From contig NZ_JAVDSL010000001.1 of the NCBI RefSeq assembly GCF_031455295.1, forward strand, positions 1,240,001 through 1,304,000: a stretch of DNA of 64,000 nucleotides, in the 5' to 3' direction. This document shows positions 1 to 64,000 of the stretch, piece after piece. The position numbers were made by a program, and so were the translations under genes. Source of the DNA: Leifsonia sp. 1010 (GTDB taxonomy: Bacteria > Actinomycetota > Actinomycetes > Actinomycetales > Microbacteriaceae). The notes below the pieces were generated by a model. The model did no database searches and was not told the DNA's origin. It was given only the letters and a program-made list of their open reading frames with translations. Positions within the stretch are counted from its first letter, which is position 1; each line of letters starts with the position of its first letter.

Positions 1-1
1 G

Positions 2-709
2 CGCAACACGATCATCTACTTCGTCGTGGTGTTCATCGTGCAGGTGGCGGGCGGGACGCTGTTCGCGGCGGCCATGCACTCCAAGATCCGCTTCGCGAAC
101 CTCTACAAGGTGCTCGTCGTCATCCCCGTCGTCGTGGCCCCGGCCACGCTCGCCCCGGCGCATGTCGAGGTCTGGCAGAGCGACGGCACGGTCAACAGCA
201 TCCTCGGCTTCTTCGGCCTTTCGGCTCTGCAGCAGCCGTGGATCGGCCAGTCGACCACATCGCTGCTCGTCGTCACGCTGGTGGGATGCTGGGGTGCGAT
301 CGGCTATGGCTTCATCCTGATCTACGCCGGGATGGCGCAGATCGACCCAGAGCTCATCGAGGCCGGGAGGCTGGACGGCGCGGGCAACTTCCGTGTGCTG
401 TTCTCGATCGTCCTGCCGAGCCTGCGCCCCATCATCGTCTCGCTGGCCATCCTGAACTTCATCACGGCGCTGAAGCTGTTCGACAGCCCGTGGCTGATCA
501 CCCAGGGCGGTCCGGCGCACTCGTCCGAGTTCCTCGGCACCATGATCTACGCCGAGACGGCGAGCAGCGACCGCAACCTCGGTTACGCGTCGGCGCTGTC
601 CATCCTGGTGCTGATCATCGCGATCGCCGTCTCCGTGTTCATGCAGTTGCGTGGACGCGAGCGCCTCACCCGCACGAAGCCGCGCCGCAAGGAGGCCGCC
701 GATGTTTGA
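2..709 (+). CDS. Sugar ABC transporter permease, MalF/UgpA type (5' truncated by window edge)
   Basis: Inner-membrane permease of a carbohydrate ABC importer. The frame is open from base 2, so the N-terminal part lies outside the window. The visible 235 or so residues hold several hydrophobic membrane segments and the cytoplasmic EAA loop (EAGRLDGAGNFRVLFSIVLP), which contacts the ATPase. A basic tail ends the protein. Its stop overlaps the start of the next permease (ATGTTTGA), the usual pairing of MalF-like and MalG-like subunits. The substrate cannot be read from the sequence and the binding protein should lie upstream. The family call is firm. Confidence 0.93.
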   Translation, partial: RNTIIYFVVVFIVQVAGGTLFAAAMHSKIRFANLYKVLVVIPVVVAPATLAPAHVEVWQSDGTVNSILGFFGLSALQQPWIGQSTTSLLVVTLVGCWGAIGYGFILIYAGMAQIDPELIEAGRLDGAGNFRVLFSIVLPSLRPIIVSLAILNFITALKLFDSPWLITQGGPAHSSEFLGTMIYAETASSDRNLGYASALSILVLIIAIAVSVFMQLRGRERLTRTKPRRKEAADV

Positions 710-1490
710 GACCCGCTCGCGACGCGCGCGCATCATCCTGCAGCTGGTGCTGACGGCGGCGGTCATCCCGTTCGTGATCCCGCTGATCGCGATGCTCCAG
801 ACCAGCTTCGAGGGGCAGGGTTGGGGCAACTACCTGGCGGTGGTGCAGGTCCCCGGCTTCCCGAAGTTCTTCCTCAACACGATCATCATCGCGGTCGCCT
901 CGATCGTCATCGTCTACGTGGCCACCCTCGCGGCGGCGTTCGGCTTCTCGAAACTGCGGGTGCGTGCGAAGGAGTTGTACTTCTGGTTGATGATGGCGGC
1001 GCTGACGCTGCCCGAGGTGGTGCTGATCGCTCCTCTTTATACGACGGCGGTGAAGCTGGGCCTTCTCGGCACCTACTGGTCGGTGATCCTGCCGATCGCG
1101 GCGTTGCAGATCCCGTTCACGGTGCTGATCGCGCGCGGCTACGTCGACGGCATTCCGGACGCGATGTTCGAGGCCGCTCGCATCGACGGCGCGAGCACCT
1201 GGCGGGTGTTCTGGTCGATCCTTGTCCCACTGTCGCGCCCGATGGCCGTGGCGCTCATGGTGCTGGTGCTGATCTACGCGTGGAACTCGTACCTGCTGCC
1301 GAAAGTGTTCCTCATCGACGACGGGATGGGCGTGGTCACGCAGCTGCCCGAGTTCTTCCGCCGGCAGTACAACGACGACACCCCGAAGATCCTCGCCGCG
1401 TCCGTGATCACCGCGATCCCGACGATCATCGCCTACATCGCCCTGCAGCGTCAGTTCGAGCGCGGCATGGCGGCGGGCGCGATCAAGTGA
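702..1490 (+). CDS. Sugar ABC transporter permease, MalG/UgpE type
   Basis: Second permease of the same importer, 262 residues. The ATG at 702 was chosen because AAGGAGG lies at 689-695 and it overlaps the upstream stop. An in-frame ATG at 651 would add an Arg/Ala-rich shadow of the previous gene. About six hydrophobic segments are visible, and the EAA loop (EAARIDGASTWRVFWSILVP) sits in the C-terminal half, as in MalG. No ATPase gene follows, so the importer probably uses a shared MsiK-like ATPase encoded elsewhere (known for actinomycetes, inferred here). Confidence 0.93.
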   Translation: MFETRSRRARIILQLVLTAAVIPFVIPLIAMLQTSFEGQGWGNYLAVVQVPGFPKFFLNTIIIAVASIVIVYVATLAAAFGFSKLRVRAKELYFWLMMAALTLPEVVLIAPLYTTAVKLGLLGTYWSVILPIAALQIPFTVLIARGYVDGIPDAMFEAARIDGASTWRVFWSILVPLSRPMAVALMVLVLIYAWNSYLLPKVFLIDDGMGVVTQLPEFFRRQYNDDTPKILAASVITAIPTIIAYIALQRQFERGMAAGAIK

Positions 1491-1574
1491 CGGAGGAAGT
1501 CGTGGCGGGAGGGCCGCATCCGGCAGACTTCCTATCTGGGGTCTCATGCGGAGCGAGGGGAAGGCGGTGAGCAG

Positions 1575-2381
1575 ATGACGGATCAGGCGGCATCGATCGG
1601 CCTGGTGATCCGGCACGGCCGCGACCGCGACCCGGTCGCCTCCGCGATCGTGCGCGCGATCGCCGGCCCGCTTCTTGCGGCCGGCATGCGGTTCATCACC
1701 CGGTCGGTCGACGACGAGGAGTCGGAGCTGCGCACCTACCGGCTGTGGGCCCGTGTCGGCGGAATCGCCGGCGTCATCGTGCTCGGGGCGCGGGAGGAGG
1801 ATGCACGCATCCGGCTTCTCCGTCAGATCGACATGCCCTTCGTCGCGCTCGCCCCGGCCGCGGACGATGCCGACTATCCGGCGGTGACAGTGGATGCGGC
1901 GGCCGCCTCGCGCGCGCTCGCCGCCTACCTCGACGGGCACCCCGCCCGACGCTGGATGTACGTGACGGCGCAGTCGGAGCCGGATCCGCTGGTGAGCGAT
2001 GCAGGCAGCGCTGCGGGTGACGGCGGCCGGCGCATCGAGGTCGTTCAGACGGCGGATGTCGTCGCCGATGCGGTGCGGATCGCCGCCGAGAGCTCGCCGG
2101 AGGCGCCGACCGTCCTGGTGTTCGACAGCGACCACGACGCCGTCGCGGCGCTCGACGCTCTGGAGGAGCACGGCGTCGCGGTCCCTGACGCGGTGTCCCT
2201 GATCTGCTGGAGCGACTCTCTGGTGTGCCAGAGCGCGAGCCGTCCGATCACCGCGATCGACCGTCACGGCCGGGAGATCGGCGCGCTGCTGGGCACGGCG
2301 GCGCTCGCCGCCATCCACGACGGCGATGTGGGACCGGTGACGGCGCCCGAACCCGTCGTCGTCGTGCGGGAGACGACGTGA
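1575..2381 (+). CDS. LacI/GalR-like sugar-sensor domain protein lacking the HTH
   Basis: 268 residues that resemble only the periplasmic-binding-like sensor half of LacI/GalR regulators. They start with an IGLVIRHGRD strand, have a GVIVLG strand near residue 73, a hinge-like ISLICWSDS-type segment late, and end with the ATP-free 'ITAIDRHGREIG...LGTAALAAI' pattern typical of LacI C-termini. The usual 55-60 residue N-terminal helix-turn-helix is absent, and the 84 bases upstream do not encode one in frame. The stop overlaps the GTG start of the ROK regulator (GTGA), so the two are translated together. It could be a ligand sensor partnering the ROK protein or a decayed repressor. The family call is moderate and the role is inferred. 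Confidence 0.7.
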   Translation: MTDQAASIGLVIRHGRDRDPVASAIVRAIAGPLLAAGMRFITRSVDDEESELRTYRLWARVGGIAGVIVLGAREEDARIRLLRQIDMPFVALAPAADDADYPAVTVDAAAASRALAAYLDGHPARRWMYVTAQSEPDPLVSDAGSAAGDGGRRIEVVQTADVVADAVRIAAESSPEAPTVLVFDSDHDAVAALDALEEHGVAVPDAVSLICWSDSLVCQSASRPITAIDRHGREIGALLGTAALAAIHDGDVGPVTAPEPVVVVRETT

Positions 2382-3595
2382 GCGCGGCGCGGCGGCTGGG
2401 GCCGTCGTCCGCGAACACCCGGAGCGCCGTGCTCGATATGGTGCGTTCCGGCGGCACGGTCACGCGCACCGAGCTGGCGGAACGCTCGGGGCTGACCGCA
2501 ACCTCCATCACCCGCATCGTCAAGTCGCTCATCGAGGACGGTCTGGTCATCGAGACCGGCTTCAGCGAGTCGACCGGAGGCAAGAGAAGCAGCCTCCTGG
2601 AGCTCAATTCGACCGGGCGGTTCGCTGTCGGGCTCTCACTCGACGCCGGCCGCCTGACCTACGTCGTCACCGATCTCGCGGGCACGGTCATCGGCAGGCT
2701 GGTCTCGCCGGGCATCGAGCAGGCGGGCCCGAGCGAGGATGTGGTGCGCATCGCCCGCGAGCTCGGCCAGCTGCTGGTACAGCTCGACATCGCGCTGGAG
2801 TCGGTTGTGGGCGTCGGTGTCGCGGGCGCCGGTCTCGACCTGGGCGCCGGAGCGGAGCGCCTGTCGATCACTTCCACCGAGTGGGAGTCCTTCGCCCTGA
2901 ACAAGGCGCTCGAACCGCGCATCGGACTGCCGGTGGTGCGCGACAACGATGCCGCCTGCGCCGCCCTCGGCCAATACTGGGCCGGCCGGGTGCCCGCGAC
3001 GCAGGACTTCGCGACCCTCTACCTCTCGAACGGCTTCGGCCTGGGGCTGATGGTCGGCGGCAGCGTCGCCCGCGGGGCGTCCTCGAACGTCGGCGAGATC
3101 GGCCACATGGTGATCGACATCGACGGTCCTCCGTGCTGGTGCGGCGCGCGCGGTTGCCTGGAGATGCTGGCTGCGCCCCGTGCGGTGGTGGCTCAGGCGC
3201 TGGACGACGACGACCTCGTCCGGCAGCTGGGCCTCACCCGCGACCCGCAACGCTTCCGCGCCGACTTCGAGGCGATCGCACGGGCGGCCGCCCAAGGCGA
3301 GCCGCGCTGCTGCGAGCTGATCAAGCGCTCGGCGCGGTATGTGGCCGCGGCGGTGCTGTCGATCGTGAACGTGCTCGACCTCGACCGCGTCGTGCTGGCC
3401 GGGCCGGGATTCGCCGACGCCGGAGCCATCTACGTTCGCGAGATCCGCGCGTACGTCTCGCAGTTCGCCCGCACCCGTGCCATCCACCCTGTCGTCATCG
3501 AACTCGCCGACCCCGGGTTGGATGCGGCCGCCGGCGGGGCCGCAACGCTCGCGCTGCAACATGCTCTGACGCCGCACGCTGCGCCGGGGCGCTGA
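2378..3595 (+). CDS. ROK-family transcriptional regulator (NagC/XylR type)
   Basis: 405 residues, taking the GTG at 2378 that overlaps the previous stop. An ORF extension further upstream is Arg-rich shadow sequence. The N-terminal 70 residues form a MarR-like winged helix (TRTELAERSGLTATSITRI). They are followed by a ROK sugar-kinase-like fold with DNDAACAALG and the ROK zinc motif CWCGARGCLE at about residue 253. ROK regulators repress sugar operons until a sugar ligand binds. The position downstream of the permeases suggests it controls that importer. The regulator call is strong; the ligand is unknown. Confidence 0.9.
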   Translation: MSAARRLGPSSANTRSAVLDMVRSGGTVTRTELAERSGLTATSITRIVKSLIEDGLVIETGFSESTGGKRSSLLELNSTGRFAVGLSLDAGRLTYVVTDLAGTVIGRLVSPGIEQAGPSEDVVRIARELGQLLVQLDIALESVVGVGVAGAGLDLGAGAERLSITSTEWESFALNKALEPRIGLPVVRDNDAACAALGQYWAGRVPATQDFATLYLSNGFGLGLMVGGSVARGASSNVGEIGHMVIDIDGPPCWCGARGCLEMLAAPRAVVAQALDDDDLVRQLGLTRDPQRFRADFEAIARAAAQGEPRCCELIKRSARYVAAAVLSIVNVLDLDRVVLAGPGFADAGAIYVREIRAYVSQFARTRAIHPVVIELADPGLDAAAGGAATLALQHALTPHAAPGR

Positions 3596-3641
3596 CGGAG
3601 TACGACTGAGAGACGGCGCGTATAGGCCATAATCGTCGGTC

Positions 3642-4154
3642 ATGGCGGATGTTCTGGTGCTGCACGGGTCTCCCGGGTCCGGGAAGAGCACGCTCGCGCG
3701 TGCGCTCGCCCTGGCGCTCGGGGCGGCGGACATGCCCTGGGGCGTCATCGACATGGACGAGCTGAGCCTCGTGCATCCCTACCCGGGCCGGTGGTTTCCG
3801 CGTGACAACCTCCGCGCGATCTGGCCGAACTACGTCGCCGCCGTCCCCGACATCCGGCTGATCATCCCGATGGTGTTCAACGACGAGGAGGAGGTCGAGC
3901 TCATCCGCGCGGCACTGCCGGGCGCGCGGCTGATGATCTGCGAGACGTCCGCACCCGTGGAGGTCCTGAAGAAGCGGGTGACGGATCGGGAGCCCACCGA
4001 CGAGTTGGCGGCGGCGCTGCGAACGTGGGTCGACGTCTACCATGAGCGCTCCGATCACGAACGCATCCGGCACTTCCGGGTGATCACGCATCCCGCGACC
4101 GTGGAGGAGTCCGTTCGCGAGATCCTGGAGCTGACAGGCTGGCTGCGCGCGTAA
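3642..4154 (+). CDS. Small P-loop nucleotide/zeta-toxin-like kinase
   Basis: 170 residues with a Walker A motif at residues 9-17 (GSPGSGKST) directly after the first beta strand, as in shikimate, gluconate and zeta-toxin-like kinases. The C-terminal half carries a conserved-looking 'ETSAPVEVLKKRVTDREP' segment, which resembles the lid region of AAA_33 kinases. A CATAAT hexamer ends 8 bases before the ATG, which suggests a leaderless transcript. No antitoxin-like gene is adjacent, so a toxin role is not supported. Substrate unknown. Confidence 0.75.
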   Translation: MADVLVLHGSPGSGKSTLARALALALGAADMPWGVIDMDELSLVHPYPGRWFPRDNLRAIWPNYVAAVPDIRLIIPMVFNDEEEVELIRAALPGARLMICETSAPVEVLKKRVTDREPTDELAAALRTWVDVYHERSDHERIRHFRVITHPATVEESVREILELTGWLRA

Positions 4155-4228
4155 CGGCACACCTCTCCACACCGCCCCCGCGCTGGGATATGGTTCGGCC
4201 ACGGCGGTCGTGGGCGGAGGCGAGCATC

Positions 4229-4858
4229 ATGCGTGGAGCGGTACGGCACGTGGAGTGGGTGGGCGACGAGGACCCGCAGCGGCTGGAGGCCGCGGTGATC
4301 ACCTTGGCGCCGGACAGGCTCGACGCCCTCGGCACCTCGCGGACCACCGACTACGTCACCAGCTGGGCGCTCGAGACCGGGCCGGACTGGGTGACCTCGC
4401 GGCTCTCGGTGTCGGTCGCCGGCCGCGGATTCACCCGCTGGCTCGTGCTGACGCGCAGCGCCCACGGCACGTGGGCGACCGAGACCTACGCGCACGGCGA
4501 CGTGAGCTACCACGGCGAACCGATGCCCGATCCGGGCGCGGCACATCCGGAAGCCCTGGAGGACGCACTCGACTGCGACCTCGCGCTCTGCCCGGTGACC
4601 AACACGATGCCGATCCTCCGGCTGCGTGCCCGCGAGGGATTGGCGGAGACTGAGTTGACGATGGCGTGGGTGGACCTGCCGTCGCTCGCGGTCATCCCGA
4701 GCCGGCAGGCGTACAGCGCCGCGAAGCCGTACGACCCGGCGTCCGGTCACAGCGTGGTGCGGTACCGAAGCGTGGGCGACACCTTCATGGCCGATCTCAC
4801 GGTGGATGAGGACGGCATCGTCATCGACTACCCGCGGCTGGCCAGGCGCATCCTCTGA
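4229..4858 (+). CDS. Putative glycolipid-binding family protein (PF06475-like)
   Basis: 209 residues. The ATG at 4229 is preferred over 4190 because GGAGG lies 8 bases before it. The pattern LCPVTNTMPILRL followed by MAWVDLPSLAVIPSRQAYS and, near the end, a DEDGIVIDYPRLARR segment matches my memory of the 'putative glycolipid-binding' family, whose biochemical role is poorly defined. There are no signal peptide and no membrane segments, so it is probably cytoplasmic. It stands alone between the kinase and a convergent gene. A moderate family call. Confidence 0.65.
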   Translation: MRGAVRHVEWVGDEDPQRLEAAVITLAPDRLDALGTSRTTDYVTSWALETGPDWVTSRLSVSVAGRGFTRWLVLTRSAHGTWATETYAHGDVSYHGEPMPDPGAAHPEALEDALDCDLALCPVTNTMPILRLRAREGLAETELTMAWVDLPSLAVIPSRQAYSAAKPYDPASGHSVVRYRSVGDTFMADLTVDEDGIVIDYPRLARRIL

Positions 4859-4880
4859 GCACCCGCGACCGCACACGGAA

Positions 4881-4918
4881 TCGGCGCCGCCAGCAGTCGT
4901 GACCGCTGACGGCGCCGA
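4881..4918. terminator. Hairpin between convergent genes
   Basis: 14-base arms (4881-4894 and 4905-4918, one mismatch) around a 10-base loop, between two convergent stop codons. There is no T-run. It is probably a bidirectional terminator, as is common in high-GC actinomycetes. Confidence 0.55.
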
Positions 4919-4935
4919 GACCTCGGACGGACGCG

Positions 4936-7584
4936 CTACGGCGTCGCCGTGATCGACAGTCCGTCGAACTGGTTGATCGCCGACTGCGTCACGTCGTGCG
5001 ACGTCGAGAAGATTCCGGCGTCTTGCGTCGCTGCCGCGGAGGCGAGGGTGACCGGCGAGCCGATCGGCACGTAGTTGACGCCGTCGTAGGAGTACGACGC
5101 CGTGTACGACGTGCCCGTGCGCGCGAGCTTCACCCAGATCGGCCGGAAGACGTCGACCGACGCCTTCGCTTCCGTATCGAGGTAGCCGTCGCCGTTCGCA
5201 TCCCACTCGAACACCACCCCGTTGCGTGCCGTCACCGCGACGACCGCGTAGCCGGCCGACGAGCCGGCCTTCGTGATGTCGTTGCGGACCATCACGCCCG
5301 ACTTCGCCGAGGCGTTCGCGTCGTTCACCGACACGACCCGTGCCGAGACCGCAGAGTTCGCGGTGAACGACCCGGCCTTGTAGATCGCCCCGAACTGGTC
5401 GGAGTGCTGACCGCCCGCGCCCCACACGTCCGCTCCGGCCGCGGCGATCCCGTAGGCGTCACCGGCCTGTCCGAAGTACGAGCTGACCGCGGAGGAGCCG
5501 GCCGTCGACAGGCCTTTGACGGGCGCATCCACCGGGCAGCCGGTGAACCCGAACTGGTTGGCGTTGAGCGACGTCCGGTACTGCGGCGCCACACCGGCCG
5601 CGCAGATCACGTCACGGGCGCCGGCGGGCCAGTTGGCACCGGAGACCTTGACGTTGTTGACCAGCGTGTTGTTGTGGGCCGCGGCGTTCGGGGCCGAGAC
5701 CCCTCCGGAGTTGTACCAGTTGTTCTGGATGGTGTTGTCGCTGGTGTTGTTCCTCAGGCTGTAGGCGTTCGTGAAGACGAAGGAGCCGCCCTGGACCACG
5801 TTGTTCTCGTAGGTCATGTACCGCGATCCCTCGTCGAGGTAGAGCCCGACGCCCGAGATGTTGAACAGGTAGTTCTTGTCGACGACCGATCCGGGGCTGG
5901 CGGACAGGTTGTAGACCGAGCCGCCGTCTGCGAAACGCGCCTTCGTGTTGTGCACGAGATTGCCCTCGACCCGGTTGTCCTTCAGGGTCGTCGGCGTCGT
6001 GTAGAGCGTGTTCCATTTGTAGTAGCCGCGGTCGACGTAGTCGTTCGAGCCGCCCGCGTCGTTGATGCCCCAGCCGTAGCCGGTGTCGATCCCGTCGTAG
6101 GGGACGTTGGACACCTCGTTGTGCAGGATCTGGGCCCGCGTCACGTAGGTGCTCAGAATCCCGCTGTTGTCCTTGTAGTCCACCGACACCCGGTCGATCG
6201 TGTTGTCCTGGATGCGGATGTCCTGGTTGACCATGCGGGGATCGCTCGGGTGGTGCGCGTCGGGGAGGACGCCTCCGACCGCGATGCCGTGACCGCTGTC
6301 CTCCATGAACCGGTTGCCGACGACGGCGATGTTGCTGGCGCCGTAGCCGACTCCGTTCGCCATGGCGTTGGTGTCGTTTCCGATGCCGAGAGCCGACGAT
6401 CCGAGGTTCGCGAACGTGTTGCCGGTGAACGAGATGCGGCTCGCCGCCGACACCTGCACGGCTCCGGGCTCCTGGTACCAGCTGGTGCGGGCGCGCTCGA
6501 ACATCTCGCAACCGCGGGAGCAGCTGGTGAACGCGTCGGCGGGCCGGTAGTCGTAGGCGCCCTTGATGAAGAGGCCGTTCTGCTGGTCGGCGTAGCCGTC
6601 GGTCGACGGACCCAGCCACGAGGTGCCCGAGAACTGGATGCCCTCGAACGACAGACCGCTCACCGGCTTGTCGTAGGTGCCGCCGATGCTGATCAGCGAC
6701 TGCAGACGAGGCAGGTCGATGTCGAGCTTGTTGGGGTCGACCCCGTCGGCCGGCTTGTAGTACAGCTTTCCGCCGTGCGGGTCGATGTACCACTGGTTGG
6801 TCTGCGTGAGGAAGGCGAGCGAGTTGTCGAGGTACCAGCTCGGTCCGGCCAGGAAGGAGTTCTGGACGGTGTCCCAGCCCCAGGTGTTGTTGTCCCACGC
6901 CGGCTGCGCCATCGTGATCTCGGTCAGGCTGATGCTCTGGACCGGCGAGCAGCGGTTGGTGAAGTCGCCGAGGGACTCGAACTCGATGCGGCTCTGGTCG
7001 GGGAGCCCGGCGAGGTACGCGAGCGCCGGGTTCTTGATCGTCAGACCGGTGGCGGTCGGCGTCACGTCGGCGTTGGCCAGGCGGATGGATGCGCGCGGGG
7101 CGATCACGCCGTCGACGTAGAGCTGGCGGGTGTCGAGCCCCGCCGGGGTGTCGGCGACCCAGATCCCGGCGCCGGCATCCGACTTCGTCCAGCCGGAGAC
7201 GTCGGATGCTCCGCTGATGACCGGGTGCGCGCCGGGGGCGGCGGACCAGTGGACCGTGTTCGTGCCTCCGCCGTCGTCGGCGTCGAAGGTGAGGGGCTTG
7301 CTGAGGCGATACGTGCCGTCGGCCAGCTGCACGGTGACGTCACCGTGCTTGACCGATGGGCGCAGCACGTGCTGGGCGCGCTCGAGGGAGCACGGCTGCG
7401 ACTGGGAGCAGTGCCCGGCGTCCTTGCCGTCGGGCGCAGCGTAGAAGATGGTCGCCGGCGCGGCCTGCGCCTTGAGCGGGATCAGCGCGGAGGCGATGAC
7501 GGCTGCGGCTCCGAGGACCGCAAGCACTGCGGGTCGTCCTCGTCTCCTGGCCATCGATCGTCGCGAGTCTGACGTCAATGTCAT
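4936..7584 (-). CDS. Secreted right-handed beta-helix carbohydrate-active protein with C-terminal ConA-like domain
   Basis: 882 residues. The N-terminus has a basic stretch, a hydrophobic core and an AQA-AP cleavage site near residue 42, so the protein is exported. Residues about 45-690 begin with the FYAAPDGKDAG / SLERAQ / VQLADGTYRL pattern of right-handed beta-helix glycosidases and then carry many N-rich short repeats typical of parallel beta-helix coils. Residues about 700-880 look like a DUF1349/LamG-type beta-sandwich with a FEWDANGDGYLD motif. Its layout resembles GH141-like proteins, but I cannot prove a family or activity. Operator copies in its promoter tie it to the sugar-acid regulon, so it probably releases the sugar used there. 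An in-frame ATG ten codons in is an alternative start. Confidence 0.8.
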   Translation of the reverse strand: MTLTSDSRRSMARRRGRPAVLAVLGAAAVIASALIPLKAQAAPATIFYAAPDGKDAGHCSQSQPCSLERAQHVLRPSVKHGDVTVQLADGTYRLSKPLTFDADDGGGTNTVHWSAAPGAHPVISGASDVSGWTKSDAGAGIWVADTPAGLDTRQLYVDGVIAPRASIRLANADVTPTATGLTIKNPALAYLAGLPDQSRIEFESLGDFTNRCSPVQSISLTEITMAQPAWDNNTWGWDTVQNSFLAGPSWYLDNSLAFLTQTNQWYIDPHGGKLYYKPADGVDPNKLDIDLPRLQSLISIGGTYDKPVSGLSFEGIQFSGTSWLGPSTDGYADQQNGLFIKGAYDYRPADAFTSCSRGCEMFERARTSWYQEPGAVQVSAASRISFTGNTFANLGSSALGIGNDTNAMANGVGYGASNIAVVGNRFMEDSGHGIAVGGVLPDAHHPSDPRMVNQDIRIQDNTIDRVSVDYKDNSGILSTYVTRAQILHNEVSNVPYDGIDTGYGWGINDAGGSNDYVDRGYYKWNTLYTTPTTLKDNRVEGNLVHNTKARFADGGSVYNLSASPGSVVDKNYLFNISGVGLYLDEGSRYMTYENNVVQGGSFVFTNAYSLRNNTSDNTIQNNWYNSGGVSAPNAAAHNNTLVNNVKVSGANWPAGARDVICAAGVAPQYRTSLNANQFGFTGCPVDAPVKGLSTAGSSAVSSYFGQAGDAYGIAAAGADVWGAGGQHSDQFGAIYKAGSFTANSAVSARVVSVNDANASAKSGVMVRNDITKAGSSAGYAVVAVTARNGVVFEWDANGDGYLDTEAKASVDVFRPIWVKLARTGTSYTASYSYDGVNYVPIGSPVTLASAAATQDAGIFSTSHDVTQSAINQFDGLSITATP

Positions 7585-7636
7585 GTTCGATCGCTTCCTG
7601 TTCTGGAGGGCGTCGGTGCCCCCTGAACAGGGTTAG

Positions 7637-7675
7637 CATACGTATGATGTTTACTGCAAGAGACGTATGATGTTT
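7637..7675. promoter_or_regulatory. Two operator copies upstream of the beta-helix gene
   Basis: Site A, CATACGTATGATGTT (7637-7651), has a perfect 10-base palindrome core. Site B (7660-7674) shares ACGTATGATGTT(T). The two are direct copies 23 bases apart. Read on the minus strand, a TTGCAG hexamer precedes site A, so the site sits where a -35/-10 spacer would be. The same sequence recurs at 8723 and 12145. Confidence 0.75.
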
Positions 7676-7691
7676 GCGTGGACCTGAGCGA

Positions 7692-8678
7692 TCATGCCGG
7701 ATCGGGGGCGAGGCCCGCCGCATCCAACTCCTCCCAGAGGGCCTCCGGGATGTCCGCTCGGTAGCGCTCGACGGTGCTGCGCACATGGTCTTCCGTGCGC
7801 ATCCCTGTGACGACCGACACGACGGCGGGATGCCGCAGCGGGTACTGGATGGCGGCTGCGGGAAGGCTGACGCCGTGATCGCGGCAGGCGTCCGCGATCC
7901 GCCGTGCGCGCTCGACCACCTTCGCGGGCGCCGATCCGTAGTCGAAATGCGCAGCAGGGTCGATCGTCTCCGAGCTCAGCAGCCCGGAGTTGTAGACCGC
8001 CGCCGCGACGACACCGACGCCGCGTTCGGCCGCCAGGGGAAGCAGGTCGTCGAGCGCCGACGGGTCGAGCAGCGTGAAGCGGCCGGCCACCATGACCACG
8101 TCGACGTCGGTGCGGCGGACGAACTCCGCGAGCATCGCGGACTGGTTCATGCCGGCACCGATCGCTCCCACCACGCCCTGCTCGCGCAGCTCCACCAGTG
8201 CGTCGACGCCGGTGGTGGATGCGGCCGCCCAGTGGTCGTCCGGGTCGTGCAGGTAGGCCATGTCGAGCCGATCGGTGCCGAGTCGAGTGAGTGACTGCTC
8301 CACCGAGCGGAGGATGCCGTCGCGGCCGAAGTCCCAGACCCTGCGCGTGGCGGCCGGGACGACGAAGCCGTCGTCGTCGAGCCGGTCGGCGGTCTCCGGG
8401 CTGTCGACCAGCAGCCGTCCGACCTTGGAGGAGAGCGCGAAACCTGCGCGCGGCGTCTCGCCGAGGGCGCGACCGAGGCGGCGCTCGGAGAGGCCCAGCC
8501 CGTAGTGCGGCGCGGTGTCGAAGTACCGGAGGCCCTCCTCCCAGGCGGCGCCCACGGCGCCCTGAGCCTCCTCGTCGGTGGTCTCGCGGAAGAGGTTGCC
8601 GAGCTGGGCGGCGCCGAAGCCGAGTTCCGTCAGGTCGGTGCCGGTACGGAGGGTGCGGGTGGGCAGTGTCGGTGTCAT
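7692..8678 (-). CDS. Aldo/keto reductase, L-fucose/L-galactose (D-threo-aldose) 1-dehydrogenase-like
   Basis: 328 residues of TIM-barrel AKR type. The catalytic set is visible: D54 and Y59 in FDTAPHYG, K85 in SSKVGR, and an LHDPDD histidine further on. The GFGAAQLGNLFRETTDEEA opening is characteristic of the pyridoxal 4-dehydrogenase/L-fucose dehydrogenase branch, which oxidises an L-sugar C1 to the lactone with NAD(P). It is divergent from the Zn-dehydrogenase operon across a shared operator. Inferred role: the first oxidation of the pathway, feeding the lactonase at 16984. The exact substrate (L-galactose or L-fucose) cannot be read from the sequence. Confidence 0.85.
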   Translation of the reverse strand: MTPTLPTRTLRTGTDLTELGFGAAQLGNLFRETTDEEAQGAVGAAWEEGLRYFDTAPHYGLGLSERRLGRALGETPRAGFALSSKVGRLLVDSPETADRLDDDGFVVPAATRRVWDFGRDGILRSVEQSLTRLGTDRLDMAYLHDPDDHWAAASTTGVDALVELREQGVVGAIGAGMNQSAMLAEFVRRTDVDVVMVAGRFTLLDPSALDDLLPLAAERGVGVVAAAVYNSGLLSSETIDPAAHFDYGSAPAKVVERARRIADACRDHGVSLPAAAIQYPLRHPAVVSVVTGMRTEDHVRSTVERYRADIPEALWEELDAAGLAPDPA

Positions 8679-8722
8679 CGCAGGGCCTTCTTCGTCGGAG
8701 GAGCAGAATCGCTTCCTTTCAG

Positions 8723-8738
8723 CATACGTATTATGTTT
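8723..8738. promoter_or_regulatory. Operator copy in the divergent AKR / Zn-dehydrogenase promoter region
   Basis: CATACGTATTATGTTT matches the 7637 site at all but one of the first 15 positions. It lies between two divergent genes that start at 8678 and 8812 and could control both. Confidence 0.7.
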
Positions 8739-8811
8739 GGATCATTCGAGACGAGGACGTCACGCCGCGTCCGTTCCGGACAGGCGAGGGACGAGGAAGG
8801 AGCGGCCGGCG

Positions 8812-9828
8812 ATGTTGGCGGCGAACTACGCAGGCGAGCGCACGATCACGATCGAGGAGCGGGAGGCGGCGGAGCTGCGACCAGGCGAGGTGCGGATCGC
8901 CGTCGCGTACGCCGGGATCTGCGGCACCGACCTGCACATCTACCACGGCGACATGGATGCGCGGGTCACGCTGCCGGCCACGATCGGCCACGAGATGTCC
9001 GGCACGATCTCCGCGATCGGCCCGGACGTCGAGGGCTGGGCGGTCGGAGACGCGGTGACGGTCATGCCGCTGGCGTGGGACGGCACCTGTCCCGCCTGCC
9101 GGGCGGGCAACGAGCACATCTGCCAGAACCTCGACTTCATCGGCATCGACAGCCCCGGCGCCCTCCAGCAGAGCTGGAACGTCCCGGCCTCCACGCTCGT
9201 CCGCCTGCCGGACGGGGTGTCACTGCGGGACGCGGCGCTGGTCGAGCCGGTCGCGGTGGCCGTCCACGACGTGCGCCGGTCGGAGCTCGCCCCTGGCGAC
9301 CGGGCCGTCGTGATCGGCGCAGGTCCGATCGGCGTGCTCATCGCCACCGTCGCCAGCGCCTTCGGAGCCGAGGTCGTGATCGCGGAGATCGATCCCGGCC
9401 GCCGGGCCGCCGCGGAGGAGATGGGGCTGCGGACCCTCGACCCGAGTGCCGTTGACCAGGTCGCGTGGGTCGAGGAGTGGACCGGGGGAGCCGGCGCGGA
9501 CGTGGTGTTCGAGGTCTCCGGCTCGGCGGCGGCTGTGCTCGGCGCGACGTCGCTGGCGAAGGTCCGCGGCACACTGGTCGTCGTCGCAATCCACTCCCAG
9601 CCGCGGCCGATCGATCTGCACCGGGTGTTCTGGCGCGAGCTCCGCATCCTCGGAGCTCGCGTGTACCAGCGGCAGGACTTCGAGCGGGCGGTGGAGCTCG
9701 TCGCGGGTGGCGACATCCCCGCCGACCGGCTGATCACCCGGGTGGTTCCGCTCGCCGAGACGGCGTCGGCGTTCGAGGCACTGGAGGCCGGCGGAGCGAT
9801 GAAGATCCTCGTGGAGGTCGGCCGATGA
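8812..9828 (+). CDS. Zinc-dependent MDR dehydrogenase, probable sugar-acid 5-dehydrogenase
   Basis: 338 residues. Start at 8812, preceded by AGGAAGGAG. The catalytic zinc ligands appear as C37 (GICGTDLH) and H60-E61 (GHE). The NAD-binding Rossmann motif is GAGPIG. The structural zinc lobe reads DGTCPACRAGNEHIC, so only three of the usual four cysteines are present. First gene of an operon with the KduD-like dehydrogenase, aldolase and kinase, joined by an ATGA overlap. In known routes for L-galactonate, a dehydrogenase of this kind oxidises 2-keto-3-deoxy-L-galactonate at C5. That assignment is inferred from context. Confidence 0.85.
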   Translation: MLAANYAGERTITIEEREAAELRPGEVRIAVAYAGICGTDLHIYHGDMDARVTLPATIGHEMSGTISAIGPDVEGWAVGDAVTVMPLAWDGTCPACRAGNEHICQNLDFIGIDSPGALQQSWNVPASTLVRLPDGVSLRDAALVEPVAVAVHDVRRSELAPGDRAVVIGAGPIGVLIATVASAFGAEVVIAEIDPGRRAAAEEMGLRTLDPSAVDQVAWVEEWTGGAGADVVFEVSGSAAAVLGATSLAKVRGTLVVVAIHSQPRPIDLHRVFWRELRILGARVYQRQDFERAVELVAGGDIPADRLITRVVPLAETASAFEALEAGGAMKILVEVGR

Positions 9829-10586
9829 GCGGCTTCGACCTCTCCGGCCGGCTGGCGGTCGTCACCGGGGCGAAGCGCGGCATCGGTTTCGCGATCGCGG
9901 AGGCGCTCGCCGCGGCGGGCGCCGACATCGTCGGCGTCTCCGCGACCCTCGACCCCGAGGGCTCCGCGATCGGCGACCGGGTGCGGTCGCTCGGGCGGAG
10001 CTTCGAGGGGCACCGCGTCGACTTCGCCGACCGCGGCCAGGTCAGCGCGTTCGCCGCGGAGCTCGCCGCCCGCGACCGTCACGCCGACATCCTCGTGAAC
10101 AACGCCGGCACCATCCGGCGGGCCCCGGCGGCCGAACATCCGCTGGAGTGGTTCGACGAGGTGCTCGAGGTCGACCTGACGAGCGGGTTCGTGCTGAGCC
10201 AGGCGCTGGGCGGCCGGATGCTGGAAGCGGGCGGCGGCCGGATCGTCTTCACAGCCTCCCTGCTGTCGTTCCAGGGCGGCATCAACGTTCCCGGGTACGC
10301 CGCCGCGAAATCCGGGGTGGCCGGCCTCGTCCGCGCCCTCTCGAACGAGTGGGCCGGGAGGGGCGTGACGGTGAACGGCATCGCTCCCGGATACATCGCC
10401 ACCGACAACACCCAGGCTCTCCAAGACGACGAGGATCGCTCGCGGTCGATCCTCGAGCGCATCCCGGCCGGTCGATGGGGCACGCCGGAGGACATCGGGG
10501 GAGCGGCCGTGTTCCTCGCGTCCGACGCCGCCCGGTACGTCTCCGGGGCGATCCTTCCCGTCGACGGCGGGTGGCTCGGGCGATGA
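9825..10586 (+). CDS. kduD: KduD-like SDR, 2-dehydro-3-deoxy-D-gluconate 5-dehydrogenase
   Basis: 253 residues. Cofactor motif TGAKRGIG near residue 15, NNAG, a catalytic Ser after VFTA and the YAAAK active site. The late segment GYIATDNTQAL followed by RIPAGRWG is characteristic of KduD, which interconverts 2,5-diketo-3-deoxygluconate and 2-keto-3-deoxy-D-gluconate (KDG). It overlaps both neighbours by ATGA. Acting after the Zn-dehydrogenase, it would invert C5 and produce D-KDG. No KduI isomerase is in the window, which argues against a simple pectin/uronate route. Confidence 0.87.
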   Translation: MSGFDLSGRLAVVTGAKRGIGFAIAEALAAAGADIVGVSATLDPEGSAIGDRVRSLGRSFEGHRVDFADRGQVSAFAAELAARDRHADILVNNAGTIRRAPAAEHPLEWFDEVLEVDLTSGFVLSQALGGRMLEAGGGRIVFTASLLSFQGGINVPGYAAAKSGVAGLVRALSNEWAGRGVTVNGIAPGYIATDNTQALQDDEDRSRSILERIPAGRWGTPEDIGGAAVFLASDAARYVSGAILPVDGGWLGR

Positions 10587-11188
10587 CGGACTTCGAACCG
10601 ATCCTCCCCGTCGTCGTGATCGACGACGCGCGGGATGCCGAAGCGCTGGGTCGCGCGCTCCTCGCCGGCGGCATCCACCAGGCCGAGATCACGCTCCGGA
10701 CTCCGGCCGCTCGGGGCGCCCTGCGCACCCTGGCGGGGGTGCCGGGGTTGCGCGTCGGCGTCGGCACCGTCCTGGACCCGGAGCAGGCGGAGGCCGCGAT
10801 CGACGCCGGCGCCACCTTCGTCGTGAGCCCCGGGCTCTCCGAGTCCGTCCTCGCGGTGTGCGAGCGGCGCGGAGTGCACGCCGTTCCCGGCGCGGTGACG
10901 GCCACCGAGGTGATGCATGCCCGGTCGCTGGGGCTGCGCACGCTGAAGTTCTTCCCCGCCGAATCGTCGGGCGGGCCTGCGGCTGTGTCCGCGCTGTCCT
11001 CCGTGTTCCCGGACATCGCGTTCGTCCCGACCGGCGGCATCGACGCATCCAGCGCTGCCGGCTACCTCGCGCTGCCCTCCGTGATCGCCGTCGGCGGGAG
11101 TTGGATGGTGCCGCGCGCCGCCATCGCGGCCGGAGACTTCACCGGCATCGAGGTGCTGTGCCGGGCGGCGGTCGAGGCGGCGCGATGA
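10583..11188 (+). CDS. eda: 2-dehydro-3-deoxy-6-phosphogluconate (KDPG) aldolase
   Basis: 201 residues, the usual size for Eda. Residue E35 in AEITLRTP and the Schiff-base lysine K122 in LKFFPAE are present, and the C-terminal phosphate-binding glycine loop (PTGGIDASS) follows. The enzyme splits KDPG into pyruvate and glyceraldehyde-3-phosphate. ATGA overlaps on both sides place it between the KduD-like enzyme and KDG kinase in one translational unit. Function is well supported by sequence and context. Confidence 0.92.
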   Translation: MTDFEPILPVVVIDDARDAEALGRALLAGGIHQAEITLRTPAARGALRTLAGVPGLRVGVGTVLDPEQAEAAIDAGATFVVSPGLSESVLAVCERRGVHAVPGAVTATEVMHARSLGLRTLKFFPAESSGGPAAVSALSSVFPDIAFVPTGGIDASSAAGYLALPSVIAVGGSWMVPRAAIAAGDFTGIEVLCRAAVEAAR

Positions 11189-12135
11189 GCGGCCACGTGC
11201 TCACCTTCGGCGAGACCATGGGTCTCTTCCGTGCGACGGAGCTCGGCGGACTCGCCGACGTGGAGAGCGCGAGGATCGGCACCGGCGGCGCCGACAGCAA
11301 CGTCGCCATCGGCCTCAGCAGGCTCGGGATCCCGGCCGCCTGGGTCGGACGGGTCGGCGCCGACGGACTCGGGCGGAGGGTGGTGCAGGACATCCGCGGT
11401 CAGGGGGTGGATGCGCGCCCGATCGTCGATCCCGAGCATCCCACCGGGCTGATGATCAAGGAGAAGCGCACTCCGCACACCACCAAGGTGTGGTTCTACC
11501 GCTCGGGAAGCGCGGGCGGCCGGCTGCGGCCGGCGGACATCGACCGCGAGCTGATCGAGACCGCCGCGCTGGTGCACGTCACCGGTATCACCGCATCCAT
11601 CTCCGGGTCCGGTCGCGAGACCGTCCATGCCGTGCTGGACGCGGCACGCGCCGCGGGCGTCCCCGTGTCGTTCGACGTGAACCATCGGAAGGCGCTCTGG
11701 CCGAGTGGGGATCCGGCGCCGGTGTACCGGGAGGTCGCCGCATCCGCCGACGTGATCTTCGCGGGGGACGACGAGGCCGCCCTGCTTCTCGGCCTTCCCG
11801 CGGGCGACATCGCGGGCCTCGTCGACGGGATGCGCGCCCTCGGGCCGTCGACGGCGGTCCTGAAGCGCGGGGCGGCGGGCAGTGCGGCCTCCGACGGCGG
11901 AGCGCTCGTGGAGCATCCCGCGCGGCAGGTGCCGGTCGTCGACACGGTCGGCGCGGGCGATGCCTTCGTCGCGGGCTTCCTCGCGGCCCGCCTGCGCGGG
12001 GAGACGCTGCCCGAGTGCCTGGCCCTCGCTACGAGCGCGGGCGCGTTCGCGTGCCTCGGCTGGGGCGACTGGGAGAGCATGCCGCGGATGGACGAATTGG
12101 CGCTCCTCGACGACTCCGAGCCGGTGTCGCGCTGA
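11185..12135 (+). CDS. kdgK: 2-dehydro-3-deoxygluconate (KDG) kinase, PfkB family
   Basis: 316 residues of the ribokinase/PfkB fold. The N-terminal GGADSNVAIGLSRLG segment binds sugar, and DTVGAGDAFVAGF near residue 258 holds the catalytic Asp and the anion hole. It would phosphorylate KDG at C6 for the aldolase encoded just upstream. Last gene of the 8812-12135 operon. The need for a C6 hydroxyl is an argument that the sugar degraded here is not only 6-deoxy L-fucose. Confidence 0.9.
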   Translation: MSGHVLTFGETMGLFRATELGGLADVESARIGTGGADSNVAIGLSRLGIPAAWVGRVGADGLGRRVVQDIRGQGVDARPIVDPEHPTGLMIKEKRTPHTTKVWFYRSGSAGGRLRPADIDRELIETAALVHVTGITASISGSGRETVHAVLDAARAAGVPVSFDVNHRKALWPSGDPAPVYREVAASADVIFAGDDEAALLLGLPAGDIAGLVDGMRALGPSTAVLKRGAAGSAASDGGALVEHPARQVPVVDTVGAGDAFVAGFLAARLRGETLPECLALATSAGAFACLGWGDWESMPRMDELALLDDSEPVSR

Positions 12136-12139
12136 ACGC

Positions 12140-12169
12140 TTGGCAAACATCATACGTATGCCCTATAGT
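12140..12169 (+). promoter_or_regulatory. Sigma70-type promoter with the operator inside its spacer
   Basis: TTGGCA (12140-12145), an 18-base spacer, then TATAGT (12164-12169). The operator AAACATCATACGTATG (12145-12160) fills the spacer, so a bound repressor would block RNA polymerase. It drives the importer/dehydratase operon that starts at 12224. Confidence 0.75.
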
Positions 12170-12223
12170 CTGAATCACGCCTCCTCGGAGTCGTCAACGA
12201 AGTCGACAAGACAAGGACATCTC

Positions 12224-13597
12224 ATGGTCGGAATCCACACTGTGGTGCGTTCACGCCGTAGGCCGGCGCTGACCGTCGCCGCACTTGGCGCCGCGACGGC
12301 GCTCCTGGCCCTCACCGGTTGCAGTACCGGCGGGAGCTCGGCGAACGGGTCGTACGGCTTTCCCGAAGCCAAGCAGGACACCTCCTCGACGATCACCGTC
12401 TGGGTGGACGCGGACCGTCAGGCCGCGGCGAAGGCATTCGAGAAGGCGAACCCGGACACCAAGATCAAGGTCGTCACCTACGACGGGTCGGCCAACGGCT
12501 CCAACTCCTTCAGGACGAAGATGCAGCTCTTCGACCGCGCCGGCAGCGGCTGGCCGGACGTGGTCTTCTCCAGCCAGAACAACGACGCCGCCTGGGCGAG
12601 CCAGAAGAGCAACGGCAAGCAGGCCTTCGCCGCGGTGCTCGACAAGGGGCTCGTCCCCAAGGACACCCTCGACAACTTCACCGAGGGCGCCCTCAACCCC
12701 TGCACCGTCAACGGTCAGGTGTACTGCCTCCGCAACGACCTCGCCCAGGCCGTGCTCTGGTACGACAAGACCCTGATGGACAAGTTCGGCTACGCCGTCC
12801 CCACCACCTGGGAGGAGTACCAGGCGCTCGGCGAGAAGGTCGCGACCGAGCACCCCGGTTACATCATCGGAACCGCCGGTGACGCCTGGACGCCCGAGGT
12901 GTTCATGTGGGGCAGCAAGTGCCAGGCCAACGACATCACCGGCCCGAAGTCGGTGACCGTCAAGACCGACAGCACCGAGTGCAAGCGCGCCGCCACCCTG
13001 CTCGACACGCTCCGCGAGAACAAGACGGTCCCGGCCGTCAGCGTCTTCACCCCGGAGTTCGTCAAGAGCTACGCGGGCAGGGTGCTGATGATGCCCGGCC
13101 CGGCCTGGTACGCCGGCGCCATCTTCAACAACCCGCAGTCGCTGAACGTGCCCGCGGGCGAGCTCGGCGTCGCTGCCCCGCTGCCCTGGAAGGGCGAGGA
13201 CAAGGCCGTGACCGGCAACGTCGGCGGCGGCACCTGGTTCATCTCCAGCCACTCCAAGAACCTTAAGGCCGCCGAGAAGTTCGCGCAGTTCGTGACGACC
13301 TCCGACGACTACCAGGTGGATGTCGCCCCCGGCTACCCGGCGTACGCGCCGGCGGCCAAGAAGTGGGTCGAGAAGCAGGAGGCCAGCAAGTACTACGCCA
13401 CCTCGCTGCAGCCGGTCGTCACGGCCGCTTCGCAGGTGTGGGACGGCTGGGGGTTCGGCATCTTCAGCCAGGAGGCGGTCTGGGCCAAGACGATGACCCC
13501 GGCCATCACCGGCGGGAAGTCGATCGAGAGCCTGCTGCCGACCTGGCAGGAAGCCATCGCGAACCAGGCCAAGGTCGACGGATACAAGGTGAACTGA
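12224..13597 (+). CDS. Sugar ABC transporter substrate-binding lipoprotein
   Basis: 457 residues, starting at 12224 after an AAGGA box. Signal peptide with the lipobox LTGC near residue 28, so it is anchored outside the membrane. The mature part has the ITVWVDADRQAAAKAFEKA opening of group-1 (MalE-like) binding proteins. Longer in-frame starts upstream fall inside kdgK and are rejected. It precedes two permeases and three pathway enzymes in one operon behind the operator-bearing promoter. The ligand is inferred to be the sugar or a short glycoside released outside. Confidence 0.92.
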   Translation: MVGIHTVVRSRRRPALTVAALGAATALLALTGCSTGGSSANGSYGFPEAKQDTSSTITVWVDADRQAAAKAFEKANPDTKIKVVTYDGSANGSNSFRTKMQLFDRAGSGWPDVVFSSQNNDAAWASQKSNGKQAFAAVLDKGLVPKDTLDNFTEGALNPCTVNGQVYCLRNDLAQAVLWYDKTLMDKFGYAVPTTWEEYQALGEKVATEHPGYIIGTAGDAWTPEVFMWGSKCQANDITGPKSVTVKTDSTECKRAATLLDTLRENKTVPAVSVFTPEFVKSYAGRVLMMPGPAWYAGAIFNNPQSLNVPAGELGVAAPLPWKGEDKAVTGNVGGGTWFISSHSKNLKAAEKFAQFVTTSDDYQVDVAPGYPAYAPAAKKWVEKQEASKYYATSLQPVVTAASQVWDGWGFGIFSQEAVWAKTMTPAITGGKSIESLLPTWQEAIANQAKVDGYKVN

Positions 13598-13598
13598 C

Positions 13599-14540
13599 AT
13601 GACCCTCGCTCCACCGAGCGACCAGCTGGCCGCCGGCGCCCCTGAGCGCCGGCGGTCGGCCCGGCTTCGCGGCCGGGCACCGGGACGCACGCCCATCGGC
13701 TACGTCTTCGTCTCGCTCTACGCCCTGCTCGCCATCGCCTTCGGCATCCTGCCCGCCCTGTACGCGGTGCTGCTCGCCTTCACCCGGGCGGACGGCGGAT
13801 TCGCCGGCATCGACAACTTCATCACGGTCGTCACCGACTTCCGGTTCTGGCCGGCCGTGCTGCACGTGACGATCTACCTCGTCATCTGGCTGATCGGCCT
13901 GGTGGTGTTCGTCGTGCTGCTCGCGCTCGTGGTCCACGCCCTGCGCGTGCGCTGGGCGAGCACGAGCCTCCGGTTCATCTACTACCTGCCGGGGGCGCTC
14001 GCCGGCGCCTCCAGCGTCCTGCTCTGGCTGTTCGTGCTCGACCCGACGGCCAGCCCGGTCAGCGGACTGCTCCGGCTGATGGGCCTGAACAGCTTTGTGC
14101 AAGTCATCCAGCCCGGCAACCTTCCTGCCATCTTCGCCATCATCGCGTTCTGGACGGGCGCGGGCGGCTGGATCGTCATCATGTACGGCGCGCTCAACAA
14201 CATCAGCACCGACGTGATCGAGGCGGCGCGCATCGACGGGGCCAACGCCGTGCAGATCGCCCTCCGCATCCAACTGCCGATGCTGCGCAAGTGGATCGCG
14301 TACATGGGGGTGATGTCGCTGGCGGCCGGCACGCAGCTGTTCGTCGAGCCCCAGTTGCTCAGCCAGGCGAGCAACGCCGTGGTCCCCAACGACTACTCGC
14401 TCAACCAGCTCGCCTACCAGTACGCGTTCCAGCAGAACGACTTCAACGGCGCCGCCGCGATCTCACTGCTGCTGCTGATCGTCGCGCTCCTGCTGTCCTG
14501 GGTGTTCGTCACCCGCGGCGGCCTGTTCGAGAAGGAATGA
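13599..14540 (+). CDS. Sugar ABC transporter permease (MalF-like)
   Basis: 313 residues. The start is one base after the binding-protein stop. A basic N-terminus precedes about six membrane segments, and the EAA loop (EAARIDGANAVQIALRIQLP) lies in the C-terminal third. Pairs with the next gene, whose start region overlaps its stop. Confidence 0.93.
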   Translation: MTLAPPSDQLAAGAPERRRSARLRGRAPGRTPIGYVFVSLYALLAIAFGILPALYAVLLAFTRADGGFAGIDNFITVVTDFRFWPAVLHVTIYLVIWLIGLVVFVVLLALVVHALRVRWASTSLRFIYYLPGALAGASSVLLWLFVLDPTASPVSGLLRLMGLNSFVQVIQPGNLPAIFAIIAFWTGAGGWIVIMYGALNNISTDVIEAARIDGANAVQIALRIQLPMLRKWIAYMGVMSLAAGTQLFVEPQLLSQASNAVVPNDYSLNQLAYQYAFQQNDFNGAAAISLLLLIVALLLSWVFVTRGGLFEKE

Positions 14541-14542
14541 CC

Positions 14543-15445
14543 ATGACCGCACTCACCGCAGAGCGCCGCCGCGCCAGTCTGCGCGGCTGGAGCGGACGCT
14601 CCATCGCGGGCGTCATCCTCGCCGTCTTCGTGCTGTTCTTCGCCATCCCGATCGTCTGGCTGCTCTTCGCGGTGACCAAGTCGTCCAAGGCGCTGATCGT
14701 CGCCAACCCGTTCTCGATCGGCTCGTGGTCGGACTTCGTCGCCAACTGGAACCAGCTGTTCGGCTTCCAGGACGGCGCGGTGACGCTGTGGATCGGCAAC
14801 TCGGCGCTGTACTCGATCGGCGCGCTGATCATCACGCTGATCGTCAGCATCCCGGCCGGCTACGCGCTGGCGCTGACCGAGTTCCGGCTCCGCAAGGCGC
14901 TGCTCGTGCTCACCCTCGTCGTCATGCTCATCCCGAGCACGGCGCTGGTGCTGCCGATCTTCCTGGAGCTCAACAGCGTCGGCCTGATCGGGAGTCCGCT
15001 GTCGGTGATCCTGCCGATGTCGTTCTTCCCGTTCGGCGTCTACCTGACGTACATCTACTTCTCGACGAGCATCCCGCGCGACCTGCTCGCAGCCGCGCGG
15101 ATCGACGGCTGCACCGAGTTCCAGGTGTTCACCAGGGTCGCACTTCCGCTGGCCGCTCCGATCGTCGCGCTGGTGGCGTTCTTCAGCTTCGTGCAGAACT
15201 GGAACAACTTCTTCCTGCCGTTCGTCATGCTCCCCTCGAGCGACGGCTACCCGATCCAGGTCGGGCTGACCTCGCTGCTGTCGGCGACCCCGGCCTTCAA
15301 CCCCAGTTCGGCGGGTTCCGACTCGGTCCAGCTGCCGACGTTGGCGCTGGCGACGATCGTGTCGATCCTGCCCGTCCTGATCGTCTTCCTGTTCTCGCAG
15401 CGGTTCCTCGTCTCGGGGATGACCGCGGGAGGGACCAAGGAATGA
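14543..15445 (+). CDS. Sugar ABC transporter permease (MalG-like)
   Basis: 300 residues. The ATG at 14543 is preferred because GAAGG lies 7 bases upstream; an in-frame ATG at 14537 overlaps the previous stop. About six membrane segments and the EAA loop (AAARIDGCTEFQVFTRVALP). There is no ATPase gene in the cassette, as in the other two sugar importers of this window. Confidence 0.92.
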   Translation: MTALTAERRRASLRGWSGRSIAGVILAVFVLFFAIPIVWLLFAVTKSSKALIVANPFSIGSWSDFVANWNQLFGFQDGAVTLWIGNSALYSIGALIITLIVSIPAGYALALTEFRLRKALLVLTLVVMLIPSTALVLPIFLELNSVGLIGSPLSVILPMSFFPFGVYLTYIYFSTSIPRDLLAAARIDGCTEFQVFTRVALPLAAPIVALVAFFSFVQNWNNFFLPFVMLPSSDGYPIQVGLTSLLSATPAFNPSSAGSDSVQLPTLALATIVSILPVLIVFLFSQRFLVSGMTAGGTKE

Positions 15446-15473
15446 GCACGTCCGCACCGAAGGAGAACCACCG

Positions 15474-16652
15474 ATGAAGATCACGGGCTATCGCAGTCTG
15501 AGCACCGTCCACGACTGGGGCCGGGTCACCGGCGACGTCAACGGCGTGCAGACGGGCAACACGACGCCCGTCCCCGTGCTGCTCATCGAGACCGACAGCG
15601 GTATCGAAGGGGTCGGGGTCGGAGCGCATGCCGACATCGCCCGGGTGTTCCCGGCGGTCGAGGGGGAAGATCCCCGATCGGTCGTCGCCCTCTACGACCG
15701 GATGCTCGACTGGGTGTTCAAGGCCGGCCACTCCGGGACCACGTTCGGCACGATCGGCGCCATCGATATGGCGTTGTGGGACCTCAAGGCGAAGGCGGCG
15801 GACGAGCCGCTCTGGCGGATGCTCGGTGCGCGCGAGCGGTTCGTGCCCGGGTACGCCTCCGGACTCGAGTACGGCCTGACCGACGACGAGCTGTCCGACC
15901 TCTACGGCCGGTTCGCCGACCGCGGGTTCAAGGCGGGCAAGCTGAAGGGCGGCCGCGACCTCGACCGCGACCTCCCGCGCTTGGAGTTGTTGCGCGACAT
16001 CCTCAGCCGCAACTCACGGCATCCCGCACTCATGTTCGACGTCAACGAGTCGTGGAACCACGCGCAGGCCGCACGCTATGTCGGCGCCATCGAGGAGCGC
16101 CTCGACCTCACCTGGATCGAGGAGCCCCTGCGCCGATGGGATGCGGCGGGCATGTCCTCGCTGCGCGGCAAGATCCGCGCGGCCGTGGCGAGCGGCGAGA
16201 ACCTGACCGGCCTGGAGCAGTACCGGCCGCTGCTCGACAGCGGAGCGGTGGATGTCGTCCAGGTCGGCAACGTCTGGGGCATCACGCACCTGCTCCGCGT
16301 CGCGACCCTCGCCCACGGGCACGACCTGCCGGTGAGCCCGGTCACCTACAACACCAACCCGGCCGCCCATGCCGCCGCCGCCATCCCCAACCTGCTCACG
16401 CACGAGGTGCAGGACCTCTCCTTCCCCGTCGGCCTCGACGTGGACCAGGAGTTCGACGACGGCGGCATCGTCCTCGGCGACCGCCCGGGGATCGGCATCA
16501 TCGTGGACGAGGCCAAGCTGACGGGGGAGGGCGGAACGCCCGCTCCTCCCGCGACCGGTCCGCACATCCGCCCGGAGCGCGCCGCACTGCGGCTGGTGGC
16601 CGAGCCGGATGTCATCGACGACCCGACCGTGCCGCTGAGGCCGGTCTCGTGA
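15474..16652 (+). CDS. Enolase-superfamily (mandelate racemase-like) sugar-acid dehydratase
   Basis: 392 residues, start at 15474 after AAGGAG. The metal ligands are visible: D189 (FDVNESW), E216 (WIEEP) and E242 (ASGENL). The KxK base motif is K156/K158 (GKLKGG). By eye alignment, the Asp-His dyad of mandelate racemase is replaced by Q263 and V290, which is unusual. Flanked by importer, mutarotase and lactonase genes, it is inferred to dehydrate L-galactonate or L-fuconate to the 2-keto-3-deoxy acid. The family is firm; the substrate is not. Confidence 0.85.
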   Translation: MKITGYRSLSTVHDWGRVTGDVNGVQTGNTTPVPVLLIETDSGIEGVGVGAHADIARVFPAVEGEDPRSVVALYDRMLDWVFKAGHSGTTFGTIGAIDMALWDLKAKAADEPLWRMLGARERFVPGYASGLEYGLTDDELSDLYGRFADRGFKAGKLKGGRDLDRDLPRLELLRDILSRNSRHPALMFDVNESWNHAQAARYVGAIEERLDLTWIEEPLRRWDAAGMSSLRGKIRAAVASGENLTGLEQYRPLLDSGAVDVVQVGNVWGITHLLRVATLAHGHDLPVSPVTYNTNPAAHAAAAIPNLLTHEVQDLSFPVGLDVDQEFDDGGIVLGDRPGIGIIVDEAKLTGEGGTPAPPATGPHIRPERAALRLVAEPDVIDDPTVPLRPVS

Positions 16653-16987
16653 GCGGCGAGCCGCAGCGCTTCGCCTTCGTCGTCGGCGTCCGGCCCGAGA
16701 AGCGCGAGGAGTACCTCGAACTGCACAGCGCCGTGTGGCCGGGCGTCGAGGCGAAGCTGACCGAGTGCAACATCCGCAACTACAGCATCTTCGTCTTCGG
16801 CGACATCCTCTTCGCCTACTACGAGTACGTCGGCGACGATCACGCCGCCGACATGCAGCGGATCGCGGACGACCCGGTGTCGCAGGAGTGGTGGACCCAC
16901 ACCGACCCGTGCCAGGTCCGGATCGCCGACGAACGCGACCCGGGCTCCCTCTGGCAGCCGATCGACGAAGTGTGGCACCTGCGATGA
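16649..16987 (+). CDS. L-rhamnose/L-fucose mutarotase (RhaM type)
   Basis: 112 residues from a GTG that overlaps the dehydratase stop (GTGA). The segments LHSAVWPGV, NYSIF and a WWTHTDPCQ end are typical of RhaM-like dimeric mutarotases, which interconvert alpha and beta anomers of L-sugars. The presence of this family argues for an L-sugar as the pathway substrate. The stop overlaps the next ATG, so all three catabolic genes are coupled. Confidence 0.85.
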   Translation: MSGEPQRFAFVVGVRPEKREEYLELHSAVWPGVEAKLTECNIRNYSIFVFGDILFAYYEYVGDDHAADMQRIADDPVSQEWWTHTDPCQVRIADERDPGSLWQPIDEVWHLR

Positions 16988-17817
16988 CCGACCGGATCGA
17001 CGCGCACGTGCACCTGTGGGACCGCTCCACCGATCCGCAGGACTGGATCGATCCGGTCACGATGCCGGCGATCGACCGCGACTTCGGCACGGACGACCTG
17101 CAGGGGATGCTGGCGGCGACGGGGATGGACCGCGCCGTGCTGGTGCAGGCGAGCAACAGCCTCGAGGAGAGCGTCCGGCTCTCGCGAAGCGACCCGCAGG
17201 TCGTGGCGGGCCTGGTCGCCTGGGTCGACCTCGCGGAGGACGTCGGCGCCCAGCTCGATGAGGTGCGTGCGGGATCGATTCCGGTCGTCGGCATCCGGCA
17301 TCTGGCCCACATCGACCCGGACCCCGAGTGGATGCTGCGCGCCGACACCGCCGCCGGTCTCGCCGCCCTCGGTCGCGAAGGGCTGGTCTTCGATCTCGTG
17401 ATCCGCGACTGGCAGCTGGAGCAGGCGGCGCGCGTCGCCGCCCGCAACGACGGCGTCTCGTTCGTGCTCGACCACCTCGGCGGTCCGCTCGCCGAGGACG
17501 CGGAGGCGTCGCGATGGGAGGCGGGGCTGCGTGCGCTCGCGGCCCTCCCTAACGTCTCGGCCAAGGTCTCCGGGCTCACGTCGGGGCTGGTGTCGGGCAC
17601 GTGGACGGCCGACGACCTTCGCGGTATCGTCTCGACGGCGCTGGAGGCGTTCGGTCCCGACCGCCTGCTCTACGGCTCCGACTGGCCGCTCGCCGAGCTC
17701 GGCGGTGGCGCTCCCGCGTGGCGCGCGGCGTTCGACACGCTGGTCTCCGAACTGTCTCCGGCAGAGCAGGACGCCCTGCTGGGCGGCAACGCGGTCCGGG
17801 TCTACTCGCTCGCCTGA
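16984..17817 (+). CDS. Amidohydrolase-family sugar lactonase (L-fuconolactonase-like)
   Basis: 277 residues. The N-terminal DAHVHLWD metal-binding motif, VGIRHL, an LDHLGGP strand and the terminal YGSDWPL motif match the amidohydrolase_2 lactonases that open L-fucono- and L-rhamnono-lactones. Start at 16984 by ATGA overlap with the mutarotase. Inferred to hydrolyse the lactone made by the AKR at 7692, giving the acid used by the dehydratase. Its 3' end overlaps the convergent GntR gene by 16 bases. Confidence 0.87.
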   Translation: MTDRIDAHVHLWDRSTDPQDWIDPVTMPAIDRDFGTDDLQGMLAATGMDRAVLVQASNSLEESVRLSRSDPQVVAGLVAWVDLAEDVGAQLDEVRAGSIPVVGIRHLAHIDPDPEWMLRADTAAGLAALGREGLVFDLVIRDWQLEQAARVAARNDGVSFVLDHLGGPLAEDAEASRWEAGLRALAALPNVSAKVSGLTSGLVSGTWTADDLRGIVSTALEAFGPDRLLYGSDWPLAELGGGAPAWRAAFDTLVSELSPAEQDALLGGNAVRVYSLA

Positions 17818-18593
17818 ACCTCTTCGCGCGCCTGGTCCGGCCGGGCGCCGGGCGCGTGATCCGGAAGCCGGCGACGCTCCCACGAGATGTGGATGTGATC
17901 GTGCATGGCCCGCTCGGCGGCGGCCGCATCCCCGCTGGCGATGGCCTCGACGATGGCCGCGTGCTCGTCCAGGGTCAACGCAACGGCGTCCGGCGGGTTG
18001 ATGCCCTGGTACCGGCTGGACTCGACGGCCCTCTTGTAGAGGTGCTTGGCGATGTTCTCGGCGAGGCGGTTGCCGGAGATCTCCATGAGCGCGTAGTGGA
18101 AGACCACGTCGGCCTGCCGGAAGGAGTCCGTCTCCGACTCGCTCTCGCGCATCGCCGTGAGCGCGTTCTCGAGGCGCCGGAGTCCGTCGGCCGTGTGGGA
18201 GCGGGCGACAGCGCCCGCCATCGCCGATTCCAGGCTCGCGCGCACGACGGTCAGCTCATCGAGCACGCCGAGGCTCTCGTCGTTGTCGATGAGGGCCGAG
18301 AGCACCACCGGGTCGAGCATGTTCCAGTAGCCGGGCGCCTGGACCTGCGTGCCGCGGCCCTGGGACACGATCACCAGGCCCTTCTCCTCCAGCCGCTTCA
18401 CGGACTCGCGGAGGACCGTGCGGCTGACCCCGAAGTGCTCGCTCAGCGGGCCCTCCGGCGGCAGGAGGTCGCCCTCCTTCAGCTGGCCCGTGACGATGAT
18501 CTCGACGAGCTCGGCGACGACGGCGACGCCCAGTCGCGCGGCGGGCAGCCGCTGCGGGATGAGCCGGGCTGCAGCGTCGGAGTCGGTCGCCAT
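17802..18593 (-). CDS. GntR-family regulator, FadR/FCD subfamily
   Basis: 263 residues. The ATG at 18593 was chosen; longer frames run into the GH35 gene. N-terminal winged helix (LPPEGPLSEHFGVSRTVLRE, then a wing ending in GRGTQVQ), followed by an all-helical FCD ligand domain with the DVVFHYALMEISGN metal-site helix. Such regulators sense sugar acids and other carboxylates. It sits tail-to-tail with the catabolic operon, and a near match to the regulon operator covers its own start codon. It is the best candidate regulator for the CATACGTATG sites (inference). Confidence 0.9.
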   Translation of the reverse strand: MATDSDAAARLIPQRLPAARLGVAVVAELVEIIVTGQLKEGDLLPPEGPLSEHFGVSRTVLRESVKRLEEKGLVIVSQGRGTQVQAPGYWNMLDPVVLSALIDNDESLGVLDELTVVRASLESAMAGAVARSHTADGLRRLENALTAMRESESETDSFRQADVVFHYALMEISGNRLAENIAKHLYKRAVESSRYQGINPPDAVALTLDEHAAIVEAIASGDAAAAERAMHDHIHISWERRRLPDHAPGARPDQAREEVQASE

Positions 18594-18605
18594 AGGTATG
18601 ACCTT
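18591..18605. promoter_or_regulatory. Variant of the regulon operator at the gntR start
   Basis: CATAGGTATGACCTT matches 12 of 15 positions of the site at 7637. The first CAT is the gntR start codon on the minus strand. It could be an autoregulatory site. The match is good but the position makes chance possible. Confidence 0.45.
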
Positions 18606-18610
18606 AGCGC

Positions 18611-20374
18611 TCAGACCTCCGTGTGGCCCAGACGCGGTTCCGGCACGAAGGCGGCGACGGCCTCGGCGGCGGACTCCAGCTCCAGCACGATCAGCTCGTT
18701 CGCGCCGGCGCGGAGGACGCCGCGCGGGACGAACAGCGTCTCCTGCGGTCCGCGCGTCCAGTACCGGCCGAGATGGAAGCCGTTGATCCAGGCGACGCCC
18801 TTGCCCCATCCCGTCGTGTCGAGGAAGAGCGGGCACGGCTCGTCCAGGCCGAAGACAGCGCGGGCGAACACGGGACCGGCCAGACGTTCGGGCGTCTGGG
18901 CGCCCGCGGCGTCGAGGGCATCGCGCACGGGCGCGAGCGACGACAGCTCGAGCGGGAGCACGCTCCACCGGCGCAGCTCCTCGCCGTTGAGCTGCACCGG
19001 GCCGATGAGTCCCTTGGGCTCGCCGATGCGGGGACCGTAGTCGACGCGGCCCTGGTCCTCGACGAGCACGGTGAGCGTTCCGCGGCTGGGGGAGAGGGCG
19101 ATGGCCGAGTCGTGGTGGTCGCGGGCGAGCACGCCGAGGCGGCTGGTTCCGACCGAGACGTACGCGCGGTCGCGGACCTCACCGAACTCCAGCACCGCGG
19201 GCTCGGTCGTGTCGATCTCGGTGCGGTACAGGCCGAGACCGCTGTAGTGGCCCAGCTCGTCGAACGTCGGCAGCGAGTCCGTGTGCGACCACTCGCCCAG
19301 CCTGTCGGCGACCGACCAGAGTGGAACCGAGGAGCCGAACGGCACGGTGAACGCGGGCGCAGCCGCGGCCGCGACCGGCTCGAGCTCCGGCACCGGCGCG
19401 TACTGCGCGATCACATCGCGGAACGCCCAGAACTTCTCGGTCGGCTCGCCCGCCTCGTCGAGCGGGGCGTCGTAGTCGTAGCTGGTGACGATCGGCTGGT
19501 AGACGCCCTTGTCGTTGGCGCCGTTGGTGAAGCCGAAGTTCGTGCCGCCGTGGAACATGTACAGGTTGACGGATGCGCCCAGCGCGAGCAGCGCATCCAG
19601 GTCGGCCGCCGACTCCTCCACCGAGGTCGTGTGGTGGTGACCGCCCCAGCTGTCGAACCAGCCGTCCCAGAACTCCGAGCACATCAGCGGACCGGTCGGC
19701 TGGTGCCGACGCAGCGTCGCCAGCCGCTCGCGCGAACGGGAGCCGAAGGAGGCGGTCTTCAGCAGCTCCGGCAGCGAGCCGTTCTCGAGCATGTCGTCCT
19801 GCGGCTGGTCGACCGTGGTCAGCGGCACCGTGATGCCGGCGCCGCGGATGACCTCGACCAGCTGACGCAGGTACTCCTTGTCGTCGCCATACGCGCCGTA
19901 CTCGTTCTCGACCTGCACGAGCAGCACCGGGCCGCCCTCGGTCACCTGCAGCGGCCGGACGATGTCCAGCACGTTCCGCAGATACGCGGAGAGCGCGGCG
20001 ACGAACCGCGGCTCCGACCGGCGGATGCCGACCTCGGGATCCGTGAAGAGCCACGCGGGCAGACCGCCGTTGTCCCATTCGGCGCAGATGTACGGCCCCG
20101 GGCGGACGATCGCGTACATCCCCTCGTCGGCCACCGTCTTCAGGAACCGGGCGAGATCGAGCGCGCCGTCCGCACGCCACTCGCCGGGGCGCGGTTCGTG
20201 CGCGTTCCACGGCACGTAGGTCTCGATCGTGTTGAGCCCCATCAGGCGCGCCTTGTGGATGCGGTCCGCCCAGTCGTCCGGGTGCACGCGGAAGTAGTGC
20301 AGCGCTCCGGAGAGGATGCGGAACGGCTCGCCGTCGAGGACGAAGTCATCGCCCGCGATCTCGAAGGTGGTCAT
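18611..20374 (-). CDS. Beta-galactosidase, glycoside hydrolase family 35
   Basis: 587 residues, a compact GH35. The DGEPFRILSGALHYFRV opening and YVPWNAHEPRPG are family signatures. The acid/base E158 lies in ENEYG and the nucleophile E234 in CSEFWDGW. The C-terminal part resembles the jelly-roll domains of bacterial GH35. There is no signal peptide, so it acts inside the cell on galactosides brought in by the ABC importer encoded directly upstream. The strand and proximity suggest co-transcription with that cassette, past a hairpin at 20398. Confidence 0.93.
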   Translation of the reverse strand: MTTFEIAGDDFVLDGEPFRILSGALHYFRVHPDDWADRIHKARLMGLNTIETYVPWNAHEPRPGEWRADGALDLARFLKTVADEGMYAIVRPGPYICAEWDNGGLPAWLFTDPEVGIRRSEPRFVAALSAYLRNVLDIVRPLQVTEGGPVLLVQVENEYGAYGDDKEYLRQLVEVIRGAGITVPLTTVDQPQDDMLENGSLPELLKTASFGSRSRERLATLRRHQPTGPLMCSEFWDGWFDSWGGHHHTTSVEESAADLDALLALGASVNLYMFHGGTNFGFTNGANDKGVYQPIVTSYDYDAPLDEAGEPTEKFWAFRDVIAQYAPVPELEPVAAAAAPAFTVPFGSSVPLWSVADRLGEWSHTDSLPTFDELGHYSGLGLYRTEIDTTEPAVLEFGEVRDRAYVSVGTSRLGVLARDHHDSAIALSPSRGTLTVLVEDQGRVDYGPRIGEPKGLIGPVQLNGEELRRWSVLPLELSSLAPVRDALDAAGAQTPERLAGPVFARAVFGLDEPCPLFLDTTGWGKGVAWINGFHLGRYWTRGPQETLFVPRGVLRAGANELIVLELESAAEAVAAFVPEPRLGHTEV

Positions 20375-20397
20375 GGTTCTCCTGAAAGGTGGGAAGG

Positions 20398-20432
20398 CCG
20401 TGGCCGGCCGCGGCGTGCGCGACCGGCCACGG
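20398..20432 (-). terminator. Hairpin after the binding-protein gene
   Basis: Perfect 10-base arms (20398-20407, 20423-20432) around 15 bases, between the binding-protein stop and the GH35 start. There is no T-run. It may attenuate read-through or protect the upstream message. Confidence 0.5.
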
Positions 20433-20443
20433 AGGTACTGCTC

Positions 20444-21790
20444 TTACTTGCCGGTGACCGTGAAGCCCTGCTGGTTGCCGTACTCCACCAGCGCCTTCTG
20501 CCAGGCCTGCAGGCCGGGGTTGAGGCTGGAGTTCGACGTGTAGGACTGTCCGACCGTGTCGCCGTAGATGCTGTTCGCGTAGACCTGGAACGGCAGGTAC
20601 TGCCACCCGGTCGACACGTTCTTGGCGCCGTCCACCAGCACCTCGTTGATCTTCTGGCCGCCGAAGTACTCGGGGGCGGAGGCGAGGAACTCGGAGGAGT
20701 TGAGGTCCTTCGTGGTCGACGGGAAGCCGCCGGACTCGAGGAACACCTTGATGCTGTCCTCGTCGTTGTTCAGCCACTTGAGGAAGCCGGCCGCGAGAGC
20801 CTGGTTCTTGCTCTGCTTGAGCACGACCTGGCCGCCGCCGCCGTTCTCGGCGTTGACCGGCTTGCCGTCATAGGTCGGGATCGGGGCGACACGCCACTGA
20901 CCCGCGCCGTCCTTCACCGACGACTCGAGCACGCCGGGCATCCACGCGCCGGTGATCAGCGTGGCGATGGAGCCGTTGCCGAGCGCCTTGAACCAGTCGT
21001 CGCTCCAGCCGGGGACGCTGGAGAGCAGCTTGCCCTCGACCAGCTTGTCCCAGGTGCCCGTCCACTTCTTGGTGCCCTCGTCCTGGAGGTTGATCGACAC
21101 CTTGGTGCCGTCCACGTTGAACGGGCGGCCGCCCGCCTGCCAGATCATCGAGGTGGTGAAGCCGGAGTCGCCGGAGTCGCTGGTGATGTAGGCGTTCGGG
21201 TCGGCGGCGTGCAGCTTCTGCGCGGCCGCGACGTACTCGTCCCACGTCTTCGGCACGGCGATGCCGTTCTTGTCGAAGACGGTCTTGTTGTAGAACATCG
21301 CCATGGGGCCGGAGTCCTGCGGGAGGCCGACCAGCTTGCCGCCGACGTTCACCGAGCCCCACGGGCCGGGGGTGTAGTCGTCCTGCAGCTTGTCGAACCC
21401 GTACTGCTTGAGGTCGACGAGCGAGTCGGAGAGGGCGAACTGCGGGATGGCGTAGTACTCGACCTGCGCCACATCGGGGGCGCCCGATCCGGCCTTGATC
21501 GCGTTCTGCAGCTTCGTGTACTCGGTGGTGTTCGTGCCGGCGTTGACCAGCTTGACCTTGACCTTCGGGTACTCCTTCTCGAACGCGGCGACCTGGGCCT
21601 CCGCCGACGGGGTCCACGACCAGTACGTGATGGTCCCGCCCTGCTTGAGGGCCGCGTCGATGTCGGAGGCGCTTCCGCCGCCGGACGAGGTGCCGCCCGA
21701 GCAGGCGGCCAGGGAGGCGGCGGCGACGGCGCCGACCACCGCGGCGGTGACGACCCGGGCGATGCGCCGGGACGCGAGAGTGCTCTTCAT
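20444..21790 (-). CDS. Sugar ABC transporter substrate-binding lipoprotein
   Basis: 448 residues with a signal peptide and the lipobox LAAC near residue 30, followed by a Gly/Ser linker. ITYWSWTPSAEAQVAAFEKE begins the MalE-like fold. Longer starts are rejected because they read into the permease. Third gene of the minus-strand cassette (permease, permease, binding protein, GH35). The ligand is inferred to be a beta-galactoside oligomer, from the GH35 neighbour. Confidence 0.92.
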   Translation of the reverse strand: MKSTLASRRIARVVTAAVVGAVAAASLAACSGGTSSGGGSASDIDAALKQGGTITYWSWTPSAEAQVAAFEKEYPKVKVKLVNAGTNTTEYTKLQNAIKAGSGAPDVAQVEYYAIPQFALSDSLVDLKQYGFDKLQDDYTPGPWGSVNVGGKLVGLPQDSGPMAMFYNKTVFDKNGIAVPKTWDEYVAAAQKLHAADPNAYITSDSGDSGFTTSMIWQAGGRPFNVDGTKVSINLQDEGTKKWTGTWDKLVEGKLLSSVPGWSDDWFKALGNGSIATLITGAWMPGVLESSVKDGAGQWRVAPIPTYDGKPVNAENGGGGQVVLKQSKNQALAAGFLKWLNNDEDSIKVFLESGGFPSTTKDLNSSEFLASAPEYFGGQKINEVLVDGAKNVSTGWQYLPFQVYANSIYGDTVGQSYTSNSSLNPGLQAWQKALVEYGNQQGFTVTGK

Positions 21791-21840
21791 GAGCTTCCTT
21801 TCACTTCTTCGTGGAATGAGATTGCGGATGGGGGATGGGG

Positions 21841-22776
21841 TTACTGCTTGACGCTTCCGGCGGCCAGACCCGACTGCCAGTAGCGCTGGAGCACCAGGAA
21901 CGCGGCCACGATCGGGACGATCGTGATGAGCGATCCGGTGATCACGAGGTTGAAGATCGGCTGGGCGCCGACCCCGGTCGCCTGCGCGCTCCACTGGCTG
22001 AGGCCCACCGTGAGGGGGTACCAGGTGGGGTCGCTCAGCATGATGAGCGGCAGGAAGTAGTTGTTCCAGGTGGCGACGATCGCGAATAGTGCGACCGTGA
22101 CGATGCCGGGCGCGAGGAGCCGCAGCGAGATGGTGAAGAACGTGCGGAACTCGCCTGCCCCGTCCATCCGCGCCGCCTCCAGCAGCTCGGTCGGGATGGC
22201 CTCGCTCGCGTAGGTCCAGATGAGGTAGAAGCCGAACGGGCTGATGAGCGAGGGCAGGATCACCGACCACGGGGTGTTGGTGAGCCCGGCCTGGCTGAAC
22301 AGCAGGAACGTGGGGACGGCCAGGGCGGTCCCGGGGACCGCGATCGCTCCGAGCACGACGGCGAACACCGCCCGCTTGCCGGGGAAGTTGTACTTGGCCA
22401 TGCCGTAGCCGGCGACCGTGGCGAGCAGCGTCGCCCCGCCGGCGCCGACGACCACGTAGAGCAGGGTGTTGCCCAGCCACTGCACGAAGATGCCGCCGCG
22501 GTAGGTGAACGTGTCGGCGATGTTCTGGAAGAGGTTGAAGTCCTTGCCGAACCAGAGCCCGAACGACGAGTAGAGGTCCGGCTGGGTCTTCGTCGCGTTG
22601 ACGATCAGCCAGATGAGCGGCACGAACGAGTAGATGACGAAGAGCACCATCACGATCGTCAGCACCGGCGACTTGCGGATGCGGCGGCCGGAGGACGCGC
22701 CGTCCCGGACCCGCGCGGCGGCACGGGACGGGGCCTTGCGGGGGCGGGTGCTGCGGGTGTCGGTCAGGGTGGCCAT
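21841..22776 (-). CDS. Sugar ABC transporter permease (MalG-like)
   Basis: 311 residues. Arg-rich N-terminal tail of about 35 residues, then six membrane segments, with the EAA loop EAARMDGAGEFRTFFTISLR. The start at 22776 overlaps the previous stop by one base (TGATG). Confidence 0.93.
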   Translation of the reverse strand: MATLTDTRSTRPRKAPSRAAARVRDGASSGRRIRKSPVLTIVMVLFVIYSFVPLIWLIVNATKTQPDLYSSFGLWFGKDFNLFQNIADTFTYRGGIFVQWLGNTLLYVVVGAGGATLLATVAGYGMAKYNFPGKRAVFAVVLGAIAVPGTALAVPTFLLFSQAGLTNTPWSVILPSLISPFGFYLIWTYASEAIPTELLEAARMDGAGEFRTFFTISLRLLAPGIVTVALFAIVATWNNYFLPLIMLSDPTWYPLTVGLSQWSAQATGVGAQPIFNLVITGSLITIVPIVAAFLVLQRYWQSGLAAGSVKQ

Positions 22777-23699
22777 CAGCGGGCCTCCTTCCTCGTGCCG
22801 CGCAGCTGCACCACGTAGGCGATGACGGCGGTCAGGACGCCCATCACGATCGCGACGGTCGCGGCGTAGTTGAACTGCTGGCCGGCGAACGAGAGGTTGT
22901 AGGCGTACATGTTCGGGGTGAAGTAGCTGCTGATCGCGTTGGGCGCCAGCTGCTTGAGCAGGTTCGGCTCGTTGAAGAGCTGGAAGCTGCCGATGATCGA
23001 GAAGATCGTCGCGATCACGAGGGCGCCGCGGATGGCGGGGAGCTTGATGCTGAACACGGTGCGGAACGCTCCGGCACCGTCGATCTCGGCCGCCTCGTAC
23101 AGCTCGGTCGGGATGACGCGCAACGCCGCGTAGAAGATGAGCATGTTGTAGCCCATGAACTCCCAGGTGACGATGTTGCCGATGGAGGCGAGCACCCACT
23201 GCCCGCTGAGCGGCGCGAGCCCGGTGCCGAGCAGCTGGTTGATGCTCGCGGTCAGACCGAACTGGTCGCCGTAGATGAAGCCCCAGATCAGCGCGGCCAC
23301 CACACCGGGCACGGCGTAGGGGAGGAAGAGCGCGATGCGGAAGAAGCCGGCGCCGTGCAGTCGCGCACTGTCGAGCGCGAGGGCGGCGACCAGCGAGAGG
23401 ACCAGCATGATCGGCACCTGCACGACGAGGAACAGCGAGACGCGGCCGAGGGATGCCCAGAACTTCTCGTCCTGGAACACGGCGACGTAGTTGCCGAGGC
23501 CGACGAACGCGTTGCCGCCGATGAGCTGCTGGCGGAAAAGGCTGAGGTAGATCGCGTAGACGACCGGCGCGATGATCATCGCCGCGAAGACGACCATGAA
23601 GGGGGCCACGAAAGCCCAGCCGCGCCAGTCGCGGCGCGACCGGCGGCCGCGGCGGGGGGTGCCGGGCGCGGTGGCCCGCGTGAGGGACGTCGTTGTCAT
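22776..23699 (-). CDS. Sugar ABC transporter permease (MalF-like)
   Basis: 307 residues. Start at 23699 after AGGGAAGAC. Six membrane segments and the EAA loop EAAEIDGAGAFRTVFSIKLP. First gene of the cassette, behind two LacI-type operators, and divergent from the lacI-family gene. Confidence 0.93.
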   Translation of the reverse strand: MTTTSLTRATAPGTPRRGRRSRRDWRGWAFVAPFMVVFAAMIIAPVVYAIYLSLFRQQLIGGNAFVGLGNYVAVFQDEKFWASLGRVSLFLVVQVPIMLVLSLVAALALDSARLHGAGFFRIALFLPYAVPGVVAALIWGFIYGDQFGLTASINQLLGTGLAPLSGQWVLASIGNIVTWEFMGYNMLIFYAALRVIPTELYEAAEIDGAGAFRTVFSIKLPAIRGALVIATIFSIIGSFQLFNEPNLLKQLAPNAISSYFTPNMYAYNLSFAGQQFNYAATVAIVMGVLTAVIAYVVQLRGTRKEAR

Positions 23700-23729
23700 G
23701 TCTTCCCTGGGTTCGAGATCGGTGTGCGG

Positions 23730-23779
23730 ATGTTTACGTCAACATCGTGGCGGCTACTCTAACATGTTCACGTCAACAT
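23730..23779. promoter_or_regulatory. Pair of LacI-type operators between divergent genes
   Basis: ATGTTTACGTCAACAT (23730-23745) and ATGTTCACGTCAACAT (23764-23779) differ at one base. Each is a near-palindrome with a central CG, as LacI-family proteins prefer. Their centres are 34 bases apart, about three helical turns, so two dimers would face the same side. They lie upstream of both the importer operon and the regulator. Confidence 0.85.
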
Positions 23780-23829
23780 GATGCAAGGTCGTGTGGAACA
23801 CTCGTGTTGAACACCGAGAAGTGGAGACC

Positions 23830-24885
23830 ATGGCAGAGTCGCTCGCCGAATCCCCGTCCGCCCGTGCAGCGGCACGCAAACGCGGTCCGTCGCTGGGCGA
23901 TGTCGCGGCGCACGCAGGGGTCTCGACGCAGACCGTCTCGCGGGTGGCGAACGGCCTCACCAACGTCGAGGAGACGACGCGTCAGCGCGTCCTCGCCTCC
24001 ATGCAGGTGCTCGGCTACCGCCCCAACCGGGCGGCGCGGGCGCTGCGGTCCGGCCGCTTCCGCAACATCGGCGTCGTCATGTTCACCCTGTCGTCCTACG
24101 GCAACATGCGGACCCTGGACGCCATCGCCGTGTCCGCGGCGACCGCCGGCTACTCGATCACGGTCGTCCCGGTCGAACGCCCGACACAGCAGGATGTGAG
24201 CGTCGCGCTCAGCCGGCTGCTCGAGCAGGCGGTCGACGGCATCATCGTCGTGATCGAGGCGCACATCGTCGATCGAGCCGACGTCGAGCTCCCGTCCGGG
24301 CTGTCCGTCGTGGTCGTCGACTCGACCGAGCGCTCCGACTATCCGCAGGTCGACACCGACCAGGCGGAGGGTGCGCGGCAGGCCACCCAGCACCTGCTCG
24401 ACCTCGGCCATCGGACCGTCTGGCACATCTCCGGCCCGGGGGACTCGTATTCGGCCGCACGACGGGAGGAGTCGTGGCGCCGGACGCTCGAAGAGGCCGG
24501 CGCGCCGGTCCCGGAGGTCTTCCGCGGCGACTGGTCGACTGCCGCCGGATACCGGCACGGTCAGGAGATCGCCGCGCGCCCCGAGATCACGGCCGTGTTC
24601 GCGGCGAACGACCAGATGGCGCTCGGCGTGCTGCGCGCACTGCACGAGGCGGGCCGGCGCGTGCCGGAGGACGTCAGCGTCGTCGGGTTCGACGACATGG
24701 CGGAGTCGGACTCGTTCTGGCCGCCGCTGACGACCATCCACCAGGAGTTCGAGGCCATCGGCCGCCGCGCCCTCGAACTGCTCATCGCCGAGATCGAAGC
24801 GCGGCCCGAGCCGGTGCGCTCCTCGGTGCTGCACACACGCCTGGTCGTGCGCGCGAGCACGGCGGCCCCGCCGCCTCCCGCCTGA
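23830..24885 (+). CDS. LacI-family transcriptional repressor
   Basis: 351 residues. The ATG at 23830 was taken, since GGAG precedes it by 5 bases; an in-frame ATG at 23791 is less likely. The N-terminal HTH reads SLGDVAAHAGVSTQTVSRV and the hinge helix follows (YRPNRAARALRSGR). The sensor domain is complete and ends with the usual TTIHQEFEAIGRRALELL segment. It is divergent from the galactoside importer and GH35 operon and is inferred to repress it, and itself, through the paired sites at 23730-23779. The ligand is probably galactose-containing, by context. Confidence 0.93.
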   Translation: MAESLAESPSARAAARKRGPSLGDVAAHAGVSTQTVSRVANGLTNVEETTRQRVLASMQVLGYRPNRAARALRSGRFRNIGVVMFTLSSYGNMRTLDAIAVSAATAGYSITVVPVERPTQQDVSVALSRLLEQAVDGIIVVIEAHIVDRADVELPSGLSVVVVDSTERSDYPQVDTDQAEGARQATQHLLDLGHRTVWHISGPGDSYSAARREESWRRTLEEAGAPVPEVFRGDWSTAAGYRHGQEIAARPEITAVFAANDQMALGVLRALHEAGRRVPEDVSVVGFDDMAESDSFWPPLTTIHQEFEAIGRRALELLIAEIEARPEPVRSSVLHTRLVVRASTAAPPPPA

Positions 24886-24898
24886 CGCACGGCCCTGT

Positions 24899-25002
24899 CA
24901 CCGTCGGAGATCCCGCCCCCACCGTCGGAGATCCGGCCCGACCGCCCCCGAATCTCCATCCGCACCGCGGTCCGTCGGAGATTTCGGCCACTTTCTCCGA
25001 CG
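24899..25002. repeat. Short GTCGGAGAT repeats with terminal hairpin
   Basis: CACCGTCGGAGAT occurs at 24899 and 24920, CCGTCGGAGAT at 24972, and the inverted TCTCCGACG at 24994-25002. The last two form a 9-base stem with a 12-base loop. The stretch lies between the lacI-family gene and a convergent microprotein gene and may act as a terminator. Confidence 0.6.
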
Positions 25003-25016
25003 TTACGAGCGGGCCG

Positions 25017-25154
25017 CTACGAGGGCTCTTCGTCCGCTTCGAGCGACTCGTCCGCATCCACGAAGTCGTCGTCGGTCTCGGTCGCCTCGGTTGCCGCCGC
25101 GGCCTGCGCCTCCGCAAGCTCGCTCGCCTCGTCCTCGTGCCGGTGCCTCGCCAT
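25017..25154 (-). CDS. Small acidic protein of unknown function
   Basis: 45 residues from the ATG at 25154, with AGAGGGG a few bases upstream. The composition is dominated by Glu, Asp and Ala (MARHRHEDEASELAEAQ start, EADEEPS end) with an Ala-rich middle, and no Cys or membrane segment. It is followed by repeat DNA and a lacI stop on the other strand. The good ribosome site and strong codon bias support a real gene. No function can be named. Confidence 0.6.
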   Translation of the reverse strand: MARHRHEDEASELAEAQAAAATEATETDDDFVDADESLEADEEPS

Positions 25155-25217
25155 GGGTTCCCCTCTCGACACCTGCATCATAGAAGCTCACCGCGAACGG
25201 ACGCCCGGGCAAACGAA

Positions 25218-25241
25218 AAGCCCCGGCCGTAGCCGGGGCTT
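25218..25241 (-). terminator. Intrinsic terminator after tRNA-Arg
   Basis: Perfect 10-base stem with a CGTA loop. Read on the minus strand it is followed by a T-rich run (TTTTCGTTT), 38 bases past the tRNA end. Confidence 0.85.
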
Positions 25242-25279
25242 CTGTACTGTCTCAACCAGTGGTGTGTGTAGAAACACAG

Positions 25280-25352
25280 TGCGCCACGAGGGATTCGAAC
25301 CCCCAACCTTCTGATCCGTAGTCAGATGCTCTATCCGTTGAGCTAGTGGCGC
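25280..25352 (-). tRNA. tRNA-Arg (ACG)
   Basis: 73 bases on the minus strand. The acceptor arms GCGCCAC and GTGGCGC pair, with discriminator A. The D arm has GCTC..GAGC, the anticodon stem TCTGA/TCAGA encloses loop CTACGGA (anticodon ACG), and the T arm carries TTCGAAT. The CCA is not encoded. No integrase or duplicated 3' end is nearby. Confidence 0.95.
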
Positions 25353-25380
25353 ATGACCCGCACGCGGACCGGATACGAGC

Positions 25381-25767
25381 TTACATGACGGCATCCAAGA
25401 CCGCCAATTGACGGCGGAGGGCGACCTGGCGGTACGACGTCTCGATCAGCTCGAAGGTCTCCGACCAGTCCGGGGCACTCCGGTCGAGGTCGATGGCGAG
25501 CCAGCCGCTCGGGCCCCAGTACTTCGGGACGAACACGCGCTCGTCCTCACGCCAGGCCGGCGCCTCCGCGGGATCCGGCTTGAATACGAGTGTGTCGGGG
25601 CGGTCCATCGATGCCCCGAGCACGGCGAACGCTCGGCCCTTCTCGCCGGCTTTCCACGAGGGGCGGCCGTGGTTCAGCGTCTCGACGGCTTCGGGCAGGC
25701 CCAGGCAGAGGCTTCGGATGCGCTTCACCAGAGCATCGCCCTCCTCGAAGAGCAGTGGATGCTCCAT
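25381..25767 (-). CDS. MmcQ/YjbR (DUF419) family protein
   Basis: 128 residues. The start at 25767 was chosen because the upstream extension is Arg/Ser-rich shadow sequence. The pattern LCLGLPEAVETLNHGRPSWK, FAVLG and the closing WLAIDLDRS...ELIETSYRQVA segment are typical of the MmcQ/YjbR fold, a small CyaY-like alpha/beta domain thought to bind DNA or ligands. It is followed by the tRNA on the same strand and preceded by a hydrolase gene 13 bases away, probably in one operon. Confidence 0.85.
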   Translation of the reverse strand: MEHPLLFEEGDALVKRIRSLCLGLPEAVETLNHGRPSWKAGEKGRAFAVLGASMDRPDTLVFKPDPAEAPAWREDERVFVPKYWGPSGWLAIDLDRSAPDWSETFELIETSYRQVALRRQLAVLDAVM

Positions 25768-25780
25768 CAGCGCGTCCTCC

Positions 25781-26560
25781 TCACCGGAAGACCTCGTCCA
25801 GGAAGCAGACCAGCGCCCGCCAGCTGCGAGCGTCGGCGAGCGGACGGTATCGGTCCGTGCCCGGAATGGTGAACGCGTGCGGCGCACCGGAGTACGTGTT
25901 GACCTGCCAGTCGACGTGCGGGGCGCCCCGCAGCTCCTCCTGGAACGCGACAACCGCCTCGTCGGGAACGACGGGGTCGTCGCCGCCGGTCAGCACCAGG
26001 AGGGATGCGGCGATCTGCGCCGCATCGGACGGGTCGTGCGCGATCAGGCCGCCATGGAACGAAGCGACGCCGCGCGCCGGGGCGCCCGTGCGCGCGAACT
26101 CGAGCGCGGCCGTCCCCCCGAAGCAGTAGCCGATGACGGCGAGGCGCGCGGGGTCGACGGCGGGATGCTGCTGCAGCCAGCTGAAACCGGCCGCGACCCG
26201 GGCGCGGAGCAGCGCCAGGTCGTTGTAATACTTGCCCGCCTCTGCGGGCGCCGCGTCTCCGGCCGGACGTACGCCGGCGCCGTAGAGGTCGGCGGCGAAC
26301 GCGACGTATCCGGAGCGCGCCAGCATCTGGGCGCGCATCCGCACGTTGTCGCCGACACCGTGCCAGTCGTGCAGCACCAGCACCGCCGGGCGTCGCTCGT
26401 CGGCCTGCGCGTCGCGCGCCAGGTATCCCTCGAGGGGAACGCCCGCGTGTTCGTACGCCACCGTCTCGGCCTCGATGACCGAACGCTCACCGATCGGAAC
26501 CTGCTCGAGCAGGGCCTGGAAGGCGGGGGCGAGAGCGGGCGACGGGCTGTCGTTCGTCAC
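25781..26560 (-). CDS. Dienelactone hydrolase family protein
   Basis: 259 residues with an alpha/beta-hydrolase fold. VLVLHDWHGVGDN is the oxyanion strand, C146 in GYCFGG is the nucleophile (the cysteine typical of this family), and a late Asp and PHAFT His complete the triad. An N-terminal extension of about 30 residues precedes the core. Cytoplasmic. The substrate is unknown; carboxymethylenebutenolidase activity is only the family name. Confidence 0.87.
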   Translation of the reverse strand: MTNDSPSPALAPAFQALLEQVPIGERSVIEAETVAYEHAGVPLEGYLARDAQADERRPAVLVLHDWHGVGDNVRMRAQMLARSGYVAFAADLYGAGVRPAGDAAPAEAGKYYNDLALLRARVAAGFSWLQQHPAVDPARLAVIGYCFGGTAALEFARTGAPARGVASFHGGLIAHDPSDAAQIAASLLVLTGGDDPVVPDEAVVAFQEELRGAPHVDWQVNTYSGAPHAFTIPGTDRYRPLADARSWRALVCFLDEVFR

Positions 26561-26731
26561 AGGGCGGCTCCTGGGTCGTCACGTCACGCGGACGGCAGGC
26601 GCCGTCGGCGGCCGGGTCTGCTGTGACGTGGTCGCGGAGTGCGCGCGGGAGCCCTCGGGTGCGGGTCGGGTTCCCACACCTTCACACTACCGCGGGTTCC
26701 CTCGGAGCACGACGGACGTACGATGGGCCAC

Positions 26732-27025
26732 ATGGCCACGGAGTTCAGCGATCAGACGGATGCGAGCCGCTTCGCGATGCACGTCGACGGCGAGCTCGTC
26801 GGCGTGCTCGACTACCGCATCCTCGGCGACTCGATTTCGCTGACGCGGGCCTTCACCGTGCCTCACCACCGGGGCAAGGGGTATGCCGCGCAGCTCGTCG
26901 AGTACGCGGTGGGCGAGACCGAGAAGCGTGGGACGCTGCGGATCGTGCCGATGTGCTGGTACGTGGCCGACTGGTTCGAGGCGCACCCGGAACGCGCTTC
27001 TCTCCTGCAGCGCCGGGCCGGCTGA
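26732..27025 (+). CDS. GNAT-like N-acetyltransferase, YidJ/Acetyltransf_CG type
   Basis: 97 residues. The core RAFTVPHHRGKGYAAQLVEYA is the acetyl-CoA loop and helix of the short GNAT branch, followed by VPMCWYVADWFEAHPE, where the Cys-Trp pair is family-typical. A TACGAT -10-like element ends 7 bases before the ATG at 26732, which favours this start and a leaderless message over the in-frame ATG at 26723. Substrate unknown. Confidence 0.85.
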   Translation: MATEFSDQTDASRFAMHVDGELVGVLDYRILGDSISLTRAFTVPHHRGKGYAAQLVEYAVGETEKRGTLRIVPMCWYVADWFEAHPERASLLQRRAG

Positions 27026-27032
27026 CCGCCCG

Positions 27033-28034
27033 ATGACGGGGGAGGGAGACGCGGTCCCCAGCCGTCTGGTCGCGCGGGTGTCGCGGTTCGGAGATCCGAC
27101 GGCCATGGTGCAGGCCCGCGAGGCGGTGCGTCCCCCGCGGGGCAACGAGGTCGTCGTGCGGGTCACGCACGCCTCCTTGGGCGCGACGGATGTGCTGGCC
27201 CGGCGCGGCGGGTACGTGCTGCAACCGGCTCCCGGCTTCATCACGGGATACGACTTCGTCGGCGAGCTCCTGACGGAGTCGGCGGTGTCGGTCGCCTTGG
27301 GCCTGCGCGTCGGCGCCCGCGTGGTCGCCGCGCTTCCGCGGATGGGCTCTCACGCGACGTTCGTGACGGTCGCCCCGACGCTGCTCGTCGCGCTTCCCGC
27401 GGGCCTTGACCCGGCGAAGGCCGCGGTGCTCCCGCTCGACGGGGTGACCGCGGGTCACGCCCTCGCGCTCGCCGGTGCGGGGGACAGCATCCTGGTGCAG
27501 GGTGCGTCCGGAGCCGTCGGGATGCTCGCCGCACAGCTGGCCCTTCACGCCGGACGGACCGTGATCGGCACCGCCTCCGCCCGCAGCCGCGACGCGATCG
27601 CCGATCTCGGTATCCCGCTGGTCGACTACGGCTCTCCCGACTGGCCCGCCCGGGTCCGCGAGGCAGCGGGCGGTGGCGTGGATGCGGCGATCGACCACAC
27701 GGGCTCGCCGCGCGTCCGCGAGGTGCTCGCGCGCGAGGGCGTGCTCGTCCGCACGGGCTTCGCCGGACGCGCCGGGCAGGAACGGGCCGACGCCGTCCGC
27801 GGATTCGCCCGGGCGGCGCGCGACCGGTCGGAGCGTATCTGCAGCGCCCCGCTGTTCATCGCGACCCGACGCACCGCCTACCGCCGCCTCCTCGCGTCGC
27901 TCCTCGCCGACGTCGCCGACAGCGGGTTGCGCACTGCGCGGCCGGTAGTGATCCCGTTCTCCGAGGTGTGGGAGGCGCACCGGGCCGCCGAGTCCGCGCC
28001 ACCGGGGCGTAAGGTCGTCCTCGCGATGGTCTGA
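27033..28034 (+). CDS. Zinc-independent MDR oxidoreductase (quinone reductase-like)
   Basis: 333 residues, beginning 7 bases after the GNAT stop. An N-terminal GroES-like domain with ASLGATDVLARRG is followed by a Rossmann domain with the VQGASGAVG NADPH motif. The zinc-binding cysteines are absent, as in quinone oxidoreductases and related enoyl reductases. It probably reduces small carbonyls or quinones with NADPH. A convergent gene ends 6 bases beyond. Confidence 0.85.
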   Translation: MTGEGDAVPSRLVARVSRFGDPTAMVQAREAVRPPRGNEVVVRVTHASLGATDVLARRGGYVLQPAPGFITGYDFVGELLTESAVSVALGLRVGARVVAALPRMGSHATFVTVAPTLLVALPAGLDPAKAAVLPLDGVTAGHALALAGAGDSILVQGASGAVGMLAAQLALHAGRTVIGTASARSRDAIADLGIPLVDYGSPDWPARVREAAGGGVDAAIDHTGSPRVREVLAREGVLVRTGFAGRAGQERADAVRGFARAARDRSERICSAPLFIATRRTAYRRLLASLLADVADSGLRTARPVVIPFSEVWEAHRAAESAPPGRKVVLAMV

Positions 28035-28040
28035 GCCGAC

Positions 28041-28406
28041 TCAGAACGCGAACATCTGCCCCAGCACGACCACGGCGATGATGAAGAGCACGACGATGCC
28101 CGCGATGGTGACCACCGCGCGAGCCGACAGGCGCGCGATCCCGAAGCCCACCAGGAACGGCAGGGCCAGGCAGCCGAGCGCGAGCACCCACCAGAAGGCG
28201 GCGTAGCCGCCGGCCGACGCGGACTCGAGGCGGCCCCCGAACAGCTTCTGCGTCGTGGGATGCGTCGCGAACGCGATGCAGGCCGACAGCGGATACGCGA
28301 TCAGCACGGCGGTGATGAGGCCGGCGAACGCCCCCCAGAGCCCCCGCTTCTCGCCCAGCTGGAGCGTCTCCTCGTGGTGCGGCCCTTGGCGGCTCTTGGT
28401 GCTCAT
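28041..28406 (-). CDS. Small membrane protein of unknown function
   Basis: 121 residues with the start taken at 28406. A 20-residue polar N-terminus (HHEETLQLGEKRGLWG) precedes three hydrophobic segments at about 23-47, 67-90 and 97-119. I do not recognise the family. The HxEETLQLGE-like tail suggests a conserved actinobacterial protein. Two longer in-frame starts (28418, 28436) are less likely. Confidence 0.75.
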   Translation of the reverse strand: MSTKSRQGPHHEETLQLGEKRGLWGAFAGLITAVLIAYPLSACIAFATHPTTQKLFGGRLESASAGGYAAFWWVLALGCLALPFLVGFGIARLSARAVVTIAGIVVLFIIAVVVLGQMFAF

Positions 28407-28470
28407 GGCGCACAGCATAGCCAGCGGCCCGGCCACCGGGAATGCAGCAGAACGACCGGCGCTCGGAGCC

Positions 28471-28695
28471 TCAGAAGTCGTCGTCGGAGCCGATGACGAC
28501 CGGCACGCACTCCGAGAAGCGGTACCGGATCAGTTCGGGCCACAGCGTCGAATCGCACAGGTCGAAGACATCCATCACCGCCGCTCCGCCGATGTGCGAC
28601 GGCAGGCGCAACTCGAAGGGCGGTTCGCTGGTCCGCTCGAACTCGATCTCGAAGGCATCGTCGTCGCGCTCCAGCACGGCGAGAACTGTCTTCAT
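28471..28695 (-). CDS. Hypothetical protein, 74 residues
   Basis: The start at 28695 is backed by a strong GAGGGAGG site. Short alpha/beta-looking sequence with a VVIGSDDDF acidic end and one FDLCDSTLW segment. No motif recognised. The longer frame upstream is basic shadow sequence and overlaps the promoter of the divergent SDR. Confidence 0.65.
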   Translation of the reverse strand: MKTVLAVLERDDDAFEIEFERTSEPPFELRLPSHIGGAAVMDVFDLCDSTLWPELIRYRFSECVPVVIGSDDDF

Positions 28696-28855
28696 GGTGG
28701 CCCTCCCTCGACGGATGGATCGTCTGCTCCCACCGTTACGCCCCGACGTCGTCGTGGCAAGCCCTGGCGTGCCGGCATCCTGTCGTCGATTGGCAGCATT
28801 CTTTCTGGCACTTGGTGTCATAATCGGCTGACAACCCGACGAGGAAGGGACGACG

Positions 28856-29866
28856 ATGACCGAATCGAAGCCGCTGACGGCGCACAGCACCATCGGCGAA
28901 TGGCTGGATCACCCGAAGGGCGCTCCGCTCATCCAGGGGCTGCTCGCCCAGGCGGGAGTCGGTGAGGAGATGCTCGCGCCGGTGCGCGGCCTCCCGCTCC
29001 AGCAGCTGGTGGCGCTCAGCCAGGGGCAGCTGCCGCAGTCCGTCGTCGACGACCTGGTCCTTCAGGCCAACGACGGCGTCATGCCCGAGGATGTGGAGAC
29101 CGGCTGGGTCGAGAAGGTCACCCCTGGCCGTTTCGACGGTCGCACGGTGATCGTCACCGGCGCCGCGTCCGGGATCGGCCGGGCGACCGCGTCCCGCATC
29201 GCCCGCGAGGGCGGCCGCGTGATCGCCGTGGACATCTCCGCGGAGCGCCTGGACGAGCTCGCGTCGAGCCTTCCGGCCGGTTCGGTCACCTCCGTCGTGG
29301 GCGACATCACCAAACAGGACGACATCGACGGCATCGTGGCCGCCGCCGGCGACCGCATCGACGCCCTGGCGAACGTCGCGGGCGTCAACGACGACTTCTC
29401 GCCGGCGCATGAGACCTCCGACGCGGTGTGGGACCGCACCATCGGCATCAATCTGACCGGCGGGTTCAAGCTCACGCGCGCGGTGCTCCCCGCGATGCTG
29501 CGGGCGGGCGCCGGCTCGATCGTGAACGTGGCGTCGGAGGCCGGCCTGCGCGGGAATGCCTCCGGCACCGCGTACACGGTCTCCAAGCACGGCGTCATCG
29601 GTCTCACCCGCAGCACGGCGTTCATGTACGGTCCGCAGGGCATCCGGGTCAACGCCGTCGCGCCGGGCGGAGTGGCCACCGGCATCCCGATGCCCGCGCA
29701 CCCGTCGGAGGCCGGGACCGCGCGACTGACCCCGTTCCAGCAGCAGATCCCGACCATCGCGACCGCCGAGCAGCTGGCCGCGTCGATCACCTTCCTGCTC
29801 AGCGACGACGGCGTCAACATCAACGGCGCGGTGCTTCCGAGCGACGGCGGCTGGTCGGTCCAGTAG
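28856..29866 (+). CDS. SDR oxidoreductase with extra N-terminal helical domain
   Basis: 336 residues, about 80 more than a classical SDR. Residues 1-80 are a helical domain (STIGEWLDHPKGAPLIQGLL, then LPLQQLVALSQGQLP). Similar modules are, from memory, attached to other actinobacterial enzymes. The SDR part has TGAASGIG, an NVAG motif in place of NNAG, and the YTVSK active site. Preceded by GAGGAAGGGA. Substrate unknown. The terminal DGGW is SDR-typical. Confidence 0.88.
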   Translation: MTESKPLTAHSTIGEWLDHPKGAPLIQGLLAQAGVGEEMLAPVRGLPLQQLVALSQGQLPQSVVDDLVLQANDGVMPEDVETGWVEKVTPGRFDGRTVIVTGAASGIGRATASRIAREGGRVIAVDISAERLDELASSLPAGSVTSVVGDITKQDDIDGIVAAAGDRIDALANVAGVNDDFSPAHETSDAVWDRTIGINLTGGFKLTRAVLPAMLRAGAGSIVNVASEAGLRGNASGTAYTVSKHGVIGLTRSTAFMYGPQGIRVNAVAPGGVATGIPMPAHPSEAGTARLTPFQQQIPTIATAEQLAASITFLLSDDGVNINGAVLPSDGGWSVQ

Positions 29867-29885
29867 CCGTCAGGCGGGTTTTCGA

Positions 29886-30860
29886 TCAGCCGCGCTGGTC
29901 GCGCCTCGACCGGATGACGTAGGCGGTGCCGGCCGTGAGAGCTGCGAGCAGCAGCACACGGCCGGTCTGCTTGCGCCGACCGCCCCAACCGCCGGTCACA
30001 CCGAGCGGAGAGCCGGACGGGCTGTCGAGGTTGCCGGATGTCTGAGCGGCCGGTGCCTTCCGGAACTGTCCCAGCTCGGTCTGCCGGGCGATCGCCGCCT
30101 CCACCGCCTGAGGATGCCGGCGGTGCTGGCGCACCATGGCCCTGCCCGCCCCGCTGACCGTCCGTTCCGGGGTGCCCGGGCGCTTCCAGGCTGCGAGGAT
30201 CTGCTTCACCGCATCCGTGGGCGGGTAGACGGGTGGCAGGGCCTGCAGAGCGCGACCGGTGCGGTTGCCCGCGTGCTGGAAGATCGGGGTGTCCAGCGTG
30301 GGCGGCAGCACCGTCACCACGTGTACGGGCGACTTCGCCAGCGACAGCTCGGAACGCAGGCTGCGTCCGAGCGCGATCACCGCGGCCTTCGACATCGAGT
30401 AGGCCGCGGAATACGGCTGCGGCACCTCTCCGAGGATGGATGCGACGTTCACGATCGTGCCGGAGCGCTGGCGCAGCATGACGCGCAGGGCGCTCCTGCT
30501 GCCGTTCGCGTAGCCGTGGATGTCGACGTCGAGGATGCGCTCGAACTCGGCCGGAGGCTGCTCCCAGAACACGCCGTAGCTGCTGACCGCGGCGGCGTTG
30601 ATCCACACATCCAATCGGCCGTGTCTTGCGATGGCGGTGTCGACCGCGCGGTCTGCCGTCGCCCGGTCGGCCATGTCACCGGCGACCGCCACGACATCGC
30701 GTGCTCCCTTCGCCGTGCACTGGGCGACGACATCCTGAAGGGCGGCTGCGCCGCGGGCGACGAGCACCAGCTTCGCGTGACGCTTGGCGAACTCCAGGGC
30801 GGTGCCCCGGCCCAGCCCGCTGGATGCTCCGGTGATGACGACGACAGGGGATGCGCTCAT
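29886..30860 (-). CDS. SDR family oxidoreductase with C-terminal membrane segment
   Basis: 324 residues from the ATG at 30860. TGASSGLG cofactor motif, NAAA in place of NNAG, and the YSMSK active site. After the catalytic domain comes a low-complexity linker and a hydrophobic stretch (VLLLAALTAGTAYVI) ending in RRDQRG, so it is tail-anchored to the membrane. Convergent with the previous SDR. Substrate unknown; similar proteins are labelled 'short-chain dehydrogenase, DltE-like'. Confidence 0.85.
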   Translation of the reverse strand: MSASPVVVITGASSGLGRGTALEFAKRHAKLVLVARGAAALQDVVAQCTAKGARDVVAVAGDMADRATADRAVDTAIARHGRLDVWINAAAVSSYGVFWEQPPAEFERILDVDIHGYANGSRSALRVMLRQRSGTIVNVASILGEVPQPYSAAYSMSKAAVIALGRSLRSELSLAKSPVHVVTVLPPTLDTPIFQHAGNRTGRALQALPPVYPPTDAVKQILAAWKRPGTPERTVSGAGRAMVRQHRRHPQAVEAAIARQTELGQFRKAPAAQTSGNLDSPSGSPLGVTGGWGGRRKQTGRVLLLAALTAGTAYVIRSRRDQRG

Positions 30861-30996
30861 GCCGCCGACGGTAGGCGCTGCGGCCGGAAGCCGTGAGGCC
30901 TTGACAGGGCCATACTCGCGCGGTGGCCGCTCGTGAAGGGTCTGCCGCGCGGCGGCCGCCGGTCCGACCATCGAGGGGAGAGAAGAAGGAGCACCC

Positions 30997-31512
30997 ATGA
31001 CCGCCACCGACAACGACAGCGGCTTCCGGCGCGCCAAGCGGCCCCGTTCCGTCATCGCGGGCCCCTACGGCCACCCGTTCCATGCGACCGTCGTCACCAT
31101 CCCGATCGGCGCCTGGACGGCCGCCGTCGTGTTCGACATCGCGGCCCTGCTCGGCGCGGCCCCGGGAGCACTGGCCACCGGCGCTCTATGGCTCGTCGTG
31201 ATCGGCATCATCGGCGGGGTGGTCGCCGCCATCTTCGGGCTCCTGGACTTCTCGCAGCTCCCGTCGGGCACGAAGGTGAAGCGCACAGCCGTCTGGCACC
31301 TGATCTTCAACTCGACGGCGCTCGTGCTCTTCATCATCAGCGCGATCGTCCGCGCGGGCGACCCCGACCATCCCAGTGTCGCGGGCTTCGTGCTGGCGCT
31401 GATCGGCATCCTCGTCGTCGGAGTCTCCGGGTTCCTCGGCGGCGAGCTCGCCTACCGTCACGGTGTCCGCGTCGCCGACGAACAGGACCAGCAGCGCGCC
31501 TACGACGCATGA
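30997..31512 (+). CDS. DUF2231 membrane protein
   Basis: 171 residues. GHPFHATVVTIPIGAW is the DUF2231 signature, and four hydrophobic segments with a VWHLIFN motif follow. A GAAGGAG site lies 6-12 bases before the ATG. The stop overlaps the recQ start by ATGA, so the two share a message. Function of the family is unknown. Confidence 0.88.
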   Translation: MTATDNDSGFRRAKRPRSVIAGPYGHPFHATVVTIPIGAWTAAVVFDIAALLGAAPGALATGALWLVVIGIIGGVVAAIFGLLDFSQLPSGTKVKRTAVWHLIFNSTALVLFIISAIVRAGDPDHPSVAGFVLALIGILVVGVSGFLGGELAYRHGVRVADEQDQQRAYDA

Positions 31513-33167
31513 GCGCGACCGGATACGGTTCTGATGTGTCGCGCATCCAGGAAGTCGCCCGCGAGTCCTTCGGCTGGGAGACGCTGCGCCCGCGGTTGAC
31601 CGAGGCCATGGAGGTGCTCCTCGGCGGGGGCGATGTGCTGGCCGTGATGCCGACCGGGTACGGCAAATCGTCCCTCTACCAGGTGACCGGTACCATCCTC
31701 GACGGCGTGACGATCGTCGTGTCGCCGCTGATCTCCCTCCAGGAGGATCAGGTGCGCGCGCTCAGCGAGGCGAGGGGCGTGCCCCGTGCGGTCGCCATCA
31801 ACTCCTCCGCCGGACAGCGCGAGCGCGAGCGCGACTGGGAGGCGCTGGAGTCGGGGGAGATCGGCTTCGCCTTCCTCGCGCCCGAGCAGCTCGCCAACCC
31901 GGAGGTGCGCGAGCGGCTGCGGGCTGTCGACGTCTCCCTGTTCGCGGTCGACGAGGCGCACTGCGTCTCCTCGTGGGGCCACGACTTCCGCCCCGACTAC
32001 CTGCTGCTCGGCGACGTCATCGACGAGCTGGGCCATCCACCGGTCGTCGCGATGACCGCGACGGGAGCGCCTCCCGTGCGCGCCGAGATCTCCGAGCGGC
32101 TCGGGCTCCGCACGCCGCGCTTGTTCGCCACCGGGTTCGACCGTCCCAATCTCCGGCTGGAGGTCGTCCGCCACGAAGAGGATGCGGCGAAGCGCGCCGC
32201 CGTCGTGGAGCAGGTCCGTGAGCTGGAGGGGTCGGGGCTCGTCTATGTCGCCACCCGCAAGGACGCCGAGCTGTACGCCGGAGAGCTCGAGCAGGCCGGC
32301 ATCCCCGCGGCGGCTTATCACGCCGGGCTGCGCCGGGCCGAGCGCGATGACGCCTATGAGCGTTTCATGGACGGCCGCGCCCGCGTGGTGACGGCCACCA
32401 GCGCCTTCGGGATGGGCATCGACAAGCACGACGTGCGCTCGGTGGTCCACGCGTCCGTGACCGACTCCCTCGACAGCTACTACCAGGAGGCGGGACGCGC
32501 GGGCCGCGACGGCGAGCCGGCTCGGGTCACCCTCCACTACCGCCCGGAGGATTTCGCCCTCACCAAGTTCTTCTCCGGCGGGGGACCGGACGCCGACGAG
32601 CTGGCTCGCGTGTTCGGCGCGATCGCCCGTGAGCCGGGGATCACCCGGGCGGACCTGTCGGAGCGCGTGGACATCAGCGTGCGCTCGCTCGGGCGCCTTC
32701 TCGGCCTGCTGCGGGATGCTGATGTGCTCTCCGGCACCGACGACGACTTACGCGCCGCGGACGTCAAGCCGGGTGAGGCCGCCTCGAAGGCGGTCGCCGA
32801 GGCGGAGTCGCGGCAGAGGATCGAGCACTCCCGCGCTCAGCTCATGCAGGAGTATGCCGAAACGGGAATGTGCCGTCGGCAGTTCCTTCTCGGCTACTTC
32901 GGCGAGGAGCTCCCCGAGCCCTGCGGCAACTGCGACACCTGCTCCTCCGGCAGTGCGCAGCGGTGGGCGGAGGAGCACGACGCGACCCGGGAGGAGCCGT
33001 TCCCGCTGTCGGCGCGTGTGCGCCACGAGACCTGGGGGCCCGGCGTCGTCATGCACACGGAGGCGGACCGGCTCACGGTGTTCTTCGACGACGCGGGCTA
33101 CAAGGTCCTCTCGCTCTCGGCCGTGAAAGACGGCGGGCTGCTCGAGGTGGTCAGCCCCGCCGCCTGA
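31509..33167 (+). CDS. recQ: RecQ-family ATP-dependent DNA helicase
   Basis: 552 residues. Walker A variant MPTGYGKSSLYQ at about 48-58, DEAHCVSSWGHDFRPDY, a motif III TATG, and motif VI QEAGRAGRDG. The zinc domain is present as four cysteines near residues 456-478. There is no HRDC domain; the C-terminal 70 residues form a small beta domain (RVRHETWGPGVVMH), as in short actinobacterial RecQ. Unwinds 3'-tailed DNA in repair. Confidence 0.9.
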   Translation: MSATGYGSDVSRIQEVARESFGWETLRPRLTEAMEVLLGGGDVLAVMPTGYGKSSLYQVTGTILDGVTIVVSPLISLQEDQVRALSEARGVPRAVAINSSAGQRERERDWEALESGEIGFAFLAPEQLANPEVRERLRAVDVSLFAVDEAHCVSSWGHDFRPDYLLLGDVIDELGHPPVVAMTATGAPPVRAEISERLGLRTPRLFATGFDRPNLRLEVVRHEEDAAKRAAVVEQVRELEGSGLVYVATRKDAELYAGELEQAGIPAAAYHAGLRRAERDDAYERFMDGRARVVTATSAFGMGIDKHDVRSVVHASVTDSLDSYYQEAGRAGRDGEPARVTLHYRPEDFALTKFFSGGGPDADELARVFGAIAREPGITRADLSERVDISVRSLGRLLGLLRDADVLSGTDDDLRAADVKPGEAASKAVAEAESRQRIEHSRAQLMQEYAETGMCRRQFLLGYFGEELPEPCGNCDTCSSGSAQRWAEEHDATREEPFPLSARVRHETWGPGVVMHTEADRLTVFFDDAGYKVLSLSAVKDGGLLEVVSPAA

Positions 33168-33176
33168 GCCGCCCGC

Positions 33177-33956
33177 TCAGCTGCGGCCGATCGCTCGCGC
33201 CGAGGCGACAGCGGCCTCCGCGCCGTCCCGCCACGGCTCGCCGTGCCCGGGGAGCAGCACGCGGGCACCCGTCCCCGAGATGACATCGAGCGACGCGAGC
33301 GCCTGCTCCGAATCCGCCGTGGCCGCGCCCGCGACGATCTGAGCGCCCGGCACGCCCTTGTAGGGGTCGAGCGTCACGAGGGCGTCACCCGTGAGCAGCG
33401 TCTCGCGGTCGCGGAGCAACAGTCCGCAGTGCCCGAACGTGTGGCCCGGCGTGAACACCACCTCCGGGCGGCCCGGCAGGTCGAGCGTCCCGGAACTCGG
33501 GAGCTCCGACACCTCCTCGACCCCTTTCACGTTCAGGGCGCCCGCTCGCAGCATCCCCACCACCGGCGGGAGCGACCGCGGGTAGAGCAGGGGATAGACG
33601 AACGGCGTGTGCTCGCGCCGGTAGCGGTAGGGATGCGCGGCCAGCTCCCGGTCGCCGGCGTGGACGTATACCGGCACACCCAGCTCCTCGACGGCCCTCT
33701 CCGCGAAGCCGACGTGGTCGAAGTGCCCGTGGGTGAGCACGATTCCCTGCAGATCGTGCATGCGCAGGTCCAGTTCGTGAGCCGCCCGGATCAATGCGCC
33801 CCACGTGTTCGGGAACGCCGCATCCACGAGCGTCCAGGAGTCGCCCTCCACCAGCAGATAGCAGTTGGTGAAGGCGTGCTCGAGGCGGTGGACGCCCGGC
33901 ACCACCTCCGGTGTGAGGCGCGGTGCGCCCACGCGGCGCCCACCGCTGAGAGTCAT
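33177..33956 (-). CDS. Metallo-beta-lactamase-fold hydrolase
   Basis: 259 residues. Zinc motif THGHFDHVGF, then VFTPGHTFGHCGLLL, TGDALVT and a terminal LLPGHGEP match the glyoxalase II/MBL superfamily. Start at 33956; the upstream extension is not coding. Substrate unknown. Confidence 0.87.
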   Translation of the reverse strand: MTLSGGRRVGAPRLTPEVVPGVHRLEHAFTNCYLLVEGDSWTLVDAAFPNTWGALIRAAHELDLRMHDLQGIVLTHGHFDHVGFAERAVEELGVPVYVHAGDRELAAHPYRYRREHTPFVYPLLYPRSLPPVVGMLRAGALNVKGVEEVSELPSSGTLDLPGRPEVVFTPGHTFGHCGLLLRDRETLLTGDALVTLDPYKGVPGAQIVAGAATADSEQALASLDVISGTGARVLLPGHGEPWRDGAEAAVASARAIGRS

Positions 33957-34154
33957 GGACCGGTTCACGAAGGCCTCCCGTCGATCTGCTCCGTGTCTAC
34001 GCGTCCCCGCGAGGGCCGGGCAGGGCTTGACACGACGAAGTTCGCGCGACGGCATCACGATCCCGTCCTCGTCTCGTCTCCATTGATGTGCCCTCCTGAC
34101 GCCGCGGCGTCCACCACGGCACGTCGAATGCCATCCATCTGACAGGGGTACCCG

Positions 34155-34829
34155 ATGCCGGCTCGGTCCACCGCGAGCGATCCAACCTTCCGACGAGCGA
34201 TTCTCTGCGCCCTCGCGATGCTGGCGGTGCTCGTCGGATTGTGGGCTTCTGCTGCGTCCGCTTCTGCCTCTCCGGCTCACGAGCCATGTCCAGCTCACCG
34301 AGATGCCGCTTCCTGTGACGCCGATGGCGACACGGTGCCGGACACCGTCGAGCGCGTGGTCGCCGGTACCGCGACGGGCGCCACCGGGCGCGAAGACGCC
34401 GACAAGGATGGCGTCCCGGACTGGACCGAGGTGATGGCCTGCGGGACGGCGCGCTGCGCGTCCCCTGCTCAGGACAGTGCCGGCGATGGGATCCCGGACT
34501 ACGCCCGGACACTGACCTGCGGTTCGGCGAAGTGTTACACGGACAACGCCGACGCTAACCGCAATGGGGTGCCGCGCTGGGCGAGTGTGGTGATCTGCGG
34601 AACCACGGAATGTGCGACGGGGCACGAGGACTACGATGCCGACGGCGTCTCCGATGCCATGCAACTGGCGGCCTGCGTGAAGCCGCGCGGCGATCTGGCG
34701 TCGACGGGTCAGGCGATCGCGGTCTGGTTGATCATCGCGTTCGCCGCCGGGTTGATCGTGACGGGCGCCCTGCTTGCCCGGAAGCGCGCGCTGTTCGCCG
34801 CCGCCGTCCGTCCCACCGGGATCGCGTGA
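34155..34829 (+). CDS. Sortase-anchored (LAxTG) surface protein with calcium-binding-type repeats
   Basis: 224 residues. A signal peptide (residues 1-40) is followed by five DxDxDGxxD-like repeats at about 55-63, 81-89, 107-115, 132-140 and 159-167, similar to thrombospondin type-3 calcium loops. Most are followed by a CGxxxC pair (residues 96/101, 122/127, 148/153). The C-terminus has LASTG (181-185), a hydrophobic span (187-208) and RKRA, the pattern cleaved by class E sortases. It should therefore sit on the cell wall. The stop overlaps the RHS gene start (TGATG), so the pair is co-translated. No sortase gene is in the window. Confidence 0.85.
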   Translation: MPARSTASDPTFRRAILCALAMLAVLVGLWASAASASASPAHEPCPAHRDAASCDADGDTVPDTVERVVAGTATGATGREDADKDGVPDWTEVMACGTARCASPAQDSAGDGIPDYARTLTCGSAKCYTDNADANRNGVPRWASVVICGTTECATGHEDYDADGVSDAMQLAACVKPRGDLASTGQAIAVWLIIAFAAGLIVTGALLARKRALFAAAVRPTGIA

Positions 34830-37800
34830 TGCGTTTCTCGAGGCCGCACGTCCGCTGGGCTGCGCGCGCGCTGATCGGTGGCGCAGCGGTCGCAGCCTTG
34901 ACACTGTCCGGAACCGTCACGACCGCTGAGGCGTCGCCGGCAGAGAGGGCGCGTCGCGTCGCGGCAGCCACGCTCGCCGAGGTCCGTGCTGCGGCTGCCG
35001 AACAGGAGGTCCGGGTCAGAGAAGAAACCGAGACGCCTGCACCGCAGACCGAGGGCACAATCCGCGCCGGAACCGAATCAACGGTTCGGGCCAAATCCCT
35101 GGGCGTGTCGGCCACCTTTTCGGGCAACGATGTCGCATCGCGGCTCACGGTCAAGGTCGGCGCGGCGCCGGCCAACGCTTTGCGCGCTGCCAAGGCCGAG
35201 GCGCCCGGCGCAGGTGCCCCGGTGTCGGACCCGGTCGAGATCACCGCCGCGAACGACGACGGCGAGCAGGTCACACAGTTTCCGGCTTCGACGGAGAACA
35301 GGCGGGGAGGGGGCGACAACGGCCCGGTCGTCTCAGACGTCATCCCCGGCATCGCTCTCGAAATGAAACCGGACCTCACGGCCGTCAAGGCAAAAGGCCT
35401 CGACCCTTCGACCCTGCAGATCTACACCCGAGAGGGTGCGGGCGAGCCTTGGACAGCGCTGCCGTCCTACTACGACGCGAAGGCTGGTGTCGTGAAGGGT
35501 GTGTCCACGCACCTCTCGCAGTTTGTCGTGATCGGCGTCCCGTTCCCGGTCCCGGCCGGTCCCGTGGTGGTGCTCGATCCGGACAACGACGAGGGACGTG
35601 CGTCGACCCCCGCGCCGCCGGTCACCGAGCTCGGATACAACATCCGACTTGCGCAGCAGGTCGCGGCACTCTTGGAGCAGGACTGCCGGGCGACCGTCAC
35701 GATCACACGGCAAGACCCGAACCAGCCATTCGTCCCACGCGAGATCCGGGCGGGGATGGCGGCTGCCGCCGATCCCGTCGCGACACTGGGGATCGGGTTC
35801 AACACCAATCAGGGAACAGCATGGGGATCGCCCGGCGATGGCGGATCCCAGGTGTACTCCCGCGGCGGGGCGCCCGACGGCGCGCTCTCCAACGCGCTTG
35901 TCGGTGTGCTGCCCACCTATACCAACCGGCCCGCCAAGAGCCTCGGCAACAATGGGAACTTCCCGGGCGACGAGTTCGCGGGACTTCCGAACGCGTTCAC
36001 TCACGTGGAGCCGCTGTTCCTCGACCACAACTACGACCGTCCCGTCATCAATGAAGGGATGACGGACATTGCCAATGGTGTCCTGACCGGACTCGGCGTC
36101 TACCTGGAATCGCAGGGCTTCGACTGCACGGATCCGGTGACCGGCGGCTGGCCATCCCCGCCGTCCGCGGCGGAGATCGCGCGGTGGCGCCAGTTAGGGC
36201 ACCAGAACCACCAGACCTACGGTGGCGAACCGTTCTCCTTCTCCACGGGGAACCTCATCGAGGACGAGAAATTGTTCTCGCTCCCCGGCCCCGGAGGATC
36301 GGTGACCGACCTCACCCTCACGTACAACTCGCAGGACGGACGCCTGACACGCGTGGGTGCCGGCTGGTCATTCGAATGGGGTGCGCGCGCCCAACGCTTC
36401 ATCGACGGCTCGGTGATGGTTGTCCGCGGCGATGGAGCGTCCTTCGTGTTTACCGCCGACGGCCATGGCGGGTATACGACGGTCGACGCCGGGCTGCACC
36501 AGACGCTGTCCGAGGCGCCGGGCGGGAAACTCCGATTGACCGACGTCTCGGGCGAATCCTGGGTCTTCGACGCCTCCAACATCGACGGCATCGGCAACCT
36601 CGTCTCATACACGGACGAGCAAGGACACGTGACGACGCTGGCATATGGACCACCAGCTGACCGGAAGACATCCCAGTTCTATCCGCTCGCCTCCATCACG
36701 GACTCGGCAGGCCAGGTAATCTCGGTCGACTCGGACGCTCTGGGTCGGGTCACGGGTTTCACGCGCCCGGGCGGTGATCGGTGGAGGCTCACGTACGACG
36801 GCTCCGGGAACCTCGCGACGATCGCCCTTCCCGACGGGCGGACGCACGCGTTCACCTACGACGATGCGCACCAGCTGCTGGCGGGGACCGATGCCACCGG
36901 CGCGCTGTACCTCAAAAATCAGTACGACAGCCAGGGCCGCGTGGTCAAGCAGTGGGACGCGCAGGGCAACGTCCGAACGCTCGACTACTCCACCCAGGGT
37001 CAGACCACCTACACGGACAACCTCGGACGCGTCTCGGTGTATTTCCACGACGCTCAGTCGCGGATCACGAAGGTCCAGCATCCCGACGGCACCACCGCAT
37101 CGTTCCGCTTCGACGCGGACAACAACGTCACGTCATCAACGGACGAGAACGGCGCGCGGACGGCCTATACCTACGATCAGTCGGGGAACCTGACCTCGGA
37201 GACCGCGCCGGACGGTGTCGTGACGAAATACACCTACAGCCCCACGGGCCGAGTGGCCACCAAGACCGACGCCGGGGGACCGGACGGGTCTCCACGCACG
37301 TGGACATACGACTACGACGACGCCGGGCACATAGTCGCGGTGCATCAGCCGGACGCGACAATCGTGCGTTACGCCTACGACGCAGCCGGCAACCTGGTCT
37401 CGTCCGAGCAGCCGTCCGGAGCAACCACGACCTATTCCTACGACACGGCGGGGCGGTTGGCCACGCAAACCGATCCCGCCGGCGGCGTCACCCGGTACTC
37501 GTACGACGCGGCCGGACGGATGCTCTCGCAGGTCGACCCCGGCGGCCACTCCACCCGCTACAGCTGGGATTCGGGCGACCGCGTCGTCACGGCGACCAAC
37601 GCGGTGGGAAGTGTGTTCCGTTATGGGTGGGAACCGAACGACCACCTCGCTTCGCTGACCGATCCCACCGGAGCCGTTACGAAGTACTCGTGGGACGCGA
37701 TGTTCCACCTGACCGACTCGACGAGTCCGTCAGGGGCCGTGACCACGTATGGCTACACGGCTGAGGATTCACTGTCGAAGCGGTCGGACCCTCTTGGCGG

Positions 37801-40800
37801 CACGGCGTCCTTCACCAGCGACGCGCGAGATCGAACGGTGAAGACCGTCGACCCGAATGGCGGGACGTGGAGCTATTCCTATGACAGCGTCGGAAACCTG
37901 ACATCCGTCGTCTCTCCAGAGGGCGGAAAGACGTCTTACGCGTATGACACCCACGGCAACCTGACAGCGGAGACGAGCCCCACCGGGAGCAAGACGCGCT
38001 ACAGCTACGACAGCGTCGGCCGTCTCATCAAGCAGATCGACGCGGACGGCGTCACCACCTCGTACGCCTACGACCTGATGGACCGCGTCGCCCGTATCAC
38101 CGATGGTCGTGGAAAGCACACGGACCTGGCCTACGACTCCGACGGCAACCTCACTTCGGTCACAGACCGTGGCGGAGCCGTCACGGCCTACCGTTACGAC
38201 GTGGGGGGCCGGGTCGTCTCCCAGACGAGCCCCTTGGGCGACGTCACCTCCTTCGGCTACGACTCCGACGGCAACGTCACCTCTGTCACGGATGCTTTGG
38301 GACGGACCCGGACCTACTCCTATGACGCACTCGAGCAACTCATCGCGGCGACTGATGCCGAGGGAAACACGACCGCATACGCATACGACGCCAACGGTCG
38401 CACCACCTCCGTCACCGACCCGAACGGCAATGTGACGGCGTTCGCCTATGACGGCGATGGCAATCAGGTAAGCACCACGGATCCTCTCGGAGGGGTGACC
38501 CAGTATGAATGGGACGCCGCCGGAAACCAGACCTCCGTGACGGACGCGAAGGGCCACCGCACTCTCTACGGCTATGACCCGGCCGGCCAGCTGGTCAAGG
38601 TCACGGAAGGCCATAAGTCGGGAGCGAAACCCTCGCCCGACACGAACGTCGTCTCGACGTATACGTACGATCGCGATGGCAACCTTTCGACGATCACCGA
38701 CCCGAACGGGCACACCACTCGGTACACGTCCGACGCATCGGGACGGACGACCTCCGAAACGAACCCCGTCGGCAACACGACGAGCTGGATGTACACACCG
38801 GCAGGGCGGATTGCCAAAACCACCACTGGTACGGGGGCGACCACCGCACTTGCCTACGACAAGCGAGGTGACCTCGTCAGGCAGGACCAGGCCGGCGCTG
38901 TGGCCACCTACGAGTACGACGCGGAGCAGCGTTTGATCACGATGACCGATCCCACGGGCGTCTCCGGCTGGGTCTATGACGATGACGGCCGCGTCACCAC
39001 CCAGATCGACCAGTCGGGCGGCCGACTCGCGAACGCCTACGACCCGGCGGGCCAGCTCGCGTCCATGACGCTGCCGACCGGCCAGAAGCTGACGTACACG
39101 TACGATCGGGCGGGCAAGACGACGTCCCAGTCGTCGCCCTGGGGGTCGCTGGCCTACGCGTGGGATCCGGCGGGCAATCTGACCGAACTGCAACGCTCGA
39201 CCGGCGTCACCACGATGTACGGATACGACGGTTCGAACCGCGTCACCGATGTGCGGCACTCCACGCCGGCGGTTGTCGCCGGGACGACATCCACGCCGTC
39301 GCCGAAACCTGCTGCCTATGCTTCGGGGGACGCCACGGCTGCCAAGTGCACCACGGTCGCCGGCTACTTGTCCGCCCGGAGCGCCCCGGCGGCGGGGGAG
39401 AGCACGCTGTGCACCCACACGAACACCTATCTGGAGGGTCGGACTCTCCCAACGGCGTCCAAACCGGTGCCCGACGGCGGTTCCCTCGCCTACCACTACG
39501 ACTACGACGCCGACGGCAACCTCACAGAGGCGAGCCGCACCATCGCTCAGCCGACGCCGGACTTCGCTGCAAAGCCAGGCTCCACCCACCCGTCGGGTAC
39601 GTCGGGGCGGTCTCCCGACTCGACGCCCGCCGCGAAGGCGGCACCGATATCGAACGTGACCTCCGTGACTTACGGATACGACCGGCTCGACCGGCTGGCG
39701 ACGTCTCAGACGTCGTCGGCCGAGAAGAACATGTACGGCTATGACGCCGCGGGTAACCGGACGTCGTGGTCGCGGTCAGGCGCGAAGGACGGAGACTTCG
39801 TTCAGACGGCGACGTTCAACGACGCCAACCAGCTGACGCAATCCGTGACCACGGGTTCCGGTCGTGGAGTCTCCGCTGGCGTCGCCTCGTATTCGTACGA
39901 CGGCGCCGGGAACCGGGTGTCGCAGGCGGTAGCGGGGACGGGAACTTCGTTCGCCTACAACGCGGCTGGTCAAGTCGATGCGGTACAGCGTGAGGGCCGG
40001 TCGACGACGTATGCCTATGACGGTCTGGGGCGTCAGGCGTCGGTGACGGATCAGTCGAGGTATGGCACGTCGACCACCCGCAACAGTTACGACGGTGCCG
40101 GGCTGGTGCAAGCGAACGTGTCCGGTCAGGGGACTACGACGCTGGTCCGGGATGCTGCGGGTGCGTTGGCTGAGCATGTGACCTCCACGGGTGAGGCGAG
40201 TTGGGATCTGCTGGATGGGCTGGGTTCGACGGTCGCGGCTGCTCGGGCGGGTTCGGTGACCGAGTTGTCTTCGTACGATGATTGGGGAGCTCAGCGTTTC
40301 GAGTCGGGTGGTTGGTCGGCCCCAGAGTCGTATACCGGTCATCCGCAGGATGTGACGCAGGGTCAGGTGCACACGTTCGCTCGCAGCTATGACCCGGCGA
40401 CCGGTAGTTGGACGGCCCCGGACAGTTGGCGTGGTCTGCTGACGGAGCCGGCCTCCCTTGGCCGTTACCGTTACGTGTCGAGCAACCCCGCCACGTTCCT
40501 GGACCCGGACGGTCACAAGTGCGCGCCACGTACCGGTGCCAGCGATGCGCTCCCTCTCGGGTGCGGCGCACCGCCGCACAAGGCATACCAGGACGTGAAG
40601 ATGCCGCCCGAGCCGCCGCCCTACACCCCCGCGAAGAAGGACCCGAAGACCCCGAAAGCCAAAGGCCCGAATACGAAGAACAGACCCTCCGCCCTCCACC
40701 CTGACTTCAACGCTTCCGCCGCTTCTCCCATCAACGTCAGACAAGGCGTCAAGTCGGCGGGCGACGCGAGGTGTTATTTCGTCAGCCCAGATCAGATCGT

Positions 40801-41125
40801 GCAATGTGCTCTCGCCGGTGACGACCAGGCCGTGCGGGACGGCATAGCTGGTATCCAAGAAGCCATCCGCGAGTTTATGAGGAGCCCAGCGATGCAGGCT
40901 ATCGCGGGCGCCTTGGCCGGTGCGGGCCAGGTTCTGGGCGTGGTGGGCTGGGCACTAGATGTGACTGGAGTAGGAGCGCCACTTGGATTGCCGCTCGGGG
41001 CAATCTCCTTGGGTTTGACGTTCACGGCCACCCTGATTTACTGCACAGCCGACCCGCGGTCACAGTCCTGCGTTGGTGGCATGTTGGCCGGTCCGCAAGA
41101 CGACACGTATGGAAAGAAACGATGA
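34829..41125 (+). CDS. Secreted RHS/YD-repeat protein, candidate polymorphic toxin
   Basis: 2098 residues from the ATG at 34829; a longer frame reads back through the previous gene. Order: signal peptide (about 1-38, AEA site); Ala/Glu-rich region; an amidase_3-like region at about 245-435 with the zinc His positions apparently lost; a DUF6531-like start (PFSFSTGNLI) at about 467; dozens of YD repeats (YDxxGxxxxxxDxxG) from about 600 to 1810; the RHS core at about 1815-1896 (YDPATGSWTAPDSWRG, closing FLDPDGHK). A variable tip of about 200 residues follows, with a Pro/Lys linker and a 50-residue hydrophobic stretch near 2021-2071. Such tips are usually toxins freed inside the RHS cocoon. The tip is not a family I recognise. 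A small membrane gene follows with ATGATG overlap. Confidence 0.9.
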   Translation: MRFSRPHVRWAARALIGGAAVAALTLSGTVTTAEASPAERARRVAAATLAEVRAAAAEQEVRVREETETPAPQTEGTIRAGTESTVRAKSLGVSATFSGNDVASRLTVKVGAAPANALRAAKAEAPGAGAPVSDPVEITAANDDGEQVTQFPASTENRRGGGDNGPVVSDVIPGIALEMKPDLTAVKAKGLDPSTLQIYTREGAGEPWTALPSYYDAKAGVVKGVSTHLSQFVVIGVPFPVPAGPVVVLDPDNDEGRASTPAPPVTELGYNIRLAQQVAALLEQDCRATVTITRQDPNQPFVPREIRAGMAAAADPVATLGIGFNTNQGTAWGSPGDGGSQVYSRGGAPDGALSNALVGVLPTYTNRPAKSLGNNGNFPGDEFAGLPNAFTHVEPLFLDHNYDRPVINEGMTDIANGVLTGLGVYLESQGFDCTDPVTGGWPSPPSAAEIARWRQLGHQNHQTYGGEPFSFSTGNLIEDEKLFSLPGPGGSVTDLTLTYNSQDGRLTRVGAGWSFEWGARAQRFIDGSVMVVRGDGASFVFTADGHGGYTTVDAGLHQTLSEAPGGKLRLTDVSGESWVFDASNIDGIGNLVSYTDEQGHVTTLAYGPPADRKTSQFYPLASITDSAGQVISVDSDALGRVTGFTRPGGDRWRLTYDGSGNLATIALPDGRTHAFTYDDAHQLLAGTDATGALYLKNQYDSQGRVVKQWDAQGNVRTLDYSTQGQTTYTDNLGRVSVYFHDAQSRITKVQHPDGTTASFRFDADNNVTSSTDENGARTAYTYDQSGNLTSETAPDGVVTKYTYSPTGRVATKTDAGGPDGSPRTWTYDYDDAGHIVAVHQPDATIVRYAYDAAGNLVSSEQPSGATTTYSYDTAGRLATQTDPAGGVTRYSYDAAGRMLSQVDPGGHSTRYSWDSGDRVVTATNAVGSVFRYGWEPNDHLASLTDPTGAVTKYSWDAMFHLTDSTSPSGAVTTYGYTAEDSLSKRSDPLGGTASFTSDARDRTVKTVDPNGGTWSYSYDSVGNLTSVVSPEGGKTSYAYDTHGNLTAETSPTGSKTRYSYDSVGRLIKQIDADGVTTSYAYDLMDRVARITDGRGKHTDLAYDSDGNLTSVTDRGGAVTAYRYDVGGRVVSQTSPLGDVTSFGYDSDGNVTSVTDALGRTRTYSYDALEQLIAATDAEGNTTAYAYDANGRTTSVTDPNGNVTAFAYDGDGNQVSTTDPLGGVTQYEWDAAGNQTSVTDAKGHRTLYGYDPAGQLVKVTEGHKSGAKPSPDTNVVSTYTYDRDGNLSTITDPNGHTTRYTSDASGRTTSETNPVGNTTSWMYTPAGRIAKTTTGTGATTALAYDKRGDLVRQDQAGAVATYEYDAEQRLITMTDPTGVSGWVYDDDGRVTTQIDQSGGRLANAYDPAGQLASMTLPTGQKLTYTYDRAGKTTSQSSPWGSLAYAWDPAGNLTELQRSTGVTTMYGYDGSNRVTDVRHSTPAVVAGTTSTPSPKPAAYASGDATAAKCTTVAGYLSARSAPAAGESTLCTHTNTYLEGRTLPTASKPVPDGGSLAYHYDYDADGNLTEASRTIAQPTPDFAAKPGSTHPSGTSGRSPDSTPAAKAAPISNVTSVTYGYDRLDRLATSQTSSAEKNMYGYDAAGNRTSWSRSGAKDGDFVQTATFNDANQLTQSVTTGSGRGVSAGVASYSYDGAGNRVSQAVAGTGTSFAYNAAGQVDAVQREGRSTTYAYDGLGRQASVTDQSRYGTSTTRNSYDGAGLVQANVSGQGTTTLVRDAAGALAEHVTSTGEASWDLLDGLGSTVAAARAGSVTELSSYDDWGAQRFESGGWSAPESYTGHPQDVTQGQVHTFARSYDPATGSWTAPDSWRGLLTEPASLGRYRYVSSNPATFLDPDGHKCAPRTGASDALPLGCGAPPHKAYQDVKMPPEPPPYTPAKKDPKTPKAKGPNTKNRPSALHPDFNASAASPINVRQGVKSAGDARCYFVSPDQIVQCALAGDDQAVRDGIAGIQEAIREFMRSPAMQAIAGALAGAGQVLGVVGWALDVTGVGAPLGLPLGAISLGLTFTATLIYCTADPRSQSCVGGMLAGPQDDTYGKKR
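36650..40272 (+). repeat. YD-repeat coding region
   Basis: Protein-level repeats of about 20 residues (60-63 bases), each with a TYSYD/AYAYD-type strand and a DxxG turn, encode the RHS shell. The DNA is repetitive enough to complicate assembly. A non-repeat insert at about 39250-39660 carries a Thr/Ser/Pro-rich linker with two cysteines. From about 39900 codons become visibly less GC-rich at the third position. Confidence 0.85.
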
Positions 41126-41697
41126 TGCAAAACGCCAACAGAAGAGACGCGCTATTTGGAGCGGCCGGATTCGTCGTTGGCTCGCTCATCCTCGTCGGAA
41201 TGGTCGCAGGAGCAGTGACTACGGGGCAGGCGTCACAGCTCCAGGCTTTCGTGATCGGGGGAGTTGCGGCGCTGTTCGCTGTCTCCAGTCTTATGCTGCT
41301 CTATCGCGCCTCTGTACGGCGCCAGCTGGATCGTATCCGGGCTGCCGAGGGTTCCGAAGCCATAGCGATCCAGTTGTCATCTCGTACGCGTCGCGACCTT
41401 GAATCGTGCGGACTCGCGCCTGTTTTCACTCTCCATAACCTGGCCGTGACGATCCGGTCGAACGACATCCGACTGTGGACCGGGTTGCGGGAACCCTTCG
41501 CCTTCGGGAGTATCGAGTCGTCAAGCGTGGAGTCCATCGAGGTCGTGGGTCGTGCCCTCCGACTCACGATGCGTTCCCAGCCGCGCGCCGCGTGCACGTT
41601 GGAGCTTGCCCCTCGGTCAGTGGATACCCCGATGCCGAAGTTCCTCACTCCGTCTGAGTTGACGGAGATCCGAGATCGGATGCTGCAGATTTCCTGA
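41122..41697 (+). CDS. Two-helix membrane protein, candidate immunity partner of the RHS tip
   Basis: 191 residues. Two hydrophobic helices (about 11-33 and 42-61), then a soluble domain of about 125 residues with short alternating strands that could be a PH-like fold. Start at 41122 overlaps the RHS stop (ATGATG), the usual position of an immunity gene. Codon use is softer than that of the housekeeping genes nearby. A membrane location fits a tip that looks membrane-active. The immunity role is inferred from position only. Confidence 0.7.
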   Translation: MMQNANRRDALFGAAGFVVGSLILVGMVAGAVTTGQASQLQAFVIGGVAALFAVSSLMLLYRASVRRQLDRIRAAEGSEAIAIQLSSRTRRDLESCGLAPVFTLHNLAVTIRSNDIRLWTGLREPFAFGSIESSSVESIEVVGRALRLTMRSQPRAACTLELAPRSVDTPMPKFLTPSELTEIRDRMLQIS

Positions 41698-41794
41698 CTA
41701 CGTCGGATCACGTCTCAGCACACGATTCGCGAGACAGCGTCACGATCCCGGGTCTGTTTCGTCTTGCTGAAAGAGACGATCGAAAAGGAACAGC

Positions 41795-42418
41795 ATGACG
41801 AGCAGCGAACAGCAGGCACCACCTGTCCAGGAACCGACTCCAGTCCGTCCGCGTAGCGGCTTTACTCGCATCATCATTGCGAGCGCGGCCGGCGTGGTGG
41901 TCTTCGCCGTCGGCGCCGGGGCGTCCGGTGCCGTCGCGATGAATTCGCAGCGGTCTGTGGAGAACGCGTTCGTGGCGGCCAAGAAGAACGCCGTCGCGTT
42001 GTACGAAGACGACAGGGCGGCGCAGAAGAAGCTGGCGACGAAGCAGAAGGAGGTCGAGGCGGCTCGTGGGGCGCTGACGCAGTTGCAGCGGCTGCTGGAA
42101 GGGTCGGAGGCGGTGTCCGACACCACGCGCGAACACCTCGCTGACGCCCTGGATGAGCTGACGTCGTACGACCCGGAGGCCGCACCGGCCGATGCCGTTC
42201 CACGGCCTCAGCCGAAGGATGCGGCCGGAATGTGGATCGGGGATCTCTCGGCCGAGGCGCACCGCTTGGTCGAGTTCTCGCTGGATCACGAGGAGGACCA
42301 CGAGGCCACCGAGCGGGCCGTGGATTACCTGGAGGAGACGCTCGCCGACGCCAAGCAGGTCGCTCAGGAGATCATCGCCGAGAGTTGGTCGGCTGGGCTG
42401 AACCTTCCCGGCGCATGA
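41795..42418 (+). CDS. Membrane-anchored coiled-coil protein of unknown function
   Basis: 207 residues. Pro-rich cytoplasmic N-terminus, one membrane helix (about 24-48), then an outside region of Lys/Glu/Gln-rich helices (KKLATKQKEVEAARGALTQL) and a second acidic helical part (HEEDHEATERAVDYLEE). Preceded by AAAAGGAACAG. The stop overlaps the next gene by ATGA. No known family recognised. Possible role: surface scaffold or partner of the following lipoprotein. Confidence 0.75.
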   Translation: MTSSEQQAPPVQEPTPVRPRSGFTRIIIASAAGVVVFAVGAGASGAVAMNSQRSVENAFVAAKKNAVALYEDDRAAQKKLATKQKEVEAARGALTQLQRLLEGSEAVSDTTREHLADALDELTSYDPEAAPADAVPRPQPKDAAGMWIGDLSAEAHRLVEFSLDHEEDHEATERAVDYLEETLADAKQVAQEIIAESWSAGLNLPGA

Positions 42419-43419
42419 TCGCGAGCGGCACTCCTCGGGAGCGTCGCCGCGGCGTCCGCTTGACTGTCGCGCTGACCGTGGCTGGCGCTCTTGTGGCAGG
42501 CAGCGTCGGCTGCACGCCGATCGCCGAGCGGCCGGAGGCGGCCGTCCGGGCCTACCTGGACCGGATCGTGGCCGGGGACATCGAGGGGGCACTCGAGCTG
42601 GATGGAACCCGGCTGGCGGTGAGCGAGGTCCTTCTCACGAACGCGGCCTACCGAGCGGCGACCGACCGAATCACCGGCTACAGGATCATGACGACGAACG
42701 TCGACGGAGACGAGGCGCAGGTCCGGGTTCGGACCCTTCAGAAGAGCGGCCGAGCGCTGACGCGGCTGACGGTGAAGAGAACCGCGGGGCGGTGGAACCT
42801 TCTTCCCGCTTCGCTGGGCTACATCGAAATCCGGCCGGGGCCCGATGGCTTGGCTCGGACGATCAGCGGGCAGCGGATCCCGGATGAACGCGAGCTGACT
42901 CTTCACGCCTTCCCTGGCACGTACCGTCTGGAGGGCGTTTCGACAGGCGACATCACGGTGACGAGCGCCCCGGCCACCCTCACCGGGTTCGGCTCGCACT
43001 CCGGCCTGGTGCCCGCGGTCGAGCTGACGGCACAAGGGAAGGAGCGCGCTGTCGGGGCGGCGAAAGCCCACCTCGACGCGTGCGCCGCGCTCGGAGATGC
43101 GGCCAGAGGAGCGGAGTGCCCGTTCGAGATGGACACCACGGAGAAATGGTGGACGACGAGCCGGTGGAACATCGAGCGAGCGCCCACCTTCACGGTCAGT
43201 GAATGGGAGCCGGAGTGCGACCCGCCGGGTCGATCGAGCTTCCGGAGCGCCGGGTGCTGGATGGTCGACTCGGACAGCGTTCCGGTCACCTTCACGGCGT
43301 CATCGCCGGCATCACTCGGCTCGACGACGGAACCGGTGGACGCCCAACTCCACGGCTGGCTTCGTGGTTTCACGGATTCCGGGGCCGGGTTCCATGCCTT
43401 TCCCACGCGTTTCCGGTAG
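42415..43419 (+). CDS. Lipoprotein of unknown function
   Basis: 334 residues. Arg-rich start, hydrophobic core and the lipobox VGC near residue 33. The mature part begins with ERPEAAVRAYLDRIVAGDIE, like the NTF2-type 'DUF4878' domain of actinobacterial lipoproteins. The rest is beta-rich with no motif I know; four late cysteines may form disulphides. Coupled to the coiled-coil gene and ending 20 bases before a terminator, so 34155-43419 may be one transcription unit. Confidence 0.75.
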   Translation: MIASGTPRERRRGVRLTVALTVAGALVAGSVGCTPIAERPEAAVRAYLDRIVAGDIEGALELDGTRLAVSEVLLTNAAYRAATDRITGYRIMTTNVDGDEAQVRVRTLQKSGRALTRLTVKRTAGRWNLLPASLGYIEIRPGPDGLARTISGQRIPDERELTLHAFPGTYRLEGVSTGDITVTSAPATLTGFGSHSGLVPAVELTAQGKERAVGAAKAHLDACAALGDAARGAECPFEMDTTEKWWTTSRWNIERAPTFTVSEWEPECDPPGRSSFRSAGCWMVDSDSVPVTFTASSPASLGSTTEPVDAQLHGWLRGFTDSGAGFHAFPTRFR

Positions 43420-43439
43420 CAGGCAGGTTGAACGACGAA

Positions 43440-43466
43440 GGGCGCAGGGTCCGTGACCCTGCGCCC
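43440..43466. terminator. Strong hairpin between the lipoprotein and rpmJ
   Basis: Perfect 12-base stem with a CGT loop between two convergent genes. No long T-run. It probably ends both transcripts. Confidence 0.75.
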
Positions 43467-43480
43467 TCCTTCCGCGCCGC

Positions 43481-43603
43481 TCAGCCCTGGCGGGCCTTCA
43501 TGCGCGGGTTCTTCTTATTGATGATGAACGTGCGGCCCCGGCGACGCACCACCTGAGCGCCGGGCATCGCCTTGAGCGAACTCACCGAGTTGCGTACCTT
43601 CAT
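43481..43603 (-). CDS. rpmJ: Ribosomal protein L36, cysteine-free (C-) paralogue
   Basis: 40 residues from the ATG at 43603, with AGGGAGG upstream. [20 protein letters not shown] and a [11 protein letters not shown] end identify the second form of L36. The zinc-binding cysteines of the main form are all absent. Such paralogues replace the zinc-containing L36 on the ribosome when zinc is scarce and are usually repressed by Zur. A Zur-like site is found just upstream. Confidence 0.93.
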
Positions 43604-43618
43604 GACGGACCTCCCTTG

Positions 43619-43635
43619 TTGAAATCTATTCTCAA
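43619..43635. promoter_or_regulatory. Zur-box-like inverted repeat upstream of rpmJ
   Basis: TTGAAATCTATTCTCAA is an imperfect palindrome. Its TGAAATCTATTCTCA core matches 11 of 15 positions of the actinobacterial Zur-like pattern TGAAAATGATTTTCA. It lies 16-32 bases before the start codon. The match is by eye. Confidence 0.55.
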
Positions 43636-43674
43636 TAACAATGGAAGACCGCGGTTTATTCACGGGTCGGGCGA

Positions 43675-44526
43675 TCAGATCCCGAATGTGGCCAGCCAGG
43701 AGTCGACCACCGGGATGTCCAGGCGCTGGTAGCCGCCGAGGTATCGGCAGTTATCGGTGTAGCCGTAGCTCGTCACCGCGACCAGCTGGTCGCCGAGGAA
43801 CACGGGGCCGCCCGAGTCGCCGAAGCAGGTCCCGCCGGTTCCGCGGGTGTCGTTCGGATTGCCGTTGGTCTGCAGGATCTGCGGGGTCAGCTTCTGGCCC
43901 GGCATGTCCACATAGCGACGGATGAGGGGGTAGCTCATCGGCTGCGGCTTCTGCGGGCCGGACTCCGGCTTGCGCACCTCTGTTCCGTAGCCGACCGCGG
44001 TGAACAGCGTCTTCGACAGGTTGCTCGTCTTGATCGCGTCGAGCGTGCCCACGGGCGCGATCTGCGGGTAGCCGGATCCGAACGAGGCCACGGGCTGGTC
44101 GAGCACGATGACGCCGACGTCGTTCCAGTTCGCGGTGTCCGTGAAGTCCGAGTAGTCCGGATGCGTGTACGCCGTTCCGGAGTAGTAGCCGGCTGCGGTG
44201 ATCTCTGCCGCGGTGAATCCGACGGTCGGGTCGGCGGCGACCGGGAACGGAGCGGGCGGCTGCTCCGCGATCACGGAGTCGAACGTGACGAGCGTCTTGC
44301 CCAGTGTTCCCGAGGTGCAGTGCGCGGCGGTCACGACCACCGTCGGCGACACCAGTGTCGCCGAGCACCGGAAGCGCCCGTCGGCGTCGTAGAACAGGAT
44401 CAGGCCGACGTCAGGATGCTTGTTCCCGTCGGCGACTCCTCCCGTGCTGGCGACGGCGGGTGTGCCGACGGCCAGTCCGGCGAATGCGGCCAACGCGATG
44501 GCGGCGGCCAGGATTCTTTTACGCAT
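43675..44526 (-). CDS. Secreted trypsin-like serine protease (S1)
   Basis: 283 residues from the ATG at 44526, preceded by AAGGGGG. Signal peptide with ASTG cleavage near 27. Catalytic triad visible: H69 (TAAHC), D136 (NWNDVGVI) and S238 (GDSGGP). Cysteines at 54/70 and near 234 fit chymotrypsin-fold disulphides. There is no long propeptide. Exported, targets unknown. Confidence 0.92.
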
Positions 44527-44843
44527 GGATCCCCCTTTGGATCGGTAGCGGTCAGTCCTCCGAGTATGCACAACCCCCGGTCGGGGGCCAAGGCTCCATA
44601 TGTGGAGGATGTTCGCTCGAAACCACTTCGATGAGCCGCGTCACGATCAGGAGGCGGCCCGCGTCTTCATGGGTGAAGGGTTCGGGCGAACGGGCCGGAC
44701 CCCTTCAGGCGATGTGGCGGGGAGTACGGGAACTGTCCCGCCGCATCGCCCCCACTCGCCGTCGAACCGATGATCGGGTGCGCCGCGGCCGTTCCGCGAA
44801 AAGGCGTCACCCCCTATGCTGTTCCGGGGGAAAGGGGAATCTG
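44527..44843. other. 317-base intergenic stretch without a supported gene
   Basis: Between the divergent protease and DHFR-like genes. A frame starting at 44633 gives an Arg-rich peptide with no ribosome site. A TATGCT hexamer at 44816-44821 may be the -10 of the downstream gene. Nothing else is seen. Confidence 0.6.
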
Positions 44844-45401
44844 ATGGGCGCGATCGCAGTGCACGAGTTCGTGTCGCTGGACGGCGTGTTCGAAGATCCG
44901 AGCTGGACGTTCGAGTTCGGGTTCGATCCTGACATGGGCGACGACATCGGCCGCATCACGCGGACGTCGGACGCGATCCTGCTCGGCAGGCGAACGTTCG
45001 AGATGTTCGCACCCGCGTGGTCCCCCCGCACCGCCGATGACGATCCGGGCGCGCCGTTCTTCAACGACAGCCCCAAGGGCGTCGTCAGCTCGACCCTGGA
45101 CGACCAGACCGCGGAGCGCACCTGGCGCAACTCGCGGTCGCTCGGCGCGTACGACGCCGAGCGCATCCGGGCCTTCGCCGATGAGTTCAGCGGCGGGGTG
45201 TACATCAGCGGGTCCGGCTCGCTCGTGCGCGCCCTGCTGGCCGACGGACTCGTCGACTCGCTCCATCTGTTCGTCTATCCACTGGTCCGTGGGACGGGCG
45301 CACGCCTGTTCCCCGAGGGAAGCGCGCCCGCTAAGCTGCGGCTGCGTCACCACGACGCCTACGACAACGGCGTCCTGCACCTCCACTACACGGCCGCCTG
45401 A
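44844..45401 (+). CDS. DHFR/RibD C-terminal-like reductase
   Basis: 185 residues from the ATG at 44844, preceded by a run of AAAGGGG. The SLDGVFEDP opening, AILLGRRTFEMF and the ISGSGSLVRALLADGLVD segment are typical of the RibD_C dihydrofolate-reductase-like family (YwjB/YyaP). It would bind NADPH, but its substrate is unknown. Confidence 0.87.
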   Translation: MGAIAVHEFVSLDGVFEDPSWTFEFGFDPDMGDDIGRITRTSDAILLGRRTFEMFAPAWSPRTADDDPGAPFFNDSPKGVVSSTLDDQTAERTWRNSRSLGAYDAERIRAFADEFSGGVYISGSGSLVRALLADGLVDSLHLFVYPLVRGTGARLFPEGSAPAKLRLRHHDAYDNGVLHLHYTAA

Positions 45402-45445
45402 AACCACCCGCGAACGACCGTCCACTGCGGCCGCCGAAGCGACTT

Positions 45446-45478
45446 CCTCAATTGAGGCCGCTCATCGTCCGCAATTGC
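45446..45478. promoter_or_regulatory. Two CAATTG-centred palindromes upstream of the ABC exporter
   Basis: CCTCAATTGAGG (45446-45457) is a perfect 12-base palindrome and GCAATTGC (45471-45478) a perfect 8-base one. Their centres are 23 bases apart. CAATTG cores are common in MarR-type operators. No marR gene is adjacent. Confidence 0.5.
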
Positions 45479-45545
45479 CGTTAGCCTCGCTCGTGGCGGG
45501 GTTGCTCCGCCATCACATCCACACACAGCACACCCGGGAATCACT

Positions 45546-47279
45546 GTGACTCTGCTTCGTCTCTCACTCCGCTTCGTGCGCCCCTACTGGCGCGCGGTGA
45601 CCGCGGTCGTGGTCCTTCAGCTGATCGCGACCATGGCCGCCCTCTACCTTCCGACCCTCAACGCCCAGATCATCGACAAGGGCGTTGTCACCGGCGACAC
45701 CGACTTCATCTGGCGCACCGGCGGCATGATGCTCGTCGTCTGCTTCATCCAGGTGATCGCCGCCGTGACGGCAACGTACTTCGGGGCGCGCGCCTCCATG
45801 TCCGCGGGCAAGGACATCCGGCGCTCCTTCTACCGCAAGGTGGATGCGCTGCCGTCGCTCGACCTCGCCCGTTGGGGGATGCCGACGCTCATCACGCGCA
45901 ACACGAACGACGTCCAGCAGGTGCAGATGCTCCTGCTGATGACGTTCAACTTCATGGTGTCCACCCCGATCATGTGCATCGCGGGAATCATCTTCGCGGT
46001 GCAGGTCGACGCCGGGCTCTCCTGGCTGATCTGGGTCTCGGTCGCCGTGCTGTTCATCGTCGTCGGCGTCCTCGTGTCGCTCCTGCTGCCGATGTTCCGC
46101 ATCATGCAGGAGCGCATCGACGGCGTGAACGGCGTCATCCGCGAGCAGATCGTCGGCATCCGCGTCATCCGCGCGTTCGTCCGCGAGCGCTTCGAGACGA
46201 AGCGGTACGACGACGCCAACGCTGCGCTCACGCGCATCTCGGTCAAGGTCGGAAACGTCTTCGTGCTGATGTTCCCGATCATCATGCTCATCCTCAACGC
46301 GGCGACCGTCGCCGTGCTCTGGTTCGGTGGTCACCGGGTCGACGCCGGCGACATCCAGATCGGTGCGCTGACCGCCTTCCTGCAGTACCTCCTGCAGATC
46401 CTGGTCGCGGTCATGATGGGCGTGTTCATGGCCATGATGATCCCGCGCGCGATGGTCTGCGCGGAGCGCATCGAGGAGGTGCTCGGCGCGACGCCCAGCA
46501 CCGCTCAGGCTCAGGCCGACGCCGACGAGGTCCCGACGAGCGGCCGGGTCGAGGTGCAGGATGTCACCTTCGGCTACCCCGGCGCCGAGAAGCCGGTGCT
46601 CAGCGACGTGACCTTCACGGCCGAGCCCGGCAAGGTGACCGCGATCGTCGGCTCCACCGGTTCCGGCAAGACCACGCTGGTCTCGGTGATCGCCAACCTG
46701 TTCACCCCGCAGAGCGGGCACGTGCGCATCGGCGGCGTGGCCGTCGACGCGCTCACCCGCAAGCAGATCGCCGGGGTGCTCGGCTTGGTGCCGCAGCGGC
46801 CGTACCTCTTCTCCGGGACGATCGCCTCCAACCTGCGCTTCGGGCGTCCGGATGCGACCGACGAGGAGCTCTGGGAGGCGCTGCGCGTGGCCCAGGCCGA
46901 GGACTTCGTCCGAGCGAAGGAGCACGGCCTCGACGAGCGCATCTCCCAGGGCGGCACGAACGTCTCCGGCGGACAGCGCCAGCGACTGTGCATCGCCCGC
47001 GCGCTCGTCGCCCAGCCGAAGGTGTACCTCTTCGACGACTCGTTCTCGGCGCTCGACGTCGCGACCGACGCCCGCCTGCGGCGCGCGCTCGCCGAATCCA
47101 TCGGAGACGCGGCGATGATCGTCGTCGCACAGCGCGTCTCCACGATCCGCGAAGCCGACACGATCATCGTCATGGACGACGGACGGGTCGTCGGACACGG
47201 CACCCACGACGAACTGCTGGAGACCAACGAGACGTACCGCCAGATCGTCGAGTCGCAGCTGAGCCTGGAGGTGGCCTGA
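45546..47279 (+). CDS. ABC exporter half-transporter, degenerate-site subunit
   Basis: 577 residues from a GTG. Six-helix type-IV membrane domain, then the nucleotide-binding domain with Walker A GSTGSGKTT near 369, canonical signature SGGQ and Walker B LFDDSFSALD. The catalytic Glu after Walker B is replaced by Asp. This is the degenerate half of BmrCD/TM287-288-like heterodimers. The next gene starts two bases later. Substrate unknown; probably a lipophilic compound or drug. Confidence 0.92.
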   Translation: MTLLRLSLRFVRPYWRAVTAVVVLQLIATMAALYLPTLNAQIIDKGVVTGDTDFIWRTGGMMLVVCFIQVIAAVTATYFGARASMSAGKDIRRSFYRKVDALPSLDLARWGMPTLITRNTNDVQQVQMLLLMTFNFMVSTPIMCIAGIIFAVQVDAGLSWLIWVSVAVLFIVVGVLVSLLLPMFRIMQERIDGVNGVIREQIVGIRVIRAFVRERFETKRYDDANAALTRISVKVGNVFVLMFPIIMLILNAATVAVLWFGGHRVDAGDIQIGALTAFLQYLLQILVAVMMGVFMAMMIPRAMVCAERIEEVLGATPSTAQAQADADEVPTSGRVEVQDVTFGYPGAEKPVLSDVTFTAEPGKVTAIVGSTGSGKTTLVSVIANLFTPQSGHVRIGGVAVDALTRKQIAGVLGLVPQRPYLFSGTIASNLRFGRPDATDEELWEALRVAQAEDFVRAKEHGLDERISQGGTNVSGGQRQRLCIARALVAQPKVYLFDDSFSALDVATDARLRRALAESIGDAAMIVVAQRVSTIREADTIIVMDDGRVVGHGTHDELLETNETYRQIVESQLSLEVA

Positions 47280-47280
47280 G

Positions 47281-49260
47281 ATGGCACGGACCACAGAACG
47301 CAAGAAGCGCGGCGGACGCCCCGAGGAGGGGCAGAACCCGACCGCGAAGGACATCGTCCTCGACGAGCTCGAAGAGGAATACGACTTCACGCCCACCGAA
47401 GCCGACGGCGACATGTTCGGCGGAGCACCGGCGAAGAAGGCCGAGAACTTCTGGCCGTCGTTCAAGCGGCTCATGGGACTCCTCAAGCCCGAGTGGCTCG
47501 GGATGGCCTGGGTCACGCTGCTCACCGTCGTGTCGGTCGTGCTCGTCGTGATCGCGCCCAAGATCCTCGGTGACGCCACCAACGTCATCTTCAACGGCAT
47601 CTACGTCACGAAGCAGGGCATCGACTTCACGGAGCTCGGGCGCCTCCTGCTCATCGTGCTCACGATGTACCTGGTCGCGTCACTGCTGCAGTGGTGGCAG
47701 GGCTACCTGCTGAATGCTTTGGTCATGCGCGTGGTCTACGGGCTGCGCAAGGATGTGGAGACGAAGCTCAACCGCCTGCCGCTCAGCTACTTCGACACCC
47801 GGCAGCGCGGCGACCTGATGTCGCGCGTGACCAACGACGTCGACAACATCCAGACGGCCCTGCAACAGGCGTTCTCGCAGCTGATCCAGTCCGTGCTGAT
47901 GGTGATCGGCATCGGGATCATGATGTTCATCGTGTCGTGGCAGCTCGCGCTGATCGCACTGATCTCCATCCCGCTCTCCGGCGTGATCGCCGGTGTGATC
48001 GGCTCCCGCTCGCAGAAGCTGTTCACCGCGCAGTGGGCTTCCACCGGTTCGCTCAACGGGCACATCGAGGAGTCCTACTCCGGTCTCGACCTGGTGCGCG
48101 CCTTCGGCCGCGACGAGGTCATGCTCGGCGAGTTCGACGAGCGCAACTCGAAGCTGCACCGGGCGCAGGTCGGCGCGCAGTTCGTCTCCGGCAGCATCAT
48201 GCCGGCGATGAACTTCGTCTCGTACCTCTCGTACGTGCTCATCGCGGTCGTCGGCGGCCTGATGGTCGCCGGGCGCACGCTGACCATCGGCGACGCGACC
48301 GCGTTCATCCAGTACTCCCGCGAGTTCTCGCAGCCGATCGGACAGATCGCCGGCATGGCCAACATGCTGCAGTCGGGTGTCGCCTCGGCCGAGCGGACCT
48401 TCGAGTTCCTCGACTCGGAGGAGCAGATGCCCGAGACGCCGACCCAGCACCTACCGGAGCGTGCGGACGGCCGCGTGGAGCTCGACAAGGTGGAGTTCTC
48501 GTACGACCCCGAGACGCCGCTCATCCAAGACCTGTCCCTCAGCGTCCAGCCGGGCAGCACGGTCGCGATCGTCGGTCCGACAGGCGCGGGCAAGACCACG
48601 CTCGTCAACCTGATCATGCGGTTCTACGAGCTGAACGGCGGCACGATCCGCCTCGACGGGATCGACACCACGCACCTGTCGCGGGATGAACTCCGCGGCC
48701 AGGTCGGCATGGTGCTGCAGGACGCCTGGTTGTTCTCGGGGACCATCCGCGAGAACATCCGGTACGGGCGCCTCGAGGCGACGGACGACGAGGTGATCGA
48801 GGCGGCGAAGGCCACCATGGTCGACCGCTTCGTCCGGCAGCTGCCCGACGGCTACGACACGGTGATCGACGCCGAGGGCGGAAACGTCTCGGCCGGTGAG
48901 CGCCAGCTCATCACCATCGCCCGGGCGTTCATCGCCAACCCGTCGCTGCTGATCCTCGACGAGGCCACCTCCTCGGTCGACACCCGGACGGAGCTGCTCG
49001 TCCAGCACGCGATGGCGGCGCTGCGCACCGACCGGACCTCGTTCGTCATCGCGCACCGCCTGTCCACCATCCGCGACGCGCACACCATCCTCGTGATGGA
49101 GCACGGCCGGATCGTCGAACAGGGCGACCACGCGACCCTCCTGGAGAGGCGCGGGGCGTACTACGACCTATACATGACGCAGTTCCGTGGCGACGACGCG
49201 GGGAGCGAGGCCGACCAGCAGGATGCGGCCGGCGTGCCCGAAGAGGTCGCCGCTCCGTAA
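47281..49260 (+). CDS. ABC exporter half-transporter, catalytic-site subunit
   Basis: 659 residues. Charged N-terminal extension of about 65 residues (DELEEEYDFTPTEADG), a six-helix membrane domain, and a nucleotide-binding domain with GPTGAGKTT near 432 and Walker B ILDEATSSVD with the catalytic Glu. The signature is VSAGE in place of LSGGQ. The altered signature here and the Asp in the partner together make one degenerate and one active ATP site. The long N-terminus is unusual for the family. Confidence 0.93.
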   Translation: MARTTERKKRGGRPEEGQNPTAKDIVLDELEEEYDFTPTEADGDMFGGAPAKKAENFWPSFKRLMGLLKPEWLGMAWVTLLTVVSVVLVVIAPKILGDATNVIFNGIYVTKQGIDFTELGRLLLIVLTMYLVASLLQWWQGYLLNALVMRVVYGLRKDVETKLNRLPLSYFDTRQRGDLMSRVTNDVDNIQTALQQAFSQLIQSVLMVIGIGIMMFIVSWQLALIALISIPLSGVIAGVIGSRSQKLFTAQWASTGSLNGHIEESYSGLDLVRAFGRDEVMLGEFDERNSKLHRAQVGAQFVSGSIMPAMNFVSYLSYVLIAVVGGLMVAGRTLTIGDATAFIQYSREFSQPIGQIAGMANMLQSGVASAERTFEFLDSEEQMPETPTQHLPERADGRVELDKVEFSYDPETPLIQDLSLSVQPGSTVAIVGPTGAGKTTLVNLIMRFYELNGGTIRLDGIDTTHLSRDELRGQVGMVLQDAWLFSGTIRENIRYGRLEATDDEVIEAAKATMVDRFVRQLPDGYDTVIDAEGGNVSAGERQLITIARAFIANPSLLILDEATSSVDTRTELLVQHAMAALRTDRTSFVIAHRLSTIRDAHTILVMEHGRIVEQGDHATLLERRGAYYDLYMTQFRGDDAGSEADQQDAAGVPEEVAAP

Positions 49261-49270
49261 GGGGTGGCGC

Positions 49271-49366
49271 GCGGACCGCCTAGCGGGGTTGGGGCGGTCC
49301 GCACGCCGGACACCAGTGAACAACCACCGCGGCACCGGGTCACTCTCGTTGACACCGGTGCCGCGG
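49271..49366 (+). terminator. Two tandem hairpins after the ABC exporter operon
   Basis: Stem 1: 49271-49280 with 49293-49302 (10 base pairs). Stem 2: 49327-49338 with 49355-49366 (12 base pairs, extendable through GTCA/TGAC). They lie between convergent genes. No T-run. Confidence 0.6.
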
Positions 49367-49404
49367 CGTGCGGCTAGACCGAACGGTACAGCGGCACCAG
49401 GCGC

Positions 49405-49971
49405 CTAGCGCCGGGCCAGCTTGGCCACCGTTCGCACCGCCACGACCCCAGCAAGCACCCAGGGCCCCAGGACGATGATCGGGTCGAGCCAGGTGTGTTT
49501 CAGGTCGGCGCGACGCATCCCGAACCGCGAAGACACGGGACGGTGGCCGGCCTCGGCCAGCACGCCCGACTCCGTGATCGGGTCGTCGGGCCGACGGGAC
49601 GCAAGCGACTTGACATGTGCGCTCACCGAATCCACCCGATCCCCCAGCACTAGCAGCAGCCAGTGCGCGGTCTGGCCCTCGCTGTAGCGGTCGTAAGCGA
49701 ACCGCCGGACCGCACCCGAGATGCCGTGGAGCGGCTGCGCCGTTCCGAACACGGGAGTCATCCGGGTGTGCTCGATCGAGCGCTCACGTCCCTCCGCCGG
49801 CTGTTGCTGCGGCGGTACCTCCCAGTGGGCCCCCGTCGGCTCCAGGTCGAGACGCTCCCGCGGGTGCGACGGCCGGTCGGCCGGGTCGCTGTCCACCCCC
49901 CAGCCCGGGATGCGCCGCCGGAGCTCCTCCGGGTCGAACTTCTTCGTGTGATCGCTGGCGACGTACGGCAT
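49405..49971 (-). CDS. Hypothetical protein with C-terminal membrane helix
   Basis: 188 residues. Polar N-terminus (FDPEELRRRIPGWGVD), a middle region with RRFAYDRYSEGQTAHWLLL, and a final hydrophobic segment (PIIVLGPWVLAGVVAV) ending in KLARR. No signal peptide, so it is probably tail-anchored. Its stop is just before the hairpins of the exporter operon. Family not recognised. Confidence 0.75.
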   Translation of the reverse strand: MPYVASDHTKKFDPEELRRRIPGWGVDSDPADRPSHPRERLDLEPTGAHWEVPPQQQPAEGRERSIEHTRMTPVFGTAQPLHGISGAVRRFAYDRYSEGQTAHWLLLVLGDRVDSVSAHVKSLASRRPDDPITESGVLAEAGHRPVSSRFGMRRADLKHTWLDPIIVLGPWVLAGVVAVRTVAKLARR

Positions 49972-49995
49972 CTGTGATCCTCCCTGCGTTCGCGG

Positions 49996-51144
49996 TTACG
50001 CCGCGCTCGGCACGACGAGCGGCTTGATGATCCCGTCGAGCTTCGACGAGAACAGGTGGTACCCCTCTGCGATGTGCTCCAGGGGGATGCGGTGGGTGAC
50101 GATGTCCGACGGCGTGAGGTATCCGTTCCGGACATGCTCGAACAGGCGGGGCCACTGACGTTTCACCGGGCACTGGTTGGTGTGGATGGTGAGGCCCTTG
50201 TTCATGGCGTCGCCGAACTTCACCGCGCTGAACAGCGGGCCGTACGCCCCCATCACGGAGATCGTGCCGCCCTTGCGGACGGAGTCGATCGCCCAGTTCA
50301 GCGCGATCGGGGAACCGCCCTGCAGCTTCAGCTTCGAGGCGGTGATGTGCTGCAGCGCAGCGCCGTCGGCCTCCGCACCCACCGCGTCGATGACGACGTC
50401 CGCGCCGAGGCCGTCGGTCGCCCGCTTGAGCGTGAGCACCACATCCCCCAGCTCGACGAAGTTGTACGTCTCGGCGTGCGCGAACTCGCGCGCCTTGGCC
50501 AGCCGGTAGTCGAGGTGGTCGACCACGATGACCCGGCCGGCGCCCATCAGCCACGACGACTTCGCGGCGTACAGGCCCACCGGGCCGGCACCGAACACGA
50601 CGACCGTGTCACCCTCGACGATGTCGCCGAGCTGAGCGCCGAAGTAACCCGTGGGGAGGGCGTCCGTGAGCGTGACGGCGTCCTCGTCCGACATCCAGTC
50701 CGGGATGATCGTCGGCCCGACATCGGCGAGCGGGACCCGGACGTACTCGGCCTGGCCGCCGTCGTAGCCGCCGGTCGTGTGCGAATAGCCGTAGATTCCC
50801 CCGACCGCGGTGGCGTTCGGGTTCACGTTGTGGCAGTTGGAGTAGAGCCCCCGCTGGCAGAAGTAGCAGGTGCCGCAGAAGATGTTGAACGGCACCATCA
50901 CCCGGTCGCCGACCTTCAGCGTCTCGACGTCCGGCCCGACTTCGTCGACCACCCCGATGAACTCGTGGCCGAACGTGTGGCCGATCCGGGTGTCCGGCAT
51001 CATGCCGTGGTAGAGGTGCAGGTCGGATCCGCAGATCGCGGCCAGCGTGACCCGGACGATGGCGTCTCCCGGGTGCTCGATTTTGGGTCGGTCCTTCTCC
51101 TCCACGCGGACCTTGTACGGGCCGCGGTACGTCATCGCCAACAT
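49996..51144 (-). CDS. Zinc-dependent MDR dehydrogenase (glutathione-independent formaldehyde dehydrogenase-like)
   Basis: 382 residues from the ATG at 51144, with GAGAGG upstream. Catalytic zinc C38 and H60-E61, full structural zinc set CGTCYFCQRGLYSNC, and FGAGPVG for NAD. The long insert around 100-130 (NATAVGGIYGYSHTTGGYDG) is typical of the formaldehyde-dehydrogenase-like branch found in actinomycetes. Function in aldehyde detoxification is inferred. It is divergent from 51292 across an odd hairpin. Confidence 0.87.
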   Translation of the reverse strand: MLAMTYRGPYKVRVEEKDRPKIEHPGDAIVRVTLAAICGSDLHLYHGMMPDTRIGHTFGHEFIGVVDEVGPDVETLKVGDRVMVPFNIFCGTCYFCQRGLYSNCHNVNPNATAVGGIYGYSHTTGGYDGGQAEYVRVPLADVGPTIIPDWMSDEDAVTLTDALPTGYFGAQLGDIVEGDTVVVFGAGPVGLYAAKSSWLMGAGRVIVVDHLDYRLAKAREFAHAETYNFVELGDVVLTLKRATDGLGADVVIDAVGAEADGAALQHITASKLKLQGGSPIALNWAIDSVRKGGTISVMGAYGPLFSAVKFGDAMNKGLTIHTNQCPVKRQWPRLFEHVRNGYLTPSDIVTHRIPLEHIAEGYHLFSSKLDGIIKPLVVPSAA

Positions 51145-51217
51145 GGCTCTCCTCTCGTCCCGACCCACTTCATGCCGGATGCACGAGTGAATCGAGGAGT
51201 TGACAGCCCGGAGGGGC

Positions 51218-51238
51218 GGTGTAGCCCTACACCTTTTT
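51218..51238 (+). terminator. Small hairpin with T-run in a divergent intergenic region
   Basis: GGTGTAG (51218-51224), CC, CTACACC (51227-51233), then TTTTT. It looks like an intrinsic terminator but lies upstream of the plus-strand gene at 51292, so it could be an attenuator or an operator. Confidence 0.4.
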
Positions 51239-51291
51239 GCTAGGCAAGTGAACGAGTTGCCGGGCGGGTCGGAGCGCCGTACAACGGGGAC

Positions 51292-51714
51292 ATGACGAAA
51301 GACGAGCGCGCCTCCCTGCCTCCCGGACCCGACTTCTCCTACGGCGGGTACACGGTGAAGCTGGAGCCCGAGCACGGGCAGACCGGGCGCTGGCGCGTTG
51401 TCGACGACGAGAACTACTACGGTCTGGTGGCCGCGGCGGAGCCGCTCCGGGGTGAGCCCGAGGTCCATTTCGCGGCGCACTTCCCGGGCGAGGAGGACAT
51501 CCCGCCGATGAAGATCGTGCCGCTGTGGACGCTGGCGGTCGAGTTCCTGCTGGATGCGGGCAAGGGCGAGGCGCTGTGGGGCCTCCCCGACGACCGGACG
51601 GCGCCGCATCCGATCGTCGCGGACGCCCTTCCGGAACCGCCGGCCGAGCCCGAGCCCGAGCCCGAGCCCGAAGCCGAGCCCGAGCCCGAAGCCGACGCGA
51701 GCAGACAGGCCTGA
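51292..51714 (+). CDS. Hypothetical protein with Pro-Glu repeat tail
   Basis: 140 residues. A compact N-terminal part of about 105 residues (YGGYTVKLEPEHGQTGRWRVVDDENYYGL) ends in a stiff (EP)n tail. No signal peptide or membrane segment. I do not recognise the family. It is followed by a perfect 16-base hairpin. Confidence 0.7.
   Translation: MTKDERASLPPGPDFSYGGYTVKLEPEHGQTGRWRVVDDENYYGLVAAAEPLRGEPEVHFAAHFPGEEDIPPMKIVPLWTLAVEFLLDAGKGEALWGLPDDRTAPHPIVADALPEPPAEPEPEPEPEAEPEPEADASRQA
51646..51690 (+). repeat. GAGCCC tandem repeat inside the hypothetical gene
   Basis: GAGCCC units with two GAAGCC variants encode the Glu-Pro tail. Unit number could vary by slippage without shifting the frame. 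Confidence 0.75.
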
Positions 51715-51720
51715 CAACGC

Positions 51721-51756
51721 ACGAAGGCCCGGAGCCGAGTGGCTCCGGGCCTTCGT
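51721..51756. terminator. Perfect 16-base hairpin between convergent genes
   Basis: Arms 51721-51736 and 51741-51756 with a GAGT loop. No T-run. A bidirectional terminator. Confidence 0.75.
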
Positions 51757-51770
51757 CGCGTCGCGTCGCG

Positions 51771-52052
51771 CTAGGCGGTGACGCCGATCGCGAAGCTGAC
51801 GGCTCCCTGGTCGTCGACCTGTGCGTCGAGCACCTTGTCGTCGAGCACCTCGGCCGCCTGCGTCTCGAGGAAGATGCGGGCGCCGCCTGACTCGACCACC
51901 TGGTCCGAGGCCTCCGGCTCCGGGGTGACCGCCGCGGCGAACGCGGTGTTGTCGGGGTTGCTGCTGCTGATGCGCAGACCCGCGGAGTCGTCCGGGGACT
52001 GGTCGGTCAGCGTCTTGACGATGGTGCTGGCGTTCTCGGTGAGGGTGAGCAT
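51771..52052 (-). CDS. HesB/IscA-like fold protein lacking the cysteines
   Basis: 93 residues. The MLTLTENA opening, AGLRISSSNPD, DQVVESGGARIFLETQAAEVLD and DDQGAVSFAI follow the Fe-S biogenesis (HesB) pattern, but no cysteine is present. It therefore cannot bind a cluster in the usual way. Preceded by AAGGAGAG. A known actinobacterial variant of unknown role. Confidence 0.85.
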   Translation of the reverse strand: MLTLTENASTIVKTLTDQSPDDSAGLRISSSNPDNTAFAAAVTPEPEASDQVVESGGARIFLETQAAEVLDDKVLDAQVDDQGAVSFAIGVTA

Positions 52053-52156
52053 GTGCTCTCCTTCCTATCGATGGTCCAGGAGTCGACTACGTTCCCGCGC
52101 ACTCCCGCCGGCCGCAACCGGCTCGGAGGCCATTGCCAGGGAACGCTCACGAGGCT

Positions 52157-52699
52157 CTACTCGAAGGCCTTCACGAGCTCGCGGCCGAAGGCGTCCAGGT
52201 CGTCGGGCTTGCGCGACGAGACGAGGGCGAACGGGCCGTCGTCGACCACCACCTCCTCGTCGACCCAGGTCGCCCCCGCGTTGCGGTAGTCCGTCTGCAG
52301 GCTCGGCCAGCTCGTCAGCGTCCGGCCGCCCACGACGCCCGCCTCGATCAGCACCCAGCCGCCGTGGCAGATGACGGCGATGGGCTTGCCGGCTGCGGCG
52401 AAGTCTTTCACCAGCGACACGGCCTCGGGGAACGTGCGGACCTGGTCACCGTTGGCGACACCGCCCGGAAGCACGAGGGCGTCGAACTGGTCGGCGCTCG
52501 CAGAACCGAGGGTGACATCCACCGGGAAGGTGTCGGCCGGAGTGAGGTGGTTGAACGCCTGCACCTCGCCCTCCTCCTTCGACACGAGCTTGGGCGTGCC
52601 GCCGGCTTCTGTCACCGCCTGCCAGGGCTGCACCAGCTCGGCCTGCTCGATGCCCTCGGGGCCCACCAGGAATGCGATCGTCTTGTTGTTCAGTGCCAT
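52157..52699 (-). CDS. DJ-1/PfpI family protein (type 1 glutamine amidotransferase-like)
   Basis: 180 residues. Nucleophile C111 in the elbow VICHGGW with H112, and an acidic partner in GPEGIEQAEL. This is the PfpI/YhbO branch, reported as chaperone or deglycase; activity is debated. The start at 52699 has AAGGAG upstream. Divergent from an AKR gene. Confidence 0.9.
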   Translation of the reverse strand: MALNNKTIAFLVGPEGIEQAELVQPWQAVTEAGGTPKLVSKEEGEVQAFNHLTPADTFPVDVTLGSASADQFDALVLPGGVANGDQVRTFPEAVSLVKDFAAAGKPIAVICHGGWVLIEAGVVGGRTLTSWPSLQTDYRNAGATWVDEEVVVDDGPFALVSSRKPDDLDAFGRELVKAFE

Positions 52700-52757
52700 C
52701 TTGTCGGTCTCCTTCCGATGCCCCACCTGTACGCCGGGGGCACGGCAGAATGAACCC

Positions 52758-53582
52758 ATGGCGAGCATCCCGCAGCTGACTCTCAACGACGGCAACACCA
52801 TCCCGCAGCTGGGCTTCGGCGTGTACAAGATCCCGGAGGCCGAGACGGCGGACGCTGTGGTGGCGGCGCTGGAGGCGGGGTATCGCCACATCGACACGGC
52901 GGCGTTCTACGAGAACGAGCGCGGGGTCGGCGAGGGCGTGCGACGCAGCGGGCTCGACCGGTCGGACGTGTTCGTCACGAGCAAGGTGTGGTGGACGGAG
53001 AACGGGTACGACTCGACCCTGCGGTCATTCGACGCCAGCCTGGAGAGGCTCGGCTTCGAGACGATCGACCTCTTCCTCATCCATTGGCCGGCGCCGCGCA
53101 GCGATCGCTACGTGGACACCTGGCGGGCGTTGGAGAAGGTGCGGGAGGAGGGTCGCGCGCGGTCGATCGGAGTGGCGAACTTCCACACGCATCACCTCGA
53201 CCGGCTGGCGCGGGAGACCGCCACGGTGCCCGCGGTGAACCAGGTGGAGCTGCATCCCTGGCTCCCGCAGGCCGAGGTGCGCGCGTATGACGCGGCCCAC
53301 GGGATCGTGACGGAGGCGTGGTCGCCGCTGGCGCGTGGGCGCGTGCTCGGCGACCCCGTCCTCGACGCGCTCGCCGCGAAGCACGGGGTGACGCCGGCGC
53401 AGGTGGTGATCCGGTGGCAGCTGCAGCTGGGCAACGTGGTCATCCCGAAGTCGACCTCGCCGGAGCGCATCCGGTCGAACATCGACGTCTTCGGCTTCGA
53501 GCTGGATGCGGAGGACCTGGCCGCTATCGCGACGCTCGAGTCGGGGGAGCGCACGGGCAAGGACCCGGACGACCTGGGCTGA
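52758..53582 (+). CDS. Aldo/keto reductase (2,5-diketo-D-gluconate reductase-like)
   Basis: 274 residues from the ATG at 52758. The GFGVYKI opening, HIDTAAFYENE (Asp and Tyr), VTSKVWW (Lys), LIHWP (His) and PKSTSPERIRSN give the complete AKR signature of the DkgA/DkgB group. It reduces small aldehydes and keto-sugars with NADPH. Its precise substrate is open. Confidence 0.92.
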   Translation: MASIPQLTLNDGNTIPQLGFGVYKIPEAETADAVVAALEAGYRHIDTAAFYENERGVGEGVRRSGLDRSDVFVTSKVWWTENGYDSTLRSFDASLERLGFETIDLFLIHWPAPRSDRYVDTWRALEKVREEGRARSIGVANFHTHHLDRLARETATVPAVNQVELHPWLPQAEVRAYDAAHGIVTEAWSPLARGRVLGDPVLDALAAKHGVTPAQVVIRWQLQLGNVVIPKSTSPERIRSNIDVFGFELDAEDLAAIATLESGERTGKDPDDLG

Positions 53583-53594
53583 GCGCGCTGCGAC

Positions 53595-54218
53595 CTAGTC
53601 GGCGCGGGTGACCGGCTGCCGCAGGATCGTCCGCAGCTTCTCCGGCGCCGTCCTCCGGGCGTCGCTCAGGTAGATCTCGTGGTGGCGCCCGGTCATCGTG
53701 AGTCCCGCATCCGGGATGAACACGTCGTGCAGCTCGGCCAGCACCGGCGCCTCGTCGTCGTAGGAGCCGACGTGGAGGGTCTGCACACTCAGCCCTTCGT
53801 CGAGGGTCTCGACGCGCAGCTCGTCCAGGCGCGGGGCGCCGCCCTTGCTCCGCAGGGTCGCCGTCGCCTCCTCGACGTGCGCGTCGGTGATCCAGTCGGG
53901 GACGAGGGTGAGCGCGGTCCAGTGCCACTGGGACTTGTCGCGGGCACTCGTGAAGGACGCCATGTCGTCCGCCCACCACAGCGCCTCCAGCGGCATGACG
54001 GTGTAGTCGCGGTCGAGGCTGCGCTTGCTGAGGAACTTCAGCGCGTAGGCGAGCGGGAAGATCGTCTGGATCGCATCCCGGTACTCGTCCGAGGTGTTCG
54101 GGTCGCCGTGGCCGTCCACCATCAGGTAGCGCAGCGGCGGAACGGTGACGACCTCGAAGCGCCCGCGCCGGGGAGCGTAGAGCCCCAGCTCCTTCTTCAG
54201 GTCGGTCTTCACGGTCAC
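53595..54218 (-). CDS. GyrI-like small-molecule-binding domain protein
   Basis: 207 residues from a GTG overlapping the oligopeptidase stop (GTGA). The YMVDGHGDPN and WHWTALTLVPDWI segments and the SVQTLHVGSYDDEAPVL motif are typical of the stand-alone GyrI/AraC_E_bind-like proteins. Such domains bind or hydrolyse small hydrophobic compounds. No DNA-binding region is present. Confidence 0.87.
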   Translation of the reverse strand: MTVKTDLKKELGLYAPRRGRFEVVTVPPLRYLMVDGHGDPNTSDEYRDAIQTIFPLAYALKFLSKRSLDRDYTVMPLEALWWADDMASFTSARDKSQWHWTALTLVPDWITDAHVEEATATLRSKGGAPRLDELRVETLDEGLSVQTLHVGSYDDEAPVLAELHDVFIPDAGLTMTGRHHEIYLSDARRTAPEKLRTILRQPVTRAD

Positions 54219-56353
54219 TCGCCCGATGGATGCGCCCCGACGACGTCGAGGAGCCATGCCAGCGCGAACGCCCGCTCGCGCCAGGCGGCGTATCGCCCGG
54301 AGACGCCGCCGTGGCCGGCGGCCATCTCGATCTTGAGCAGCGGGTCCGCATCCACCTCGCGCAGTTTCGCCACCCACTTCGCGGGCTCGACGTAGAGCAC
54401 GCGGGTGTCGTTGAGGCTCGTGATGGCGAGGATGCGCGGGTAGTGCGTCGCGTGCACGTTCTCGAGCGGCGAGTACGACTTCATGTAGTCGTAGACCTCC
54501 GGATCGTGCAGGGGGTCGCCCCACTCGTCCCACTCGATCACGGTGAGCGGCAGGGACGGGTCGAGGATGCTGGTGAGCGGATCGACGAAGGGCACCTCGG
54601 CGAGGATCCCGGCGAAGTCGCGGGGCGCCAGGTTCGCCACGGCGCCCATAAGCAGGCCGCCGGCGCTGCCGCCCTGTGCGGCCATGCGCGACGGATCCGT
54701 CCATCCGCGGTCGACGAGGTGGCGGGCGGCCGCCACGAAGTCGGTGAAGGTGTTCTTCTTGTGGAGCTTCTTGCCGTCCTCGTACCAGAGCCGGCCGAGT
54801 TCGCCGCCGCCGCGGACATGGGCGATGGCGAACACGACGCCGCGGTCGAGCAGGCTGAGGCGCGGGATGCTGAACGACGGGTCCATGCTCGCCTCGTACG
54901 AGCCGTAGCCGTAGAGCACGAGCGGGGCCGGCTCGCCGGGCGTGACCAGGTCGCGGCGGTACACGAGCGAGATCGGGACGCGTGCGCCGTCCGGTGCCGT
55001 CGCCCACTCCCGGCGCTGCTCGAACAGCGAGGCGTCGAACGCCCCGAGCACCGGCTGCTGCTTGCGCAGGGCGAGCTCGCGGGTGCGGACGTCGTAGTCG
55101 TACACCGTGGAGGGCGTCACGAAGCTGCCGTAGCCGAGGCGCAGGAACGGCTGCGTCCACTCGGGGTTGCCGCCGACCCCGACGGTGAAGAGCTCCTCGT
55201 CGAAGTGCAGCTCGTGCGGGGTGTCGTCCGCCGGTTCGTCGCTGTTCGGATCGGGCACGCAGGCCACGGCGACCCGCGTCATCCCCTCGCGGCGGTACTC
55301 GACGCTGACGAAGTCGCGGAACGCATCCACGCCCTCGATGCGCACGGCCGGATCGTGGGCGAGGAGCACCCGGCGGGGCCCCTGCGGGTCGTCCGCCGAG
55401 ACGCTGACGAGCTCGAAGTTGACGGCGCCGTCGTTGTGGACGATGAGGAGGCGGTCGTGGCCGCCGACGATGGCGTGCTCGACGTCGTACTCGACGCCCT
55501 CCTTCCGCGGCCAGACCACGCGGAACTCGCCGGTGGGGTCGTCGGAGCGGAGCAGCCACGCCTCGCTGGTGATGTTCGAGCCGGCCTCGATGACCAGGAA
55601 GCGCCGGCTGCGGGTCAGCCCGACGCCGATCCAGTAGCGCTCGTCCGGTTCGTGGAACACCTGCGTGTCAGGGACCGCAGGAGCGTCGCCCACCCGGTGG
55701 CGCCAGACGGTGTCGGGGCGCCAGGACTCATCCACCGTCGTGTAGAAGATGTAGGCGCCGGTCTGGTCGAACAGGGCGCCGCCCGCGGTCCCCTCGATCT
55801 CATCGGGGAAGGTCACGCCGTCGTCGACGAGCGAGCGGACGCGGAGCGTGTAGCGCTCGTCGCCCTCGGTATCGACGGCCCAGAGCAGGCGCGTGCCGTC
55901 GGCGCTCACGTCGAAGCTGCCGAGCGCGTAGAAATCGTGCCCTTCCGCCTCGGCGTTGTCGTCGAGCAGGACCTGCTCGCCTGGAAGGCCGCTGCGCTGG
56001 GCCGACTCATCGAGCGTCGGGGGAACCCAGTCGTCGGCGGAGGCGATGGGGGCCCGGCAGTGGATGCCGTACTGCTTGCCCTCGACCGTGCGGGTGTAGT
56101 ACCACCAGTCGCCCTCGCGGACCGGCACGCTCAGGTCGGTCTCGCGGGTGCGCGCCTTGATCTCGTCGAAGATCTGCTCGCGGAGCAGCGCGAGGTGCTC
56201 GGTGCGGGCGTTGGTGTACGCGTTCTCCTCGTGGAGGTGCGCGATGACCGCCTGATCGTCCTTCTCGCGCAGCCACTCGTAATCGTCGACGTAGACGTCG
56301 CCGTGGTGGATGCGTTCGACGGGCTTCTTGGCGGTGACCGGCGGGGTGAGCAT
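54215..56353 (-). CDS. ptrB: Oligopeptidase B (S9 prolyl oligopeptidase family)
   Basis: 712 residues, the usual length. N-terminal beta-propeller region, then a catalytic alpha/beta-hydrolase domain with nucleophile elbow GGSAGG and a final AAGHGGVSGRY histidine. VKKNTFTDFVAAARHLV-type segments match PtrB. Cleaves short peptides after basic residues in the cytoplasm. No signal peptide. Confidence 0.92.
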   Translation of the reverse strand: MLTPPVTAKKPVERIHHGDVYVDDYEWLREKDDQAVIAHLHEENAYTNARTEHLALLREQIFDEIKARTRETDLSVPVREGDWWYYTRTVEGKQYGIHCRAPIASADDWVPPTLDESAQRSGLPGEQVLLDDNAEAEGHDFYALGSFDVSADGTRLLWAVDTEGDERYTLRVRSLVDDGVTFPDEIEGTAGGALFDQTGAYIFYTTVDESWRPDTVWRHRVGDAPAVPDTQVFHEPDERYWIGVGLTRSRRFLVIEAGSNITSEAWLLRSDDPTGEFRVVWPRKEGVEYDVEHAIVGGHDRLLIVHNDGAVNFELVSVSADDPQGPRRVLLAHDPAVRIEGVDAFRDFVSVEYRREGMTRVAVACVPDPNSDEPADDTPHELHFDEELFTVGVGGNPEWTQPFLRLGYGSFVTPSTVYDYDVRTRELALRKQQPVLGAFDASLFEQRREWATAPDGARVPISLVYRRDLVTPGEPAPLVLYGYGSYEASMDPSFSIPRLSLLDRGVVFAIAHVRGGGELGRLWYEDGKKLHKKNTFTDFVAAARHLVDRGWTDPSRMAAQGGSAGGLLMGAVANLAPRDFAGILAEVPFVDPLTSILDPSLPLTVIEWDEWGDPLHDPEVYDYMKSYSPLENVHATHYPRILAITSLNDTRVLYVEPAKWVAKLREVDADPLLKIEMAAGHGGVSGRYAAWRERAFALAWLLDVVGAHPSGE

Positions 56354-56415
56354 GTGCCCAGGCTATCGGGCGGTGCCCACCCCGCACGCCGTCGCGGCCG
56401 TCGTCGCGGCCATCG

Positions 56416-57411
56416 TCAGGGGCGCAGCAGCACCTTGCCGACGCGTCCGGCCTCGCCGCTCGCGGCGACGGCTCCGGCGATGTCGTCCAGCCCGTGGACG
56501 CCTGCGACCGGGAGGGTCAGCGTGCCGTCCTGGAGGCGGGCGAACAGCTCCTGGAAGAGCCGCCCGCGCTGGTCGGCCGGCATCTCGCGGCTGACGACGC
56601 TGCCCCAGAAGCCCTTGACCGTGGCCTGCTTGAAGATGATGTCGCCGGAGGCGAGCTCGAGCGTCGGCGATGCCATCGCGCCGAACACGACGAGGGTGCC
56701 GTTCTCGGCGAGCGTGGAGAGCACATCCCCTGCCGACGAGCCGCCGACGGAGTCGACGCCCGCGGTGATCGGTGCGCCCCCGGTGATGTCGGCGAGTCGG
56801 TCGCGCCAGCCCGCGTCGTCGGTCGCGACGACGCGCTCGATGCCCTGGGCGCGCAGCTCCTCCACACCGGCGGACCGGCGGACGAGACCGACGACGTTGA
56901 GCCCGCGTGCGGCGCCGAGCTGGGCGACCATCCGGCCGACAGCGCCGTTCGCGGCGTTCTGGATGAGCCAGTCGCCCTCGCTCAGGCCGAGCGACTCGAG
57001 CAGGCTGATCGCGCTGAACGGCATCGACACCAGCTGGGCGGCGGACTCGTCGGGGAGCCCATCGGGCACGGGGATGAGGCCGGCGGCCCGGGTGACGAAG
57101 TACTCGGCCCACACGCCGAACGTCCCGCCGGTGACGACCCGCTGGCCGACCGTGAGCTGCTCGACGCCCTCGCCGACCGCATCCACGACGCCGAGCGCCT
57201 CGGTGCCGGCCTGCGCGGGAAGCTCGGGCTTGAAGCCGTAGGTGCCGCGCACGGTCCACAGGTCGTGGTTATGGATGGGCGAGAGCAGCATGCGCACGCG
57301 GACCTCGCCGGCGCCCGGCTGGGGGAGGGGACGCTCTTCGACCGCGAGCACTTCGGCGGGGTCGCCGAACTCGTGGTGGACCAGGGCGTGCATCGTGGTG
57401 GCGTCTGTCAT
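56416..57411 (-). CDS. MDR-superfamily reductase (ETR/quinone-reductase-like)
   Basis: 331 residues. GroES-like N-terminus with SPIHNHDLWTVRGTYG and cofactor motif NAANGAVG in the Rossmann domain, as in enoyl thioester reductase-like proteins. No zinc cysteines. It starts 3 bases after ohr, so it is co-transcribed with ohrR-ohr and may detoxify the aldehydes or ketones left from peroxides (inference). Confidence 0.87.
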   Translation of the reverse strand: MTDATTMHALVHHEFGDPAEVLAVEERPLPQPGAGEVRVRMLLSPIHNHDLWTVRGTYGFKPELPAQAGTEALGVVDAVGEGVEQLTVGQRVVTGGTFGVWAEYFVTRAAGLIPVPDGLPDESAAQLVSMPFSAISLLESLGLSEGDWLIQNAANGAVGRMVAQLGAARGLNVVGLVRRSAGVEELRAQGIERVVATDDAGWRDRLADITGGAPITAGVDSVGGSSAGDVLSTLAENGTLVVFGAMASPTLELASGDIIFKQATVKGFWGSVVSREMPADQRGRLFQELFARLQDGTLTLPVAGVHGLDDIAGAVAASGEAGRVGKVLLRP

Positions 57412-57414
57412 GGC

Positions 57415-57837
57415 TCAGTCCTCCGAAACCGTGATGGTGACGTCGATGTTGCCGCGGGTGGCGTTGGAGTACGGGCAAACCTGGTGCGCCGCGTCTGCGA
57501 GCGCCTGGGCCTGCTCGGCCTCGATCCCGGGCAGGACGACCTCGAGCAGCACGGCGAGCTGGTAGCCGCCGTTGCCGTTCGGGCCGATCTCCACGCGGCC
57601 TCCGACCGACGAGCCGTCGAGCTTCACCTTCTGGCTGCGGGCGACCGCCTGCAGCGCCGAGTGGAAGCAGGCCGCGTATCCGGCGGCGAACAGCTGCTCG
57701 GGGTTGGTGCCGGCTCCCGATCCGCCCATCTCCTTCGGGACGGCGAGGTCGAGGGCGAACGAGCCGTCGCTGGTGGCGACACGGCCGTCGCGGCCGGCGC
57801 CGGTCGACAGGGCTTCTGCGGTGTAGAGGACGTTCAT
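57415..57837 (-). CDS. ohr: Organic hydroperoxide resistance protein (Ohr)
   Basis: 140 residues. The OsmC/Ohr pair of reactive cysteines is C57 (GYAACFHSA) and C121 (HQVCPYSNATRGN), and R19 and E47 complete the site. It reduces organic hydroperoxides with lipoyl thiols. Its ATG overlaps the ohrR stop by one base. Confidence 0.95.
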   Translation of the reverse strand: MNVLYTAEALSTGAGRDGRVATSDGSFALDLAVPKEMGGSGAGTNPEQLFAAGYAACFHSALQAVARSQKVKLDGSSVGGRVEIGPNGNGGYQLAVLLEVVLPGIEAEQAQALADAAHQVCPYSNATRGNIDVTITVSED

Positions 57838-58310
57838 CAGTTCCTTTCGGAGGGTGTTCTGTTGTGCGCGGGGGCCTGCGGCTGCGCTGCAGCGTGCATG
57901 GTCTCCGTGAGCCGGTGGAGGGTGTCGATGAGGGCGCCCGCCGCCTGCTGGTCGGGCAGGCCGGTGCCTGCCGCGATCCGGGCGGGGATGTGGGCGAGCT
58001 CCGAGCGCAGCTCCTGGCCGCGTTCGCCGAGCGTCACCGTCACGACGCGCTCGTCGCCCGCGCGGCGTTCGCGCCGGACGAGACCGGACTGCTCCATCCG
58101 CCGCAGCAGCGGGGACAGTGTCCCCGAGTCGAGTTGCAGGTGTTCGCCCAGCGACCCGACGGTCTGCTCGCCCTCGACCCAGAGGGTGATGAGGACGAGG
58201 TACTGCGGGTAGGTGAGCCCCCACGGCTCGAGGAGCGTACGGTACGCCTGCGTGGTGGCACGCGTGGCGGCGTAGAGCGAGAAGCACACCATCTCATCGG
58301 TCACCGGCAT
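57837..58310 (-). CDS. ohrR: MarR-family organic peroxide sensor (OhrR)
   Basis: 157 residues from the ATG at 58310. The sensing cysteine is C9 in the EMVCFSLYAATRA start. Winged helix with LQLDSGTLSPLLRRME and RRAGDERVVTVTLG. It represses ohr until its cysteine is oxidised. It would bind the inverted repeats just upstream. Confidence 0.94.
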   Translation of the reverse strand: MPVTDEMVCFSLYAATRATTQAYRTLLEPWGLTYPQYLVLITLWVEGEQTVGSLGEHLQLDSGTLSPLLRRMEQSGLVRRERRAGDERVVTVTLGERGQELRSELAHIPARIAAGTGLPDQQAAGALIDTLHRLTETMHAAAQPQAPAHNRTPSERN

Positions 58311-58320
58311 GACCTTATAG

Positions 58321-58347
58321 TTGCACACAATCAAGTTGTGCACAATC
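58321..58347 (-). promoter_or_regulatory. OhrR operator candidates
   Basis: TTGCACACAATC (58321-58332) and GTTGTGCACAATC (58335-58347). The second contains the palindrome TTGTGCACAA. They lie 11-37 bases upstream of the ohrR start codon. Confidence 0.75.
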
Positions 58348-58366
58348 TAAGTGGCAGGCGATGGGA

Positions 58367-58407
58367 CGCGACACGCCGTTATGCGGAGCGGATAACGGCG
58401 TGTCGCG
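58367..58407 (-). terminator. Perfect 16-base hairpin after the FUSC gene
   Basis: Arms 58367-58382 and 58392-58407, 9-base loop, 12 bases past the FUSC stop on its strand. No T-run. It also insulates the ohrR promoter. Confidence 0.75.
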
Positions 58408-58418
58408 ACCTACGGACG

Positions 58419-59915
58419 TCAGGGGGCGGGGGATGCGCGCAGCGCGGCCGCGAGGGCGACGAGGGCCGCGCGGACGCGGGCGAGCTCCGGAGGGGATGCG
58501 AGGGTCGCGCGGGCGCGCTTGACTGCGGTGAGCGCGCGGTCGGCATCCTCCGGTCCGCGTCGGGAGAGATGCTCGTCGAGGGCGTCCGGGAGGTCGGCAG
58601 CGGCGTCGATGCAGTCGATCGGCAGCACGGGCCGCGACGTGTTCGTGCGGCCTGGGTGTCGGAGCAGCCGCCGCGCGCGATGCGCCGGCGCCAGTTGCTC
58701 GACGCGCGCCGCTGACGCCTGCACGGCGGCGACCGCGCGGGTCCGCTCCTCCTCGTCGTCCGACGGCGCAGCGATCGCCGCCCCAACCGTCGTCAGCAGC
58801 TCCGAGAGCCGGCGCCGCAGGACGTCGATGCTGCGCACGGGCAGCACGAACCAGCTGGCGGCGATGCCGAGCGCGGCGCCGAGGATGATCGCCAGCATCC
58901 GCTCGGCCAGCATCCCGGTCTCGCCGGTGAGCGATGCCGTTCCAGTCAGCTGCTGAAGAAGCGTCAGGACGAGCGTCACGGTGAGTGCCCAGAAGGCATA
59001 GCTGTACGCGCGCAGCCAGGTACCGGCGAAGAGCGCGACGAAGATGATGACGATGCCGCCGAAGCCGGAGGCGTGCGGGGCGGCAGCGGTCAACGCGACG
59101 GCAGCGATCGTTCCGGCGAGGGCCCCCACCACGCGGAGGGCGCTCTTGTGCACGACGTCCCCGCGCCCCCGGTTGCCCGAGCACACCAGGAAAGCGGTCA
59201 GCACCACCCACATCGCATGCTCGGGAAAGAGCAGCCAGCCGAAGAGAAAGGCGGCGGTGAGCGCGACGGCGAGCTGGATCGCCATCCGGGTGCTCGCGGG
59301 CAGACGCGCGCGGCCCGATCCGACCGCAGCGCCGCGGACTGCCGACGGAGAAGGGTCGGCCGGTGCGGCCTCCTGCCGCCGCCCCGGCAGCAGGCGCAGG
59401 ATCTCGCGGGCGACGGCCACCCACACGGTTGCGATCACCCCGGCGAGCAGGACGAGCAGCGTCGTGACCCATCCGGGCTGGCCGGAGACGGGCGACACCG
59501 GCGCGATCAGCATCGCGGTGAACGGCAGGGCGACGAGGGCTCCCAGCCGGGAGAGGCGGGGACCGAACCGCCGGAGCCAGATCGGCACGCTCATCCCGGC
59601 GACGAAGAGCGCCGCGCCCACGGGAGGAGCGACGACGAGCAGCCATCCGACGCCTCCCGCCACGAGTCCGATGAACGGCAGCACGACGGCCGAGCGTGCG
59701 AACTCAGCCCGGGATGCGAAGGTCCGCCGACCGAGGCTGAGCGCCACGACCGTCGCCAGCACCGCGGCACTCGTCACGCCCGCGGTCGCGCCGCCCGCCA
59801 GCAGGGACCCGAGCCACCACACTGTCGCGCACGCGGCGGCGGCAGCGGCGGTGGCGACGAGCGCGGTCGTCCCGTCCGCCAGCATGGCGCCGATCTGCCG
59901 CGTGCCCACCGGCAC
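58419..59915 (-). CDS. FUSC-family membrane protein (aromatic acid exporter-like)
   Basis: 498 residues with two blocks of about five to six membrane segments and a basic cytoplasmic C-terminal domain of about 150 residues. GTWLRAYSYAFWALTVTLVL and LAERMLAIILGAALGI match the FUSC/YccS module. Likely an exporter of aromatic or fusaric-acid-like compounds. A single gene between hairpins. Confidence 0.85.
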   Translation of the reverse strand: MPVGTRQIGAMLADGTTALVATAAAAAACATVWWLGSLLAGGATAGVTSAAVLATVVALSLGRRTFASRAEFARSAVVLPFIGLVAGGVGWLLVVAPPVGAALFVAGMSVPIWLRRFGPRLSRLGALVALPFTAMLIAPVSPVSGQPGWVTTLLVLLAGVIATVWVAVAREILRLLPGRRQEAAPADPSPSAVRGAAVGSGRARLPASTRMAIQLAVALTAAFLFGWLLFPEHAMWVVLTAFLVCSGNRGRGDVVHKSALRVVGALAGTIAAVALTAAAPHASGFGGIVIIFVALFAGTWLRAYSYAFWALTVTLVLTLLQQLTGTASLTGETGMLAERMLAIILGAALGIAASWFVLPVRSIDVLRRRLSELLTTVGAAIAAPSDDEEERTRAVAAVQASAARVEQLAPAHRARRLLRHPGRTNTSRPVLPIDCIDAAADLPDALDEHLSRRGPEDADRALTAVKRARATLASPPELARVRAALVALAAALRASPAP

Positions 59916-59983
59916 ATCCTCTCACCGCGTGGGAGGAGAAGTGGGTGGCGCGGCGAAGGTCGGCCCGGCTCAGCGCGGAACGC

Positions 59984-60886
59984 TCAGCGCGCGGCGTCGA
60001 ACGCCAGCAGGGCGGCCCCGGCACGACCGGCGTCGCCGCCGAGGGCGCTCTGGACGACCGGCGGCCGTTCCCGCCAGGCCAGCCCCGCCGACATGCGCTC
60101 GCCGAGCGGCCCGAAGAGCGCGTCGCCGGCGTGCGAGACCCCGCCGCCGAGCACGATCAGTCCGGGATCGAGCAGCAGGGTCAGGATGTTGAGGCCCTGC
60201 GCGAGCACATCGAGCGCCTCCGACCAGATGCGGTCGGCGAGCGGGTCTACCCCGAGCCGCTCGACGATACGGCGGGTGCTGAGCGCCTCCCCGCCCGCCG
60301 CCCGGTACCGCCGGGCCACGCCCGCGCCGGACATGTACACCTCGAGGCAGCCGCGCTGGCCACAGGTGCACGGTTCGCCGTTCGGGATGACGGGGATGTG
60401 GCCGAACTCGCCGGCGGCGCCGGTCGCGCCGGTCACGGCGCCGCCGGACGAGACGAGAGCGGCGGCGACCCCCGTGCCGATCGGCACGAGCGCGAAGTCG
60501 CCGAAGCCTCGCGCCGCTCCGCTGTTGCGCTCCGCCAGCCCGGCGGCGCGCACATCATGACCGACCGCCACCGGCAGGTGCAGCTCGGAGCGGAGGATGT
60601 CGAGGAGGGGGACGTCGCGCCAGCCGAGGTTGGAGGCGTAGTGCACCAGACCGCGCTGCTCGTCGAGCATCCCCGGAGTGGCGACGCCCGCGCCGACGAC
60701 GTCGTGACCGTCGTCGGCCGCGGTTCGGCGCAGCTCGCCGAGCAGGCCGACGAGCGCGGTGAGGATGCCGTCCGTCGGGGTCGCGAGCGTCGTCTCCGTC
60801 ACGGTCGCGCCGTCCTCGCGGACGACCGCGCCCTTCATCGCAGTACCGCCGAGGTCGACGGCCAGGACGACCGGGAGGCCGCTCAT
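59984..60886 (-). CDS. ROK-family sugar kinase
   Basis: 300 residues. DLGGTAMKGAVV is the phosphate-1 motif and the ROK zinc motif CTCGQRGCLE is complete. There is no DNA-binding domain, so it is an enzyme (glucokinase, mannokinase or N-acetylhexosamine kinase). Its ATG overlaps the cutC stop. Last gene of the operon from the right edge. Confidence 0.9.
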   Translation of the reverse strand: MSGLPVVLAVDLGGTAMKGAVVREDGATVTETTLATPTDGILTALVGLLGELRRTAADDGHDVVGAGVATPGMLDEQRGLVHYASNLGWRDVPLLDILRSELHLPVAVGHDVRAAGLAERNSGAARGFGDFALVPIGTGVAAALVSSGGAVTGATGAAGEFGHIPVIPNGEPCTCGQRGCLEVYMSGAGVARRYRAAGGEALSTRRIVERLGVDPLADRIWSEALDVLAQGLNILTLLLDPGLIVLGGGVSHAGDALFGPLGERMSAGLAWRERPPVVQSALGGDAGRAGAALLAFDAAR

Positions 60887-61638
60887 GCGGACTGCTCGCT
60901 CGCCGTGTCGCGGACGGCGGCGACCACGGCGCGGACCACCTCGGCCGAGGTGACATCGCGCGCTCCCGAGTCGTACGCCGTCGGGGCGCCCGCGCCAGGA
61001 GTGGCGACAGCGCGCGGCGCCCGCAGATGGACCTCCGCGACGCCGGTCCGCCGCACGACCTCCGCGACGTTGGCGGGACGGACGCCGCCGCCCGCAAGGA
61101 TCGTCACCCGGTCACCCGAGAGCTCCACCAGTCGCGCGAGCTCGTCTGCGCCCTCCAGCGCCGTCGCGGCGCCGGCCGAGGTCAGCACGCGTGTCACGCC
61201 GAGATCGGCGAGCTGCTGCAGCGCCTCCGCCCGGTCCACGACCTGGTCGAACGCCTTGTGGAAGGTCACCGGCGCATCGCCGCACGCGGCCACCAGGCGG
61301 CGGGTCGCATCCACGTTCACCCGTCCGTCGGCGCGCAGCGCTCCGACGACGAAGCCCAGGACGACGCCCGAGGGGTTGGGGAGCGCACGGATCGAGTGGA
61401 TGTCGTCCACCATCGCCTGCAGCTCATCGTCGTCATACACGAAGTCGCCCGGCCGCTGGCGGATGAGCACGTGGATGCCGATCCGCGTCGCCGCGCGCAG
61501 CGCTCCTGCGACCGTGCCGATGGACGGCGTGATGCCGCCCTCGCCCAGCGCCGCGCACAGCTCGATCCGGTCGGCGCCGGCCTCCTCGGCCACCCGGACG
61601 CCGGCGAGGTCGTCGAGGCAGATCTCGACGACGGTCAC
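60883..61638 (-). CDS. cutC: CutC family protein
   Basis: 251 residues from a GTG overlapping the asparaginase stop (GTGA). VEICLDDLAGVRVAEEAGADRIEL at the start, HVLIRQRPGDFVYDD and the TFHKAFDQV motif are CutC hallmarks. A TIM barrel, historically linked to copper homeostasis, though that role is doubtful. Linked here to a sugar kinase. Confidence 0.9.
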   Translation of the reverse strand: MTVVEICLDDLAGVRVAEEAGADRIELCAALGEGGITPSIGTVAGALRAATRIGIHVLIRQRPGDFVYDDDELQAMVDDIHSIRALPNPSGVVLGFVVGALRADGRVNVDATRRLVAACGDAPVTFHKAFDQVVDRAEALQQLADLGVTRVLTSAGAATALEGADELARLVELSGDRVTILAGGGVRPANVAEVVRRTGVAEVHLRAPRAVATPGAGAPTAYDSGARDVTSAEVVRAVVAAVRDTASEQSA

Positions 61639-62651
61639 GCGAGGCGCTCCAGCGCGGCCGTCAGGTCCGCGCCGAGCTCGATCGCACCGACCGGGACGCC
61701 GCCGCCCAACACGGGGAGGTCGGTGAGCGCGCGCGCGTCCGCGATCGGGGTCCCGAGCACCTCGAGCACGCGGAGCGCGATGAGAGTCGTAGCCCGTGGG
61801 CTGCCGTCCACGATCTTCATGGCGACGGCCGTGCCGTCCGCTGCCGCGACTCCGATCACGCCCTCGGCGCCGCCCTTGGCGAGCGCTCCGGGGACCGTCT
61901 CCATGAGCGTCGTGTTCTGGTGGCCCGTGCCGCCGACGTAATAGGGGTGCTCGCGCATCGCGTCGGCGACGGCGCGCTCGGGCGTGCCCGGCTCCGCCTG
62001 CACCAGCCGGCCGAAGGCGCGCGCGATCCCGCGGACGCTCGTGCCGAAGAGCGGTGCGCCGCAGCCGTCGATCGCATCGTGCCCGACCGGCACGCCGGTC
62101 AGCTCCGCCATGGTGGCACGAATGTGCTGCTGCAGCGGATGCTGCGGGTCGAGGTAGCCGTCGGTCGGCCACTCGTTGGTCGCCGCGGCGAGGAGCATCG
62201 CGGCGTGCTTGCCGGAGCAGTTCATCCGCACGCGCGAGCGTCCCTCGCCGTCGCGCAGCATCCGCTCGAACGTCGCCTCGTCCTCGGGCCGGTCGACCGG
62301 GCAGCCGAGCGCAGCGTCGTCGACGCCCGCGCGGGTCAGCAGCTCGCGCACCAGCCGGACGTGCTCGTCCTCGCCCATGTGGCTGCCCGCAGCGATGGCG
62401 AGCTCCGGACCGGCCAGCGGCGCGCCAGCGGTCAGGCAGCCGAGAGCCTGCAGCGGCTTCACGGTGCTGCGCGGCAGCACCACGGCATCCGGGTCGCCGA
62501 GCTCGATCAGCGGGCGGCCCGCGGGGTCGAGTGCCACGAGGCTCCCGAAGTGCCGGCTCTCGATGAGGCCGGAGCGCCGCACGACGGCCAGCTCGGCCAG
62601 CTCGGTCGAGGAGTCGGCGGCGCGGACGGACACGGTGGGGGCGTCAGACAT
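61635..62651 (-). CDS. Asparaginase (L-asparaginase II family, PF06089-like)
   Basis: 338 residues. RSGLIESRHFGSLVALD, the PRSTVKPLQAL segment, MNCSGKHAAML and DGCGAPLF are typical of this Asn-hydrolase family, which differs from classical AnsA/AnsB. Cytoplasmic. Its start overlaps the permease stop by 8 bases. Context suggests hydrolysis of an imported amide. Confidence 0.88.
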   Translation of the reverse strand: MSDAPTVSVRAADSSTELAELAVVRRSGLIESRHFGSLVALDPAGRPLIELGDPDAVVLPRSTVKPLQALGCLTAGAPLAGPELAIAAGSHMGEDEHVRLVRELLTRAGVDDAALGCPVDRPEDEATFERMLRDGEGRSRVRMNCSGKHAAMLLAAATNEWPTDGYLDPQHPLQQHIRATMAELTGVPVGHDAIDGCGAPLFGTSVRGIARAFGRLVQAEPGTPERAVADAMREHPYYVGGTGHQNTTLMETVPGALAKGGAEGVIGVAAADGTAVAMKIVDGSPRATTLIALRVLEVLGTPIADARALTDLPVLGGGVPVGAIELGADLTAALERLA

Positions 62652-63597
62652 GGTCGGCTTTCGTGGAATCGGTGCCGTCGTCGACGTGCTCGACGGCGAC
62701 GACGGCGGGAAGCGTCGGGAGGACGGGCTGCGGCGAGGTGCGCCGACGCGAGCCGCGCTGCAGCCGCGACGCGAAGGCCGAGAGGCTGCCGTTGACGATG
62801 AGGTAGATCACCGTCACCGCGACGTAGGTGGGGATGAGCAGGTGCAGGTACGAGGCGAGCACCTGCCCGCGGTACAGCAGCTCGGTGAAGGCGACGATGT
62901 AGCCGAGCGAGGTGTCCTTGAGGAGGCTGACGAACTGGGTCACGAGCGACGGTGTGACGTTGCGCACCGCCTGGGGGAGCACCACGTACGTCATCGCCTG
63001 GACCGGACGCATCCCGAGGCTGAGGGCCGCCTCGCGCTGTCCGCGCGGGAGGCTGAGGATGCCGGCGCGGATGATCTCGGCGAACACCGCGGCGTTCGCG
63101 ATGGTGAGCGGCACGACCAGCTTCCAGAGCGTCGGCAGGTTGATGCCGATCTGGGGGAGGCCGAACAGCATCAGGTAGATGACCAGAAGTACCGGGACGG
63201 TGCGGGCGATCTCGATGTAGAGCCCGCAGATGAAGCGGATCCACCGCACCTGGCTGACCCGGCCGAGAGCGAGCACGGTTCCGAACGCAGCGCCGAGCAC
63301 CGCGACGATCGCAGCCGCCTCCAATGTGCCCAGGAGTCCGACCAGCAGGTACTGCCAGATCGCCCACTCCGTGAACGGCGCCCAGCGCTCGACCGCGAGC
63401 TGGCCGTGGGCCGCGAACTGCCAGAGACCCAGACCGACGATCATGGCGAAGACGACGACGCTGACGATCGACCCGATGAGGATGTTGCGACGGCCGCGCG
63501 GGCCGGGAACGTCGTAGATGAAGGAGGCGCCGTACTGGCGCTTCGGGCGGCGAGGGCGCGCAGGAGCCGGCCGGTCCGGGATGAGCTGTGCGGTCAT
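62644..63597 (-). CDS. Amino-acid ABC transporter permease
   Basis: 317 residues from the ATG at 63597, which overlaps the upstream stop. HisM/GltK-type domain with five membrane segments; EAALSLGMRPVQAMTYVVLP is its EAA loop. Long cytoplasmic N- and C-termini (Pro/Arg-rich and Asp-rich) are as in the GluD-like subunit of the glutamate importer. Confidence 0.9.
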   Translation of the reverse strand: MTAQLIPDRPAPARPRRPKRQYGASFIYDVPGPRGRRNILIGSIVSVVVFAMIVGLGLWQFAAHGQLAVERWAPFTEWAIWQYLLVGLLGTLEAAAIVAVLGAAFGTVLALGRVSQVRWIRFICGLYIEIARTVPVLLVIYLMLFGLPQIGINLPTLWKLVVPLTIANAAVFAEIIRAGILSLPRGQREAALSLGMRPVQAMTYVVLPQAVRNVTPSLVTQFVSLLKDTSLGYIVAFTELLYRGQVLASYLHLLIPTYVAVTVIYLIVNGSLSAFASRLQRGSRRRTSPQPVLPTLPAVVAVEHVDDGTDSTKADHV

Positions 63598-64000
63598 CGG
63601 GCGATCGCCACCTTCCGCTCGACCCAGCCGGCGGCAAGGCCGATGGCGAGGGCGATGGCCATGTAGATGAGTCCCGCGCTGGAGAAGATCAGGATGGGCT
63701 GCGCGGCGACGAGGTTGACCTTGTTGACCTCGGCGGTGAGCTCGACGACGCCGACGGCCGCCGCCAGCGCGGTGTTCATGGCGAGCGCGATCATGACGTT
63801 GCCGATGGGCTGCACGACCGCCCGAAGCGCCTGCGGGACGACGACGTAGCGCAGCGACTGCCACAGCGTGAGTCCGAGCGCACGGGAGGCCTCGACCTGG
63901 CCGACAGGGACGGTGTTCACACCCGATCGCACCGCCTCGGCGACGTACGCCGCCTCGTAGACCGTGAGCACGATGATCGCGGTCGGGGTCAGCGGAAGGA
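63594..64000 (-). CDS. Amino-acid ABC transporter permease (5' end outside window)
   Basis: Last 135 residues of a second HisM/GltJ-type permease; the frame is open to the window edge. EASRALGLTLWQSLRYVVVP is the EAA loop. The end overlaps the next permease (ATGA). The binding protein and ATPase are expected upstream, beyond the window. Confidence 0.9.
   Translation of the reverse strand, partial: LPLTPTAIIVLTVYEAAYVAEAVRSGVNTVPVGQVEASRALGLTLWQSLRYVVVPQALRAVVQPIGNVMIALAMNTALAAAVGVVELTAEVNKVNLVAAQPILIFSSAGLIYMAIALAIGLAAGWVERKVAIAR

What the first reader, a model, noticed from the sequence alone, without database searches (positions are those of the whole stretch)
7692..17817. Near-complete non-phosphorylative L-sugar pathway, best explained as L-galactose to KDPG
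The enzymes fit one line: mutarotase (16649), AKR 1-dehydrogenase (7692), lactonase (16984), enolase-family dehydratase (15474), Zn-dehydrogenase at C5 (8812), KduD-like reductase (9825), KDG kinase (11185) and KDPG aldolase (10583). L-fucose catabolism would not need a C6 kinase, because its keto-deoxy acid has no C6 hydroxyl. L-galactose uses every gene. Known partial versions of such routes exist in other phyla; the single-regulon actinobacterial arrangement may be undescribed.
Basis: partly seen in the sequence, partly recalled or inferred. Interest (0 to 1): 0.75.

Follow-up and report, generated by a model that had tools for sequence, protein, structure and literature searches.

The report
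Bacterial L-galactose breakdown gene cluster
A Leifsonia-like actinobacterium appears to carry one regulated gene set that frees, imports and breaks down L-galactose, the six-hydroxyl twin of L-fucose, by joining the start of a known L-fucose route to the end of a known agar-sugar route; the chemistry still has to be tested.

Summary
They belong to a larger regulon, window 4936-18593, that adds a secreted GH141-type glycosidase, an ABC importer and a GntR regulator, joined by a CATACGTATG operator whose only two exact copies in the 3.9-Mb genome are here and which recurs at the same promoters in close relatives. Three results favour L-galactose over L-fucose. (1) The genome has a separate L-fucose locus with true FucD, GH29 and GH95. 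(2) The Zn-dehydrogenase/KduD-like pair has its closest found counterpart outside Actinomycetota beside 3,6-anhydro-L-galactonate cycloisomerase, where L-2-keto-3-deoxygalactonate must be inverted at C5. (3) Two related loci carry this exit with kinase and aldolase beside a separate 6-deoxy-sugar exit. Against: kinase and aldolase are in only 6 of 80 related loci, and the enolase-superfamily enzyme lacks the usual His-Asp dyad. No activity is shown. I saw no description of this arrangement in the held library (some lists capped).

The parts
4936..7584 (-). Secreted right-handed beta-helix glycosidase, GH141-type (882 aa); predicted to release alpha-linked L-galactose or L-fucose
   Evidence: Profile of 5 orthologues against PDB: GH141 BT_1002 (5MQP) 150 bits in all; D553 and D584 align to the catalytic Asp pair, within a weak piece of 17.5 bits (pair named in PMC10154630 passages). 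Pfam GH141_M 24.6 bits, below its cut-off of 27. Operator at 7637.
7637..7646 (.). Operator CATACGTATG upstream of the GH141-type gene
7692..8678 (-). Aldo/keto reductase: predicted L-galactose (L-fucose-type) 1-dehydrogenase
   Evidence: Best PDB hits are L-galactose dehydrogenases; 52% identical paralogue in the own-genome L-fucose locus
8723..8732 (.). Operator CATACGTATT between the divergent AKR and Zn-dehydrogenase genes
8812..9828 (+). Zn-dependent MDR dehydrogenase: predicted 2-keto-3-deoxy-L-galactonate 5-dehydrogenase (EC 1.1.1.389 type)
   Evidence: 49-51% identical to enzymes beside a KduD-like SDR in three gammaproteobacterial loci, two of them also beside a cycloisomerase-type enolase; the L124 enzyme's best match in the own genome by 338 against 101 bits
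9825..10586 (+). [quoted passage not shown]
   Evidence: TIGR01832 kduD 302.8 bits, cut-off 338.85; 59-67% identical to the SDR of the pair in L122-L124; PDB 4Z9Y
10583..11188 (+). KDPG aldolase (Eda type)
   Evidence: TIGR01182 220 bits, above cut-off 156
11185..12135 (+). PfkB sugar kinase: predicted KDG kinase
   Evidence: Best PDB 1V19 KDG kinase, 159.9 bits; NCBIfam models below cut-off
12151..12160 (.). Operator CATACGTATG before the transporter-enolase operon
12224..13597 (+). ABC sugar-binding lipoprotein (457 aa)
   Evidence: Pfam SBP_bac_1 80 bits; frame and start checked, match in 51 of 80 related loci
13599..14540 (+). ABC permease 1
   Evidence: Pfam BPD_transp_1 27.7 bits, just above cut-off 26.4
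14543..15445 (+). ABC permease 2
   Evidence: Pfam BPD_transp_1 66.1 bits
15474..16652 (+). Enolase-superfamily (MR_MLE) enzyme: predicted L-galactonate (L-fuconate-type) dehydratase
   Evidence: Pfam MR_MLE; KxK K156/K158 and carboxylates D189, E216/E217, E242 kept, His-Asp dyad absent
16649..16987 (+). L-fucose-type sugar mutarotase
   Evidence: 7BYU L-fucose mutarotase 113.7 bits
16984..17817 (+). Amidohydrolase-type aldonolactonase
   Evidence: NF052480 fuconolactonase 172.6 bits, cut-off 400; 4DLF
17802..18593 (-). GntR/FCD regulator, presumed repressor of the regulon
   Evidence: Pfam GntR + FCD; an operator-like site overlaps its start
18591..18600 (.). Operator-like site CATAGGTATG (one mismatch) at the regulator's own start

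Best explanation
One GntR-controlled regulon for L-galactose. A secreted GH141-type enzyme frees L-galactose from a glycan; an ABC importer takes it up; a mutarotase and the AKR give L-galactonolactone; the lactonase gives L-galactonate; the enolase-superfamily enzyme dehydrates it to L-2-keto-3-deoxygalactonate (L-KDGal). The Zn-enzyme oxidises C5 and the KduD-like SDR reduces it with the opposite stereochemistry, giving D-KDG. [quoted passage not shown] Shown here: gene content, families, operator sites, homology and synteny. Inferred: every substrate, repression by the GntR protein, and that L-galactose is the physiological sugar.
For: (1) Family and best-structure hits fit each step. (2) The same genome holds a distinct L-fucose locus: FucD (598 bits to 1YEY), AKR paralogue (52%), lactonase (41%), an SDR (58%) and FAH hydrolase (61%) like those of L104, FMN dehydrogenase, GH29 and GH95. 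(3) Three of 274 genomes of the class of Biostraticola (Gammaproteobacteria) have the Zn-DH at 49-51%, each beside the SDR (59-67%). In L124 the adjacent enolase is AHG cycloisomerase (492 bits to 5XD7) and a KdgK is near (298 bits); the L122 one is 66% identical to it; L123 has none in view. That is the published L-KDGal to KDG route (PMC5943477, PMC10163077, passages). (4) L048 and L104 carry both a 6-deoxy-sugar exit (FAH + SDR) and C5 pair + kinase + aldolase; L053 carries both exits without kinase and aldolase. (5) Among 34 chosen genomes, a separate FucD is present in 21 of 22 whose locus has only the C5 exit, against 5 of 10 with a 6-deoxy-sugar exit (Fisher p 0.006, no correction for kinship). 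(6) Operator conserved at the same promoters.
Against: Kinase + aldolase are in only 6 of 80 related loci (loci end at 10 kb or at contig ends). 5 of 26 genomes searched, all five with the C5 pair, have no kinase match at E <= 1e-40, although all 26 have an aldolase match. The enolase clade also sits with 6-deoxy-sugar exits in 14 of 80 loci; that exit could be for L-rhamnose as well as L-fucose, since the hydrolase model is named for L-rhamnonate and L085 has an alpha-L-rhamnosidase-like neighbour (807 bits, below cut-off 1720). The enolase lacks the dyad kept in FucD and the cycloisomerases, so its reaction is uncertain. Fetched locus L113 has no AKR match and L114 no AKR, Zn-DH or SDR match. 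GH141 has no reported alpha-L-galactosidase in the passages I read (PMC10154630). No expression or growth data.
Confidence: 0.67

Rival explanations
1. L-galactose, but C5 inversion comes first: Zn-DH makes D-tagaturonate from L-galactonate, the SDR makes D-altronate, and the enolase dehydrates D-altronate to KDG, as in Luteolibacter and Bacteroides with different enzymes.
For: The Luteolibacter L-galactose route is said to run through tagaturonate and altronate (PMC12632266, first of six parts read). D-altronate shares C2-C4 with L-galactonate, and a D-arabinonate dehydratase accepts both weakly (PMC6336799 passages).
Against: The closest C5 pair found outside Actinomycetota stands beside the AHG cycloisomerase, whose product is already the keto-deoxy acid; the SDR is nearest to KduD; the enolase clade also occurs with exits that need no earlier C5 step.
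Confidence: 0.1
2. Dual use: the upper enzymes serve L-fucose as well as L-galactose, the L-fucose-derived keto-deoxy acid leaving through the second locus at about 1.58 Mb, and both sugars may induce the regulon.
For: An AKR-superfamily aldose dehydrogenase accepts D-arabinose, L-fucose and L-galactose (PMC6336799 passages). Mutarotase and lactonase score best with L-fucose models. L048, L053 and L104 hold both exits in one locus. GH141 is listed as a fucosidase family.
Against: The own genome has a second set of AKR, lactonase and dehydratase in the L-fucose locus, and the window has no FAH, DapA or FucO match at E <= 1e-5, only distant SDR matches outside the cluster.
Confidence: 0.13
3. 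The sugar is another C6-hydroxylated one, for example 3,6-anhydro-L-galactose, or L-mannose if the enolase clade is rhamnonate-like.
For: The C5 pair is shared with the AHG route. The clade's 6-deoxy exit may be for L-rhamnose, whose C6-hydroxyl analogue is L-mannose (stereochemistry recalled).
Against: The enolase is not the cycloisomerase (29% identity, 84 bits), no aldehyde dehydrogenase is among the cluster proteins scanned, and mutarotase and lactonase have no place in AHG oxidation. C5 inversion of the L-mannose product would give D-KDGal, but the aldolase is Eda-like (220 bits) rather than KDPGal aldolase (88 bits).
Confidence: 0.07

Closest known systems
Oxidative L-fucose pathway (Xanthomonas type, 'Route III')
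   Same: Mutarotase, 1-dehydrogenase, amidohydrolase-type lactonase and an enolase-superfamily dehydratase.
   Different: No C4 dehydrogenase/hydrolase or aldolase exit at this locus; a C5 dehydrogenase/reductase, kinase and KDPG aldolase instead; the dehydratase is not FucD. The genome has a FucD-type locus elsewhere.
3,6-anhydro-L-galactose pathway of agar degraders (EC 1.1.1.389 plus KduD-like reductase)
   Same: Homologous, syntenic Zn-DH and SDR pair; KDG kinase and KDPG aldolase downstream.
   Different: L-KDGal would come from L-galactonate by dehydration, not from anhydro-galactonate by cycloisomerisation.
L-galactose pathways of Luteolibacter LG18 and Bacteroides vulgatus
   Same: Same sugar; Luteolibacter has the same KDG/KDPG end.
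   Different: Luteolibacter passes through D-tagaturonate and D-altronate (Bacteroides likewise, recalled); this one is predicted to dehydrate first with different enzymes.
GH141 (BT_1002)
   Same: Parallel beta-helix family; both catalytic Asp aligned.
   Different: Substrate unknown; about 280 C-terminal residues lie outside the aligned part.

Membership tests
Oxidative L-fucose pathway (Route III) | FucD-family L-fuconate dehydratase in the locus | tested here: not met
   Window enolase about 66 bits to 1YEY/2HNE; own-genome FucD is elsewhere, 598 bits
Oxidative L-fucose pathway (Route III) | KDF 4-dehydrogenase plus hydrolase, or KDF aldolase, in the locus | tested here: not met
   No FAH, DapA or FucO match in the 64-kb window; SDR4 queries match only the KduD-like SDR and distant SDRs near 29.1-30.9 kb at 25-37%; FAH and SDR4 types are at L116
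Oxidative L-fucose pathway (Route III) | L-fucose-type mutarotase and lactonase | tested here: met
   Best hits; the lactonase model is below its cut-off
AHG pathway | L-KDGal 5-dehydrogenase and 2,5-diketo reductase pair | tested here: met
   Homology and synteny only:
AHG pathway | AHG dehydrogenase (ALDH) and cycloisomerase in the locus | tested here: not met
   No ALDH family among the 13 cluster proteins scanned; enolase 29% to cycloisomerase
Tagaturonate-type L-galactose pathway | UxaA-type altronate dehydratase in the locus | tested here: not met
   No such family among the 13 cluster proteins scanned
Mandelate-racemase subgroup of the enolase superfamily | KxK base motif and three carboxylate metal ligands | tested here: met
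   K156, K158, D189, E216/E217, E242 at 97% or more of 81 members, invariant in 34
Mandelate-racemase subgroup of the enolase superfamily | His-Asp dyad | tested here: not met
   Asp falls in a two-residue deletion, His is Val or Ile, in all 14 family members printed; both kept in FucD and both cycloisomerase-type enzymes
GH141 | Homology to BT_1002 with both catalytic Asp | tested here: met
   the Asp lie in a weak piece (17.5 bits), and Pfam GH141_M is just below its cut-off
GH141 | Activity on an alpha-L-fucosyl or alpha-L-galactosyl link | not testable with these tools
   Needs an assay
KDPG aldolase (eda, TIGR01182) | Curated score | tested here: met
   220 against 156 bits
KduD (TIGR01832) | Curated score | tested here: inconclusive
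   302.8 against 338.85 bits
KDG kinase | Curated score | tested here: inconclusive
   Below the cut-offs; best PDB is a KDG kinase

The most novel reading that the evidence does not exclude
A dehydration-first L-galactose pathway in Actinomycetota that runs L-galactonate to L-KDGal to KDG to KDPG under one regulator, using an uncharacterised enolase-superfamily dehydratase family without the His-Asp dyad and a GH141-family alpha-L-galactosidase; in some relatives one locus forks by the C6 group, 6-deoxy product to pyruvate and lactate and 6-hydroxy product to KDPG.
Probability: 0.45. Interest if true: 0.68.

Novelty: new variant of a known kind. Interest (0 to 1): 0.55.

Why it matters
A 2024 review says that the fate of L-KDGal in E. 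coli is unresolved and that bacterial L-KDGal catabolism needs more study (PMC11219438 passages), although agar papers assign a dehydrogenase pair to it. A terrestrial regulon in which that pair follows a plain L-galactose route gives ready enzymes to test it. It would also extend L-galactose use (plant RG-II, mucilages, red algae; recalled) to Actinomycetota, and would give a dehydratase family with an unknown general acid and a possible alpha-L-galactosidase.

Tried and rejected
Rejected: L-fucose as the sole substrate (separate L-fucose locus; no exit for a 6-deoxy acid in the window). D-arabinose (C5 is then a primary alcohol, and no pentonate exit family was among the proteins scanned). 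AHG as substrate (no ALDH; the enolase is not the cycloisomerase). L-rhamnose for the window (mutarotase closer to the L-fucose type). The idea that kinase and aldolase are core was weakened: most relatives lack them in the cluster, and 4 of 6 inspected SDR-SBP gaps hold short kinase-like fragments (L039, L044, L045, L047, E from 3e-4 to 8e-14; not L032, L049).

Limits: the related loci are the best 80 of 441, with at most 10 kb flanks, so absences are not proof. 'SDR4' is my label for the SDR that stands beside the FAH hydrolase; its C4 activity is inferred. The FucD comparison used 34 genomes that I chose; two (L041, L042, neither exit seen) were left out of the 2x2 count, and L062, which has an FAH match at 40% but no SDR4, was counted as C5-only. 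Thresholds differ between (FAH + SDR4 in 14 of 80; 13 of 80, L089 dropped). The binding-protein query was out of frame; one search repeated it in frame and found the same places (50 of 50; 51 of 80 loci in all), so the SBP identities should be ignored. The tree clusters enolases by exit type more than shuffled labels do (0 of 200 as low), but 33 rows in no group were not counted and near-copies inflate this. One search noted one TAG within the FAH match of L048; the alignment (to residue 281 of 286) shows none. My simple gene caller misplaced some frames in high-GC loci.


Full report
What is there. The window lies at G000:C1:1240001-1304000 of a 3.88-Mb genome. Its enolase is closest to four named Leifsonia loci (88-89% identity), so I call the organism Leifsonia-like; it is not named. 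The unit is wider than 7692-17817. It starts with a GH141-type gene (4936-7584) and ends with a GntR/FCD regulator (17802-18593), with an ABC importer (12224-15445; Pfam) in the middle. The enolase is sporadic: 25 of 199 genomes drawn from the own family have it at E <= 1e-60.

Regulon. CATACGTATG with at most one mismatch occurs four times in the window (0.32 expected; 0 of 100 shuffles reach four): before the GH141-type gene, between AKR and Zn-DH, before the transporter-enolase operon, and on the regulator's start. Exact copies occur at only two places in the genome, both here. In the 23 closest named loci (L032-L054) every locus has at least two ATACGTAT sites, against 0.02-0.08 expected per locus. 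They lie within 200 bases before GH141L in 17 of 23, between AKR and Zn-DH in 19, before the binding protein in 20 and at or near the regulator start in 14. Over all 80 loci, 22 have no site, so the operator is not universal in the clade.

Assignments. The AKR's five best solved relatives are L-galactose dehydrogenases. The mutarotase is L-fucose type. The lactonase's only NCBIfam match is fuconolactonase, under its cut-off, as is the SDR's best model, KduD. The kinase's best solved relative is KDG kinase. The aldolase passes the eda cut-off. The GH141-type protein matches BT_1002 at 150 bits, with both catalytic aspartates aligned in a weak piece of 17.5 bits; that pair is named in PMC10154630 (passages), and I matched the numbering by counting along the alignment with an offset of five.

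A separate L-fucose locus. At about 1.5685-1.5921 Mb of the same genome (L115, L116) lie FucD (598 bits to 1YEY), an AKR 52% identical to the window's, a lactonase (41%), an SDR 58% and an FAH hydrolase 61% identical to those of L104, an FMN-dependent dehydrogenase, probably lactate-oxidising, a GH29 and a GH95. The hydrolase's model is named for L-rhamnonate (258 bits, below cut-off 500); I read the locus as L-fucose from FucD, GH29 and GH95. L-fucose therefore seems to have its own route, and the window locus repeats its upper half with a different lower half.

The lower half. Among 274 genomes of the class of G224 (Biostraticola; Gammaproteobacteria), 4 had a Zn-DH match at E <= 1e-45, three of them 49-51% identical. 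I fetched those three; in each the KduD-like SDR (59-67%) is adjacent. In L124 the adjacent enolase scores 492 bits against AHG cycloisomerase 5XD7, and a KdgK is beside it (298 bits). In L122 the adjacent enolase is 66% identical to the L124 one. L123 has none in view. Searching the L124 Zn-DH back against the own genome gives the window gene at 338 bits, next best 101. Papers on agar degraders assign such a pair to L-KDGal to 2,5-diketo acid to KDG (PMC5943477, PMC10163077; passages).

Comparison across 80 loci. The C5 pair is in 40, kinase plus aldolase in 6, kinase alone in 1, FAH + SDR4 in 14, a GH141-type gene in 48. Of the 40 C5 loci, 38 have an AKR, 34 a lactonase, 32 a mutarotase, 38 a GntR and 31 a GH141-type match. 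Three loci have both exits: L048 and L104 with kinase and aldolase, L053 without. L107 has a DapA-family aldolase and a lactaldehyde reductase (672 bits), a sign of a 6-deoxy sugar, L-fucose or L-rhamnose. L085 has an alpha-L-rhamnosidase-like neighbour, so in some relatives the sugar may be L-rhamnose. The simplest reading is an upper half shared by a 6-deoxy and a 6-hydroxy sugar, and an exit chosen by C6: deoxy to lactate or lactaldehyde, hydroxy to KDPG. Two further fetched loci are less complete: L113 has no AKR match, L114 no AKR, Zn-DH or SDR match. All 26 genomes searched have an aldolase match and 21 of 26 a kinase at E <= 1e-40. The five without are L032, L033, L035, L045 and L046; these count against a uniform KDG-kinase route unless a more distant kinase serves. 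Kinase-like fragments stand in 4 of 6 inspected gaps, which suggests loss.

FucD test (34 genomes chosen by me). Of 22 genomes whose locus has only the C5 exit, 21 have a FucD elsewhere (not L063). Of 10 with a 6-deoxy-sugar exit at the locus (three both, six FAH + SDR4 only, L107), 5 lack FucD (L048, L085, L092, L107, L108). Fisher p 0.006, with no correction for kinship. This suggests the enolase family can stand in for FucD where it sits with such an exit, and does something else where FucD is kept. L053 and L104, which have both exits and FucD, do not follow the pattern.

The enolase. KxK and the metal carboxylates are kept in at least 97% of 81 members. In the 14 members printed, the Asp of the usual dyad falls in a two-residue deletion and the His is Val or Ile, while FucD and both cycloisomerase-type enzymes keep them. 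Its best solved relative is Mll7089 (2OZ8, 128.9 bits), whose function I do not know. The dehydratase role therefore rests on context, not on the known catalytic set.

Known or new. Searches of the held library (19 of 19 listed; 20 of 37; 20 of 24; 14 of 14; 30 of 50; 15 of 257) gave a bacterial L-galactose route in Luteolibacter (PMC12632266; first of six parts and passages) and, by its citation, in Bacteroides vulgatus (paper not held). There is also an unpublished L-galactonate dehydratase of Acidovorax noted in PMC6336799 (passages) and L-fuconate/L-galactonate co-location in Halomonas (PMC5507952; passages). I saw none for this arrangement in Actinomycetota. Subscription papers are mostly not held, so this is not proof of novelty. 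Each half is known; the join, the regulon and the enolase family appear new. I rate it a new variant of a known kind.

Noticed in passing
L115 and L116 (own genome, about C1:1568500-1592100): A second locus, read as L-fucose, with FucD, AKR, lactonase, SDR, FAH hydrolase, FMN dehydrogenase, GH29, GH95 and GH36.
   Followed up: yes
15474-16652 and its 80 relatives: Enolase subfamily lacking both His and Asp of the mandelate-racemase dyad (14 members inspected), with invariant W268, G269 and a conserved T271-H272.
   Followed up: partly
L039, L044, L045, L047, between SDR and binding-protein genes: Short fragments similar to the KDG-kinase gene in four Streptomycetaceae loci.
   Followed up: partly
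L112 (own genome, about C1:1651050-1653900): A third cluster with another enolase-superfamily enzyme (24%), an aldolase (36%) and a kinase (48% to the window kinase).
   Followed up: partly
18611-24885: GH35 beta-galactosidase next to further ABC transporter genes and a LacI regulator on the far side of the GntR gene; no CATACGTATG site there, so probably a separate unit.
   Followed up: no
34610-41125: Long RHS/YD-repeat protein with DUF6531 (21 RHS stretches).
   Followed up: no
26-3595: ABC permease gene(s), a LacI-like sensor-domain protein and a ROK-family regulator, another sugar-uptake unit.
   Followed up: no
L115:11651-13477: A further enolase paralogue in the L-fucose locus, 38% to the AHG cycloisomerase of L124 and 286 bits to the talarate/galactarate dehydratase model; role unknown.
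   Followed up: no
L085:2003-5209: Alpha-L-rhamnosidase-like gene (807 bits, below cut-off) next to a GH141-type gene and an enolase of this family in Asticcacaulis.
   Followed up: no

Follow-up and report, generated by a model that had tools for sequence, protein, structure and literature searches.

A gene cluster of Leifsonia sp. 1010 (GCF_031455295.1, contig NZ_JAVDSL010000001.1) is predicted from its sequence most likely to join halves of two known pathways into a route for a rare plant sugar. It lies in the window, i.e., the 64,000-nt stretch analysed (positions 1,240,001 to 1,304,000). With slightly better than even confidence, the cluster would degrade L-galactose to KDPG as one GntR-controlled regulon for alpha-L-galactosides. 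L-galactose is found in plant pectins, xyloglucans and mucilages, and the open-licence literature searched yielded no account of its use by soil actinobacteria. If the prediction holds, it would assign a function to an enolase-superfamily clade found at no fewer than 80 named genome loci, provide a candidate L-galactosidase within GH141, and offer an evolutionary case in which the upper half of L-fucose degradation and the lower half of 3,6-anhydro-L-galactose degradation form one pathway.

We infer the following substrates, order of steps and polymer source. A secreted GH141-type enzyme would free the sugar from alpha-L-galactosides, and an ABC importer would take it up. Mutarotase, aldo-keto reductase (AKR) and lactonase would yield L-galactonate, which the enolase-superfamily dehydratase would convert to 2-keto-3-deoxy-L-galactonate (L-KDGal). 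The Zn-dehydrogenase would then produce a 2,5-diketo acid, the KduD-like reductase would turn this into D-KDG, and the kinase would form KDPG, the KDPG aldolase gene being part of the same cluster. The upper steps may be shared with L-fucose, whose product would pass to a separate fucose branch (C1:1568525-1594000).

The eight enzyme genes named in the earlier note are real (Table 1): all ORFs are present with the starts given there and clean reading frames, 4-bp overlaps occur at five gene junctions of the cluster, and every enzyme exceeds its Pfam gathering score (Aldo_ket_red, ADH_N/ADH_zinc_N, adh_short, KDPG/KHG aldolase, PfkB, MR_MLE, rhaM, Amidohydro_2). That list had overlooked the GH141-type protein, the ABC importer and the GntR/FCD regulator. 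Only the aldolase passes a curated NCBIfam cut-off (TIGR01182, 220 vs 156); scores fall below it for KduD (302.7/338.85), fuconolactonase (172.6/400), KDG/KDGal kinase (188.6/440), talarate/galactarate dehydratase (158/500) and L-rhamnose mutarotase (47/99.6).

Table 1. Features of the cluster, in positions of the window.
Feature	Position	Strand	Basis
Secreted parallel beta-helix GH141-like glycosidase, candidate alpha-L-fucosidase / alpha-L-galactosidase	4936..7584	-	137 bits to 5mqp BT_1002
Operator copy 1, CATACGTATGATGTTT	7637..7652	+	exact match; upstream of GH141 gene
Operator copy 2	7660..7675	+	2 mismatches; upstream of GH141 gene
Aldo-keto reductase, putative aldose 1-dehydrogenase (L-galactose / L-fucose type)	7692..8678	-	PF00248
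Operator copy 3	8723..8738	+	1 mismatch; between divergent AKR and Zn-dehydrogenase genes
Zn-dependent medium-chain dehydrogenase, proposed L-KDGal 5-dehydrogenase	8812..9828	+	PF08240/PF00107
KduD-like short-chain dehydrogenase (SDR), proposed 2,5-diketo-3-deoxy acid reductase to D-KDG	9825..10586	+	TIGR01832, 302.7 bits, cut-off 338.85
KDPG aldolase	10583..11188	+	PF01081; TIGR01182 above cut-off
PfkB-family kinase, putative KDG kinase	11185..12135	+	PF00294
Operator copy 4	12145..12160	-	exact match; upstream of ABC importer
ABC importer, solute-binding protein	12224..13597	+	PF01547
ABC importer, permease 1	13599..14540	+	PF00528, 27.7 bits vs 26.4
ABC importer, permease 2	14543..15445	+	PF00528
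Enolase-superfamily acid-sugar dehydratase, proposed L-galactonate / L-fuconate dehydratase	15474..16652	+	PF13378/PF02746
rhaM-family mutarotase, L-fucose-mutarotase-like	16649..16987	+	PF05336; 7byu 114 bits
Amidohydrolase lactonase, L-fuconolactonase-like	16984..17817	+	PF04909; NF052480 172.6 of 400; 4dlf 112 bits
GntR-family (FCD) regulator	17802..18593	-	PF00392 and PF07729 above cut-off
Degenerate operator, CATAGGTATGACCTTA	18591..18606	+	at start codon of GntR regulator

The upper half resembles the non-phosphorylating L-fucose pathway of Xanthomonas, Burkholderia and Herbaspirillum (FucM, FucA, FucB, FucC/FucD, FucF, FucG), with which it has in common a mutarotase, a 1-dehydrogenase, a lactonase and an acid-sugar dehydratase; the C2-C4 stereochemistry of the two sugars is alike. 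Homologues of the L-fucose mutarotase, 1-dehydrogenase and fuconolactonase are present, by homology only and with the lactonase below its NCBIfam cut-off. All five solved relatives of the AKR at E<=1e-20 are named L-galactose dehydrogenase (97-119 bits), and the mutarotase is closer to L-fucose mutarotase 7byu than to YiiL (41 bits) or to L-rhamnose mutarotases (at most 34 bits). The nearest solved relative of the lactonase, 4dlf, is titled only 'Amidohydrolase 2' in the PDB; we take it to be the Burkholderia L-fucono-1,5-lactonase. Unlike the L-fucose pathway, the cluster has no FAH hydrolase (2,4-diketo-3-deoxyfuconate hydrolase) and apparently no 4-dehydrogenase-type SDR, its one SDR matching KduD best, and it carries another enolase-type dehydratase and, instead, a C5 module with kinase and aldolase. 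No cluster protein matches FAA_hydrolase, the five matches of the genome all lying outside the window.

The dehydratase has the mandelate-racemase-subgroup fold (AlphaFold model, pLDDT 88.3) and shares with FucD/ENOSF1 and L-talarate/galactarate dehydratase, to whose solved members it is 22-30% identical, the KxK motif and three metal ligands (K156, K158, D189, E216 and E242, conserved in 100/100 orthologues). In contrast, the Asp-His general acid/base pair of those enzymes is absent from its clade in the orthologue alignment, where the corresponding positions are G265 (Gly in 97/100) and V290 (Val in 99/100). It is not of the FucD type, being a member of a different clade that lacks the pair; the FucD-type L-fuconate dehydratase of this genome is found not in the window cluster but at C1:1568528-1569814. 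Orthologous dehydratases sit beside fucose-branch (FAH/SDR) genes in alphaproteobacteria and Arthrobacter, and among orthologues below 65.5% identity a FAH gene is alongside in 11 of 24 loci and a Zn-dehydrogenase gene in only 2. Because nine of 14 alphaproteobacterial genomes carry the dehydratase and a FAH homologue with neither FucD nor the Zn-dehydrogenase, the dehydratase probably acts before any C5 epimerisation.

The Zn-dehydrogenase and KduD-like pair agrees with the last steps proposed for the 3,6-anhydro-L-galactose pathway of Pseudoalteromonas atlantica, Postechiella, Vibrio EJY3 and Streptomyces coelicolor (SCO3486/SCO3480). The two routes would have in common L-KDGal made by an enolase-superfamily enzyme, a C5 dehydrogenase, a C5 reductase and KDG kinase; the cluster pair is of fitting families. 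The conversion of L-KDGal through a diketo acid and KDG to KDPG is itself proposed, and partly tested, in agar degraders (parts of PMC5943477, PMC5069468 and PMC9706016). C5 epimerisation of L-KDGal to D-KDG also fits the stereochemistry, as reasoned from Fischer projections. The anhydrogalactose route differs in starting from an anhydro sugar, handled by an aldehyde dehydrogenase and a cycloisomerase, with neither a lactone nor L-galactonate dehydration, and no aldehyde-dehydrogenase-type AHG dehydrogenase occurs among the 13 cluster proteins scanned. The SDR, the only one in the cluster, has 2-deoxy-D-gluconate 3-dehydrogenase (KduD-type) 4z9y as its nearest solved relative (239 bits). Zn-dehydrogenase and KduD-like genes adjoin at 67 of 67 places, aldolase and kinase both being nearby at 24, and the module lies beside FucD in 7 of 20 further loci. 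A paralogue of the kinase elsewhere in the genome (48% identical) has ManD and a KDPG aldolase as neighbours.

Comparable clusters are found in Leifsonia, Kribbella, Streptomyces and Arthrobacter. The gene set is more than a chance grouping: it recurs across genera, and dehydratase and Zn-dehydrogenase occur together in 22 of 299 family genomes vs about 4 by chance (relatedness ignored). Against the L-galactose reading, the aldolase is present in only 3, and the kinase in only 4, of the 23 named loci most like this one; at the thresholds used, a KDPG-aldolase-family gene is present in all 16 genomes whose cluster lacks both, and a kinase homologue at E<=1e-40 is absent from 5 of these 16. The Leifsonia genome has a second, classical L-fucose cluster. 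Besides a FucD (597 bits to Xcc FucD), it has an AKR, a lactonase, a mutarotase, an SDR, a FAH hydrolase and an LldD-like protein of its own; one more of its proteins looks GH95-like by eye. Xcc-type FucD is present in 20 of 21 actinobacterial genomes carrying the L-galactose-type cluster, the exception (L076) having FAH and SDR genes inside its cluster. The separate fucose cluster and this recurrence of FucD favour L-galactose over L-fucose as the predicted substrate. L-galactose to KDPG thus remains the best reading of the cluster, as the earlier note had it, and the predicted ending matches the one proposed for the anhydrogalactose route (parts of PMC5943477 and PMC5069468); the exclusion of L-fucose that went with it is not borne out, given the dehydratase orthologues beside fucose-branch genes.

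The cluster might instead serve L-fucose, freed by the GH141 enzyme and converted to 2-keto-3-deoxy-L-fuconate, with the other dehydrogenases and the kinase serving something else. The GH141 protein, the mutarotase and (by the presumed identity of 4dlf) the lactonase are indeed closest to solved fucose enzymes, and the FAH/SDR neighbours of the dehydratase orthologues point the same way; yet the separate fucose cluster, the missing FAH hydrolase and second SDR, and a kinase and aldolase unusable for a 6-deoxy acid make this improbable. Another related sugar seems less probable still. L-talose, L-gulose and L-idose are rarer sugars. D-arabinose is also oxidised by an AKR-type dehydrogenase of this kind (part of PMC6336799), but a pentonate has no secondary C5 hydroxyl for a C5-epimerising pair. 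For 3,6-anhydro-L-galactose, whose proposed ending the lower module resembles, the route begins with aldehyde dehydrogenase and cycloisomerase (part of PMC9706016), where the cluster has AKR and lactonase.

The same net result would be reached if epimerisation came first, the Zn-dehydrogenase forming D-tagaturonate by C5 oxidation of L-galactonate, the SDR reducing this to D-altronate and the dehydratase giving D-KDG; this order appears unlikely, if rather less so than the other substrates. Watanabe et al. 2019, by its title on an L-galactose pathway in bacteria, reportedly describes C5 epimerisation to D-altronate by two dehydrogenases in Acidovorax. The route known from E. coli, Bacteroides vulgatus (BVU_0219/0222) and Luteolibacter (Lgu), which runs through D-tagaturonate and D-altronate, shares with the cluster an AKR-type L-galactose dehydrogenase, KDG kinase and KDPG aldolase. 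According to parts of PMC12632266, E. coli, Bacteroides and Luteolibacter dehydrogenate L-galactonate at C5, and LguA groups with GALDH_ARATH and BVU_0219; a residual D-altronate activity is described for Xcc FucD (part of PMC13406643). C5 oxidation precedes dehydration in that route, whereas here the evidence favours dehydration first: the SDR matches KduD (303 bits) well above gluconate 5-dehydrogenase models (at most 210), the un-epimerised acid is presumably taken in the nine alphaproteobacterial genomes, and the C5 module also occurs beside FucD. A dehydratase accepting both acids would nevertheless be compatible with all three observations. By family, no UxaA/UxaB-type altronate dehydratase or tagaturonate reductase is found among the 13 cluster proteins scanned, non-orthologous replacements being possible.

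Returning to the L-galactose-to-KDPG reading, a broader and more tentative proposal is that the dehydratase founds an unassigned enolase-superfamily clade, occurring in actinobacteria and alphaproteobacteria, whose members dehydrate L-galactonate and L-fuconate although the usual Asp-His pair is missing. In actinobacteria it would have been joined to a C5 module of the anhydrogalactose type, with a GntR regulator dedicated to the set, giving an L-galactose-to-KDPG route parallel to L-fucose catabolism but separate from it and fed by plant alpha-L-galactosides through a GH141 enzyme of new specificity. Against the L-galactose-to-KDPG reading, L-KDGal is also a substrate of L-KDF 4-dehydrogenase (kcat/Km 1480 vs 7900 per min per mM; part of PMC11199699), so L-galactose could go through the fucose branch.

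The GH141-type protein has an N-terminal signal-like stretch (by eye) and matches PF21231 GH141_M below the cut-off (24.6 bits vs 27). Both catalytic Asp residues reported for BT1002 (parts of PMC10154630 and PMC12786026) are kept (D553 and D584 aligned, the PDB chain numbering being taken as 5 higher because the Asp spacing is equal). In the parts consulted of the same two papers, the activities given for GH141 relatives are cleavage of L-fucose linkages of RG-II, action on xylan and endo-fucanase activity, and none is reported as an L-galactosidase.

A 16-base operator lies upstream of three transcription units, and four of its six near-matches in the genome (at most 2 mismatches) are inside the cluster. 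The claim of a single regulon is supported by these common operators and by the regulator gene within the cluster, whose putative GntR product would bind them. Regulator orthologues (at least 40% identity) are present in all 23 group-A loci; the gene comes after that of the lactonase except in L076 and L081, where it follows FAH and SDR genes. Near the regulator, these loci carry CATACGTATGACCTTA (8/23), CATACGTATGATCTTA (6/23) or CATACGTGTGATCTTA (1/23), and the operator-like site coincides with the regulator start in the three loci checked (L062, L065 and L069).

The eight enzyme genes on which the earlier note built a pathway of L-galactose breakdown were found exactly where it had placed them, and each of their family assignments was matched by Pfam. 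The gene set held for the enzymes but not for its extent, as the cluster spans 4936-18593 once a GH141-like gene, an importer and a regulator are added. The genome holding the window is actinobacterial and 3.88 Mb in size, and in the dehydratase tree the window sequence groups with Leifsonia. Among the cluster enzymes, the aldolase alone passes a curated NCBIfam cut-off. Compared with solved structures, the aldo-keto reductase (AKR) comes closest to L-galactose dehydrogenases, the lactonase to 4dlf, the rhaM-family protein to L-fucose mutarotase, the SDR to enzymes of the KduD type and the Zn enzyme to general medium-chain dehydrogenases. The GH141-like protein is closest to BT_1002 and retains both catalytic Asp, following the residues named in PMC10154630 and PMC12786026 (in part). 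The substrates given there for characterised GH141 enzymes are fucose linkages, xylan or fucan, not L-galactosides, a point against the L-galactose reading. Because L-fucose is 6-deoxy-L-galactose, fucose-like relatives alone cannot separate the two sugars. The enolase-superfamily clade of the dehydratase (the window gene and L103-L136) lacks the Asp-His pair.

Features of the cluster, its surroundings and related loci of the same genome
Feature	Position	Strand	Remarks
GH141-like secreted beta-helix protein	left end of cluster		related to BT_1002
AKR	7692-8678		
Zn-dehydrogenase	8812-9828		
KduD-like SDR	9825-10586		
KDPG aldolase	10583-11188		
KDG kinase	11185-12135		
ABC importer	middle of cluster		
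Dehydratase (enolase superfamily)	15474-16652		
Mutarotase (rhaM family)	16649-16987		
Lactonase	16984-17817		
GntR-family (FCD) regulator	right end of cluster	-	
GH35 beta-galactosidase	18611-20374	-	outside cluster
RHS-repeat protein	34610-41125	+	21 repeats matched, DUF6531 domain
Another aldo-keto reductase	L003:14388-15338, left of cluster	-	neighbours GH1-like, glyoxalase-like, ABC importer, ROK regulator
Separate L-fucose cluster (L156, L149, L155)	C1:1568525-1594000		further genes: GntR-type, second enolase-type, ABC importer, LldD-like, SDR, FAH hydrolase, rhaM-family mutarotase
Glycosidase-like genes	after separate L-fucose cluster		melibiase-like, then glycosidase-like, one GH95-like (glycosidases by eye)
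ManD D-mannonate dehydratase locus (L150)	C1, about 1649600-1654000		own KDPG aldolase and KDG kinase, MFS-like transporter

A 16-mer, CATACGTATGATGTTT, occurs in two copies before the GH141 gene, once in the gap from which the AKR and Zn-dehydrogenase genes diverge, and once before the importer. Allowing up to three mismatches, the window holds 4 matches against 0.04 expected; with up to two, the whole genome holds 6, of which 4 lie in the cluster, while the reversed control pattern gives 0. The two operator-like sites outside the cluster were set aside, one lying over a flagellin gene start and the other in an RNA-methyltransferase region (names by eye). No match with up to three mismatches turned up in L149, which covers the middle of the separate L-fucose cluster. 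The 80 named loci were sorted by dehydratase identity, with cut-offs of our own, into groups A (at least 78%, n=23), B (65.5-78%, n=33) and C (below 65.5%, n=24); L040, which duplicates L060, was removed before counting. Sites with at most one mismatch are found in 23/23, 19/33 and 3/24 loci, respectively (control matches, 0), and those of group A mostly precede the same genes. Orthologues of the GntR regulator (at least 40% identity) are present in all 23 group A loci, and a variant site ending CTTA lies near the regulator in 15 of them, falling on the regulator start in L062, L065 and L069. The single regulon proposed in the earlier note is thus well supported by the operator copies in the cluster, their conservation and the regulator orthologues, with the GntR protein as the putative operator binder.

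The same genome carries a separate, classical L-fucose cluster, whose L-fuconate dehydratase scores 597 bits to that of Xcc (FucD), whose AKR is 52% identical to the window AKR and whose lactonase reaches 184 of the 400 bits of NF052480. Of the 21 actinobacterial genomes bearing a cluster of the window type, 20 were found to have FucD; the remaining one, that of Arthrobacter MI7-26 (L076), carries FAH (fucose-branch hydrolase) and SDR genes within that cluster itself. L-fucose as the sole substrate of the window cluster was set aside, since the separate cluster exists. For the 6-hydroxy analogue, L-galactose, one would expect just such a second cluster, with its own mutarotase, AKR, lactonase, dehydratase and importer but with a kinase and an aldolase at the end of the route. 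Several results weigh against L-galactose. Counting a gene as present where tblastn gave a match above our identity thresholds inside the fetched stretch, only 3/23 group A clusters have the aldolase and 4/23 the kinase. In 16 genomes whose cluster lacks both by these thresholds, a KDPG-aldolase-family gene is found in 16/16 and a kinase homologue in only 11/16 (E<=1e-40). The two pathways can also leak into each other, judging from the Herbaspirillum fucose 4-dehydrogenase, which also accepts 2-keto-3-deoxy-L-galactonate (L-KDGal; PMC11199699, in part), and from the residual L-galactonate activity of Xcc FucD (excerpt of PMC13406643). FAH presence alone says little, because homologues are common: 147/299 family genomes, 30/32 dehydratase genomes (tallied by hand from lists) and 31/31 genomes reached via loci.

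The lower part of the proposed route forms a module of its own. The Zn-dehydrogenase and KduD-like genes are neighbours at 67/67 places in 119 loci, near-duplicates included (L045 and L085 are one record, as are L046 and L093), and both KDPG aldolase and KDG kinase lie within 4.5 kb at 24 of these places. Around the Zn-dehydrogenase, 20 loci were fetched (L157-L176): aldolase and kinase are both within 4.5 kb in 12, FucD is present in 7 and a window-type dehydratase in 1, and the source genomes of seven (L170-L176) also carry the dehydratase. Among 299 same-family genomes, 32 have the dehydratase, 36 the Zn-dehydrogenase and 22 both (Fisher 1.3e-16, kinship of genomes ignored). These searches scored no more than six dehydratase, seven Zn-dehydrogenase and eight FAH candidates in each genome and may overlook a genome altogether, as with G192, which carries the Zn-dehydrogenase in L051 yet is absent from the list. 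The same-family loci L157, L158, L161, L163-L165, L168-L170, L172, L175 and L176 hold the lower module without a window-type dehydratase, some with FucD and others with no recognised dehydratase. Conversion of L-KDGal through a 2,5-diketo acid to KDG and KDPG is the chemistry proposed in agar degraders (PMC5943477, in part), and a figure legend in PMC5069468 names the dehydrogenase/reductase pair of that route. A paralogue 48% identical to the kinase sits beside ManD (680 bits against a cut-off of 550) and a further KDPG aldolase, which supports the prediction of a KDG kinase. This ManD locus is likely a uronate/mannonate cluster, and its separate aldolase and kinase weaken the proposal that those of the window serve uronates. 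A DapA-family aldolase as an alternative final step was rejected, both genome matches lying outside the window.

The order of the steps can be weighed from genomes with other gene combinations. In known L-galactose routes, C5 is oxidised first (retrieved part of PMC12632266). In the window cluster, epimerisation at C5 before dehydration, via D-altronate, appears unlikely, given the alphaproteobacteria that have the dehydratase and neither FucD nor the Zn-dehydrogenase. The 14 alphaproteobacterial dehydratase genomes show FucD in 4 (E<=1e-100), the Zn-dehydrogenase in 1 (E<=1e-50) and an FAH homologue in 14 (E<=1e-65), and 9 of them have neither of the first two, absences in genomes reached through loci being provisional. 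Five of the nine have the FAH gene inside the fetched locus. In these nine genomes the dehydratase presumably takes an un-epimerised acid. The dehydratase tree divides, with exceptions, into a part that is mainly pseudomonadotan and associated with FAH and one that is mainly actinobacterial and associated with the Zn-dehydrogenase. We therefore lean, with some reserve, towards a dehydratase that would act before C5 epimerisation, and the enzyme could take both un-epimerised and epimerised acids.

Among the open-licence literature matches listed, none describes a comparable L-galactose cluster from actinobacteria. The L-galactonate dehydratase mentioned for Acidovorax in PMC6336799 (in part) belongs to a different superfamily and was assigned to an L-galactose metabolism that had not been identified at the time. 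Gene content suggests an L-galactose-type route built on known chemistry and, among those open-licence matches, not described in actinobacteria.

The GH35 beta-galactosidase gene shares its strand with the GntR gene and stops 17 bp short of the latter's start; upstream of the GH35 gene lie an ABC importer and a LacI-like gene. It was rejected as a member of the system, as an ABC operon and the LacI-like gene adjoin it (by eye) and it recurs at 50% identity or more in 0/80 named loci. Its transcript could run through into the GntR regulator gene.
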